DNA of 64,000 bases from Cynocephalus volans (Eukaryota; Chordata; Mammalia; Dermoptera; Cynocephalidae): NCBI RefSeq assembly GCF_027409185.1, contig NC_084463.1, forward strand, positions 157,468,369 through 157,532,368, given 5' to 3'. Under the pieces are notes generated by a model. The model saw nothing but the letters and a program-made list of their open reading frames with translations. It was not told the origin of the DNA and did not search any database. Positions 1 through 64,000 of this stretch are shown here, piece by piece. The position numbers and the translations under genes are program-made. Within the stretch, counting starts at the first letter, position 1. Every line of letters begins with the position of its first letter.

Positions 1-2180
1 ATGTCAAAACTGCCTCTGCCTTTTCCTGGTGACGTAACCGTGTTGGGCTTAGGAACCATCAGGTTGTCCAGAATAACCTCCCCATCTCCAAGTCCTTACC
101 TCAGTCACATCTGCAAAGTGCTTTCTTGCCTCGTGATGAGGATTCACAGAACCCGGGGATTAGGGTGCGGGTTCTTGGGGAGAGGGGGCATTAATTAGAC
201 TGTGGCCGCTCCTCTCCCTCCTGCCTGCAATAGTCCGCTAAGTTCTGCCCCTCCACTCCACTGCACAGCCTCTGTGAGCCCATCCTCTCCAGTCCCACAG
301 CCATCAGCACAGTCCAGTCTGTGTCCTTATTGGCAACAACAAAGTTCTCCTTAATGGTCTCCCAGCCTTCTGTGAAGCTCTTCCTGCAACACACCCACCT
401 CATTCATGCCAAAGTGAGTCTCTTAAAATTGAAATGTGGTCCTAACACTCTCTTCAATACCCAAAATGGCTAGAGGTCACTTGTTCCCAAGTGTTTCAGG
501 TAGAGGACTATTTTACTCTAAACCCAACTTCATGTGGCAATAGTTATGTTTATACAATGGAGAAAATTGAAAGAATGAGTGATTATGAATTCAGCATTGC
601 TTTTGAAATAAATTCATATTTTAAATAACATCAGGAAAACTGTACACTTGAAAATAGCCCCTAAAAGTATGAGACTCATTAGGAGTTCAGTCTACAGCCT
701 ATGCTTGTCAGACACCAGGACTGACGGATCTCCTGCCACACTCTGAGAAACCCAGATTGGAACCAATGTTGGAGGATCAACTTTGCACCCTAGAGCTGGG
801 CATTAAGACTTCCATGACCTTATCCAACATGCCTCCCCAAGCTCCATTTCCTCTTCACCTGGGGAGTCTGTGATCAGTCCAGTTGCTGATGTGTCCTTTG
901 CTTCTGCAGTATATTATGTGACACTCTTGCACCAGGGCACATGGTCTTCCCTTTATGTCTGTGACCTTCCTGCCTATGACAGCTGGGAACCTCATCTGCA
1001 GAACCCATTTCTCAGGTCTCCTCTTCTGCGAAGCCCTCTCTGATATTAACCCTCTGAATAATCATTATACACACATGCACCCACATGCATACACAACCCT
1101 CTTTTATCATCAGTTTGCCTTTCTGTGTATAGATGCAAATTCTAGAGTTGTTATGAGAACATACTAATACATGTATACTGCAAAATACTCAACAAATATT
1201 AGCTATCGCTGTTACAATGCTTATAATCACTAAAAGTTTTTATGTATTGAGCCTCCCATCTATACACATTCAGCTGGTGGGTTTACCTGTTCTGTGTCAC
1301 TTAGTCTTCACTAGTACTTACGAAGATCAAAGATTCTTACCAATATTTATCAAGGGGTGAGAAATGCTCTACCCAGAGGTCCTCAACTGTTGACTCAAAA
1401 GCAAGTGATGCCAGGCTTTATCCCAGGACATGTGTGTCTATCTGTCTGCAAGGATAGCCCCTCCATACCCCATTTCCTCATCTCCCTATCCTGTAGGTAC
1501 GGCCACACACTGAAAGGAGGAAGCAGTAGCTGCAGGACAAGAGGTCCCATGAGACTCAGAGGACTCCCAGCATCACCAAGGCTATCGCTTTAAGACCTCT
1601 CCCTTAGCTCCTCCTGTAGCCTTCGAAGTCTGGGGATTGCAAGTTTCTCATTACTTTCACCATTATACAATGAAGAACATTAGGTTTGCACGTGGCAAGA
1701 TTTTTCTGCATGAACTGTTGTTAAAGAGTTTGAACTGGGATCATGCAAGATGCCTAAGGCTGGGGCTGAGAGAACAGGGAAATCAGAGCTATTGACTAAG
1801 GGGACAGAGATTCTGTTTGGGATGGTGACAATTTCTGGAAAAGGATAGTGTGATAACACAGTGAATGTACTTAATTCTGATGAATTGTACTCTCAAAAGT
1901 GGCTAAAATGATCAGTTTTGTGTTATGCATATCTTAGCAAAATAGTAACAGCAAAAAAGTCTCCATGGCAGGTTGCAATCTGAGAGGGCTCAGGAAGGTC
2001 ACTGCGAAGGGTGAAAGCCTGTGTTTTAATGCCCACTGAACAGAATCTCCTGGAGCCACTGGCATCACAAAGTCAGTGACATCACTACGTGTGAATGCTC
2101 TCTTTGATTCACTACCTGGAGTGTTTCTTATTGAAGATATCACTCATTTCTAGGAAACTCTGATTCAGAAAATTTCTCTC
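1..2180. other. Outer left arm, no gene seen
   Basis: This pairs with about 42475-44674 at roughly 88-95% identity with small indels. Bases 1-200 correspond to the inner part of the MaLR-like LTR relic at 44475-44935. The short open frames are not conserved in frame between the two arms. I see no splice-bounded exon, promoter or RNA gene. Confidence 0.6.
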
Positions 2181-2184
2181 TCAC

Positions 2185-5100
2185 AATGATGGACTGCTAG
2201 AAGACCCTACCACTCATCATTCACACAAAGACAGACAAAACTATGCATAAACAACCACATTTAGATAAAAATAACCAAAGGAGAGGGTGGAGCATTTCGA
2301 AGAAGTAACGTGAGCACTGGTTAGCACAGGAACTCAGGATAACCACGTAGAGCATGGAAGGAAACACCCAGTCTCTACCATCCCAACTGCAGCCAGGAGC
2401 AGCAGAGAAGCAGGAGGAATTGTTCTCTCTGGGAAAAGGTAACTTAAAGGACCCCAGCAACCCCCATGAACACTTTGGACACCTACAGTCCCCACCATTG
2501 GGTCACGGTCCTTGTATACTTTGCAGACACTGAGCCCAGCTGGGGAAGCTGCCTGGAGTCCTCACAGTTGTGCTCCCCTGAAAGGAGCCACACTGAGCCC
2601 CTCTCTCTGTGGCCTGCACAACCACTGTGCTATGCCATCTTGCAAATGGAACTTCTGCATGAGGGTGTCTTACCCCAGAGGTGAGTGACAACCATTCATC
2701 CCAGAGACTAAGCTGCCATTAAACCTAAAACCTCCCATCAAACCCCACACAGTGGTCCAATCCCCAAGCCCAGCTTCGAGCACCTGATGCACCCTATCCT
2801 GAAGGGCTAAGCAGTGGTGGTCCCACTGCACCCATCTGTCCCATTTGCAGCTGTGTCCCTCGCCTTCAGGCAGGAGTGGACACTGCACACGCCCTGTAGA
2901 AGAATCCTTAATTATCCCTCTCAGCTGTGGCTGTGCCAATGCCCTGGGATTGAGAGGAAGCAGCACATCACCCCCTGGGGAATTAGGGCCTATGCCAAGA
3001 AGCTGCTGGCAAAGAAGTTGTTTGACAGAAAAGCTGGTAGTCTGAGCTGAGCAGCTGTGCAGCCCAGGGTTGAGCTGATGAGGTACCCCACAATCCAGGG
3101 AAATAGAACACTGGCTAAGCTTAGACACCCCACTCTACTAGCCATAAAAATATAATTCTCTTCTTCCCTGGAGCTGGACTAGCCCCCTAGAGATTGAGAT
3201 GCTGAGACACCCCTTTCCTTGGGGAGTGGAGTCAGTGCTGTGCTGCACCCTACTCCCAGGGCCCAAAGGACAGCCATGCTCAACCATTCCAGGACTCACT
3301 CCCACTGCATCTGGCATCACAGAGACTGAGACTCTGCCAAGTCGTACCATCCCCGGTGATAGAGTCACCACAGCATGGTACCTTAACACCTATGAACCAT
3401 GTGACAACTGAGCCCCATTTGCTCTGGTTCCTGAATTGCAGGGTTAGAGTCACAGCTACAACCTTCCCCAACTGCCTTGGGTTGCGAGGGGGTTGTTTCA
3501 CAGTCATAGATATTGGTTCTGTGGGCAAAATACACTCAACCATGTCATGAAGAGTAAACCTGAACCCCAAGACCTAGATGCACAATAGGTTCCCAAGACC
3601 CTGAGCCCAGTATCCTGTCTCCACAACTGCTCTGAGCATGTGCACCTGGAACCCAGCACCACTCCAGCTGCTTGTAGGTTGGATAATGCCTGACACCAAG
3701 AGGAATCCCCTTGACAAAGTCTCCCCATTGTGGGCTAAATAAGAATAGGAAAACCACAAAAGCTTTTGTTATCAAAGATGATAACAACGTATACTGCCAC
3801 CACCACTGCCTCAAACTTCTACAGTGTAGGTCACTGAGGCAAACACAGTTATTGGTGACATTGATTACAACTGGAGAAGCTGCCAGAGATTGTACCACTG
3901 CATCTACATCAAACCAGAATCACCACACCCTTCCAAGGGCACACTAAGACCAAACTGCACGTGAAAGATTTTCTCTATGGAAGCTGCTCCGTAAAATTTG
4001 GAGGAGGTCATTGTTCCGCCAGATTCAGAGACATCAATGTAGGAAGAACTAACATGTAAAAGTAAGAATATATGATACCACAAAAGGAACTCAATAGTAT
4101 GCCAGAGAAAGACCCCAATGAAAAGAAAAACTAAAAACTGTCAGAAAAAAAATTCAAAATAATGATCTTAAAAAGGCTCAATGAGACATAAGAGAGTACA
4201 TATAAAAAATTCAACAAGATCAGGCCAAGAATTCATGATATGAATGAGAAGTTAACAAAGAGATAGCTGTCATAAAAAGGACCAGACTGAAATACTGCAG
4301 CTGAAGAATTCAATGAATGAAATAAACAATACAACAGAGAGTTACAAGTGCTGACTAGAGAAACAAGGAATCTCTGAACTCAACATATAGATCATTTGAA
4401 ATTAGCTAGTGGGGGGGGACAAAAAGAGGTGAAGGAAAATTACAGGAACAATGGGACACGATTAAGTAAACACATATTCAAATTATGGCTGGGCCTGAAG
4501 GAGAAGAGATGGGAAAAGGGATCAAAAACATGTTTAAGAAAATAATAGCTGAAAACTTCCCTAATCTTAGAAGAGACATGGATATACAGAACCAGGAACC
4601 TCAAAGGTCCCCATATAGATTCAATTATCAAAGTCCTCTCCAAGTCACATTATAGTCAAAATGGGAAAAGCCAAAGGCACTCCTGCAATTATTCTCTCTC
4701 TCTCTTAGACTGTCCCCTCTCCCCTCCTTGCTGGATTATCCACACTGACATTTAAATATGTCTTACTGCTGCCCTTCCTCAAAGTTGGTCTTTGAAGCCA
4801 CCTCCCATCCAATGACTGCCAATAATTCTTTTAAAACTGGTCAAAGAAAAATAAGGAATTCTAGACACACCAAGAGAAAAGCATCAGGTCACATATAATG
4901 GAATCCCGTTGCACGACACCAACTTTCACAGCAGAAAACCTACAGGTCAACATAGAATGAGGTGATATAGTCAAAGTGCTGAAAGAAAAAAATTTCCTGC
5001 CAAGAATACTATCCCTGGTAAAATTATTCTTCAGGAATAAAGGAGAAATAAGCTTCTTCACAGACAAGCAAGATTTGAGGGAACACATCACCACTAGACC

Positions 5101-5675
5101 GGTCACACAACAAATGCTAACGGGATTCCTACAACTGCCAGTGAAAGGGCATTAACTAACATTGAGAAAACATGCAAGAGGATAAAACTCACCGGTAAAG
5201 TAGGTGCACAGATTGGAAAGAGACAGAAATCAGACCATATCACTCAGAAAACCACCAAACTGCAATGATATACAATAGAAGAGGAAGAAAGGAAGAAAAA
5301 AATATACAAAACAACCTGATAGCAAGAAACAAAATGACAGAAGTTCTCACATATCAATAATAACCTTGACTGTAAATGGACTAAACTGACCAATTAGAAG
5401 ATATAGACGGGTTGATTGGATGAAAAAAACAAGACCCAACTATATGCTGCCTTCAAGAAGCTCACTTCGCCTGTAATGGCACATACAGACTGACAGCGAA
5501 GGGATGGAAAAAGATATTTCATGCAAACAAAAACCAAAAGCGAGCAGGGACAGCCCCACTTCTATCAGGTCAAACAGACTTTAAGTCAAAAACTGCAAAA
5601 AGAAACAAAGAAGGTCATCATATAATGTTGAAAGGGTCAATTCAGTGAGAAGGTGTAACAGTCGTAAATATCTAT
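2185..5675 (+). mobile_element. LINE-1 relic with 5' end, truncated in ORF2
   Basis: The start resembles the L1 5' UTR. The right-arm copy shows it better, with an 'AAGATGGCC' start just inside 42475. About 4000-5100 resembles L1 ORF1, and about 5340-5675 resembles the start of ORF2 (endonuclease region; 'ACTGTAAATGGACTAAACTGACC' type sequence at 5369). Frames are broken throughout. About 180 bases near 4680-4860 do not look like L1 and occur in both arms, so that insertion predates the inverted duplication. The element stops abruptly near 5675, where the left arm has a deletion. Confidence 0.75.
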
Positions 5676-5694
5676 ACACTTAACCTGCAGATAT

Positions 5695-5757
5695 ATGTCC
5701 ACAGGGGTGGGTGGAAAAGACAGGAAATCTGCCCTCGCTGAGAGTCACTGCTCTAGC
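5695..5757 (-). mobile_element. MER5A-type (hAT-Charlie) remnant
   Basis: Only the terminal part, ending in the reverse complement of 'GCTAGAGCAGTGACTC', is left. The right-arm partner at 36470-36717 is nearly full length, so the missing part was lost from this arm in the deletion that also removed L1 sequence. Confidence 0.6.
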
Positions 5758-7230
5758 ACTGGAAAAACTCTGTGTCAGCTCTCCTATATGCCTCTTCTAA
5801 TGGCCCTAAAGACGACATGTTCACAACTGTGGGATCACTACAGTGAGCAGGAAGATGTGGGCACCGAAAAGAAAAAACACTGCTACCTTCATGGAGAATT
5901 TATTGGTGTAGATACCTGGTGAATCACATCAACTGACACATGTATACAGGATTAAGCTCTGAGTCACACATTTTAGGGAAATGTCAGGTTGAGCAAAGTT
6001 CATGGATTTGGTGATGGAGCCAAAGAGAATAAGCAGATTAGCAGGGGCTGGCACCTGGCGCTGGCTCTGCCTCCACATCCGGCTCCTGCTCCCAACTCCT
6101 CAGCTGGATCCGGGTAACATCATGTCATGGTGATGGTCACTTCTGGAGAAAAGAGAGACTGAGGTGGCTCAGGTCCTGCTTGGCACAGTCTCCAACTACT
6201 TCTTCTCTTTACCCACCCCTCCCTCTGTGACCCCAAAGTCCTCATCCGGGAAAGTACAAAGATGGTGTCAGTGCCCAGGACGTCACGAGGATGTCTGGTT
6301 TCAGTGTTGGGTCTGGTCGCTGACCTTACTAAAAACTCTAATTTACATGAGCTCCTCTTTCTTATTAACCATAGCAATGAAACATGTCATATAATCAGTG
6401 AACTCTTTGTAACACATTTAATTCTGCTCCTGAAAATTAATGACAAAATTTTTATTAAGCCTCCACTTCATGGCTGCCACACAAAGATGACAAGTGCACA
6501 GGCCATTCTCTCAAAGAGCTTGGCCAGGATTAAGGGGCCAGCAATCAGGGTCCCAGAGAAGTCAGGAGAGGGCCACTCACAGACAGCCATGGAGTCCTGT
6601 GAACTGGGAGATGCCGGAGATGCAGGGGCCAGGGGAGAGCAAAGACAGGACTGTCTTCACTGTGGCCTAGGGAATGAATGGTGTGTTTCAGCCCAGAGAA
6701 CAAAGACATGAGCAGAAAACTGTGGGCCCCACAGAAATCGACCCCAAGTTCACATAGCATGGTAGGGGGAGTCAAGGCCAAAAGGATCCACCCGAGCCAT
6801 CGTGTGGAGGCCCCTGAGCGTCAAGCTAAAGAGGTGAGTGTACTGTGTGGAGAGCAGCCTCTGGAACCAGAGGTCCTGGCTCTATGTCATGGAACTGCCA
6901 CTTACTAGCTGTGTCTTGGGGGAGTTCTGTTGAACCTCTCTGTGTCTTATTTCCTGCAGCTGGACTGAAACGATATGCCCACCTGCAGAGAGGTGATCAC
7001 ACATCCCAGGTACTCAGGACAGACCTGCTTTATATTGTGTCCCTGGGTCCTGTTCATTTCATGCTGTTTTTCATTCCCAAAATGCCGTGCTTTTTACAAT
7101 AAATACTCTGGTCCTGGTACTCATAGGATTGCTGCTGTGAAGACTGAAGGCAGCACACTGCCTGTTACCCAGGCACTGGTGTGTAAGTGTTTGTCACTCG
7201 TGTCTTATTGAACATTTCCATGTAAACAGC
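5700..7230 (+). repeat. Older direct duplicate (outer unit, left arm)
   Basis: This is recognisably similar, but well decayed, to 14690-16050 in the same orientation. Shared landmarks are the MER5 end, 'TATTGGTGTAGATA', the 'TTTGGTGATGGAGCCAAAGAGAAT' type block near 6008 against 14987, a GA-rich block near 6560 against 15520, and a MIR relic. The same pairing exists in the right arm, so this tandem duplication predates the inverted one. No gene is seen inside. Confidence 0.6.
6845..7000 (+). mobile_element. MIR SINE relic
   Basis: The MIR core 'CCACTTACTAGCTGTGT' lies at 6898 and is followed by 'GAACCTCTCTGTGTC'. The right-arm counterpart is at 35290-35445 on the other strand. Confidence 0.75.
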
Positions 7231-10150
7231 TAAGAGACTGGACCTTATGTCATCACCACAAAAAAATAAATAAGTATGTGAGCTGGTGGATATATTTAGT
7301 TTGAATTAATAATTTCACAATCCGTAATATAGCATGAAGATATGCTGTACATTGTAAATATATACAATTTTTATTTGAAATTACACTTCACTAAAGATGG
7401 GGAATTCTTTTTTATTACTTCAAACATGTACAAGAAATTGGAGCCAGGCTCTGGGGAGATGAATACAGCTGCCATGTGTAGAAGGAGCAAGAGGAAAAAT
7501 GACGCGTAAATTGTATCCATAAAACTCTGAAGAAAGAGGAACTCAGAGAAAATCAATTAGACTTGGATGAAAGCACGCTGCTTCCTACTCCAACTTAAAA
7601 ACCTTTAGCTTCTAACTATGGTCATCTCTGCAAGTTTGCCAGAATGTAAGTAGAAGCAGAGGTTCTGGGGTCTGGGATGGTCCCAACAATCCTCAGAGGT
7701 TTGTCATGTGTACGTGTGTTCAGTGTGTACAAATGATGGCCAGACGCTGACGTGCAGATGGCGGGTCCTCTGTACCCGGCACACTTCTCAGGACTTTGTA
7801 CTTTCAAGTCATTTTTGCCTCACAACAATTCCACGACTGCTACTATTTTATGAAAAAGTTACAGAGCATTAATTCTCCCGTGGGACACTTCACAATCAGC
7901 CAGTGGTGACTCGGGGTGTGCCACAGGGTGTCTGCCTCAGAGCCAGGGAGAGGGCTGTGGCATGTGCAGAGGTGTCACCCAGCAGGCACTGCACAGCCAC
8001 CGTCAGCAGAGAGCAGCCTCCAGGCCCGCCTTCTGGGTCCTTCCCGGAGCCCTGGGGAAGCCCAGCTGGGAAGGCAGCAGCTGAAGAGTGAGGGTTTATC
8101 GCCTCCTGGTCCTTCTCTTTCCTGACTCCTCTGGGCACACCCTCACGTCCCTCATCTTCTGAATTCCACCTCCCTGTATCCTACCCGAAGCCGTCCTGAG
8201 CCTCTCCCCGTCTGAAGGAAAGTCCCCTCTCCGTGATCTCACTTCCCAGTGCCCTTTACCCACATCCCTCTCTTCACGTCTCCTGTCCCATCCAAGCATG
8301 TGGCTTATACTGTGTGTCCCCTCAGTGCTCTCAGAGGTCTAATGTGACACGGGTCCCTTCCCACGATTCAGCTAGTAGGGAAGATAAACCACTGCACCGC
8401 ACAGCTCGCCGTGCATGTGTGTGGGGGAAGGGAGGGTCCTTTCTTCATTGTCCTGGACTCACCATGGAGGCTACAGCCTCTCCCTTGTCCACCCCACTCC
8501 TGGAAGGACAGGCCACGAGTGTTTCCCAGTGTTTGTGGTCACTTTAGAGAAATCACACTGTCCCCTTTGCTCAGTCTCAACACCTTGACAAAACATGTCT
8601 TCCTACCCACTGAGGGCAAAGTTCATCCTGTGCTGGCTTCTGACATACTTGGGGACACTGAGCTGGGATGCTGGGGAGGGATGTGAACTGAACAGTGAGC
8701 ACCACACCCAGGAAATCCCAGCACCAGGCTTGTCCAGGGCAGGGAAGGCACCTGGTCCGGGAAAGGCCTTGGTGACTTGAAAAACATACGTCCCAGTGCC
8801 ACCTGTGATTACTCCAAGACAGAGGCTTTTCTCAAGGTCCTGTCCCAAGGAAACAGTCCACACCTGCTTCTAGACTTGGCATGACCTTGGAGAGGAGCGG
8901 CCCACCTCCAAAGGAGTGCCTGAGGTCGATTTCATTTCCCAGAACCCTGGTAAGTGACAGGCAGAAGCAGATCCGTGCAATGAGAGAAAATAAGGAAATG
9001 TGGGGTATCCTTCCCAAACACAGTGGCGCAGATAAATATCTATCACTTACAATTATTTAAAAACCTCAATGGGCATCTGAACTTCAAAAGTATGTTGTTA
9101 GAGCTTTGGGGGAAATGCACAAATCACTAAGAAGATGGCTCTCACGGTTGCCTGTTTATATGAAGCACGGCACGGCCTTTCATGTGCCACAATACATCAC
9201 TGTATGTAGGGTCTTCTAGGACCTGAGGGCAGGTCAAATTTCACTCTTTCTTACCACATACTCCCTTTCTCTTCAAAGACACCAGGCAAAGCCCCTTTTA
9301 GCGAGATAAAAAGTTGGACCTGCAACACTGTCTTCTGAACCCTTTGGCTCTCCTAATTCTTGCTAAGGATGCTGGATTGCAAATGAGAATTTTCTAGGCC
9401 AAGTTATTGTGAGTTGATTCACCTGAGAATGTTCAGATGTCCAGATAAAACAAGGAGGGTAAAGATACACAACATCTTCAGTGTGGGCACCCTGTACCTG
9501 GCATGGGGTTTATTTTAGATGAATAAGAAATTTCCGAAGGGCATCTGGCCCGGCAGGTGTCAGGGCAGGTCCAGAAGGACTAGGGCAGGAGGTGGAGCCC
9601 CACGAAGTCCTGGCCAAGGAGACAGTTTCCTGCTTCATAACCAAAGTCCTTCATTTCCCTTTGGAATGAAGGATGCCAGCCATGGCCAGGTGAGTGAAAG
9701 TACACACACAAGTACACGGCCCTTGTTTCTAGCCCATTCGTACATCAGTTTTGTTCTTGTCTCAGAACAGCTTGTGCTCCAGCTCAGTGAAGGGAAGGAG
9801 GACATCACAAAGAATCCAGACAGCAAATATGTGTTCACAGGGAATAAAGAAACAGCTCATCCCCCTGGCTCACTCGTCATTCCTTTCTTTTTTTGGAGGG
9901 TGGGGGGGAACCAGAACCAACCCTATTTTTTGGTTCCTGTTACCTTCATCTTGTCTCTAGTTAAACTGCAGTGGGTTTTCTATTCATACGAAGCTGTCCT
10001 GTGCCTCTCTTGACCCTAAGACATCAACTTTCTTTCCCTCCTTGACCTTGCATTGCCAAGTACCAGCCGCCCGCAGGCCTCTGGGCTGCTGAAACTCTTC
10101 TAGATCGGGACTGGATACTAACTCTCAGCTAAAACTGCACCTCCTCCTAC
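7230..10150. other. No gene seen; absent from the inner duplicate unit
   Basis: This matches 32139-35059 in the right arm at about 97-98%. It has no recognisable counterpart in the inner duplicate unit, so it was inserted into one unit or lost from the other. A 164-codon frame at 9519-10013 is open in both arms, but its protein is unfamiliar, ends in repeat-like sequence and has no splice or promoter context. Confidence 0.45.
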
Positions 10151-10289
10151 AGGCTTGATTTGAACTGCTTACAGGAAGCTGCCCACGGACCATCAATCCA
10201 TCAAATCATTCTGCTTTTGTGGATAGTTTGTGGTTCTTTGCAGCCATTCCCACTTTCTCATATGAATCCTTTTATTTGTGGGCCTGTCT

Positions 10290-10450
10290 GTTTCCTCTCT
10301 CCTAAGAAAGTCAGTTCCCCAAGAGCAAGGACTTATTCCTCCATCTGATTCCATAGCACACAGCACAGGGCCAGCTGAGAGGAGAAGCTCAGCAGATTGT
10401 TCTCAACATGGGATGGATGCAGAGCTGGATGGGTGGATGGATGAAAACTC
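10290..10450 (+). mobile_element. L2 3'-end relic (tentative)
   Basis: It has the usual order of an L2 tail: a 'CCAAGAGCAAGGACTTATTC' type block, then 'CACAGCACAGGGCC', then TGGATGG-type repeats. The similar piece at 16205-16350 occupies the same place in the inner duplicate unit. Confidence 0.4.
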
Positions 10451-10489
10451 CATCCACGAAAGATCATGTATTCATCATCATCTTATGCT

Positions 10490-10640
10490 AGACCTTGTGA
10501 CAGAAGCTTTACAGAGAGCATCTATCACTTCTACAGAAAATGGGTGTATCATTTACACCCATTTTCAAAAGAGGAAATGGAAGCTCAGAGGGACCAGCAT
10601 TGTAACCTGCCCAAAGACACTTCACGACCAGATATAGTAT
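10490..10640 (-). mobile_element. MIR relic (antisense)
   Basis: The reverse complement of a MIR core is visible: 'CCCATTTTCAAAAGAGGAAA', then 'AAGCTCAGAG', then 'GTAACCTGCCCAAAGAC'. It contains the new hairpin described separately. Confidence 0.5.
10536..10566. repeat. Perfect 13-bp hairpin present only in the left arm
   Basis: Bases 10536-10548 (GAAAATGGGTGTA) are the exact reverse complement of 10554-10566 (TACACCCATTTTC), with a 5-base loop. The right arm keeps the second half (31725-31737) but has unrelated bases, ending GTATCAT on the paired strand, in place of the first half. Between two copies that otherwise agree closely this looks like a template-switch replacement. Confidence 0.85.
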
Positions 10641-11764
10641 CTAGGAACAAAATCCACATCTGCACGAGCCCAAATCCCTTCACCATCTATCATTCGGCTC
10701 TGCCTGCCCTAAGCAATCATTTACTCTCCTAGTCCACCACATCCTTTGAGTCAGTGGAAGGAAAATCCTGAAATGCCAACAGAGACATTAACAAGAATTG
10801 ACTTGGAGATTTATAACACAGTATATTTATGAATCTGAATTAACTTACTGACATAATTCTTGTAAAAAGAAGATTTCAGCAGAGATTACTGATACCTATT
10901 CTCCAAATCTTAAAGCACCTTTCTGAAAAAGAGGTGTCTGTAGGTGAGGGAAGTTTGCTTCCCAGAGGCAGATTGTGGTATTTCCCCTAGCCTGGCTGAT
11001 TGCACCAGGAGACACGGTCATAGAGGGTAGGAATTGGTTTGCACCTTGCAGAAAAGGAGAAAAAGTCAATGTAGGAGGCTAAGCAGCAGGAGGTGGAAGA
11101 CGAGCCTTTCGCTTCAGACTCAGAGACCGGCATGCATCTCCAAACTTGCCCCCTTTTGACCTTTCTGGATACTTCTTCAGCTCTCCAGAACTGAAGTTTG
11201 TAGGCCATTCATTGATTTTACTATTTTAAAAGTAATCACAGTAGGTTCATGCCCTCTGCCATTTCTTCAGGAGCTACTGTTGAAGAATGTGAGGTGGGAC
11301 CAGGTGAGACTTAACAGGCTGCGGACACTGGGGTGGCAGCAGGTGGAAACTGTAAACAGGAGCGAGACCTGTATTCTCACCCCCATCGGACGTCCTCTCC
11401 CAGCACTGTTGACACCTCTGAAGACAAGACACCTCCAGCTGTCAGCTCTCTCCATGATTCACATCCTCCATTCCTTTTGTGCTGAAGATGTCAACAACAT
11501 GCATCAACCTCTGTTTGAAAGTGAAAATACATTGAGATTTTAGCAAGTACAAGGGTTGACTTGTGCTGGTTTTCTTTACTTCAACTGTTGTTGGCGGTCC
11601 CTTGACTGCTGCTCTAACGCAGGGCCCCTAATTACTTTCCACAACAAGATTTGCTAGTCTCTGCCTAGACTCTCTTAGTCAATCCACTTCTACCATCTAC
11701 TTATACACAAGGAAATGGTCAATATTCTGACAACAAAGCTATGATTTAGTCATGTGGTTACATA

Positions 11765-12620
11765 AATAAATCTTCAGTTGCTCACGTTTATCTTTTTTAA
11801 ATTTTAACATTTCTTTGTATATACTTGTGTGGTACAGTGTGTTGTTTCTATACATGCATACACTGCATAATGGCTCACGAGTGTAGACAGCATAGCTTTG
11901 TGCCCATTAATCCACCCCTTCTCCTCCCACTGGCACCCTTTCCCTTCCCACTGCCTCCTCACCACTAGTAACCACTATTCTACCCTCTACTTCCATGAGG
12001 ACTTTTTTTTTCAATATTCCACATGCGAATGGGATCATGGGGTATTTGTGTCTCTGTCATTGGCCTACTTTATTTCACATGATGGTCTCCACTTCCATCC
12101 ATGTCACTGCAAATGACAGGATTGTTTTTATTTTATAGCCACAGAGTATTTCATTCTGCATACATATCAAGTTTTTTAATCCATTCAATCATTGATGGGC
12201 ATTTATGCAAAATAGTGAATATTGTCACAATGGACATGGGAGCTCCGGTGTCTCTTTGATATGTTGATTTCATTTACTTTGCCAATATACCCAGTAGTGG
12301 ACTTACTGGGTTATAAATTTGATTTATTTTGTTTTCTGACGAACCTTCATACTGTTTTCCGCAATGGCTGTGTCAATTTACAATCCCATCAACAGTGCAG
12401 GGGGCTTCTTTTTCCACTCATCGTTGCCAGCATTTATTTTTTCTGTCTTGTTGATAACAGCCATTCTAACCGAGGTGAGATGATATCTCATTACAGTTTT
12501 AATTTGGATTTCCCTGAGGATAGTGATGGTGAGCATTTTTCCATGTGTCTTTTGGACATTTGTATGTACTCTTTTGAGAAATGTTTGTTAAATGGCTCTT
12601 TTTGCTACACAATATGGCTG
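11765..12620 (-). mobile_element. L1 3' end relic (antisense)
   Basis: The reverse complement reads as the end of L1 ORF2 plus 3' UTR: the 'CCCAGTAGTGG' block, 'CCATTCTAACCGAGGTGAGATG' region, 'GGATGGAAGTGGAGACCATC' type block and 'TTCCACATGCGAATGGGATC'. The paired copy at 29675-30525 has about 2% differences. The long open frame at 12222-12686 is an antisense reading of this element, not a gene. Confidence 0.85.
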
Positions 12621-14545
12621 AATATGCAAACACAGAAATTAGAATTTGCAGCTCTGTGTAATAACCACAACTTCACATTGACTTAAAATAAGGCTTCTCT
12701 TTTCTCTCTCTCTTGATGCTTCCATCAATTCTCCAGGGGTTAACTAGTCATGGTTCTGACCTCTCCAGTGCTGGGGAACAGGAAATAGGGAAAACAAGGG
12801 AATAAGAATGAACTTATGTGACAGCTCTTCGGTGGCTGTTCTAGGCTCTGTGGGCTTTGCAGGTGCTCCATCCCATGGGACGCTTTCATGGATCTCAGAA
12901 AGTCCACATTCCTGACGTCTCTCGCTTTTTGGACATCTTAAAAATTATTCAAAAGGCAATAAAGAAGTCGAGAAAAAGAAAAGTATGATAGGTGGAAAAA
13001 TTAATGTAGGAGTGGAAGACGAAACTAAAGTGGTGAAAAAAAGAATATTTGTAGAGAAAAATTAAATGAATGAAATCTATAGAAGTAAAGGGGCGAGTTA
13101 GAGCGGATCAATTCAGGATGTTCAACTGCAAAATTCCCAGATGAGAAAGAAATTATATGGTGGGTACAAAAACATCAAAAATTACACCAGAACATCCCCC
13201 AAATGAAGGATTTGAGATTTAAAAGGTCCATTCTCTCCCCATGCAAAAATATCATGGTGAAAATTAGCAACATCTTCCTAAAGAGTTTCCTGCTAAACAG
13301 AACACTAGGTCATATTCAAGGATGAAGAATGAAAATAGCATCAACCAAAAAGACTTCAATGCAAAGCAACACTGCTGAAAATTTATAGAATTTTCACCCT
13401 ATAATTCTATCAGGGTAAATTTCTATAATCAGCCAACTGTCACTCAAGCGTGATGATAGAGAAATATTCAGACATGCAAATTTCCCCCTATTTTACGTCC
13501 ACCAAGCTTTTCTCCAAAAGACAGTGGAAGATTTTCTCTGTAAAGGAGGGAATAGAAGGAGAAAGAGAAAAGCATGGGGTCCAGGGCAGAGGATTTGACG
13601 CAGGAGTAGAGACGTCTGAACGTGATGCCGACCAGAGACCTGTGCTCAAAATGATTCAGACCCATGAAGGTAAACACCAGGGGAAACTCTGACACAAGTC
13701 GGAGGTGACATGGACACTATCATGGGCATGGGAAGAGGAGGAAACAAGTGTTTGTCATTACAACCCACTCTACACCATTTTCTGTCTCACACATTGCACC
13801 TGTATCACATTAGACATTAAACTTCAAAGAAAGAGATGCTGGAAGACAAGTGCAAAGGAAGGAAATGTGGAAGAAATTGTGGAAAAATGTGGGAGGAGTC
13901 AGAACCATGACTAGTGCTATCACTAGAGAGGTGATAATTTACTGGAAAGCAGTTAAGATGCTGTAGATTATCTTAGGTCAGCTCAAAACCCACCACACAA
14001 CTAACAGGAGTTTGATATATTTTATTGAAAGAAATAGCAGATTTCCGTATATAATGAATTACATGTTGAATGACTAGAGACAAGACAGAGGACTGAGGAA
14101 TGATAAGAGATATATTTCACAGAGAATATTTTGTCTTACATATTTTAAAAAATATATATATATATATTTGTCTTAGGTATTACATATTACATATTATTAA
14201 CCTATGGAAGCTAAAGTCCTTCTGAGCTGTGCATCTCCAGGAAGGGAGGCTCTGTGCAGGGGGTGATGGCTGTGTGAGGTCATAAGGACCTACAGGATGA
14301 GGATGACTGAAAGGTGGAAGTAAGGCCCTCCTGGTGGGCAAAGCTGCCTGGGCCTGGGTGTCGAGGTGACACTGAGTCCAGCCTATGGGAGGGCAATGAT
14401 GCCCACAAACCTGCAGGGATCTTGCTGTACCTGGGGCTGCATTCACTGTGCACTAGAGGCAAGGCCATCTAGCACTGCTGATGTATCAATACGAGACCAA
14501 GTGCTTTTCAATATTTACATACACATGGCCTCTCCACTACAGCAC
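12620..14545. other. No gene seen; AT-rich, LINE-like in part
   Basis: The sequence is AT-rich, with a short (TA)n run near 14150-14168. It is similar to the older duplicate at 37030-38100 when read through the right arm. Both strands show only short frames that do not look coding. Confidence 0.4.
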
Positions 14546-14735
14546 CCTTGATTTTGATGTGAATATCAGAATTCAGTAGGATGTTTAATTCCTTGCCCCT
14601 GACACTTGATATCAGTAGCACACCCATCCTCCTCCACTTGGGACAACCACAAACAACTCTAGACATTGACAGATGTTCTCCAAGTTTTCGGGGAAGGTCA
14701 AAATTGCCCCTGCTGAGAACCACTGCTCTAGCAGT
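14545..14735 (-). mobile_element. MER5-type (hAT-Charlie) relic
   Basis: The reverse complement begins with the typical 'CTAGAGCAGTGGTTCTCAGC' terminus and holds the 'TGTCAATGTCTAGAG' block. It has the same position within the inner duplicate unit as the MER5A piece at 5695 in the outer unit. Confidence 0.65.
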
Positions 14736-16050
14736 GGGGATACTTTATATAAACTCCCCATATATGTCTTGTTATGCCCTTGTGTTCTAGAGGCTCACAA
14801 CCATGGGATGACTACAGGGACAAGGAAAATGTTGGCATTGAAGTGAAAGGAAAATTACTAACTGACTGGCATAGATATTGGTGTAGATATATAATGATCC
14901 AAGTCAAATGTCACATGTACCCAGGCATTGACATTTTTAACCACGCACATTTCAGGGAAATGGCAGGTTGTGTACTTTCAGGGTTTGGTGAAGGAGCCAA
15001 GGAGAATTAGCCGGGGGCTGACACCTGACTGGCTCTACTTCCAATATCGGCTCCTGGTCCCAATTCATCAGACAGATCCTGGTTAGATCATACCACGATG
15101 CCAGTCACTCCTGGAATAAGAGACATTGAGGTGGCTCAGGCAACGGATGGCAGGGACTCTAAATACCTCCTCTCCTCACCTGCCTGCTTCCTCACTTATG
15201 TCAAGGTCCTCATTTGCACAGGAAAACACAAATGGTGGTTCTATTGCCCAGGACATCAGGCTGATGTCTGATTTCAGTCTTAAGTCCTATGTGTGTTTTT
15301 ACTAAAACTAATTTTAAGTGAGTTCTCGTTTTTAATAAACCTAGTAATGAAACATGTAAGACAATTGAAAAACTCTTTGTAAGAGAAGTACAATGTGTTC
15401 TTGAACATCATTTACATAAATATTAACTAAGCACCGAATATCAGGCTATAGTAGAAAGAAGACGTGCACATGCCGTGGGTTCAAGACCTTGAACAGAGCA
15501 AGGGCCAGTAATCAGGGTGCTGGAGATGTCAGGAGAGGGATGTTCATGGACAGCCCTGAGGTCCTGTGACTGGGGAGATTCCGGAGATGCAGGGACCAGG
15601 GAAGGGCACAGACATGGCTGTGTTTGATGTGGCTTACGGAATGAGGCATCTTTCATCCCAGAGTGACAGGCACAGTGGAGGAGGGGAGACAACGAAGAGC
15701 AAAGGCCTCTAGCAGGTGACTGTGGCCCCTAAAGAATCAACCCTGAGTTCACACAGCACAGCAGTGGGAGTCAAGGACACAGGGATAGCCTAGAACCATA
15801 ATATGAAGGTTCCTCAGGGTTAAGCCAAAGAGGTAAATAGAGTTGAGAGAAGTCTCTGGAGTCAGAACGTCTGGCTTAATAGCCTGGTTCAGCCACTCAC
15901 TGGCTGTGTCCTCTGGGTAAGTCTGAACCTCTCTATGTCCCATTTACTTTGGGGCTAAAATATGTCCACCTCACAGGGAGTTGACACCAGTGCCAGGTTC
16001 CTCAGAAGAGTCCTGGCTTGTGTTGTTGTCCTGACATCCTGTCCATCTCA
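14690..16050 (+). repeat. Older direct duplicate (inner unit, left arm)
   Basis: This is the partner of 5700-7230, about 9 kb away in the same orientation. The homology continues from 16050 into the SCGB2A upstream region, which is matched by about 10160-11150 in the outer unit. The ancestral duplication therefore took in the flank upstream of a secretoglobin gene. It includes a MIR relic at about 15845-15960. Confidence 0.6.
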
Positions 16051-16204
16051 TGTTCATTTTCACCATCAAAGTGCCCAAGTGTGAGACATAAATCACACGG
16101 TGTCCCTTCTGACGGGATTGCTCTTGCGAGTCCATAACAGGACCACAGCAGTGACTGCCACTTCCCCACTTCCCCCATGGATGTGTGTGCCTGTCTGCTG
16201 CCAC

Positions 16205-16350
16205 CCAGTTTAGAAAGTGAGCTGTACAAGGGCAAGGGCCTGCTCTGCCTTGTTCCTTTAATTGATTCTGTCACATGTAGCTCAGGGGCCAGTGCATGGG
16301 ACAAGCTCAACAATAATTCACGGATGAATGGATGGAGGGACGGAGGGATA
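16205..16350 (+). mobile_element. L2 3'-end relic
   Basis: It shows 'GTGAGCTGTACAAGGGCAAG', 'GCTCAGGGGCCAGTGCATGG', 'GCTCAACAATAATTCA' and a GGATGGA repeat, the order expected for an L2 tail. The left boundary of the identical gene-conversion tract (16314) falls inside it. Confidence 0.55.
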
Positions 16351-17072
16351 AACACCCCCACTCATGCGTGGTCACCTTATGTGAGGCCGTGTGATAGAAT
16401 CCTTACACAGAGCGACTGTCCTCCTTAGGACATCCCGACAAGGGATCACGCATACCCAAGGAAGCTCAGAGACAATATTGGAACTTGCCCAAGGACACGT
16501 CATGACCAGATGGTGCATCGAGTATCCAAATCCACACGAGCATGAGCCGAATCCCGCACCGTCCACCGTGCAGCCCTGCCTGCCCTCAGCAATTTGAAAG
16601 GAAAACCCTGAAAAAAAACAACAAGGAAATAAATGCACGTATTAACACATTTACAATACGATGAACTTGTGAAGTTACTAAGTGAGAAAATCCTTATAGA
16701 AATGACTTTCAGTGGAGGGCGGATGTCGGTAAATACCCACACAGAACGTCAAGCACGTTTCAGAACGTGAGAGTCGGTGGCTGAGCAGAGCCTGCCCCCT
16801 GGAGGCGGCGTGCGGCACTGCAGCAGGCCCGCTGCTCAGTGGAGCCAGCTCATGCAGGGGGCGCTGTGAGCACCTGGAGCAGGTGCAGAAGACGAGGAAG
16901 AGCAAAGGGAGAAGGACCCCAAGGAAGAGGCGGGAAGCAGGAGGTTTCTACACGCCTGTCACACACTGGCTGGGCTCCCGCCAGTGCAGGCTGTTCCTTC
17001 CTGGTCCCGTGCCAGGTTGAGTCTGTGACTCATTCCCTGATTCCTGGGAGGGATTAAGGTGGCTGCCTGGGG

Positions 17073-17107
17073 AATAAATAGAGGAGCTCTGGGTGCTCAC
17101 CTCCAAA
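17073..17107 (+). promoter_or_regulatory. Core promoter of the left SCGB2A gene
   Basis: A TATA-like AATAAATAG lies at 17073-17081, about 85-90 bases before the start codon. CACCTCCAAA follows at 17098-17107, where transcription should begin. The same ten bases follow a TATA-like AAATAG upstream of SCGB1D. The leader after it ends CAGCTGCCTCACC-ATG, like the human SCGB2A leaders. Confidence 0.65.
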
Positions 17108-17164
17108 GCGAGGTACTTGATCCCTGCCGCAGTCGCCTGCACAGCCAACAACAGCTGCCTCACC

Positions 17165-20118
17165 ATGAAGCTGCTGGTGGTCCTCATGCTGGCCGCCCTC
17201 CCCCTCTACTGCTCTGCAGGTGAGTTCTGTGCACAGAGGGCTGCCTGTCAGCTGGGGGTTGATTCCTGGGCCCTGGGCAAGATCTCCCAGTTCCCAGGCC
17301 CCAGCACAGGTGAGTCTCGGTGCAAAGGGTCTGGGTGTAATAGGCCTAAGCATCACCATTAATTCCAGACAGTCAAAGAGCAGGTTCCCTCATGGGCTGT
17401 GCCCCTGTATTGGAGCTGGATGGAGCGTCTCATACCCATTGAGAGTGTCCCACCATGGTGCAGCTACCCTGAAAACCAGGATGAGACTCAGGATTGAGTA
17501 TTTGAATGAGACATTTCAGTGGGGCAAGGGAAAGATATGAAGGATGGACCCATGGCATTGGATCCACATGGGTTCCCTGAAAGAGGCACTCCCGGGTCTC
17601 CTTAAACATGGGAGGAAATGGGAAAACCTCAGGAGGGAAGATTCAGGCTGCAGCGTGTGACCCAGTGTCTCACACCATGTGGGGCTCACTCTGCACTCCC
17701 AGCGTTGATCTCAGCCTTTGTGGAGGGCACATTAACTCCGAGCCCCTTGGTGCTCGAAGCAGGCTGGGGAGGACTCACACCCTCTGGAGTCTCCTTCCAG
17801 CATTAAAGACCCAGAGGGAGGACAAAGCCCTGAAGGCCAGAATCTGGGCAGCACTAACAGGTCACATGTGTAGCCTACTTTGTACAACTGACAAGGCTCA
17901 CTTGCATACCCTCCCTCATTTGTTCCCAAAGTAGGTGCAGACGGGTAAAAAGGTGCTCTGCTCACAGGCAACGAAATGGAAAAATGCAGACCCAGGAGCA
18001 AACCGGCTCTCGTGAATCCAGGTCCCGAGCTTTGTCCCCTCGTCCTCAGGGGTGGCCGCATCAGGTCGCTTCATGAACAGGAGGTTCTGTTTTACCTTCC
18101 TTGTCGATGCAGACCACAGTTAGAGTTAAAAGAGTTAATGGACAGTGCTCTAGACCCAATGCTTCTGTGATACTTGAAATCCTACTTGAGGCTCTGAATG
18201 ATAACAGTGAACCACGGCACGACTGTCATCCAAGAAAGAGGAAACAGTGTTGAGTATGTCCCACCAAGTCAGAGCTTGTCATTTCTCCAGCCTCCTCATA
18301 AAGCCACTTTGCACGGGGTTTGGCTCCTCTGAGCTGGGGGGTTTAGGGGGACAGATGCTGCAAGGCTTAAATCCGGAGCCTGAGTTTACTGTCCTAGAAC
18401 CGAGGACCCGAGAAACGGACCACAGTCCTTCGTCATCAGTGTCTCTAGTGGGTGCAAGAAGATGAGTGACATGACAGGACTCCCCCAGTGGGCTCACACC
18501 TCCAGCAATGAGCCTGTTTTCTCACGCTCTCTCCTCAGGGTCTGGCTGTCAACTTCTCGAGGATGTGATTTACAATGTGATCAATTCCGGGGTGTCTACA
18601 GCTCAACTGAAACAATCTATTCAACAGTTCATACCAGATAACGCCACTGCCAACGCCGTAGATGAATTCAAACAGTGCTTCCTCCAGCAATCAAATGACA
18701 CTCTGAGCAATATACAAAACCTGATGGTAAATTAGCCTTCTTCTTATGTGCCTTAAAACTCACTGACCAGGAACGGGCAGGCTCTAAATTTCTCACCAGT
18801 AATGCCGAGCAGCCTCTGACCAGGTTTTTGGTGGTTTGGGGATTGTCTTTTGTATGGGTTAATTTAATTTTGCTGTAAGGCTGATTCGCTTCACTTTGAG
18901 AATCTTTAGTGAATGATCAATGGAAAAGAGAGAAATAGAGGTCGAGAAATGGCTTGTCACCCCCTTCAAGTCCCCAGGACACGCTCACACACAGACACAC
19001 AGACATGCATGAGCACAAGACACACGCAGGGACAGACACACACATCTTCTGTCCAGACAAGACAGTCTGATTCTCAAGGAGCCACTCACCTGTTGGAACA
19101 ACCCACAAAGAAAGTTCCCACTTCTCACAGAAACAGATAGCAAAAACGTTCTGATACAAAGTTTACAGTGTCCAGAAAATAGCATTTGTGTAAATTCTAC
19201 ATATTCCAATATAAAGAATTTAAAACCTAGGTCTCACCACGGTGACTTGCTGGCACACGTGATTGGAATCCCAGTGTCATTTGTTCAGGCACCTCCTGAA
19301 GTTACAAGTGCATGTCACGGGGTGAGACCAGCGTGGGTGACAGAACTGCTTAAAACAGAAGCCAGCGTTTCAGCAATGACTAAGTACAAACACATGCGCT
19401 GTGCTCTGTTGTTAGCATTTATTTAACATCGCAATATTCCACTTAAAGCACTTCATGATAGAAAAATTAGAAATATACCAAAGAGCGTAAGGATCACAGT
19501 GGACGTCTCCTGCAGTTTAGGAAGGGGGAGCACGTGCTCTTCGAAAACCCAGACCGCGTTCCTCATTGCCAGGGCGGAGGCCGGATTTGCAGGCCCCGAA
19601 GGAAACGTGGAGGGCCTCAGACTGCTACAGGATTTCTGACTTTTAAGGCCATATGGGAACTCAAAAGTATCACGTCCTTGTACTTGAACTGAGATGGTGA
19701 CAATTCTCTGAAAAAGTGAAAAAGTGGTATCACAAACAGCTCAGATTGGCAGGTCTCCAACAAATGTTACATGCAGCGTATTTATTGAATACATTACATC
19801 AGGGAACAGGACTTTTGGAGAAACAAGCTTCAAAGGGGTCCCTGGCAGGGAAAAGGTCCCAAAACACTGGCCACCTGTCTGGCATCAATAAATCTCTCCA
19901 GGATCACAGAATAAAAAGAGAGATAATTCTCACTTGCTTCCAGTACTAATTTTCTTGGGTATTAGATGTTTGTGGACAGATGCAGGAAAATAGCACAAAG
20001 AACTGTGTGTGGATATTGATATTGGACTTTGTAAGAGAGAGTGGAAAATCGAAGCGACGTCTCTGTTCTTGTTTTCCAGGAGAGAATCTATGGCAGCTTT
20101 TGGTGTAAGGCGTATTAA
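17165..20118 (+). CDS. SCGB2A2-like: Mammaglobin-like secretoglobin (SCGB2A family), left copy
   Basis: This is a small secreted secretoglobin with three coding exons: 17165-17219, 18539-18726 and 20080-20118. The junctions are G|GTGAGT, CTCCTCAG|GG, ATG|GTAAAT and TTTTCCAG|GA. The product has 93 residues, the length of human SCGB2A2. Residues 1-18 form a hydrophobic signal peptide (MKLLVVLMLAAL...), with cleavage likely before Gly19. Cys22, Cys65 and Cys90 match the three family cysteines used for disulfide-linked dimers. Asn53 (NAT) and Asn71 (NDT) are potential glycosylation sites. The helical core includes 'LLEDVIYNVIN' and 'DEFKQCFLQQS'; the tail is GSFWCKAY. Secretoglobins bind small hydrophobic ligands in gland and mucosal secretions. 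The match is shared between SCGB2A1 (FKQCFL, FWC) and SCGB2A2 (DNAT, DTLSN), so 1:1 orthology is unsettled. The start is fixed by the signal peptide and CACC context. Confidence 0.93.
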
Positions 20119-20258
20119 CTTTCCTCAGGACCCTGGGCTCAGACTATGGTCAGAAACCAACTGCCGATTGCTTTGAACCAAAACCTTTCTTTCTTATTTT
20201 GTCATTTTATCTATAAACTGCAAGACAATTGTTGAAACCTCAAATACATTTTCATTTC

Positions 20259-20264
20259 AATAAA
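20259..20264 (+). terminator. Poly(A) signal of the left SCGB2A gene
   Basis: AATAAA lies 141 bases after the stop codon; cleavage is expected near 20280. This gives a short 3' UTR, as is usual in the family. Confidence 0.8.
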
Positions 20265-20947
20265 CTGAGTGCAAAAAACTAAAGCTCCTGTCTGTTCTGC
20301 CACAGAAAGGGAGACGTTGGGGACCTCACACATCACACTGCAGCTGCAGCGGGTGCACATTCACAGATGACGCAGCAAGGCAGGGGTGGGGACAGAAGAG
20401 CACACAGAGCTCCTTTTTCCTCGCCCTGTGTCCCCAAGCACTGTTCCTCTCTCTGGAAAAGGCTTTTCCTCCCCTCGTGGCCACCACCTCCCATGGGACT
20501 GCCTCTGAGGTCCTGACCCATGGGTGCTGTGGGGGGTCGTGCCCTGAGTCCCCACCCCCACCACAGCCCTCCTGTCACTCTGAGACCTGCCTGCGGGGCC
20601 AGGTTCCTCTGGGCTCTGTCTCCACCCACCCTGGGTTGCAGTGACTGGAGCCAGCGAATGAGGTGACTCCTGCAAAACAGACTGAAGTCTGTCCTGATTT
20701 TAATCTAGATTTTGTTCCTCATGGATTTGGGCATTAATTTTGGTCTTTACAAATATTGCACTAAAATAGTATTGCTGAGTTGTATGGCACCCCTTAAACT
20801 GGGGGACTCTCCCTGTCCCTGCAGTGGGAATGTGGCCCTTTCTCTCCCCCACACTGAGCTGCAGAGGCCATGGACATGGTGGGAGCTGCATGGTATGTAG
20901 GCACAAAGCGCATTGGACGCTCATAGGTGCCAGTGTTCCTGTCCCCA

Positions 20948-21344
20948 GGGTCATCATTGCTGCTGCCTCTGTTCCCACATTAGCTGCCCCAGAGTCCTCT
21001 CACCAGGAAGACCCTGTCTGTTTCTCAGAATGGCTCAGCTCCCACCTGGGCCGCCTCTTCCAACAGGCACAGCGTGTGCAGGGACGCAGGCCTACAGTAC
21101 TATAGGGGTCCATGAAAATGTCACAAATCAAAAAAAATCAGAAACAAATGTGACAATAACAATAATAATAATAATAATAAAGATGAATATATATCAATGA
21201 ATTCAGTTGGATGATGTTCCCTGCTACACCAACGCAGTTGTGAAATGTAGTGTTTAGTATGTTTTATGGGGAAGTTGCTCAGAAATGCAATAAGACCTAA
21301 GACCTACAAATGCAAAAGAAAGCACGTCAGGCCTCACTAAGGAA
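20948..21344. other. Spacer between the inverted arms
   Basis: About 397 bases have no mirror partner. They contain an A-rich stretch with an (AAT)n microsatellite at about 21155-21181. On both sides the last 74 bases of the arms (20874-20947 and 21345-21418) are still homologous but differ at 14 places. No gene seen. Confidence 0.85.
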
Positions 21345-22027
21345 TGGGGACAGGAACGCTGGCACCCATGAGCATCCAATGGGCTTCGTGTCTATGCACC
21401 ACGCAGCTCCGTCCACCTCCATGGCCTCTGCAGCTCAGTGTGGGGGAGAGAAAGGGCCACATTCCCACTGCAGGGACAGGGAGAGTCCCCCAGTTTAAGG
21501 GGTGCCATACAACTCAGCAATACTATTTTAGTGCAATATTTGTAAAGACCAAAATTAATGCCCAAATCCATGAGGAACAAAATCTAGATTAAAATCAGGA
21601 CAGACTTCAGTCTGTTTTGCAGGAGTCACCTCATTCGCTGGCTCCAGTCACTGCAACCCAGGGTGGGTGGAGACAGAGCCCAGAGGAACCTGGCCCCGCA
21701 GGCAGGTCTCAGAGTGACAGGAGGGCTGTGGTGGGGGTGGGGACTCAGGGCACGACCCCCCACAGCACCCATGGGTCAGGACCTCAGAGGCAGTCCCATG
21801 GGAGGTGGTGGCCACGAGGGGAGGAAAAGCCTTTTCCAGAGAGAGGAACAGTGCTTGGGGACACAGGGCGAGGAAAAAGGAGCTCTGTGTGCTCTTCTGT
21901 CCCCACCCCTGCCTTGCTGCGTCATCTGTGAATGTGCACCCGCTGCAGCTGCAGTGTGATGTGTGAGGTCCCCAACGTCTCCCTTTCTGTGGCAGAACAG
22001 ACAGGAGCTTTAGTTTTTTGCACTCAG

Positions 22028-22033
22028 TTTATT
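22028..22033 (-). terminator. Poly(A) signal of the right SCGB2A gene
   Basis: TTTATT on + is AATAAA on -. It lies 141 bases past the stop codon. The two convergent genes' poly(A) signals are about 1.76 kb apart. Confidence 0.8.
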
Positions 22034-22173
22034 GAAATGAAAATGTATTTGAGGTTTCAACAATTGTCTTGCAGTTTATAGATAAAATGACAAAATAAGA
22101 AAGAAAGGTTTTGGTTCAAAGCAATCGGCAGTTGGTTTCTGACCATAGTCTGAGCCCAGGGTCCTGAGGAAAG

Positions 22174-25127
22174 TTAATACGCCTTACACCAAAAGCTGCC
22201 ATAGATTCTCTCCTGGAAAACAAGAACAGAGACGTCGCTTCGATTTTCCACTCTCTCTTACAAAGTCCAATATCAATATCCACACACAGTTCTTTGTGCT
22301 ATTTTCCTGCATCTGTCCACAAACATCTAATACCCAAGAAAATTAGTACTGGAAGCAAGTGAGAATTATCTCTCTTTTTATTCTGTGATCCTGGAGAGAT
22401 TTATTGATGCCAGACAGGTGGCCAGTGTTTTGGGACCTTTTCCCTGCCAGGGACCCCTTTGAAGCTTGTTTCTCCAAAAGTCCTGTTCCCTGATGTAATG
22501 TATTCAATAAATACGCTGCATGTAACATTTGTTGGAGACCTGCCAATCTGAGCTGTTTGTGATACCACTTTTTCACTTTTTCAGAGAATTGTCACCATCT
22601 CAGTTCAAGTACAAGGACGTGATACTTTTGAGTTCCCATATGGCCTTAAAAGTCAGAAATCCTGTAGCAGTCTGAGGCCCTCCACGTTTCCTTCGGGGCC
22701 TGCAAATCCGGCCTCCGCCCTGGCAATGAGGAACGCGGTCTGGGTTTTCGAAGAGCACGTGCTCCCCCTTCCTAAACTGCAGGAGACGTCCACTGTGATC
22801 CTTACGCTCTTTGGTATATTTCTAATTTTTCTATCATGAAGTGCTTTAAGTGGAATATTGCGATGTTAAATAAATGCTAACAACAGAGCACAGCGCATGT
22901 GTTTGTACTTAGTCATTGCTGAAACGCTGGCTTCTGTTTTAAGCAGTTCTGTCACCCACGCTGGTCTCACCCCGTGACATGCACTTGTAACTTCAGGAGG
23001 TGCCTGAACAAATGACACTGGGATTCCAATCACGTGTGCCAGCAAGTCACCGTGGTGAGACCTAGGTTTTAAATTCTTTATATTGGAATATGTAGAATTT
23101 ACACAAATGCTATTTTCTGGACACTGTAAACTTTGTATCAGAACGTTTTTGCTATCTGTTTCTGTGAGAAGTGGGAACTTTCTTTGTGGGTTGTTCCAAC
23201 AGGTGAGTGGCTCCTTGAGAATCAGACTGTCTTGTCTGGACAGAAGATGTGTGTGTCTGTCCCTGCGTGTGTCTTGTGCTCATGCATGTCTGTGTGTCTG
23301 TGTGTGAGCGTGTCCTGGGGACTTGAAGGGGGTGACAAGCCATTTCTCGACCTCTATTTCTCTCTTTTCCATTGATCATTCACTAAAGATTCTCAAAGTG
23401 AAGCGAATCAGCCTTACAGCAAAATTAAATTAACCCATACAAAAGACAATCCCCAAACCACCAAAAACCTGGTCAGAGGCTGCTCGGCATTACTGGTGAG
23501 AAATTTAGAGCCTGCCCGTTCCTGGTCAGTGAGTTTTAAGGCACATAAGAAGAAGGCTAATTTACCATCAGGTTTTGTATATTGCTCAGAGTGTCATTTG
23601 ATTGCTGGAGGAAGCACTGTTTGAATTCATCTACGGCGTTGGCAGTGGCGTTATCTGGTATGAACTGTTGAATAGATTGTTTCAGTTGAGCTGTAGACAC
23701 CCCGGAATTGATCACATTGTAAATCACATCCTCGAGAAGTTGACAGCCAGACCCTGAGGAGAGAGCGTGAGAAAACAGGCTCATTGCTGGAGGTGTGAGC
23801 CCACTGGGGGAGTCCTGTCATGTCACTCATCTTCTTGCACCCACTAGAGACACTGATGACGAAGGACTGTGGTCCGTTTCTCGGGTCCTCGGTTCTAGGA
23901 CAGTAAACTCAGGCTCCGGATTTAAGCCTTGCAGCATCTGTCCCCCTAAACCCCCCAGCTCAGAGGAGCCAAACCCCGTGCAAAGTGGCTTTATGAGGAG
24001 GCTGGAGAAATGACAAGCTCTGACTTGGTGGGACATACTCAACACTGTTTCCTCTTTCTTGGATGACAGTCGTGCCGTGGTTCACTGTTATCATTCAGAG
24101 CCTCAAGTAGGATTTCAAGTATCACAGAAGCATTGGGTCTAGAGCACTGTCCATTAACTCTTTTAACTCTAACTGTGGTCTGCATCGACAAGGAAGGTAA
24201 AACAGAACCTCCTGTTCATGAAGCGACCTGATGCGGCCACCCCTGAGGACGAGGGGACAAAGCTCGGGACCTGGATTCACGAGAGCCGGTTTGCTCCTGG
24301 GTCTGCATTTTTCCATTTCGTTGCCTGTGAGCAGAGCACCTTTTTACCCGTCTGCACCTACTTTGGGAACAAATGAGGGAGGGTATGCAAGTGAGCCTTG
24401 TCAGTTGTACAAAGTAGGCTACACATGTGACCTGTTAGTGCTGCCCAGATTCTGGCCTTCAGGGCTTTGTCCTCCCTCTGGGTCTTTAATGCTGGAAGGA
24501 GACTCCAGAGGGTGTGAGTCCTCCCCAGCCTGCTTCGAGCACCAAGGGGCTCGGAGTTAATGTGCCCTCCACAAAGGCTGAGATCAACGCTGGGAGTGCA
24601 GAGTGAGCCCCACATGGTGTGAGACACTGGGTCACACGCTGCAGCCTGAATCTTCCCTCCTGAGGTTTTCCCATTTCCTCCCATGTTTAAGGAGACCCGG
24701 GAGTGCCTCTTTCAGGGAACCCATGTGGATCCAATGCCATGGGTCCATCCTTCATATCTTTCCCTTGCCCCACTGAAATGTCTCATTCAAATACTCAATC
24801 CTGAGTCTCATCCTGGTTTTCAGGGTAGCTGCACCATGGTGGGACACTCTCAATGGGTATGAGACGCTCCATCCAGCTCCAATACAGGGGCACAGCCCAT
24901 GAGGGAACCTGCTCTTTGACTGTCTGGAATTAATGGTGATGCTTAGGCCTATTACACCCAGACCCTTTGCACCGAGACTCACCTGTGCTGGGGCCTGGGA
25001 ACTGGGAGATCTTGCCCAGGGCCCAGGAATCAACCCCCAGCTGACAGGCAGCCCTCTGTGCACAGAACTCACCTGCAGAGCAGTAGAGGGGGAGGGCGGC
25101 CAGCATGAGGACCACCAGCAGCTTCAT
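22174..25127 (-). CDS. SCGB2A2-like: Mammaglobin-like secretoglobin (SCGB2A family), right copy
   Basis: The coding exons are 25073-25127, 23566-23753 and 22174-22212, with the same splice sites as the left copy. The predicted 93-residue protein is identical: signal peptide 1-18, Cys22/Cys65/Cys90, sequons at Asn53 and Asn71, and C-terminal GSFWCKAY. No frame or splice damage is visible. It lies on the same strand as, and downstream of, SCGB1D (45784-48965), which is the order of the human SCGB1D-SCGB2A pairs. I therefore infer that this copy keeps the ancestral position and the left one is the inverted duplicate. The identical promoter and flanks suggest similar expression. By analogy with human mammaglobin and lipophilin B, the product probably pairs with an SCGB1D chain by disulfide bonds and is secreted; that partnership is inferred. 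Confidence 0.93.
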
Positions 25128-25184
25128 GGTGAGGCAGCTGTTGTTGGCTGTGCAGGCGACTGCGGCAGGGATCAAGTACCTCGC

Positions 25185-25219
25185 TTTGGAGGTGAGCACC
25201 CAGAGCTCCTCTATTTATT
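25185..25219 (-). promoter_or_regulatory. Core promoter of the right SCGB2A gene
   Basis: This is the mirror of 17073-17107: TATA-like AATAAATAG at 25211-25219 and CACCTCCAAA at 25185-25194, both on the - strand. It is identical to the left promoter. Confidence 0.65.
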
Positions 25220-26239
25220 CCCCAGGCAGCCACCTTAATCCCTCCCAGGAATCAGGGAATGAGTCACAGACTCAACCTGGCACGGGACCAGGAAGGAACA
25301 GCCTGCACTGGCGGGAGCCCAGCCAGTGTGTGACAGGCGTGTAGAAACCTCCTGCTTCCCGCCTCTTCCTTGGGGTCCTTCTCCCTTTGCTCTTCCTCGT
25401 CTTCTGCACCTGCTCCAGGTGCTCACAGCGCCCCCTGCATGAGCTGGCTCCACTGAGCAGCGGGCCTGCTGCAGTGCCGCACGCCGCCTCCAGGGGGCAG
25501 GCTCTGCTCAGCCACCGACTCTCACGTTCTGAAACGTGCTTGACGTTCTGTGTGGGTATTTACCGACATCCGCCCTCCACTGAAAGTCATTTCTATAAGG
25601 ATTTTCTCACTTAGTAACTTCACAAGTTCATCGTATTGTAAATGTGTTAATACGTGCATTTATTTCCTTGTTGTTTTTTTTCAGGGTTTTCCTTTCAAAT
25701 TGCTGAGGGCAGGCAGGGCTGCACGGTGGACGGTGCGGGATTCGGCTCATGCTCGTGTGGATTTGGATACTCGATGCACCATCTGGTCATGACGTGTCCT
25801 TGGGCAAGTTCCAATATTGTCTCTGAGCTTCCTTGGGTATGCGTGATCCCTTGTCGGGATGTCCTAAGGAGGACAGTCGCTCTGTGTAAGGATTCTATCA
25901 CACGGCCTCACATAAGGTGACCACGCATGAGTGGGGGTGTTTATCCCTCCGTCCCTCCATCCATTCATCCGTGAATTACTGTTGAGCTTGTCCCATGCAC
26001 TGGCCCCTGAGGCTACATGTGACAGAATCAATTAAAGGAACAAGGCAGAGCAGGCCCTTGCCCTTGTGCAGCTCACTTTCTAAACTGGGTGGCAGCAGAC
26101 AGGCACACACATCCATGGGGGACGTGGGGAAGTGGCAGTCACTGCTGTGGTCCTGTTATGGACTCGCAAGAGCAATCCCGTCAGAAGGGACACCGTGTGA
26201 TTTATGGCCCACACTTGGGCACTTTGTGAAAATGAACAT

Positions 26240-27600
26240 GAGATGGACAGGATGTCAGGACAACAACACAAGCCAGGACTCTTCTGAGGAACCTGGCACT
26301 GGTGTCAACTGCCTGTGAGGTGAACATATTTAACCCCCAATGGAAATGGGACATAGAGAGGTCCAGACTTACCCAGAGGACACAGCCAGTGAGTGGCTGA
26401 ACCAGGCTATGAAGCCAGACGTTCTGGCTCCAGAGACTTCTCTCAGCTCTATTTACCTCTTTGGCTTCACCCTGAAGGACCTTCATGTTATGGTTCAAAC
26501 TTATCCCTGTGTCCTTGCCTCCCACTGCTGTGCTGTGTGAACTCAGGGTTGATTCTGTAGGGGCCACAGTCACCTGCTTGAGGCCTTTGCTCCCCGTTGT
26601 CTCCCCTCCTCCACTGTGCCTGTCACTCTGGGATGAAACATGCCTCATTCCCTAAGCCACATCAAACACAGCCATGCCTGTGCCCTTCCCTGGCCCCTGC
26701 ATCTCCGGAATCTCCCCAGTCACAGGACCCCAGGGCTGTCCATGAACATCCCTCTCCTGACATCTCCAGCACCCTGATTACTGGCCCCTGCTCTGTTCAA
26801 GGTCTTGAACCCACGGCATGTGCACGTCTTCTTTCTACTATAGCCTGATATTCGGTGCTTAGTTAATATTTATGTAACTGATGTTCAAGAACACATTGTA
26901 TTTCTCTTACAAAGAGTTTTTTAATTGTATTACATGTTTCATTACTAGGTCTATTAGAAACATGAACTCATTTAAAATTAGTTTCAGTAAAAACACACAT
27001 AGGACTTAAGACTGAAATCAGACATCAGCCTGATGTCCTGGGCAATAGAACCACCATTTGTGTTTTCCTGTGCAAATGAGGACCTTGACACAAGAGCGGA
27101 AGACTTCAGGCAGGTGAGGAGAGGAGGTATTTAGAGTCCCTGTCATCCGTTGCCTGAGCCACCTCAATGTCTCTTTTTCCAGGAGTGACTGGCATCGTGG
27201 TATGACCTAACCAGGATCAATCTAATGAATTGGGACCAGGAGCCGGTATTGGAAGTAGAACCATAATCAAGTGTCAGCCCCTGGCTAATTCTCCTCGGCT
27301 CCTTCACCAAACCCTGAAAGTACACAACCTGCCATTTCCCTGAAATGTGCGTGGTTAAAAATGTCAATGCCTGGGTACATGTGACATTTGACTTGGATCA
27401 CTATGTATCTACACCAATATCTATGCCAGTCAGTTGGTAAATTTCCTTTCACTTCAATGCCAACATTTTCCTTGTCCCTGTAGTCAGCCCATGGTTATGA
27501 GCCTCTGGTCCATGGGGGCACTACAAGAGGTACGTGGGGAGATGATGTAAAGTATCCCCACTGCTAGAGCAGTGGTTCTCAGCGGGGCAATTTTGACCTT
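26240..27600 (-). repeat. Older direct duplicate (inner unit, right arm)
   Basis: This is the mirror of 14690-16050. It resembles 35060-36520 in the same arm. Compare the block near 26700 ('ATCTCCGGAATCTCC') with that near 35669 ('ATCTCCGGCATCTCC'), followed in both by 'CCCTCTCCTGAC' and 'CACCCTGATTACTGGCCCC' type sequence. A MIR relic (antisense) lies at about 26330-26450. Confidence 0.6.
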
Positions 27601-27745
27601 CCCCGAAAATTTGGAGAACGTCTGTCAATGTCTAGAGTTGTTTGTAATTGTCCCAAGGAGCATGGGTGTGCTACTGATATCAAGTATCAGGGGCAAGGAA
27701 TTAAACATCCTACTGAATTCTGATATTCACATCAAAATCAAGGGT
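27560..27745 (+). mobile_element. MER5-type (hAT-Charlie) relic
   Basis: It begins 'GCTAGAGCAGTGGTTCTCAG' and mirrors 14545-14735 with few differences. Confidence 0.65.
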
Positions 27746-27749
27746 GCTG

Positions 27750-29670
27750 TAGTCGAGGGGCCATGTGTATGTAAATATTGAAAAGCACTTGGTCTCGTAT
27801 TGATACATCAGCAGTGCTAGATGGCCTTGCCTCTAGTGCACAGTGAATGCAGCCCCAGGCACAGCAAGATCCCTGCAGGTGTGTGGGCATCATTGCCCTC
27901 CTGTGGGCTGGACTCAGTGTCACCTCCACGCCCAGGCCCAGGCAGCTTTGCCCACCAGGAGGGCCTTACTTCCACCTTTCAGTCATCCTCATCCTGTAGG
28001 TCCTTATGACCTCACACAGCCATCACTCCCTGCACAGAGCCTCCCTTCCTGGAGATGCACAGCTCAGAAGGACTTTAGCTTCCATAGGTTAATAATATGT
28101 AATATGTAATACCTAAGACAAATATATATATATATAATTTTTTAAATATGTAAGACAAAATATTCTCTGTGAAATATATCTCTTATCATTCCTCAATCCT
28201 CTGTCTTGTCTCTAGTCATTCAACATGTAATTCATTATATACGGAAATCTGCTATTTCTTTCAATAAAATATATCAAACTCCTGTTAGGTGCGTGGTGTT
28301 TTTTCAGCTGACCTAAGATAATCTACAGCATCTTAACTGCTTTCCAGTAAATTATCACCTCTCTAGTGATAGCACTAGTCATGGTTCTGACTCCTCCCAC
28401 ATTTTTCCACAATTTCTTCCACATTTCCTTCCTTTGCACTTGTCTTCCAGCATCTCTTTCTTTGAAGTTTAATGTCTAATGTGATACAGGTGCAATGTGT
28501 GAGACAGAAAATGGTGTAGAGTGGGTTGTAATGACAAACACTTGTTTCCTCCTCTTCCCATGCCCATGATAGTGTCCATGTCACCTCCGACTTGTGTCAG
28601 AGTTTCCCCTGGTGTTTACCTTCATGGGTCTGAATCATTTTGAGCACAGGTCTCTGGTCGGCATCACGTTCAGACGTCTCTACTCCTGCGTCAAATCCTC
28701 TGCCCTGGACCCCATGCTTTTCTCTTTCTCCTTCTATTCCCTCCTTTATAGAGAAAATCTTCCACTGTCTTTTGGAGAAAAGCTTGGTGGACATAAAATA
28801 GGGGGAAATTTGCATGTCTGAATATTTCTCTATCATCACGCTTGAGTGACAGTTGGCTGATTATAGAAATTTACCCTGATAGAATTATAGGGTGAAAATT
28901 CTATAAATTTTCAGCAGTGTTGCTTTGCATTGAAGTCTTTTTGGTTGATGCTATTTTCATTCTTCATCCTTGAATATGACCTAGTGTTCTGTTTAGCAGG
29001 AAACTCTTTAGGAAGATGTTGCTAATTTTCACCATGATATTTTTGCATGGGGAGAGAATGGACCTTTTAAATCTCAAATCCTTCATTTGGGGGATGTTCT
29101 GGTGTAATTTTTGATGTTTTTGTACCCACCATATAATTCCTTTCTCATCTGGGAATTTTGTAGTTAAACATCCTGAATTGATCCGCTCTAACTCGCCCCT
29201 TTACTTCTATAGATTTCATTCATTTAATTTTTCTTTACAAATATTCTTTTTTTCACCACTTTAGTTTCGTCTTCCACTCCTACATTAATTTTTCCACCTA
29301 TCATACTTTTCTTTTTCTCGACTTCTTTGTTGCCTTTTGAATAATTTTTAAGATGTCCAAAAAGCGAGAGACGTCAGGAATGTGGACTTTCTGAGATCCA
29401 TGAAAGCGTCCCATGGGATGGAGCACCTGCAAAACCCACAGAGCCTAGAACAGCCACCGAAGAGCTGTCACATAAGTTCATTCTTATTCCCTTGTTTTCC
29501 CTATTTCCTGTTCCCCAGCACTGGAGAGGTCAGAACCATGACTAGTTAACCCCTGGAGAATTGATGGAAGCATCAAGAGAGAGAGAAAAGAGAAGCCTTA
29601 TTTTAAGTCAATGTGAAGTTGTGGTTATTACACAGAGCTGCAAATTCTAATTTCTGTGTTTGCATATTCA
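27750..29670. other. No gene seen; mirror of 12620-14545
   Basis: AT-rich sequence with a (TA)n run near 28122-28136. It shares weak similarity with 37030-38100 from the older tandem duplication. Open frames mirror those of the left arm and do not look coding. Confidence 0.4.
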
Positions 29671-29674
29671 GCCA

Positions 29675-30525
29675 TATTGTGTAGCAAAAAGAGCCATTTA
29701 ACAAACATTTCTCAAAAGAGTATATACAAATGTCCAAAAGGCACATGGAAAAATGCTCACCATCACTATCCTCAGGGAAATCCAAATTAAAACTGCAACG
29801 AGATACCATCTCACCTCGGTTAGAATGGCTGTTATCAACAAGACAGAAAAAATAAATGCTGGCAACGATGAGTGGAAAAAGAAGCCCCCTGCACTGTTGA
29901 TGGGATTGTAAATTGACACAGCCATTGTGGAAAACAGTATGAAGGTTCGTCAGAAAACAAAATAAATCAAATTTATGACCCAGTAAGTCCACTACTGGGT
30001 ATATTGGCAAAGTAAGTGAAATCAACATATCGAAGAGACACCCGAGCTCCCATGTCCATTGTGACAATATTCACTATTTTGCATAAATGCCCATCAATGA
30101 ATGAATGGATTAAAAAACTTGATATGTATGCAGAATGAAATACTCTGTGGCTATAAAATAAAAACAATCCTGTCATTTGCAGTGACATGGATGGAAGTGG
30201 AGACCATCATGTGAAGTAAAGTAGGCCAATGACAGAGACACAAATACCCCATGATCCCATTCGCATGTGGAATATTGAAAAAAAAAAATTCCTCATGGAA
30301 GTAGAGGGTAGAATAGTGGTTACTAGTGGTGAGGAGGCAGTGGGGAGGGACAGGGTGCCACTGGGAGGAGAAGGGGTGGATTAATGGGCACAAAGCTATG
30401 CTGTCTACACTCGTGAGCCATTATGCAGTGTATGCATGTATAGAAACAACACACTGTACCACACAAGTATATACAAAGAAATGTTAAAATTTAAAAAAGA
30501 TAAACGTGAGCAACTGAAGATTTAT
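29675..30525 (+). mobile_element. L1 3' end relic
   Basis: The sense reading shows the L1 ORF2 end and 3' UTR, including 'AAATTGACACAGCCATTGTGG', 'CACTACTGGGTATATTGGCA' type sequence and 'GACATGGATGGAAGTGGAG'. It mirrors 11765-12620. Confidence 0.85.
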
Positions 30526-30529
30526 TTAA

Positions 30530-33500
30530 GTAACCACATGACTAAATCATAGCTTTGTTGTCAGAATATTGACCATTTCCTTGTGTATAAGTAGATGGTA
30601 GAAGTGGATTGACTAAGAGAGTCTAGGCAGAGACTAGCAAATCTTGTTGTGGAAAGTAATTAGGGGCCCTGCATTAGAGCAGCAGTCAAGGGACCGCCAA
30701 CAACAGTTGAAGTAAAGAAAACCAGCACAAGTCAACCCTTGTACTTGCTAAAATCTCAATGTATTTTCACTTTCAAACAGAGGTTGATGCATGTTGTTGA
30801 CATCTTCAGCACAAAAGGAATGGAGGATGTGAATCATGGAGAGAGCTGACAGCTGGAGGTGTCTTGTCTTCAGAGGTGTCAACAGTGCTGGGAGAGGACG
30901 TCCGATGGGGGTGAGAATACAGGTCTCGCTCCTGTTTACAGTTTCCACCTGCTGCCACCCCAGTGTCCGCAGCCTGTTAAGTCTCACCTGGTCCCACCTC
31001 ACATTCTTCAACAGTAGCTCCTGAAGAAATGGCAGAGGGCATGAACCTACTGTGATTACTTTTAAAATAGTAAAATCAATGAATGGCCTACAAACTTCAG
31101 TTCTGGAGAGCTGAAGAAGTATCCAGAAAGGTCAGAAGGGGGCAAGTTTGGAGATGCATGCCGGTCTCTGAGTCTGAAGCGAAAGGCTCGTCTTCCACCT
31201 CCTGCTGCTTAGCCTCCTACATTGACTTTTTCTCCTTTTCTGCAAGGTGCAAACCAATTCCTACCCTCTATGACCGTGTCTCCTGGTGCAATCAGCCAGG
31301 CTAGGGGAAATACCACAATCTGCCTCTGGGAAGCAAACTTCCCTCATCTACAGACACCTCTTTTTCAGAAAGGTGCTTTAAGATTTGGAGAATAGGTATC
31401 AGTAATCTCTGCTGAAATCTTCTTTTTACAAGAATTATGACACTAAGTTAATTCAGATTCATAAATATACTGTGTTATAAATCTCCAAGTCAATTCTTGT
31501 TAATGTCTCTGTTGGCATTTCAGGATTTTCCTTCCACTGACTCAAAGGATGTGGTGGACTAGGAGAGTAAATGATTGCTTAGGGCAGGCAGAGCCGAACA
31601 GTAGATGGTGAAGGGATTTGGGCTCGTGCAGATGTGGATTTTGTTCCTAGATACAATATCAGGTCGTGAAGTGTCTTTGGACAGGTTACAATGCTGGTCC
31701 CTCTGAACTTCCATTTCCTCTTTTGAAAATGGGTGTAAATGATACCCTGCTGTGTTCTGTAGAAGTGATAGATGCTCTCTGTAAAGCTTCTGTCACAAGG
31801 TCTAGCATAAGATGATGATGAATACATGATCTTTAATGGATGGAGTTTTCATCCATCCACCCATCCAGCTCTGCATCCATCCCATGTTGAGAACAATCTG
31901 CTGAGCTTCTCCTCTCAGCTGGCCCTGTGCTGTGAGCTATGGAATCAGATGGAGGAATAAATCCTTGCTCTTGGGGAACTGACTTTCTTACGAGAGAGGA
32001 AACAGGCCCACAAATAAAAGGATTTATATCAGAAAGTGGGAATGGCTGCACAGAACCACAAACTATCTACAAAAGCAGAATGATTTGATGGATTGATGGT
32101 CCGTGGGCAGCTTCCTGTAAGCAGTTCAAATCAAGCCTGTAGGAGGAGGTGCAGTTTTAGCTGAGAGTTAGTATCCAGTCCCGATCTGGAAGAGTTTCAG
32201 CAGCCCAGAGGCCTGCGGGCGGCTGGTACTTGGCAATGCAAGGTCAAGGAGGGAAAGAAAGTTGATGTCTTAGGGTCAAGAGAGGCACAGGACAGCTTTG
32301 TATGAATAGAAAACCCACTGCAGTTTAACTAGAGACAAGATGAAGGTAACAGGAACCAAAAAATAGGGTTGGTTCTGGTTTCCCCCCACCCTCCAAAAAA
32401 AGAAAGGAATGACGAGTGAGCCAGGGGGATGAACTGTTTCTTTATTCCCTGTGAACACATATTTGCTGTCTGGATTCTTTGTGATGTCCTCCTTCCCTTC
32501 ACTGAGCTGGAGCACAAGCTGTTCTGAGACAAGAACAAAACTGATGTACGAAGGGGCTAGAAACAAGGGCCGTGTACTTGTGTGTGTACTTTCACTCACC
32601 TGGCCATGGCTGGCATCCTTCATTCCAAAGGGAAATGAAGGACTTTGGTTATGAAGCAGGAAACTGTCTCCTTGGCCAGGACTTCTTGGGGCTCCACCTC
32701 CTGCCCTAGTCCTTCTGGACCTGCCCTGACACCTGCCGGGCCAGATGCCCTTCGGAAATTTCTTATTCATCTAAAATAAACCCCATGCCAGGTACAGGGT
32801 GCCCACATTAAAGATGCTGTGTATCTTTACCCTCCTTGTTTTATCTGGACATCTGAACATTCTCAGGTGAATCAACTCACAATAACTTGGCCTAGAAAAT
32901 TCTCATTTGCAATCCAGCATCCTTAGCAAGAATTAGGAGAGCCAAAGGGTTCAGAAGACAGTGTTGCAGGTCCAACTTTTTATCTCTCTAAAAGGGGCTT
33001 TGCCTGGTGTCTTTGAAGAGAAAGGGAGTATGTGGTAAGAAAGAGTGAAATTTGACCTGCCCTCAGGTCCTAGAAGACCCTACATACAGTGATGTATTGT
33101 GGCACATGAAAGGCCGTGCCGTGCTTCATATAAACAGGCAACCGTGAGAGCCATCTTCTTAGTGATTTGTGCATTTCCCCCAAAGCTCTAACAACATACT
33201 TTTGAAGTTTAGATGCCCATTGAGCTTTTTAAATAATTGTAAGTGATAGATATTTATCTGCGCCACTGTGTTTGGGAAGGATACCCCACATTTCCTTATT
33301 TTCTCTCATTGCACGGATCTGCTTCTGCCTGTCACTTACCAGGGTTCTGGGAAATGAAATCGACCTCAGGCACTCCTTTGGAGGTGGGCCGCACCTCTCC
33401 AAGGTCATGCCAAGTCTAGAAGCAGGTGTGGACTGTTTCCTTGGGACAGGACCTTAAGAAAAGCCTCTGTCTTGGAGCAAACTCAGGTGGCACTGGGACG

Positions 33501-35290
33501 TATGTTTTTCAAGTCACCAAGGCCTTTCCCGGACCAGGTGCCTTCCCTGCCCTGGACAAGCCTGGTGCTGGGATTTCCTGGGTGTGGTGCTCACTGTTCA
33601 GTCCACATCCCTCCCCAGCATCCCAGCTCAGTGTCCCCAAGTATGTCAGAAGCCAGCACAGGATGAACTTTGCCCTCAGTGGGTAGGAAGACATGTTTTG
33701 TCAAGGTGTTGAGACTGAGCAAAGGGGACAGTGTGATTTCTCTAAAGTGACCACAAACACTGAGAAACACTCGTGGCCTGTCCTTCCAGGAGTGGAGTGG
33801 ACAAGGGAGAGGCTGTAGCCTCCATGGTGAGTCCAGGACAATGAAGAAAGGACCCTCCCTTCCCCCACACACATGCACGGCGAGCTGTGCGGTGCAGTGG
33901 TTTATCTTCCCTACTAGCTGAATCGTGGGAAGGGACCTGTGTCACATTAGACCTCTGAGAGCACTGAGGGGACACACAGTATAAGCCACAAGCTTGGATG
34001 GGACAGGAGAGGTGAAGAGAGGGATGTGGGTAAAGGGCACTGGGAAGTGAGATCACGGAGAGGGGACTTTCCTTCAGACGGGGAGAGGCTCAGGACGGCT
34101 TCGGGTAGGATACAGGGAGGTGGAATTCAGAAGATGAGGGACGTGAGGGTGTGCCCAGAGGAGTCGGGAAAGAGGAGGACCAGGAGGCGATAAACCCTCA
34201 CTCTGCAGCTGCTGCCTTCCCAGCTGGGCTTCCCCAGGGCACCGGGAAGGACCCAGAAGGCGGGCCTGGAGGCTGCTCTCTGCTGACGGTGGCTGTGCAG
34301 TGCCTGCTGGGTGACACCTCTGCACATGCCACAGTCCTCTCCCTGGCTCTGAGGCAGACCCCCTGTGGCACACCCCGAGTCACCACTGGCTGATTGTGAA
34401 GTGTCCCACGGGAGAATTAATGCTCTGTAACTTTTTCATAAAATAGTAGCAGTCGTGGAATTGTTGTGAGGAAAAAATGACTTGAAAGTACAAAGTCCTG
34501 AGAAGTGTGCCGGGTACAGAGGACCCGCCATCTGCACGTCAGCGTCTGGCCATCATTTGTACACACTGAACACACGTACACATGACAAACCTCTGAGGAT
34601 TGTTGGGACCATCCCAGACCCCAGAACCTCTGCTTCTACTTACATTCTGGCAAACTTGCAGAGATGACCATAGTTAGAAGCTAAAGGTTTTTAAGTTGGA
34701 GTAGGAAGCAGCGTGCTTTCATCCAAGTCTAATTGATTTTCTCTGAGTTCCTCTTTCTTCAGAGTTTTATGGATACAATTTACGCGTCATTTTTCCTCTT
34801 GCTCCTTCTACATATGGCAGCTGTATTCATCTCCCCAGAGCGTGGCTCCAATTTCTTGTACATGTTTGAAGTAATAAAAAAGAATTCCCCATCTTTAGTG
34901 AAGTGTAATTTCAAATAAAAATTGTATATATTTACAATGTACAGCATATCTTCATGCTATATTACGGATTGTGAAATTATTAATTCAAACTAAATATATT
35001 CACCAGCTCACATACTTATTTATTTTTTTGTGGTGATGACATAAGGTCCAGTCTCTTAGCTGTTTACATGGAAATGTTCAATAAGACACGAGTGACAAAC
35101 ACTTACACACCAGTCCCTGGGTAACAGGCAGTGTGCTGCCTTCAGTCTTCACAGCAGCAATCCTATGAGTACCAGGACCAGAGTATTTGTTGTAAAAAGC
35201 ACGGCATTTTGGGAATGAAAAACAACATGAAATGAACAGGACCCAGGGACACAATATAAAGCAGGTCTGTCCTGAGTACCTGGGATGTGT
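30530..35290. other. No gene seen; mirror of 7000-11760
   Basis: It matches the left arm at about 97-98%. Bases 31030-32130 are a decayed duplicate of the SCGB2A upstream region (25100-26100), but no secretoglobin exon follows where one would be expected (30530-31030). A 164-codon frame at 32276-32770 mirrors the left arm and is not convincing. An L2-like tail lies at about 31840-32000 and a MIR piece at about 31650-31800. Confidence 0.45.
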
Positions 35291-35445
35291 GGTCACCTCT
35301 CTGCAGGTGGGCATATCGTTTCAGTCCAGCTGCAGGAAATAAGACACAGAGAGGTTCAACAGAACTCCCCCAGGACACAGCTAGTAAGTGGCAGTTCCAT
35401 GACATAGAGCCAGGACCTCTGGTTCCAGAGGCTGCTCTCCACACA
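35290..35445 (-). mobile_element. MIR SINE relic
   Basis: 'ACACAGCTAGTAAGTGG' near 35375-35391 is the reverse complement of the MIR core. It mirrors 6845-7000. Confidence 0.75.
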
Positions 35446-36469
35446 GTACACTCACCTCTTTAGCTTGACGCTCAGGGGCCTCCACACGATGGCTCAGGTG
35501 GATCCTTTTGGCCTTGACTCCCCCTACCATGCTATGTGAACTTGGGGTCGATTTCTGTGGGGCCCACAATTTTCTGCTCATGTCTTTGTTCTCTGGGCTG
35601 ACACACACCATTCATTCCCTAGGCCACATCGAAGACAGTCCTGTCTTTGCTCTTCCCTGGCCCCTGCATCTCCGGCATCTCCCAGTTCACATGACCCCAT
35701 GGCTGTCTGTGAGTGGCCCTCTCCTGACTTCTCTGGGACCCTGATTGCTGGCCCCTTAATCCTGGCCAAGCTCTTTGAGAGAATGGCCTGTGCACTTGTC
35801 ATCTTTGTGTGGCAGCACCATGAAGTGGGGGCTTAATAAAAATTTTGTCATTAATTTTCAGGAGCAGAATTAAATGTGTTACAAAGAGTTCACTGATTAT
35901 ATGATATGTTTCATTGCTATGGTTAATAAGAAAGAGGAGCTCATGTAAATTAGAGTTTTTAGTATGTACTTTCCCGGATGAGGACTTTGGGGTCACAGAG
36001 GGAGGGTTGGGTAAGGAGAAGAAGTAGTTGGAGACTGTGCCAGGCAGGGCCTGAGCCACCTCAGTCTCTCTTTTCTCCAGAAGTGACCATCACCATGACA
36101 TGATGTTACCCGGATCCAGCTGAGGAGTTGGGAGCAGGAGCCGGATGTGGAGGCAGAGCCAGCGCCAGGTGCCAGCCCCTGCTAATCTGCTTATTCTCTT
36201 TGGCTCCATCACCAAATCCATGAACTTTGCTCAACCTGACATTTCCCTGAAATGTGTGGCTCAGAGCTTAATCCTGTATACATGTGACAGTTGATGTGAT
36301 TCACCAGGTATCTACACCAATAAATTCTCCTGAAGGTAGCAGTGTTCTTTCTTTTCGGTGCCCATATCTTCCTGCTCACTGTAGTGATCCCACAGTTGTG
36401 AACATGTCATCTTTAGGGCCATTACAAGAGGCATATAGGAGAGCTGACATATAGGAGTTTTTTTCAGTG

Positions 36470-36717
36470 CTAGAGCAGTGACTCTTAGCGAGGGCAGATT
36501 TCCTGTCTTTTCCACCCACCCCTGTGGACATAAATCTGTAGATGGCTTTGGCTGTCATCTCCATCATCCATCACAACCAGGTGGTGGTGGATGTGCTGCT
36601 GGCAGCAGGTGGTCGAGGCCAGGGATGCTGCTAAACGTCCTACGATGCACATGTCAGCCTCCCCCAGCAAAGAACTTGTCACCCTCAATGTCAACCTGCC
36701 AAGGCTGAGAAACCCTG
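36470..36717 (+). mobile_element. MER5A-type (hAT-Charlie) relic, near full length
   Basis: It starts 'CTAGAGCAGTGACTCTTAGC', passes 'GGCCAGGGATGCTGCTAAAC' and ends 'GGCTGAGAAACCCTGACC', matching both MER5A termini. Only its first about 60 bases survive in the left arm. Confidence 0.75.
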
Positions 36718-38150
36718 ACCTAGAGAAGTACCTAAAAGCATCTGCTCTTGTGACCGATGATTAGAAGCACCCGGGAGCCTCACACAGTTAACTGACCGTG
36801 GAGCCCAAGTCTGGCAAGATGGCAGCTGGAGCGTGGGCAGCTTTATCCTCCGTGTGCTGGGCTCAGCCTCATGTGGGTGCCTTTGCCCAGCCTGCTCCAC
36901 ACTCCTGCAGGTCCTCACTTCCTCCTGCCTGTCACCCTCATCTTCTAGGCCCTTCAGTGTCCAACTCAGTCACCACATCTTCAACAGCATCTTCCTTCTG
37001 GGGAATGCCCACCCTAGAAGGACCTTGTTCTTTGAATCCGTAGACCTTTACGTGAACAATCAAATCTCGTCTTCGTGATGTGCCGTGTATCTTTCCTCAG
37101 TTCTGTGTCTCGTCTTATCACTCAACTCAGTTAATAATGTTATAAAGACATTCATTAGTTCTTTCAACAAAATATGTCAAGCTCCTCCTAGGTCTGGTGT
37201 GTGTAGATTTCAAGTTTAGCTAACATAGTTTGTTGCGTCTCACTTCCTTGTGCCAAATTATCTCCCCATTTTTCCCTTTTTCTTCTATACCCTGTTTCCT
37301 TTTCATTTCTGTCTTCCAACATCCTCTAATTTTCACACACCGAATTTTTTAAAGGCAGTATGGACACTTTTTTCCAAAGGGATAATAGTGCAAAAAATCT
37401 TCCAATGACAAGCACGATTTCCTTTACTTCCTGCTCAGAACACCTAGACCCATGATCACCTTCAACGTCTTTCCCTATACCCTGTGTTTACATGGTCTAA
37501 ACAACGCTTTCTGCGTTTCTGCTTTGATTCATTTATTCAATCTTATGTGAATCCCCTCTCACCGAGCCCCACATCGTTCCCTTTCTTGTTCTACTCATTT
37601 TTGGTGGAGCATATCTGCCAACATTTTTCTTGGAGAAAGTTTATTTGTGGTAAACTTTTTGAGGATTTGTACATCTGAAAATAGCTTCATTCTGTTTTTA
37701 TGCTCCAATGATAGTAGATTGGACATGGATTTATATCTGCAAAGCATTATAGGTGGAAAATCTCCTGGTTTTTGATTGAGTGTTGCTCTTTTGCCTTCAG
37801 GTTCTTGTGATGATTTCATTTCTATTCCCCATCCTTGTGTGTGGCTTAATATTTCTTTCTGGAACAAAGACTTTTTCTTTAGGATAACGTTCCAAATGTC
37901 ACCAAAACGGTTTTTAGTATTGGGAATGAGTGGGTTTCTGTGTATTTCTTTCTTTCTTTCTTTCTTTTTTGCTTCTATGGATTTTTAAATCTCATATGCT
38001 TTATTTCTAGTAAATTTTCTTACATATTTCTCTGATGGCTTACTTTTCACCATAGTCTGTCTCAAACTGGAATTCTCTTAGTTGGACATAATTTATCCTT
38101 TAGCATTCTCTTTTTCTCTCATATTTTTAATTTTTCATACTTTTCTTTAC
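36718..38150. other. Sequence kept only in the right arm; no gene
   Basis: Together with parts of the flanking MER5A and L1 this has no left-arm partner. It resembles 28000-29340 (older duplicate): compare 'CTTTCAACAAAATATGTCAA' near 37161 with 'CTTTCAATAAAATATATCAA' near 28259. A (TTTC)n run lies at about 37945-37970. No coding exon seen. Confidence 0.5.
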
Positions 38151-41100
38151 ATATGCAGTAAGTAGTCTAGATGATAATTTGTCATGTTGTTTATCTTTTT
38201 AAAAAACATTTTGTTTTATTGATCTTTTATATATTTTTTTCCTTTTAGTCACAATTGTGTTTATTTCTGCCTTTATATCTAGTATTTCTTTCCTTCTACT
38301 AATTCTGGTTTTAGTTTGTGTTTGCTTTTCTTCTTTGAGATGAATTGTTCATTTGAAATCATTCTGCTTTTTTGTGTACATATTGGTTGCTATAAGCTTT
38401 CCTTTTAGTACTGCTTTGGCTGTATCCCATAGCTTTTGGTAGGCTGTGCTTGTGATTTCATTTGTTTCAAGAAATTTTTAATTGTCTTCTCATTTTTTTT
38501 TTACACATTGGCCATTCAGGAGCATGTTGTCTAATCTCCATGTACTTGTACAGTTTTGAAAGTTCCTCTTGCTATTAGTTTCTAGTTTAACTCCACTATG
38601 GTCAGAGAGCATACTTGATACATATTATTTTAGTATTTTTATATTTGTTGAGACTTGTTTTGTAGCCTAACATGGGGTCAATCCTGGGGAATATTCCATA
38701 TGCTGATGAAAGAATATATTTTGCAGCTGTTGGATGAAATGCTCTGTAAATGTCTCTTAGGTCCATGGTGCTGTTTATATTTCTTGACTGATTTTCTGTC
38801 TAGATGATCTGTACAATGCTGAAAGTGGGGTATTGAAGTCATCAGCTTTTATTGCACTGGAGAGTATCTCTCTCTTAAATCTAATATTTGCTACATATAT
38901 TTGGGTGCTCCAAGGTTAGGTGCATAGTTATTTACAGTTGCTGTACCTTCTTGCTGAATTGACCCTTTCAACACTCTATGATGATCTTCTTTGTTTCTTT
39001 CTGCAGTTTTTCACTTAAAGTCTACTTTACCTAATAGAAGTGTAGCTGTTCCTGCTCACGCTTGGTTTTTGTTTGCATGAAATATTATTTTCCATCCCTT
39101 AACTTTCAGTCTATATGTGCCTTTACAAGTGAACTGAGGTTCTTAAAGGCAACATATAGTTGGTTCTTGTTTTTTTCAGCCAATCAACCCCTTTATAGCT
39201 TTTTAGTGGCCTATTTAGTCCATTTACAGTCAAGGTTATTATTGATAGCTGAGAACTTACTTCTGTCATTTTGTTTATTGCTATCTGGTTGCATATCTGT
39301 ATATCTTTTCTTCTTTTGTTCCTCTTGTATTGTTTATCATTGCAGTTTTGTACTTTTCTGAGTGATATGGCTTGATTTCTTTCCCTTTCGCATATGTGCA
39401 CCTACTTTACCAGTGAATTTTATCCTCTTGCATGTTTTCTCAATGTTAGTTAATGTTCTTTCGCTGCCAGCTGCAGGAATCCCTTTAGCATTTCTTGTAT
39501 GACTGGTCTAGTGGTGATGAGTTTCCTAAAATCTTGCTTGTCTGTGAAGAAGTTTATTTCTCCCTTTTTCCTGAAAGATAGTTTTTAAGAGATAGTACTC
39601 TTGGCGGACATATATTTTTCTTTCAGCACTTTGACTATATCACCTCATTCTCTCATGGCCTGTAGGTTTTCTGCTGTGAAAGTTGGTGTAGTGCAATGGG
39701 ATTCCATTATATGTGGCCTGATCCTTTTCTCTTGGTGTGTTTAGAATTCTTTCTTTTTCTTTGACCTGTTTTAAAAGGATTATTGGTGGTCATTGGATGG
39801 GAGGTGGATTCAAGGATCAACTTTGAGGAAGGGCAGCAGTAAGACATATTTGAATGTCAATGTAGATGATCCAGCAAGGAGGGGAGAAGAGAGGATCAAA
39901 GAGAGAGAAAGAACAATTGCAGGAGTGTCTTTGACTTTTGACATTTTGACTATAGTGTGACTTGGAGAGGACCTTGATAAATTGAATCTATTTGGGGACC
40001 TTTGAGCTTCCTGGTTCCATATATTCATGTCTCTTCCCAGACTTGGGAAGTTTTAAGCTATTATTTTATTAAATATGTTTTTGATCCTTTTTCTCTTCTC
40101 TTCTTCTTCAGGCACACCCATAATTTGATTATCTGTTCACTTAATGGTGTCTCTCATTGTTCCTGTAAGTGTCCTTCACTCCTTTTTATTCTTTTTCCCC
40201 CACTGACTGGCTAGTTTCAAATGATCGATTTGCAAGTTCAGAGATTCCTTGTTTCTCTAGTCTGCTGTTGTAACTCTCTGTTGTATTGTTTATTTCATTC
40301 ATTGAATTCTTCAGCTGCAGTATTTCAGTCTGGTTCTTTTTATGACAGCTATCTCTTTGTTAACTTCTCATTCATATCATGAATTCTTTGCCTGATTTTG
40401 TTGAATTTTTTATCTGTACTCTCTTGTGTCTCACTGAGCTTTTTAAATATCGTTATTTTGTAATTTTTTCTGGCAGTTTTTAGATTTTCTTTTCCATGCG
40501 GTCTATCCCTGACATGTTATTGTGTTCCTTTTCTAGTGTCATATATACTTCCTTTTTCGTGTTTTTTCGTCCTGCATTGATGTCTGTGAATCTGATGGAA
40601 CAACGACCTCTTCCAAATTTTACAGAGAGGCTTCCATAGAGAAAATCTTTCATCAGCAGTTGGTCTTAGTGTGCCCTTGGAAAGGTGTGGTGATTCTGGT
40701 TTGATGTAGATGCAGTGGTATAATCTCTGGCAGCTTCTCCAGTTCTAATCGACATCACCAATAACAGTGTTTGCCTCAGTGACCTAAGCTGTAGAAGTTT
40801 GTGGCAGTGGCGGTGGCAGTATAGGTTGTTATGGGCTTGGATAACAAGGGTTTTTGTGGTTTTCCTACTCTTATTTAGTCCACAATAAGGAGACTTTGCC
40901 AAGGGGATTCTCTTGGTGACAGGCATGACCCAACCTACAAGCAGCTGGAGTGGTTCTGCTGTCCAGGTGCATGTGCTCACAGCAGGTGTGGAGCCAGAAT
41001 CCTGGGCTAAGGGTCTTGGGAACCTATTGTGCATCTATGTCTTGGGGTTCAGATTCAGTCTTTGTGACAGGGTTGGATGCAGATTGCCCACAAGACCAGT

Positions 41101-42475
41101 ATCTGTGATGACAAAGCAATCCCCTGGCAGCTTGGGCCAAGGGAGGCAGGTTGTAGCTGTGACTCTGACCCTGGGACAGGGCACATTGCTAGACCAACTT
41201 TGGGGTACAGAGTGTGTTCAGGAGGTTTGGGATCAGGCATCAGGGTATGGCTGCAATTCAGGAACCGGAGTAAATGGTCACAAGATTCCTAGTGGTTAAG
41301 GCACCATGTAGTGGTGGCTCTATCCCTGGAAATGGTATGACTTGGCGGTATCTGAGTCTCTGTGATGCTAGATGCAGTGGCAGTGAGGACCCAGAATGGT
41401 TGAGCATGGCTGTCCTTTGGGCCCTGGGGGTAGGGGACAGCACAGCACTGATACCACTCTCCAAGGAAAGGGGTATCTCAGCATCTCAGTCTCTAAGGGG
41501 CTAGTACAGCTCCAGGGGAGAAGAGAACTGTAAGTTTATAGCCAGTAGAGTGTGGTGTCTAAGCTTAGCCAGTGCTCTGTTTCCCTGGATTGTGGGGTAC
41601 TCTGTCGGCTCAACACTGGGCTGCTCAGCTGCTCAGCTCAGCCTACCAGCTTCTCTGTCAAGCAACTTCTTGGCCAAGCAGCTTCTTGGCATAGACTCTA
41701 ATTACCCAGGGGCATTGGGCACAGCCACAACTGAGAGGTGTAATTAAAGATTCTCCCAGAGGGAGTGAGCAGGTTCCACTCCTACCTGCAGGGGAGGGGC
41801 AGAGCTGCAGCTGAGAAGGTTAGGTGCAGTGGGACTACCATTGCTTAGCCAGTCAGGATAGGGTGCATCAGCTGCTGGAAGCTGGGCCTGGGGACTGGAC
41901 CACTGGGTGGGAGTTGATGGGAGGTTCCAGTTTTAATGGCAGCTTAGTCTCTGGGATGCATGGATGTCACTCACCTCTGGGGTAAGACACCCTCAAGCAG
42001 AAGTTCCATTTGCAAGGTGGCATAGCAGAGTGGTTGTGCAGGCCACAGAGAGAGGGGCTCGGTGTGGCTCCTCTCAGGGGAGCACAACTGTGAGGACTCC
42101 AGGCAGCTTCCCCAGCTCAGCTCAGTGTCTGCAAAGTCTACAAGGGCCATGGCCCAATGGTGGGGACTGTAGGTGTCCGAGGTGTTCATGGGGGTTGCTG
42201 GGGTCCTTTAAGTTACCTTTTCCCAGAGAGAACAATTCCTCCTGCTTCTCTGCTGCTCCTGGCTGCAGTTGGGATGGTAGAGACTGGGTGTTTCCTTCCA
42301 TGCTCTACGTGGTTATCCTGAGTTCCTGTGCTAACTAGAGCTCACGTTACTTCTTCGAAATGCTCCACCCTCTCCTTTGGTTATTTTTATCTAAATGTGG
42401 TTGTTTATGCATAGTTTTGTCTGTCGTTGTGTGAATGATGAGTGGTAGGGTCTTCTAGCAGGCCATCTTTGTGGG
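38150..42475 (-). mobile_element. LINE-1 relic, 5' end to within ORF2
   Basis: Read on the - strand it begins at about 42475 with an L1-like 5' UTR (AAGATGGCC type start). It continues through ORF1-like sequence (about 41000-39500) and ORF2 endonuclease and following sequence, to about 38150. All frames are broken. The left-arm copy is cut at its position 5675, equivalent to about 38925 here. Arm divergence inside this element is about 12%, much higher than further inward. Confidence 0.75.
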
Positions 42476-44475
42476 AGAGAAATTTTCTGAATCAGAGTTT
42501 CCTAGAAATGAGTGATATCTTCAATAAGAAACACTCCAGGTAGTGAATCAAAGAGAGCATTCACACGTAGTGATGTCACTGACTTTGTGATGCCAGTGGC
42601 TCCAGGAGATTCTGTTCAGTGGGCATTAAAATACAGGCTTTCACCCCTTTGCAGTGACCTTCCTGATCCCTCTCAGATAGCAATGGCCATGGAGTCTTTT
42701 TTACTGTTACTATTGTGCTAAAATATACGTGACAGAAAATTGATCATTTTAGCTATTTTTGAGAGTACAATTCATTGGAATTAAGAACAATCACAGCACT
42801 GTCACACTATCCTTTTCCAGAGATTGTCATCATCCCAAACAGAATCTGTCCCCTTAGTCAATAGCTCTGATTTCCCTGTTCTCTCAGACCCAGCCTGAGG
42901 CATCTTGCATCATCCCAGTTCACACTCTTTAACAGCAGCCCATGCAGAAAAATCTTGTCATGTGCAAACCTAATGTTCTTTGTTTTATAATGCTGAAACT
43001 AATGAGAAACTTGTAATCCCCAGACATTGAAGGCTGCAGGAGGAGCTAAGGGAGAGGTCTCAAAGCGATAGCCTTGGTGAAGCCGGGAGTCCTCTGAGTC
43101 TCATGGGACCTCTCATCCTGTAACTCCTGCCTCACCCTTTCAGTGTGTGGCTGCGCCTACAGGACTGGGAGATGAGGAAATGGGGCCTGGAGGGGCTCTA
43201 CTTGCAGACAGATAGACACACATGTCCTGGTATGGAGCCTGGCATCATTTGCTTTTGAAGGCTTCCCATCTGATGGTAAAACAGAGCCATCAGTTGAGGA
43301 CTTCTGGGTAGTGCATTTGTCACCCCCATGGTAATTAGTGGTAAGAATCTTTGACCTTCCTACCTATTAGTGAAGACTAAGTGACACAGAACACATAAAC
43401 CCACCAGCTTAATGCATATAGATAGGGAGGTTTTATACATAGAACCTTTTAGTGGTTATAAGCATTGTAATAGTGATTGCTAATATTTGTTGAGTACTTT
43501 GCAGTATTCATGTATTAGTATATTCTCACAGCAACTCTAGAATATGCATCTATACCACAGAAAAACAAACTGATGATAGAAAGTGGGGTGTGTATGCATG
43601 TGGGTGCATGTGTGTATAATGATTATTTAGAGTGTTGGTATCAGAGAGGGCTTCACAGAGGAGGAGACCTGAGAAATGGATTCTGCAAATGAGGTTGCCA
43701 GCTGTCATAGGCAGCGAAGGTCGTAGATGTAAAGGGAAAACAACGTGCCCTGGTGCAAGAGTGTCATGCGACATGCTGCTTCTGCAAAGGACACGTCAGC
43801 AACTGGACTGAGCACAGACTCCCCAAGTGAAGAGGAAGAGAAGCTTGAAGGGGCACGTTGTGCAGCGATCCTGGAAGTACTTGAACCCAGCTCCAGGGTG
43901 CAAAGTTGATCCTCCAACATTGGTTCCAATCTGGGTTTCTCAGAGTGTGGCAGGAGATCCGCCAGTCCTGGTGTCTGACAAGCATAGGCTGTAGACTGAA
44001 ACCTAATGAGTCTCATACATTTAGGTGCTATTTTCAAGTGTACAGATTTATGATGTGATTTGAAATACGAATTTATTTCAAAAGCAGTGCTTAATTTATA
44101 ACTCGTTTCTTCAATATTCTCCATTATATAAACATAACTATTACCAAAGGAAGATGGAGTTAGGAAAATAAGTCCTGAAACACTTGGGAACAAGTGGCCT
44201 CTAGCCATTTTGGGTATTGAAGAGAGTGTCAGGACCACATTTCAATTTTAAGAGGCTCACTTTGGCATGAATGAGGAGGATGTGTTGCAGGAAGAGCTTC
44301 ACAGAAGGCTGAGAGATCATTGAGGAGACCTTTGTTGTTGCCAATAAGGACACAGACTGGACTATGCTGATGGCTGTGGGACTGGAAAGGACAGGGCTCA
44401 CAGAGGCCGTGCTGTGGAGTGGAGGGGCAGAACTTAGCGGACTATTGAAGGCAGGAGGGAGAGGAGCAGCCACAG
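42475..44475. other. Outer right arm, no gene seen
   Basis: It pairs with 200-2180. The longest frame (43705-44238, minus, 177 codons) is interrupted in the left-arm copy and has no recognisable domain or splice context. Confidence 0.5.
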
Positions 44476-44935
44476 TCTAATTAATGCCCCCTCTCCCCAA
44501 GAACCCACACCCTAATCCCCGGGTTCTGTGAATCCTCATCACGAGGCAAGAAAGCACTTTGCAGATGAGATTGAGGTAAGGACTTGGAGATGGGGAGGTT
44601 ATTCTGGACAACCTGATGGTTCCTAAACCGAACACACTTACGTTACCAGGAAAAGGCAGAGGGAGTATGACATGAACAGAAAAGGGGAAGAGAACGTATG
44701 AAGGAGGCAGAGGTGGGAGTGATGCGGCCATAAGTCAAGGACTGTCCTTAGTCACCAGAAGCTGGAATCCCCCCTAGAGAATCCAGAGGGAGGGCGGCCC
44801 TGGGGCCTCTGGATTCCCACAGTGTGGTACTAGTTCTGGACATCTGTTCTTCAGAACTGTGAGAGAATAAGTCATCTCGAGCCTTCAGGCTAGTTGTAGA
44901 TTGTTACAGCAGCCACAGGACCCTAAGCCAGGATG
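44475..44935 (+). mobile_element. MaLR-type LTR relic
   Basis: Blocks resembling a mammalian MaLR/ERVL LTR are in order: 'AAAGCACTTTGCAGATGAGA', 'GGAGATGGGGAGGTTATTCTGG', 'GTGATGCGGCCATAAGTCAA', 'AGAACTGTGAGAGAATAAGT' and 'TTGTTACAGCAGCCACAGGA'. It is noncoding. The left window edge aligns inside it (44674). Confidence 0.5.
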
Positions 44936-45665
44936 TCTCCATGTTTTCTGAGTCAGGTGACTTGTGTGTGGGGAGGGACCGTGACCCAGGATGGGAGTGC
45001 CCAGAGGAGGAGTAGGTTGGGGAAGACAGTGTGCTCTGTCTTCTGTCTCGCTTCTGACATGGCTGTGGAGTGCTTGAGTGGAACGTCCAGGTGGCAGCTG
45101 CGTCCTTGTTTCCGGAGCCCTTGGGAGAAGTTGCTGGAGGAAGTGTTAGCCTGACATGTGGTGAGTGGTGTGGACACTGATCGGCTCCTTGAGGGTGTGG
45201 GGTCAAATAAAGTTATTTGAGGTTGAAACATGGAGACGCCCCTAAATTGTGATAAATGGCAAATCATTTATACTGGACATGACATAGGAGTCAATCCCCA
45301 GGGAAGAGGTGGGACAGGCAGGTGAAGTGTGGTGATGATGGGCACCAACCAGAGCTGCTGCAGGTGTGGACCATGGCACTGGCTGGCACTAGGCTGGGGG
45401 ATCCCTCGGGACAAGACCTAGGGACATTGTAATTGTTGGTCACCTGGAATGATCATTTTCTTTCATGGCCACATGAATGGGAAATCTGTGGAGTAGTGGA
45501 GGGTGGTCATGACTACCCACTGCCTTTTGTGATGCCTGAACCTCAAGCCACCACTGGGGATGGGATGTTGGTTCTCTGCGATTTACTATGACAGCACCAA
45601 AAGGCCAATTCATGATTAAAGCCTTCACCGAGGCAAGGCCTGAGCTTGTAGGAAAATAACAAGAC
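44936..45665. other. No gene seen between inverted repeat and SCGB1D 3' end
   Basis: It contains an isolated AATAAA near 45208 but no exon I can support. It is unique within the window. Confidence 0.4.
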
Positions 45666-45690
45666 ATGTGGACAAGTGCAGGGCAGGAAA

Positions 45691-45696
45691 TTTATT
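45691..45696 (-). terminator. Poly(A) signal of SCGB1D
   Basis: TTTATT on + is AATAAA on -. It lies 88-93 bases after the SCGB1D stop codon. Confidence 0.75.
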
Positions 45697-45783
45697 GAAG
45701 CAAGACGTTGAAACCTTCACATTTTCAAGGAAGAGTAGGTGATCAGTGTTAGATCAGTGTAATTTAGGATACAATAGCATGTA

Positions 45784-48700
45784 TCACTGGCAGTTTGAGA
45801 CAATTTGATTCTGAAATAGAAAAATAGAATGAGATCAGTTAGTGACCCTGCTCCAGCAGATGAGGTTAACTCAGCCTGTCACTCACGACTAAGCTGTCAG
45901 TGGGATTTCTGCAGCAAAAAGCCCTTTGCAAGGGCAGAAGGCAGGAAGCCAGTGTCATGGAAGCTGGAGCCCTGACCTGACACAGTGATGACCCACCATG
46001 TGCATCAGGGAGCAGCCTTTCCTCAGTCAGGCAAACAAGCCCTGAGTGACCCAGGATTGTGGCTCAGGTCGCTAATGGAGGGGTTGGTGAAGAGGTGACA
46101 AAGCATCCAGCAATGATTTTCCCTGAGGTGCCAGGACAGTGGACTCTGCTTGTCCCCTGCAGTGGAGGACCCAGGGCTGAGAGACCAGGCAGGGCTGGGA
46201 GGGGACTCCGGGCAGCACGGCTGTCGGGAGACCCCCAGCCTCCCAGTGTGGGAATTCTGCCGCACGGCCCCTGCTCTTCTCAGCTCTGAGACCGCAGCTT
46301 CTTTGGGCATTTGCAGCCGAACCTCACGACCTAAACCCAGATGTAGATGGGCCGGGAGAGCCCTTTACAACCTCTCATTACTTGGTAAGACGTAAGGCAA
46401 GTGTTCCCACTTCCATGGGACTGCAGGAGGCAAAGCAGCGAGATCCCTCCCCTGCCATGTTGAGGAAGAGGCATTTGGGAAGGTGGGGAGAGTGGGCATA
46501 AGGGCTGGAGTGGGCTCCTGGCCCTGCAGAAGCTGCAGGGAACCCAGCCGGCCACCACTGTGCACACAGGGGCCGCTCTAGTTCCCTCCTCCCTGCATCT
46601 CCCTGTTCAACTGTCCCTGCAGCCCACCTCCACAGTGCCTGTGTCCCACTGGGTGGTGCCACTCGCCCTCGGGACAGCACCCAGGCAGGATGCAGCAGTG
46701 CTTGGCCCCCCAACACCTATGCGTGGAGCCAAGCAGTCCTTCTCAGGACGCCCTGGGGACCATGGCATCCAGGAAGGTGACCTGAGAAGGAGGAGCGTGC
46801 CCAGGATGCTGCGTGCAGCTGGGTTTAATTCAGCAGCTGTCATGTAGCATCCACCCTGAGGCCCCGGGTCACCCCATCAGAGGTGAGCAGCGGGGTCAGT
46901 GCCACCCGCTGTGACCCCCATGGAGCATTGAGCTGACCTCATTCCTGGCTGTGAGGCTGACCAGAAGCCTCTATGCATAAAGGAGAAAGAAATTACCAAT
47001 GTGTCTATAATATGCTGTATGTCATCTGAGGGCATCTGGTCTATGCATTTCTTCACTTCCAATTCTGCCGCCACTTCATCCTTTGTTGCATTATATTTGG
47101 CAAGTTGAGCCCTCAATTGTGTGGGACTGCCAGTTACGGTGAGTTTCAGTTCTTTAACCAGGGATGGACAGGCCCCCGCATTGGCTGGAACAGAGGGAAA
47201 ACATACAGTTTACGTGTAGAAACTCAATTTTTCCCATGTCTCCCTGATGTCAGGACCAGACAGAACCCAGGATCCCCTGGGTTTTATGTTTCCCTCCTGT
47301 ATTTGTGCTGATGACAATGTAAGACCCTCGAGGTTGTGACTTCCTCCAGATCACACAGCAAGGGGCAGAGCTAGGACAGAAAAACTGATTTCCTGCTCAC
47401 TCATTCACTTTTGTTTTTCTTTCAAGGGACATCCACCACTTTCCAGTGCTTCTCTGCTGAAATTCCCTTTTCTAAATTTGAAAATTTTTATTGTGATACT
47501 TTATTACTCTTGAATATTGGTGAAAGGAGGTTTTCAGTAATCAAATTGTTAAATGAATGGTTCAGTCAGAATCTTACAAGTGACAAGAAAACTGAGAATA
47601 AATCTGGAGAAAAATAAATAAAATTATTAAAACATTGTAAGGTGATATTTTGAGATTAAACTGGAGGAATTAGTAAATATGCCATCAGATGCAGACAGAA
47701 CTAAAAATCTAGAAGCCAAAAGAAAGAGAGATGACCAGTTTTAGCCCATGTGAACCTTTTTTACAAGATCAGGATTGGCTCTTTCTTTCTGCAGTGATGT
47801 CCAGAATCCTGAGAAAAGGTGAGAGGAGAGAACTGGGGCTCCCTCCTGCCCCAGTAGGGATTGCGCTGAGACCTGGGTGATGACTCTTCCTGGTCTGGAT
47901 TCCCCATTCCCCCAAGTCTTTAGCGACAACCTGCACCCAGGTTGTGCCCTACCAGGCTCCGCTGTGACCCCTGATCAGACAACATCGGACTCTATTTTTG
48001 ATAGAGAATTTGGAGAGGAAATGATCAGAGGCAGCACAGGGAAAGAAGAGGAGGTTCAGAATGGAAAAGGAAAGAGAAAGACATAGAAAAACTAGGATCA
48101 GTCGCAAGGGTGGGCAACAAGTCTTGCAAGGTATTGTCAAAAGAACAGCCAGAATTTATGCTAGCAAAACACAAATCTTAGTGCCAACAGCTGTACTAGT
48201 TCTGCTACCATAACTGGTATTACCCCTAGACTACTGGTAGTATTTGTGAATGGCTGCTTATTCCCAGAGGATACGTTATTTGCAAGTTTATCATTCAGAG
48301 AATCAGAGAGTACTGCTCTTGTTAGACTGGGAGCTCTTCAATGATTGTTCTATGTCCAACATTTTGAGTCTGAATTTATGAGTTAACAGGCCGATGGCTC
48401 AGCTGGCACCTAGAGGTTCTCGGGAGATGAATGTCTGATAACTACAGATGTTGGCATTGTATCTAGAGCTACATGCCTCACATACCTAATCTCACTCCAT
48501 ACTCATGGTCACTCTTGGTGGTAACTATAAGTATCAGTGATAAGAAGAGCTGGATGAGATTAAGAATTTGGCCCAGGGTTATAGGACTGGTAAGTAGCAG
48601 AGCCCAGACTCACACTCAGTTACATTATATCCTGCTGCAATGAAAACAGAGATCACAATCAAAGAGGAAATCTGCAGGTAAAAGAATTCCTCAAATTTGC

Positions 48701-48965
48701 CAGCAACAATTTTTTTTGTACAAGTTGGTACGGGTAGGAACATTGAAAAAATGAGCTCTGAGCTTTGGGGTACTAGTTCAGCAAGCACAAGATAAGGTTT
48801 GAATTTTGGTTTGTTCTAGACCCCAGCCCCAACCCAAGGAGGCTTATCTGGTGTTCAGAGAAGGGGACTTACCAGGGGCAGGTGCCAGACTGATTACAAA
48901 TGATACTTACCCTCATAGAAGCAAAGGGCCAGAGTGACCAGCAGGAGACACAGGGACAGCCTCAT
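45784..48965 (-). CDS. SCGB1D-like: Lipophilin-like secretoglobin (SCGB1D family)
   Basis: This is a small secreted secretoglobin of the lipophilin (1D) group. Its three coding exons on - are 48911-48965, 46997-47184 and 45784-45810. The junctions are G|GTAAGT, CTGTTCCAG|CC, TTG|GTAATT and CTATTTCAG|AA. Exon sizes 55 and 188 equal those of the SCGB2A genes here. The product has 89 residues (human SCGB1D2 has 90). Residues 1-21 form the signal peptide (MRLSLCLLLVTLALC...). Cys24, Cys65 and Cys88 are the three family cysteines. 'VAAELEVKKCIDQM' is the SCGB1D hallmark region, and Asn50 (NAT) is a possible glycosylation site. The reading frame is intact. Human SCGB1D2 pairs with SCGB2A2; here the gene lies about 20.7 kb upstream of the right SCGB2A gene on the same strand. 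Which 1D member it corresponds to is not resolved. Confidence 0.93.
47315..47405 (-). mobile_element. MIR relic in the SCGB1D first intron
   Basis: 'CTCCAGATCACACAGCAAGG' followed by 'GGCAGAGCTAGGA' is the reverse complement of a MIR core. Confidence 0.5.
48480..48660 (-). mobile_element. MIR relic in the SCGB1D first intron
   Basis: 'CACTCCATACTCATGGTCAC', 'GATAAGAAGAGCTGGATGAG', 'TTGGCCCAGGGTTATA' and 'GGTAAGTAGCAGAGCCCAGA' follow the antisense MIR consensus order. Confidence 0.7.
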
Positions 48966-49013
48966 AGTTGTTTACTTTGCTTTTAGCTTTTAGCATGAGC
49001 AAAGCAGGAGTGA

Positions 49014-49066
49014 TTTGGAGGTGACCACAGGAGGCTGGGAGTCTATGGAGCCCAGGGCTATTTGTA
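49014..49066 (-). promoter_or_regulatory. Core promoter of SCGB1D
   Basis: On - a TATA-like TACAAATAG (49058-49066) is followed 34 bases later by CACCTCCAAA (49014-49023). The same ten bases lie beside the TATA-like box of the SCGB2A genes. The start codon is 49 bases further on. Confidence 0.55.
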
Positions 49067-49079
49067 CCTGGTGAGTCTC

Positions 49080-50140
49080 CCTGGTCCTGCCCACACATGC
49101 ATGTGGCAGGTCACAAGGCCTGGATTCCAGCCATGCTTACTCAGCTAGGCTGATACCATCCATCAGGGTCACATCCTCACACTTCCCAGCATCCAAGTTG
49201 GGCTGAGCACAGGGGAGAAGCCCTGAGGGAACCCTGCTCCATCCTCGGATGCCTCTGGATGTGTTCCCTGTATCCTCAGTTTGCTTCAGAGCTTTTGATG
49301 ATTTGATCTTTTTCTTCCTTTTAATGCAGAGTATTGTGTGAGTTCTAACATCAGGAGTTAAGATCCCACAGACATGGAAGGTGGGGACTGTCTTTAGTTA
49401 GGGGACAGCAGCCTCATAAGGAGCCCACTTTGACCCCCCTCTGCTGTTCTGACAGCTGACCAGGAGTGTTTCCATCACACATTGATCAAGTCTGAGCAAG
49501 AACGTCCCTCTCCCTCAGCACGTCCATCACCACCATTTTACCCAAGGGCCCCTTACAACACTGTTGAGCACATGCCACCTTTGGAGAATTTCCTTGGGGA
49601 AAGCAACTGCTCCACCTGCTCTCTACCTGGCCTCACTCCATGGCCAGAGTCCCTGTTTATGGGTGGAGTTGTCCACTGAGCCGAGGTTCCAATTTCCTGT
49701 CCATGAAGAGCAAGCCTCCTGTGCCGACCAGCCCCCCCCATGTCACCACAGGGCTGATGTCATGATTAAATGACCCCCACTCTTTTATCCCAAGAAGCTC
49801 CTGGGGTGCCAGGAGCCGAGCAAGCATCAGAGGTGCTGGAGGATCCTCCGCTCTAGGGCAGCACAGGGAGACAGTGGTAGTGACGAGAGATGGACAGGGA
49901 GGCGCTGGCTTCCCCTTGTCCCTGGAGGACACGTCTCTCACTTCCGACCTCACTCTGCAGCCCGGGCCAATCTCTCTTCTAGTGGGAGGTGAAGGCAGCC
50001 CCCAGACAAAGCGACACACTCCCCACCTGCCCTTCCATGCCGCGACGTCACGCTCCACGTGAGGAGGAAGAGTCTTCTGTCAGCAGACATTTCCCACTAA
50101 ATTAAAGTATATGTGAGAGGAGTCAAGCCCAGGCCAGAGG
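49080..50140. other. SCGB1D upstream flank, no gene seen
   Basis: Unique-looking sequence without a recognisable exon. It is the likely place for distal regulatory elements of SCGB1D, but I can name no site with confidence. Confidence 0.35.
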
Positions 50141-50335
50141 TTTTCAGTGTCTGCTGTACAGTCAAACGACTTGGGATCTTTTAAAATGCACAATTTCTCA
50201 CACCCTCTTCTTGGGAGGTTTTGATTCAGTAGGTGTAGAGCGGGGCCCAGTCACTTGAACTAATTAAATCTCCTCTGGTGATTCCACTGGACAGCAGGCC
50301 TGAGCGCCACTGAGAAACACCTTTGTTAAAAAAGG
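50140..50335 (+). mobile_element. DNA-transposon relic (hAT-Charlie type, tentative)
   Basis: The order 'TTGGGATCTTTTAAAATGCA', 'GATTCAGTAGGTGTAGAGC', 'GGTGATTCCACTGGACAGCA', 'TGAGAAACACC' is typical of small noncoding Charlie-type MER elements. Confidence 0.45.
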
Positions 50336-50429
50336 GCAGTGGCAGCTTTGCTTGGGTTGCAGTGGAGTACAGTGGTGGTTCCCTCTTCCAACACACAGGA
50401 TGGTGGGGGGTGTCTGGAGCCAACTCTGC

Positions 50430-50605
50430 CTCCATCGCCAGGGACGGGGAGGTACAGGGTGAAGTCCATGGCAGAGTTCTGACCCACGTTTATGGGCTAT
50501 TGGACCTTAGAAAAATTACTCAGGTTATGTAAACCCAGTTTCCTCTTCTGTAAAAGGAGGAAAATAATAGTGCCTGTGTCATCGGGACGATGTAATGATT
50601 GACTG
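50430..50605 (+). mobile_element. MIR relic
   Basis: 'ATTACTCAGGTTATGTAAAC', 'CAGTTTCCTCTTCTGTAAAA' and 'AATAATAGTGCCTGTGTCAT' match the 3' half of MIR. A short TG-rich run follows at about 50608-50630. Confidence 0.65.
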
Positions 50606-50639
50606 ATTGTGTGTGCGGGTGTGTGTGTATAAAATTTAC

Positions 50640-52110
50640 TTTGGTTACATACTAAACATTAAATGTCTGTAATATTATCTGGTGCTCTTTGTCAAACATG
50701 TCATAGACTGCCACCCATTCCTAGTTTAGAGCACAGCCAAAGTCAAGAAAGCAGTGATTTTTCTCAGATTATAAGGAAACCTAGACACACTCCCACCATC
50801 TGAAGTGAATGGGGGAATCCCAGCTATGGTCTCCGAGTCTACGGACCCACAGACATGAACTAGGTAGTCAGACCTTTGTCACAGCAGCTGAGCCATGAGG
50901 AATTCTGCACCTCGGTGGAGCAGAGCTTGTGCTGGCACAGGCTTGGCCATCAGCTGTATATTCCACTAGGGAAGACGTGCCTCTCTCAGAGAGGATCGAT
51001 CCCAGTGTCTTTACTGTTCCTGGAGCTCTGCACCCCTGCTCAGGGTTTTTTAGTTTATACGTGGCACTTTTTATAGCTGCTCTACTGCTTTAGTCATTGG
51101 CTTTAGAACTTTCCATCTGCAGAAGACTGATCCCTGACCCCAGTGCCCTGGTCAGAGCTCCCATGTGTAGGCTTTGCTGGCACCCTGCACCTCTCCTTGG
51201 CAGCAGCTCCCAGGTTGCAGTTCTGCAAATGTAGAATCAGTTAACTGATGTGAGCTTCCCTGTGGACTCTTAGCTCCATAATGGCAAGGGCAGCATTTGG
51301 CTTTGCTCTTACCTGCTTAGCACCACCTGGCTTGGTTAGGGTCCTTCTTTAGTGTAAAAAGATGGATGCCCACTATGCCCGGCTTCCTTTTGGGCAGTTA
51401 AGGGATGAAAGTTAGTAGCATGGTGGTGACAGTGGTGAAAGAAATTCAGTGGCTTCCCGTGTCCCGAGAGACCAGTGGCAAGAGGATGACCATCTGCTCA
51501 TCACCCCAGCTCCTAATTGCTGACTATAATCCAAAGTTTCCAACAAACCATAGTCGAGTGGGATTTAACGTCAAACCAAGCTCCAAATTTATGGAAGGAA
51601 GCTCCTTTTTCGTTTTGCTGGTCAGGTAGGAAGGTCACAGCCTCTGAGCAAACAGGCCCAGCAGTGGCCAAGCCCTTAGGGGCTCATCCTCGATCTGTCC
51701 ACAGCCAGGAGCAGAGGGCTCTGTGCAAACACAGCAGGCACGGGAAGTTCTGAGGGAAGCTTGGGAAGCGAGGACGGACACACAGAGCAGCATGTCTGAG
51801 AGATACACAAGGATCTATGGGGTCTTGTCCTACAGAAATTTGGGTGGAGGGAGCCTGGGAGACCGGCATGAGGGGAGACGAGACAGTGTCAACCACAGGG
51901 CTGGCCGTGGCACATCAGGTGGCCAGTTAACCTGGAACATAAAGGGACACAGTGGACTGAGGAAGGCTTTGGGACTGTGGGGATGGTATAGGACAAACCA
52001 CAGAGTGTTTCCATTGTGCTCAGTGTGAGATGGTGGCAGAATGGGTGGGAGAGCACATCACCAGGATTTTTGTCCCAGTGCCTATTGCTGGATTTCAGAT
52101 CTTGAGTCAG
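50640..52110. other. No gene seen; a short L2-like tail inside
   Basis: About 51265-51345 looks like an L2 3' end (CTTAGCTCCATAATGGCAAG ... CTGCTTAGCACC). The rest is unassigned and the open frames are short and featureless. Confidence 0.4.
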
Positions 52111-52114
52111 AATC

Positions 52115-52780
52115 ACACGGTCTCTTTATACCCATTAGCATGGCCACTACCAAAAAACAGAAGAACAAGTTTTGGCTATAACGTGGAGAATTAGGAAACC
52201 TTGTGTGCTGCTGGTGGTGAAATGCGGAGCTACTGAGGAACACAATATGCAGCTTCCACAAAAATTAAAAGTAGAGTTGCCATACGATCAAGCCACTCCA
52301 CTCCTGGGGATACATCCAAAAGAACCACAGACAGGGTCTACAGGAGACATTTGCAAACCTATGTTCAGAGAAGCTCTCTTTACAGCAGCCAAGGGGTGGA
52401 AACAACCTGTCCACTGACACACGAATGAACAAACAAAACGTGGATTAAACATACAATGGAATATCATTCAGCCTTAAGAAGGAAAGAAGTCCTACCACAT
52501 GCTACAAAGTGGATGAACCTTGAGGACATTTTACTATGTGAAATTACCAGTCACAGAAAGACAAGTAGGGTCTGATTCCACATATAGGAGGCAACTATAG
52601 CAGTCAAGTTCACATAAACAGAAAGTAGAATAGAGGCTTCCAGGTGGAGGGAGAAGAGAATAGAATGTTCAATAAAAACCATCAAAATAATAGTGAACTA
52701 ACTATATCCGGAAACATGCAAGTGTTACCCTCCACACAGGGCCTATGAGTCAAAAAATGTGTAGCTAATAATAATGTTGG
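52115..52780 (+). mobile_element. L1 3' end relic
   Basis: 'TACGATCAAGCCACTCCACT' near 52282, 'CCTGGGGATACATCCAAAAG', 'ACAATGGAATATCATTCAGC' and 'TCTGATTCCACATATAGGAG' are the L1 ORF2 end and 3' UTR. Confidence 0.85.
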
Positions 52781-52794
52781 TAATAAAGTGGTTA

Positions 52795-52965
52795 GCCACG
52801 TTTTTGGATTATTCTATGGCCAGACACCGTAGAAAACAAAATGGATCACATTCAATCCTTTCTACAAATATATAAGATAAGCTAATAATTCTCACTTTAC
52901 AATTGAGACAACTGACTCACAGAATTTAAGAAACCTGCTAAAAGTTACACAGTTTGAAACTTTGT
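52795..52965 (-). mobile_element. MIR relic (antisense)
   Basis: 'CTCACTTTACAATTGAGACA', 'CTGACTCACAGAATTTAAGA' and 'AAAGTTACACAGTTTGAAAC' are a degraded antisense MIR. Confidence 0.5.
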
Positions 52966-53189
52966 GATGTGTGAAGCAACAATGGCGAACTTTCAGTGGG
53001 TAGGTTGCTGGTGGTGACTTAGATGGGCTGGAGGTGCATGCAGGTTACTTTCTGTCTCAGTTGCTTCTTGCATTTCAGTTTCCATCACAGATGAATCCTT
53101 CTAGTTGATGACACATTACACTAGTTTTTCACTTGGAGTTTTTCCTTTCTTTTTTCTTTCTCTTTTTCTAAAAGAGCTCACCCACTGAC

Positions 53190-54010
53190 AACACCCAGTG
53201 CTGGCAGTATGTGGAGCAATGGGAAATGTTCATCCTTGCTTCTGGGATGCAAAGTGGGACAGCCACAGTGGAAGGCAGGTTGGCAGTTTATCACAAAACT
53301 AATCATCTTCTCACCAAACCATCCAGCATATGTGTGCCTTGCTATTTACCCACTTGTGTTGAAAACTTATGTCCTGAAAAAATCCTGCACATGGATGTTT
53401 ATAGCAGCTTTATTCATAAGAGCCCTAAGTTGGAGTCAACCAAGATGTCCTTTAGCAGGTGAATGAATGAAAAATTGCACATTCGGACAATGGAATCTCA
53501 TTCAGTGACAAGATGAGCTTTCACACCATGAAAAGTCATTTAGGAAGCTAAATGCATATTACTCTGGGAAAAAAGTCAATCTGAAATGGCTACATGCCAT
53601 AGAATTTCAATGATGACACGCTGGAATAGGCAAAATTATGGAGAGAGCACAAAGGTCACTGGTCACCAGAGGTTAGGAGGAGGAGGGATGAATAGGCAGA
53701 GCACAGAGGGTTCACAGGGCAGTGAAACTGCTCTACGATGTTATAATGGTGGATACATGTGATTACATGTTGGTGAAACCCACAGAATGTGCCACACTAA
53801 GAGTGAACCCTAATATAAATGGTGAACGTTAGGTGATAGTAATGAGTTGGTGTAGGTTCATCAACTGTAACAAATGTCCCACTCCAGTGTGAGATGTCAA
53901 CAGCAGGGAAGCTGTGGGCACATGCGGTAGGGGCTATGTGGGAACTCTGTACCTTCTGCTCAATTTTGCTATAAGCCTGAAACTGCTCAGAAAAATAACG
54001 TCTATTTTAT
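53190..54010 (+). mobile_element. Second L1 3' end relic
   Basis: 'GCACATGGATGTTTATAGCA', 'GGAGTCAACCAAGATGTCCT', 'GGACAATGGAATCTCATTCA' and the 3' UTR block ending 'CTGCTCAGAAAAATAA' are older L1 features. It is a separate insertion from 52115-52780. Confidence 0.8.
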
Positions 54011-54760
54011 AAAATGGAGAGAAGGAATATATTAGTGAAAAACTACAAAGTTTCAGTAAGTAGAAATAAGCTTTAGATATCTACCATAAAGAATGGTGAC
54101 TATAATAAATTATAATGTGTTGTATATTTCAAAACTCCTAAAAGTAGATTATGAATGTTTTCACCACAAAAAGTATGTGAAGTGATAGGTTTCTTTATTA
54201 GCCTGCTTTAATCATCCCACACTGTAAACATATATCAAAATACCACATGCATCCCATGTACACAATTAGTGTTTGTCAATTAAAAATCAAATTTAAAAGC
54301 GAGGGGAAAAGTGATGTTAATATTTTCTTTAAATAATGGCAAAAATCTATACTGAAAACAAGTGAATCCATAAATCAGCCGGTTTTTACACGTAGTTAAT
54401 CATCTATCAAGGAAATCTAAGACAATGTGCTGAAAAAGTACTAGAACTCATAAGAGTTCATCAGCTTAACTGAAGAGAAGATCACCATATAAAATCAATC
54501 TCTTCTTGTAAACCAGCTATTGCCTTTTATAACACAATGGAAAAATTATATTATTGAAAATGGTATCAAAGCAATAGCCAAAAATGTATTGAAATATGTA
54601 TTTAGAAATATGCGAAACTTTAAGGAAAAAATCCTGAAATTACATGAAATTCACACAAATGTAAAAGGGAATCTAAGTAAATGGGGGTGCACATCTTGTT
54701 CTGAAGCAAATATTAGAAAATTTAAAGATGTCAACTATTTGCAACTTGCTTTTCAAATTC
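54011..54760 (+). mobile_element. Further L1 fragments
   Basis: About 54011-54300 looks like an L1 3' UTR tail ('TATCAAAATACCACATGCAT', 'GTGTTTGTCAATTAAAAATC'). About 54310-54760 resembles L1 ORF2 ('AATCCTGAAATTACATGAAA' near 54632). The 119-codon frame at 54520-54879 is a chance reading of this. Confidence 0.55.
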
Positions 54761-54884
54761 AAGCTGCCCCTCAGAGCACTAATTGGACAGTTGTGTGCTT
54801 TGTTTTGAATTCTGAAGTGCTGTTTGGATCTTTCAGATTTAGAATGCATTCATTCATAGAGGTGTGGAGAGGAGCCTGACTCTG

Positions 54885-55095
54885 GGGCCAGACCACCTGG
54901 GTTCAAGCTCACCTCTGGCATTTTCTACTTGTGGGATCTCAGCAAGTTGCTTAACCTTGCAGCCTCAGTTTCCACATCTGCAAAATAAAGGTGATAATAA
55001 TAATGCCTACGTCATAGGACTTTTGGAAGGAATAATGAATTAAAGGAAAATTATTCAGCACAGTACCTAGCAATAAATGTCAATTATTTCAGTTA
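54885..55095 (+). mobile_element. MIR SINE relic, well preserved
   Basis: 'CTCTGGGGCCAGACCACCTG', 'GGGTTCAAGCTCACCTCTGG', 'CTCAGCAAGTTGCTTAACCT' and 'CAGTTTCCACATCTGCAAAA' match MIR over most of its length. An A-rich run follows at about 55108-55123. Confidence 0.8.
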
Positions 55096-55129
55096 TGTAA
55101 CAAAACCAAAAAAAAAAAAAAAAGTACAA

Positions 55130-57530
55130 CAAACTAAATCACTTCATTCCCAAAATAAAATATCAAACTTTATCAAGTTGAGTCTGTCAACAAGAAATAT
55201 TTATTTATCCTAAATATTAACAAACTGTGCTTCAGAATCTGGCTCTGGTTTTGTTGACATTTCTCACACTTGAGATGAGATCATTTCATTTTGATAACTT
55301 GATTTATTGTTTATGGTCAGGTATAAGTGTTATTGGAGTTTTAAAGCCCTTAGTAGTGAATAAGAGAACTAATAATATGGGAGAGTGGTGAGTGGGGACA
55401 CATATTGTTTACCTACAAGGAACACAAAATCTTTGGATTCCTGTCCTCAACAGGATGTCCTGCTCACACATGTCCTTTGGGTGAGGTTATAATCCATAGA
55501 TTCTCTAGGGACTTGCTGTTCAAACTGATGAACACAGACCTGGGTGGTGGAAAGTTTTAAGGGACCACTTGCAGATCCGCACGTCCCAATGCACCCTTAC
55601 CATACATGCATCACATGGGCACACTGGATCCTGTTTCCACCTCCCCTGTCCCAATCACTCTTGTTCCATTTTACGCAAGACAGAGGCACACCCGTCCTCC
55701 ATCAGAATCCTAACACAGAGCATGGACTCTGCACGTAGACATCTCTGGACTTCAAAGAAACCACCCAAAGTATTGCTTTGTGGTACACAAAATTTTTCTA
55801 TGTCAAGTGGTATCTAATTTCCTGATTTTAATAAAACAAAGGAGGTCTTAATTTACCAGTGGCTTATATCCTTAAAAGCAAATTTGAATGATAGCTCACT
55901 ATTTCATTTTTAGCCTATACTGCAGAGAAATTCAGATAAATGAGTGACGTTGCTACCACAAATATCATTCTTATCTCAACTGCTCATTGATGCGACAAGT
56001 ATTTTCAGAGCTTACATCTATAAGACGAAAAATATGAAAAATGTCCTCCTTTTTAGCAATTTGTAATATTATCTATGGATATATAAAATTAAAATAGGCT
56101 TCATTCAATTCATTAACAGAAAGATTTACATTTTATTTATTTAATGATTATCAAACACAGAAATATATATGCCAGGTTGTTAGTTAACACTATACAAATC
56201 CCTATTGGCACCCAAGTCACCAATGCACCTGATGTTACAAACTCCTCATATTCAGGGTTCTTGAGCAAACTCTTGATTGTAAGTGAGGCCCATGGTATAG
56301 AAAAGGCCATTGGACATCGGTGGTTCTTTCCTTCTCTTTGCTCACCAAACCTTGCCATGACCTGATGGTTCTGTGATGTCTAGAAAAAAGGAAGGGAAAA
56401 AAATCAGAAATTCTTGGTTTGCTCCTGAAATTTCCAGGACAACACCTTCTTCTTGTGTGCACTGCCCTACATGTGCTGTTTATAATATCAGAAGCCAGGC
56501 CGGGGACCACTTAGGACACAACCTAGGGTTCAGGACCCTTCATCCACAGGCAAATTGACTTCATACATCCTCTCCCATCAGTGAGGCCCTCCATGATCCA
56601 CCTACAACACATACACTCTCTGGATGGCTACCCTACATTTTGCTTCAGTAATGCAATTCTGACCTCTGTAGTTGGAATTAAATCCAAACTCACAGGAACG
56701 TCGAAACAATACATGTAGTAGGTGAAGAGCTGCACAGACTTATGCAATTCCACTCACTGTTGACATATTACTGTGGGTGCTTTAGTAATACACACTCCTC
56801 ACGGCAATTCTATTTAACAAAGACTCAGGGCAAAAGTCTCAATTTGTGGAACAGATTTTGCAACAGGTATGCAAAGCCTTAAACATCCAGTGACAACCAT
56901 CTATCATATACCACCTCCAGAGCTCTGGCAAGATTGTACACAAGTCCAGAGGAAAAGCAAGGAGGAAATAAATTACAATGAAAGTGGCTTATGTGGCCTA
57001 AAGCCCTCCCAGTGTCATGATGAACGTGCAGGCTGCACTCAGTTAACTGTGGGACTCTACTCCTATGGGAGCATCATGGGCCCATGAGAGATCTGGGTAG
57101 TGTTCCTGCATTTTTCCTCAACCATGTACAAGGCACTTGAATGTCAAGGACTCTCCTTCCATGCTCAGTTCCCTTTTAGAAGGAGGCAAGCCTGCCAGAC
57201 CAACTGCAGGCTCTGTTCCAATACATTGTTCTATCTGAGAACTGATCTTGCAACTATAACTCTCTCTAAATCTCCTCTTGATGTCTGCTTCTGTGAGAAG
57301 AAACCATAAGCTTCCCAGATCTGTGTGAAGATAATTCCAGGAACACGGTAGCAACAGCAGGGAAATATGTTCCAGCATTGTTTCAGAGAGAAAATTAGTC
57401 CAGCTTTCATAATCTCATTTGATATTTGTCTGTGTCTCTGACACCACTAACCGGCTGTCCGGATGTCTTCCTGAACTCAACAGGAAAAAGGCAGGGAGGC
57501 AAATTAACGAAATCAAGGATTTGCTGTTTG
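55130..57530. other. No gene seen
   Basis: AT-rich sequence with short frames on both strands, none with a recognisable domain, splice context or conservation that I can test. About 55540-55840 may be an old repeat of unknown family. Confidence 0.35.
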
Positions 57531-57539
57531 GATATAATT

Positions 57540-57690
57540 TTCCATCTCTAGGTTATGTGCACTACATGTGCTTGGAAGAGTCTCTTAATCTTTCTAAGTC
57601 TCAGTAAATGAAGACTGCCCTTTCAGAATTACGTGAAAGTTGTAGAGATGAAATAATAGCATCTGTGCAAGGCTCTCAGCATCGAGCTTT
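57540..57690 (+). mobile_element. MIR relic
   Basis: 'AGAGTCTCTTAATCTTTCTA', 'GTCTCAGTAAATGAAGACTG' and 'GAAATAATAGCATCTGTGCA' match the middle and 3' part of MIR. Confidence 0.55.
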
Positions 57691-58200
57691 ACTCGGGTTA
57701 CCTCTTTAACATGAACCATCCAGGCAACCTCATTTCTCTCCAAACAAGGCAGCTCGAGTCATTTTCACGTCCCCCACAGCACCATCTTCCAAACGCTCCT
57801 CCCTTCTCGACCACACACCACCAACATGACCATATCTAACCCTGTTATTCCCTCTGCCCACGTGGCCAATCCTGAGTCCAGGCTCTACTCAGCATCTGTC
57901 TCATCATTTCATCAGCCTGTGCTGCCATGGATTTCTTATCTCCTGCTCCTTGGGTGTAAAATTTGAGGAGACAGCCATTGTATACACCCACCTTGGTAAC
58001 TCAGAACACTTTTTTTCAAGAGAAGCAAACTGGTCAGTTTTTTGAACTAGTGCAAACACAAGTGGAATTTCATTTCACTTTGGACACTTTGTGCAAGGCA
58101 TTCAGGAACGGGACTTAAGGGCTCCTCCTACCTGCCAGTATACATGGCAATGTTCAGATGGATTCAGATTCTATATAAAATGGTGCCATCTTGAGGGTCA
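57691..58200. other. Possible L2 fragment, no gene
   Basis: 'CACCACCAACATGACCATAT' to 'TTGAGGAGACAGCCATTGTA' has the flavour of an L2 3' region, but the match is weak. Confidence 0.3.
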
Positions 58201-58214
58201 AATCTTACACTTGT

Positions 58215-58520
58215 GTTCTATTTAAGAAAACTCACCAGACATTTCCTACTCTGTGCCATTCCTGTGCTAGGCTTTGGTCATTAAAAGAACAAAAAGACCC
58301 ATTCATGCACCCAAGGACCTTCCATCTCATGGGGGAGACACACAAATAAACATATTACTTCAGTACAATGAGCAAGGGCTTAGGCAGAGATGTGTTTAAG
58401 GAACATCAGAGTGTGGGAAATGTCTGCATAAACCAATCTGGGCATCCAGAAGGGGCTTTATGGAGGGCATGATGAAGAGAGAAATAAGAAACATCTAGGC
58501 TAAGTAACACTTCACCTTCA
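58215..58520 (+). mobile_element. L2 fragment (tentative)
   Basis: 'CTACTCTGTGCCATTCCTGT', 'GTGCTAGGCTTTGG', 'CCATCTCATGGGGGAGACAC' and 'GGGGCTTTATGGAGGGCATG' follow the order of the common L2 block. Confidence 0.45.
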
Positions 58521-58813
58521 GCTATTCTGCACAGGGTCAATGCAGAGGAAGACCTGAGTGCACTGCATGATGGGAACTCAGCAGAATGACTCCTGGGAAG
58601 AGGGTGGAGCCTGCAACCAGGTGAACCAAGATTGTGAAACTGCCTCTGAATTTGCACAGAGGATAAGATTCAGCCCCCATTGGGAGGGTAGATGGCGATA
58701 ACTACACATAGTGTAAGTGCTGCCTGCACCCTGAGAGCGAGAGAGGACTACAGCCATGGCAGAAAACTCTGGATTTATACTTAGGCAGGATCTTTGAAAA
58801 CTTTGATTCATAT

Positions 58814-58853
58814 CATTATTATTATTATTTTATTATTATTATTATTATTATTT
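58814..58853. repeat. (ATT)n microsatellite
   Basis: A trinucleotide run with one interruption (TTTT). Confidence 0.9.
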
Positions 58854-58859
58854 TGCAGC

Positions 58860-61800
58860 TGGCTGGTATGGAGATGTATTATCTTTTAATCACATTGTTT
58901 CACAAACATTTTGAGGTGCCCTCATATATCCGTACCAGACCATCCTTGTGGGGATAGATAATATAGCAGTAGCTTGGAAAAGATGGTGGCTCAGGGGACA
59001 CTGTCCCACACAGTGTAGAAGGGACAACCTCAGAGGTTTGGCATTTGATAAAATAGAACTCATAAGAAATTCATAAAAATCTGGAATCAGTGGATTGCAC
59101 ACCAGCTATAAAGGAGACAGTTTCAAGTTAAGGTTCAGTAACTGGTAATTATCAGCTGCCTGAGATTTACAAAGAATTAAAATCTACCTACCCATTTCCA
59201 AAGAAAACTTATACACTGTCTAAAAGCCCTGATGCCTTATTTTAACAATCTCTGATGTGCTGACAGTGCTCCTACATACAAACTAATGTGTGCATGACCC
59301 CCACTAGCTTGGACAAAGGACAGGCTAGGGTCATTCTTAACCTCCTAAAGACAGAGTGCTTCCCCAGGTTTAGGGAACTGTGGCCAGTCCTGGAGACGTC
59401 AATGGTCCAGGAATTGGAAGATCCTCAGCCATGACTGAGACTCACCAACCTCCAAAGATCAGAGGCAAAGGAAGAAGGTAGATTAAAAAACAGAGAAAAT
59501 ATGAAGAAAATTAAAGTAATGTGACTATTCTGTATGTCCCCAATTTTGAAGCAATTTCCTACTCATTAAAACAAAAAAAGTCAGCATAAAAAATGTAAGT
59601 ATAAAACCCCACAGCAGGGCTCTTCTAATTACTGAGGGAAATGTTAGCAATTACAGCAGAAATGATAAGAATTTTATTTGTTGCAAAACTTATCAGTATC
59701 TAAATACACACCCTCTTTCAATCTGAGGAAGGGAACAGAAAGCATTATATCAACTGATCCATAACTCTGAGGGATCAAAACCACACTCAGAGGGATGAAC
59801 TGTTTCAGTCATTCAACTCTGTAGCCACCAAAGAATCCAGCATTATGCTTGTTCATGTAAGGGGCTCGTTATATATTTGTTAAGCAAAATAATCTTATTG
59901 AATATCATGTCATTATCTCTGCCGGCAGTCTATAAATTAGCTCCTGAACTTAATGGGCTTCTAAGTTAGTTTCCCTGAATTGAAGAGAATGAGCTGCCCT
60001 GAGGACATGTATGTTCTGACCTTGGCACTCCCATTTCTCCCTGTCGGTTAAAGTTGGAACACTGGTTTACAAATCCTTCCTTTTGGGGAGTCAATTACTA
60101 TGACATAACCCAGCCAAGTGATCACTGCCAAAGTTCTGAGTAAGTTAAGGTAAGGGTCAGAAGTGCACAGAATTCAGCAAATGTCATTCATATGGAACGT
60201 TTAGAAATACACTGGAACGTATAAATCCCAAAATAAATTTTTATGGGGATATATAATGGAAGGCAGAGTGTGCCTTCTGTTGGGGATACACATTGATCAA
60301 GGAGGAATCTTAATCTAAAGGAACCAAGATTCAAGGAGGTGACCTAAGTGGTCACAAATATGACATAGCAATTGTGACCACAGGCTACAGAGCTATTTTG
60401 TCCTCTTTGTCCACTGACCTTCATTTCATCTTGAAGTAAAATGAAAAGAGTGATAATCATTTCCATCAGTAAATCCACATGGACACAGTCTTTATGACTT
60501 CTAGAATCAGTAATAGTGTTATACGTTAATAATCTTATTGAAGGTGGAAGGAAAGTGCAAATACAGAAGAATACATAAATAGGTACATTATAAGGAACCT
60601 GGAATACAGCAATAATAAAAGATAATCATAAACTGTAGACAGGTTTTTACCCTGGAATTTGGAGCAAAAGAATAAAAAAAAAAAGTGAACAACTGTGATA
60701 TCTATGCATGAAAATATCAAGAACATGTGTAAGATTCAACTCATAGAAGAAAAATAGACAAAAAAACAAAAATCATGCACTCAGGGCAAAAGAAGAAACC
60801 ATCAGGACAAAACCATAGAAATACATAACAGGTACCCTGGGTCCCTAGTAATTGCAAACTAGAGAAATTAGACAAAAATCTTGCTGAAGACAACTAGAAA
60901 AGATAGACAAAATATTCTGGGAACTATCAAGAGCATGACGGCTTATATCTAGGCAGGACAAACACATAGACAGATGATCTCTCAACATTTGGGGCTGGTT
61001 GTGCTCTGAGGCTTTTGATAATCCTGCAGGAAGGTATGACAGGCTACCAAGCTCAAGATAATCTGGTCAATTAAGGTGGGAGTCCAAGAGGACCCATAGT
61101 ATCCTTAAGGGGTTGTTTATTTCTAATTTCCTCACTTTGGGTCTGGAGAAAAACTTAGAAGTAAAAATGAAATAGAATAAGAAAGGCCCTTGGAAGGAAA
61201 TGCAGCTCAGTACAAATAGGACTGAAGAGCACAGAGCATAGTATCTCCAGGCGTTCTGCTGTGTCCATACTTGGGTATAAGAAGAGAATGTAATCAGAAA
61301 AAGATAACACCACCTTGAATTGCTTTTGCAGCACTTTTGCCAAAACATCATGCAGAACACAGCAAAAAGAATAAAACACGAAAAGAAGGAAATAGGATAA
61401 ATCTTTAAATGTGCATAAGAAATGACCGAAATTTTGAAAAAAGATCTGGAGAAACTGTAGATAATCAGAGATCATAGGTTTCTTTTTAAAACTATTCTTA
61501 ATATATTTAAGGAGACAAGAGTCAGATTATGAATTCTGGCAGCTAACTGGAAATAATAAAGATGAAAATTCTGAAACTGAAAATATAGTTGAAATTAAGA
61601 TGGGTTTGTTTAGCAGATTTTGCTCCAAACCATAGGATGCTGCTATATAAATACCTAAATTTGGGAGTGACTTTGGGGGAGGCAGTGAGCGTACAATGGA
61701 AAGACCTACAGGATTATGATGGAGCTTAAACTGCCTTCAATAGACTGTTAGCAAAATACTGCACTCATGGGGCAGTAATGTTGAAAACTCAGACAAAAGA

Positions 61801-62400
61801 AGAAGCATGTTATTAGAAAACGGACACCAGGAAATCTTTGTTGTTTAGTGGGAGAAATTTTCTCAAAACTGTCTCCTTTGATGATGTGGAAAGTAGAATG
61901 CATAAGTTATAAAACTGGATATATAATTAAGGAGTTTTCCAAGCAAAGTGTTGAAAGTGCCCTTTGGCTTCTTGCTGCTTGTAGTAAAAAGTGAAAGGAG
62001 AGAGATAAACAAGGGAAAGGTGTTCAACAAAGAGAAACAACAATCTGGTAGTTTTGAGAATTCCCAGTCTTTCTAGATGGAACACATGCTAAAATTAAGA
62101 GAATCGTTGTCATTAAAAGCTACTGTAGGAAGGACAAGGGTGTGACTCCAAAACCTCAGAAAGAACGAAAGGTTAGTCACAAAATGATTAAATGATTCAG
62201 TGAGACTCAAGATGCTGATCCTCTCAATCAAGCTAGAGCTTCTAGGAAGGATAAGAGCATTGTCCCCAGCCACCTCAGAAGGAGACCAAGACTGAAAAAG
62301 GTTTACCTAAAAATATCTGTGAACATGGCTTTTATCCAATTGTGTAAACCCCAGAGGGATCCACAGGAGACATGCAAAGTTCTTGAGAAAATTATTTTCA
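58860..62400. other. No gene seen; AT-rich
   Basis: Short frames only. Parts of 60600-61700 are A-rich and could be LINE-derived, but I cannot place them in a family. Confidence 0.35.
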
Positions 62401-62404
62401 GCAG

Positions 62405-62835
62405 TGCATTAGTTTCCTAGGACGGCTATAACAAAGTACCACAATCTGGATGGCTTAAATGACAGACAGATATATTGTCACCATTCTGGAGGTTGAAAGT
62501 CTGAGATCAAGGTGTTGGTGGGTTTGGTTCCTTCTGAAGGCTGTAGGGAAAATCTACTCCATGCCTGTGTCATCACTTGTGATGGTTTGCTGGCCATCTC
62601 TGGTGTTCCTTGGTAGATCTCAGTCTTCGTGTTGACAAAGTGCCCTCATCTGTGTCCAACCTTACCCTTTTTATAGAACATATTGAATTAGGGGTCCACC
62701 CTACCCAGTATGACCTCATCTTAACTTTGCTACTCACATCTGCAGCAACCCTACTTCCCCATAAGGTCACAGTCTGAGGTGTTGGAGACTGGGACTTCGA
62801 CATATGAATATTATGGGGACACAACTTAACACATA
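62405..62835 (-). mobile_element. MLT1-type (ERVL-MaLR) LTR relic
   Basis: The reverse complement of an MLT1-like LTR is visible: 'TTAGTTTCCTAGGACGGCTA', 'ACAAAGTACCACAATCTGGA', 'CATTCTGGAGGTTGAAAGTC', 'TCTGAGATCAAGGTGTTGGT' and 'ATGAATATTATGGGGACACA'. Noncoding. Confidence 0.75.
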
Positions 62836-62839
62836 ATAT

Positions 62840-63188
62840 GCAGGAGCACTGCCACCGTAGAGCATAAGGGATAGAGCAAGTACAAACTGAAGAAGGGTGT
62901 TAGACCCCTAAAATTTAAATGGCCAGAAGCGGGTTGGTAACCATCTTTACTCAGCTGCAAACACATGCAAAGTTTCATGAAAAAGGAAGAATTACTGACT
63001 CAGAGGGAAGAACCAAGGGCCCAGAGCCATGGAAAATTATCTCCAGGCAATGAAACATCATGACGACATTCTCAACATTCATCCAGATGGATTTCTGAAC
63101 TACCATGGAGCAGTAAGCCTTTTTTACCTTCCACTTTCTACTTTTTGAAATGGAATGTCTATAGCTGTTATCCTATGTCTGTTCCACC
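62840..63188. other. No gene supported
   Basis: A short open stretch at about 63023-63110 ('GCCATGGAAAATTATCTCCA') has no clear homology and no splice context that I can confirm. Confidence 0.3.
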
Positions 63189-63189
63189 A

Positions 63190-64000
63190 TTATACGAGGG
63201 GACCACAAAAAGTTTCAGAAAAATGGAATTAAAAAATAAAAACATGAACTTTAATTCTCAACATAAGCTCCAATAAGTTCAAGAAACTTTTGAAAGCAAT
63301 GATAGCAGCCATGCTGTCCAGCCCTAGAGAACTGAGGGTCCTGGGAATTTAACCCTGTCAATAGAGTAAACATTATTATTGAAAATAAATGGGTGCCCAT
63401 TGATGATCTTTTAAGATTAGGAAACAAAAATGACTCAGAAAGATCGAAATCAGGACTTTAAGGTGGCTGCCTAATAATTGCCCATCAAAATTCTCACAAA
63501 ACAGCCCTTTTTTGATGAGAGGATTGAGCAGGAGCATGGTCTGGTTGCGATGGACTCTCCGGCGGAGATTTCCTGGGCATTTTTCTGCTACAGCTATGGC
63601 TGACTTCCTCAAAACACTTTCTTAATAAGTAGATGTTACTGCTCTTTGGACATCCAAAAAGTCAACAAGCAAAGTGCCTGGAAAATCTCAAAAACTGTTG
63701 CCATGTCCTTTGCTCTTCACTGGTCCACTTTTACATTGACTGGACCATTTTCACCTCTTGGTGGCCACGGCTCTGATTGCACTTTGCCTTCAGGATTGTA
63801 TCAGAACGAAATCAGTATAAAGCCATGTTTCATCTCCTGTTATAATTCTTCAGAGAAATGCTTCAGGATTTTAATCTCACTTGATCAAAATTTCCATTGA
63901 AGTTCTGCTCTTGTCTTCAGCTGCTCTGGGCACAGTGGTTTTGGCACCCATCGAGCAGAACGTTGGCTCAACTGTAATTTATCAGTCAGGATTGTATAAG
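63190..64000 (-). mobile_element. Mariner-like DNA transposon relic, cut by window end
   Basis: The end at about 63194 (CGAGGGGACCACAAAAAGTT) follows TATA and resembles a mariner terminal repeat next to its TA target. Read on -, the interior holds decayed transposase traces: 'DETWLYTDF', a 'KVQSEPW' region, 'QPDHAPA' across a frame break, and 'FCFLILK' where mariners have DFFLFPKLK. Several stops and frameshifts are present, so it is not a functional gene. The other end is outside the window. Confidence 0.6.

Follow-up and report, generated by a model that had tools for sequence, protein, structure and literature searches.

The window analyzed here is a stretch of 64,000 nucleotides (C4:157468369-157532368) from the genome of the colugo Cynocephalus volans, whose assembly comprises 2.81 Gb in 130 contigs. 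Comparison of the window with itself uncovered a large inverted repeat arranged around a 397-bp spacer, and in each arm of this palindrome a whole three-exon mammaglobin-A-like secretoglobin gene (SCGB2A-type) lies within a tract of perfect arm identity (Table 1). The gene copy in the right arm is the exact mirror of that in the left arm (x -> 42292-x), and the two are convergent, that is, tail to tail, with 2.06 kb between their stop codons and 1.76 kb between their poly(A) signals. The initial annotation had the tract spanning the promoter, all exons, the introns and the poly(A) signal, and this holds for the gene model found here, which predicts a spliced coding sequence of 282 nt including the stop and a product of 93 aa with its signal peptide.

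Table 1. Features of the palindrome, its identical tract and genes, and the additional copies (window positions unless a C4 coordinate is given)
Feature	Position	Strand	Basis or remark
Left palindrome arm (A) within the window	1..20947	+	self-comparison; homology at about 86-88% extends left of the window
Right palindrome arm (B), matching the window's left arm	21345..44673	-	self-comparison
Palindrome spacer, 397 bp	20948..21344	.	collinear homologue in copy C, weaker in D
Tract copy A, 4,561 bp, 100% arm identity	16314..20874	+	arm alignment
Tract copy B, 4,561 bp	21418..25978	-	arm alignment
Innermost left arm, bounding the tract on its right; 14/73 mismatches to 21345-21417	20875..20947	+	arm alignment
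Innermost right arm, partner of 20875-20947	21345..21417	-	arm alignment
TATA-like AATAAATAG, ~90 bp before the copy A ATG	17073..17081	+	read from sequence; TATA-like label inferred
Copy A exon 1, coding part, with signal peptide MKLLVVLMLAALPLYCSA; splice donor GTGAGT	17165..17219	+	sequence, gene model
Copy A exon 2, encoding most of the mature chain; splice sites CTCAG (acceptor) and GTAAAT (donor)	18539..18726	+	sequence; fits protein P0001
Copy A exon 3, ERIYGSFWCKAY and TAA stop	20080..20118	+	sequence; C-terminus as in P0001
Copy A poly(A) signal AATAAA	20259..20264	+	sequence
Copy B exon 1, coding part	25073..25127	-	mirror of A
Copy B exon 2	23566..23753	-	mirror of A
Copy B exon 3 with stop	22174..22212	-	mirror of A
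Copy B poly(A) signal	22028..22033	-	mirror of 20259-20264
Copy C	C4:157401356	+	97% identity to window 17000-18000
Copy D	C4:157656064	-	98% identity to window 17000-18000

Judged by its predicted three-exon product, the gene belongs to the secretoglobin/uteroglobin family as a mammaglobin-like SCGB2A member: exons 1-2 match PF01099 (Uteroglobin) over residues 1-81 of 81 (E 7.1e-25; 87.7 bits against a curated cut-off of 24.8), and PF01099 is present in all 30 of the 30 protein matches listed, most of which are named mammaglobin-A or -B (-like). Secretoglobins of the mammaglobin type are secreted as a disulfide-linked dimer with an SCGB1D-type partner, and the human SCGB2A genes are located on chromosome 11. 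A search of solved structures with the protein returned a single chance match (E 0.96). ARAGORN and Rfam (gathering scores) each gave 0 matches on the window, and in the Pfam scan of 10 of its 14 stop-to-stop frames of >=130 aa nothing passed the cut-off, ARL17 giving a single weak match (E 0.079); the other four frames are three right-arm mirrors of scanned frames and 26202-26651.

When positions 17000-18000 were compared with the whole genome, two further places were recovered, both on C4, which we term copies C and D. Two mammaglobin-A-like proteins of Cynocephalus volans, P0001 and P0002, are the translations of C and D, respectively. Copy C is collinear with window positions 13081-21350 and thus includes the spacer, from which it differs by 2.0-3.2% over 21001-21344. 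The palindrome itself extends past the arms as matched inside the window: beyond the left end, inverted homology of about 86-88% continues to about C4:157449298, and its partner reaches C4:157531606, near the right window edge. Divergence between the arms is uneven, amounting to 11.1% over 1-5700 (625/5638), 1.48% over 5701-14500 (129/8727), 4.88% over 14501-16313 (88/1803) and 19% over 20875-20947 (14/73), the last showing the highest divergence among the five stretches compared, tract included; within the first of these stretches there is a patch of 2% divergence (10/500) at 2001-2500. The figure of 2-3% that had been given for the arms outside the tract is therefore an average over very unlike stretches. 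About 2.37 kb present in both B and C is absent from arm A at 5686. As a side observation, arm A is C-like right beside this gap, although C carries the segment in question.

Against this background, the tract between 16314-20874 and 21418-25978 matches at 4561 of 4561 positions, with neither a mismatch nor a gap column. Both the complete identity over 4.56 kb and the exact coordinates claimed in the initial annotation were borne out, the closest differences falling at 16313/25979 and 20875/21417, and the arm alignment that it had proposed, here evaluated by stretch, gave 0% divergence in the tract against 1.5-19% around it. Its description of both edges as sharp stands for the right edge and only in part for the left, which is less abrupt, since mismatches already thin out from about 15980 to 16313. 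At the rate of 5701-14500, 67 differences would be expected in 4561 bp, and at that of 14501-16313, 223; the corresponding Poisson probabilities of observing none are 5e-30 and 2e-97. The second-longest run of identity between A and B is 461 bp. Hence, the two paralogues share a stretch of identity much longer than chance would allow, with homologous but diverged flanks on both sides, which is the pattern by which gene conversion is recognized.

Identity of this kind could also be manufactured by an assembler or polisher that placed the sequence of one arm into both, so that the differences of the second arm were lost. The C. volans VGP assembly GCA_027409185.1 is described as haplotype-unresolved, and its alternate haplotype as missing immunoglobulin sequence (PMC12090573), which leaves some room for such an error. 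However, the 4.6-kb tract is shorter than typical HiFi reads, given in the same source as 15-25 kb, and the differences at both edges (14/73 on the inside and 88/1803 on the outside) should allow reads to tell the arms apart. Moreover, copies C and D, which are close to A over long stretches, stayed separate in the assembly. We accordingly regard an assembly artefact as improbable. Two related candidates were dropped. A duplicated haplotype would be expected to produce likeness throughout. Reads folding back on themselves should leave arms identical from the center outwards; here the center of the palindrome is diverged, its innermost 73 bp being the most diverged stretch of all.

The additional copies further allow the identity to be read against sequence outside the pair. 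Within the tract, copy C is distinct from A as well as from B, and so is D in the 5' part of the tract, while A and B do not differ from each other; since the divergence of C from either arm ranges over 0-9% in 250-bp intervals of the tract (0-8.7% for A-C), the region is evidently able to change. Across 16314-18305, which takes in the promoter, exon 1 and most of intron 1, A and D differ at 30 of 1989 positions (1.5%). A single recent duplication aging uniformly, with purifying selection holding the gene region identical, would accommodate the presence of a gene in the tract, but the introns and the intergenic parts of the tract show no difference between A and B and yet depart from C and D, constraint would not spare a single pair, and the neighboring arm DNA is 1.5-19% diverged. 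We consider this scenario scarcely credible, and purifying selection as such was dropped on account of the introns, which are identical in A and B and not in C or D.

The distribution of shared sites points the same way. The alignment of A, B and C over 1-20947 yields 1,330 informative sites once gap columns are removed, a step that also discards the whole of about 11,050-13,080, for which C lacks a counterpart; of these sites, 504 join A and B, 493 A and C, and 309 B and C, with all three different at the remaining 24. Every one of the 116 such sites within the tract is of the AB type, whereas the longest AB run attained in 10,000 shuffles, which assume exchangeable sites and ignore the uneven divergence along the arms, was 15 for all 1,330 sites, 24 when confined to 13081-20874 (268 sites) and 28 when confined to 5750-20874 (477 sites). 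Outside the tract, partner groupings alternate along the arms: arm A differs from C by about 2% and from B by about 13% at 4.7-5.7 kb, and a run of 48 AC sites was reached by 0 of 10,000 shuffles of all sites. With four copies, both topologies separating A from B were rejected by AU tests (p <= 0.0013) for 16314-18305 as well as for 18306-20874, the latter interval taking in ~1 kb of intron 2 in which the alignment of D is poor. In the flank at 15001-16313 the best tree is AC|BD, with AB|CD (AU p 0.16) and AD|BC (p 0.09) not rejected, so that this flank alone does not prove a different history; it is itself a mosaic, with 13 shared sites supporting AC|BD, 8 AD|BC, 6 AB|CD and 1 another pattern, alongside 25, 11, 4 and 68 sites private to A, B, C and D, respectively. 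The discordant grouping becomes clear further out, at 4.7-5.7 kb. Conversion is thus to be preferred over aging or constraint, both because C (and D in the 5' part) differs from the arms in the tract where A equals B and because the partner groupings switch along the arms; the preference for conversion over uniform aging expressed in the initial annotation is upheld on these grounds, with 116 of 116 informative sites AB, C and D differing inside the tract and the partner groupings switching.

We therefore hold that recent non-reciprocal interlocus gene conversion between the arms very probably accounts for the tract, and conversion that is recent and repeated among the copies is the best explanation of the whole pattern. 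We propose that, in an old palindrome whose inner arms carry the two SCGB2A-type genes tail to tail, the sequence of one arm replaced at least 4.56 kb of the other, whole gene included, probably in one event and not several; a break near the palindrome's center may have been repaired with the other arm as template. The copying appears to have been recent: with 0 differences in 4561 the 95% upper bound on arm divergence is 0.066%, and if the human rate of 1.2e-8 per base per generation (PMC8981503) is applied to this other species, the age is at most some 27,000 generations, a rough figure. The other shared stretches that form a mosaic among the four copies can likewise be interpreted as conversion tracts. 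Which arm served as donor was left unassigned, as the innermost 73 bp do not decide. A GC bias is frequent in gene conversion and not required by it. The few changes private to A and B within 16314-18363 showed no such bias (10 S>W versus 4 W>S), and the C-private changes in the same comparison lean likewise (17 S>W versus 7 W>S).

A sequence outcome identical to that of conversion would also follow if a 4.56-kb block had recently been cut out and replaced, through a deletion and then a second inverted duplication and without strand invasion; a similar ambiguity attends the human events (PMC10172114). However, the block is in register with its homologue, with 0 gaps within 30 bp of each edge, and other in-register exchanges of differing size are visible, which renders such a replacement very improbable, somewhat more so than an assembly error.

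Interlocus gene conversion is itself a known process. In human segmental duplications the mean size of its events is 6.26 kb, and some of them take entire genes along (PMC10172114), so that the kilobase-scale replacement in the colugo, whole gene included, is of ordinary size; it differs in lying between inverted arms 0.4 kb apart and in being seen in one assembly only. The inverted arms of mammalian sex-chromosome palindromes are likewise kept alike by intrachromosomal conversion, and sequence near their spacers may switch between arm and spacer, a further likeness to the present case (PMC8981503). Unlike those arms, which are described there as >99% alike, the colugo palindrome is homogenized in part only, the rest being 1.5-19% diverged. 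The rodent Abp secretoglobins also show lineage-specific extra copies, but in the accounts given of them gene conversion was considered and discounted (PMC2291036, PMC3477143), whereas it is well supported for the SCGB2A-type genes of the colugo, and would thus be at work in a branch of this family. In the open-licence literature, to which this statement is confined, we found no report on a secretoglobin palindrome or on a colugo secretoglobin, and the titles and abstracts shown for secretoglobin gene conversion do not feature the colugo.

What seems new is where the process is seen, that an old palindrome has been homogenized in part, and that four genes form an exon-wise mosaic. The locus offers a clean case of conversion in a mostly diverged mammalian palindrome, and because most of it is diverged, the sequence directly displays both the limits of the tract and the older mosaic. 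Relative to A, copy D differs at 9/849 positions over 16314-17164, at 0/55 in exon 1 and at 21/1085 over 17220-18305, and then at 20/228 over 18306-18538, 41/188 (22%) in exon 2 and 8/39 in exon 3. Copy C differs from A at 5/55 positions in exon 1, 0/188 in exon 2 and 0/39 in exon 3. A, B and D are identical over 304 bp around exon 1 (17123-17426), and an A-C identical run of 649 bp (18364-19012) spans exon 2; from these exon patterns it follows that the signal peptide of A and B is that of D and their mature chain that of C, and gene trees of such copies would mislead. Upstream, C equals D over 16314-16848 (A coordinates), with five substitutions and a 2-base gap in common against A and B. 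For the mature chain, the pairwise A-D estimates of Ka 0.21 and Ks 0.49 (45 synonymous sites) indicate that A and D split long ago and that only the 5' part has been overwritten.

It is possible, though we think it rather unlikely, that the four colugo mammaglobin genes are kept alike by module, with the promoter, intron 1 and the exon for the signal peptide being recycled by conversion among all four copies, D included, and with exon 2 of D remaining 22% different because its converted copies were selected against. If true, one regulatory and secretion module would be common to the family, and yet two distinct proteins would be secreted. Positive selection on the mature chain of D was also considered and dropped, the pairwise Ka/Ks of 0.43 giving it no support. 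Finally, 1 of the 30 protein matches listed comes from Galeopterus and resembles copy D: this partial protein shares 72 of 81 residues with D (89%) and 55 of 81 with C (68%), and its greater closeness to D suggests that the D type predates the split of the two colugos.

The copies of the mammaglobin-A-like secretoglobin gene lie in a locus that resembles a folded-back tandem array, since unit C, on the same contig, is a piecewise direct repeat of the palindrome's left side, its pieces being mostly 91–96% identical to that side. Two extra units follow in direct order to the right of the palindrome; they share 92% identity with each other and about 90–91% with the outer right arm, and a tblastn search of these two units with 30 mammaglobin-like proteins recovered no exon at E ≤ 0.01.

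Repeat units and runs of N around the palindrome (contig NC_084463.1)
Feature	Coordinates
Unit C	157357697-157405694
Run of 75 N, ~1 kb beyond gene copy C	157406762-157406836
First extra unit	157539611-157550708
Second extra unit	157574606-157587651
Run of 2,500 N, ~9 kb from gene copy D	157641369-157643868

The runs of N near copies C and D may represent assembly gaps. Within the palindrome, the left arm (A) lacks, at window position 5686, ~2.37 kb that is carried by both the right arm (B, about 36541-38913) and copy C; in the sequence adjoining this indel, arm A differs by ~2% from C as against 13% from B.

Exon 1 of copy C (window-equivalent 17148-17208) shows 7 differences in 61 bp from the sequence common to A, B and D, which fall in the 5′ UTR and signal peptide, the surrounding region being otherwise close; these may stem from a minor exchange in which a further gene took part. 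Finally, ~6 kb from copy D, the segment 157647630-157647701 gives a weak mammaglobin-like match (E 0.009), which is perhaps a decayed exon or a chance similarity.
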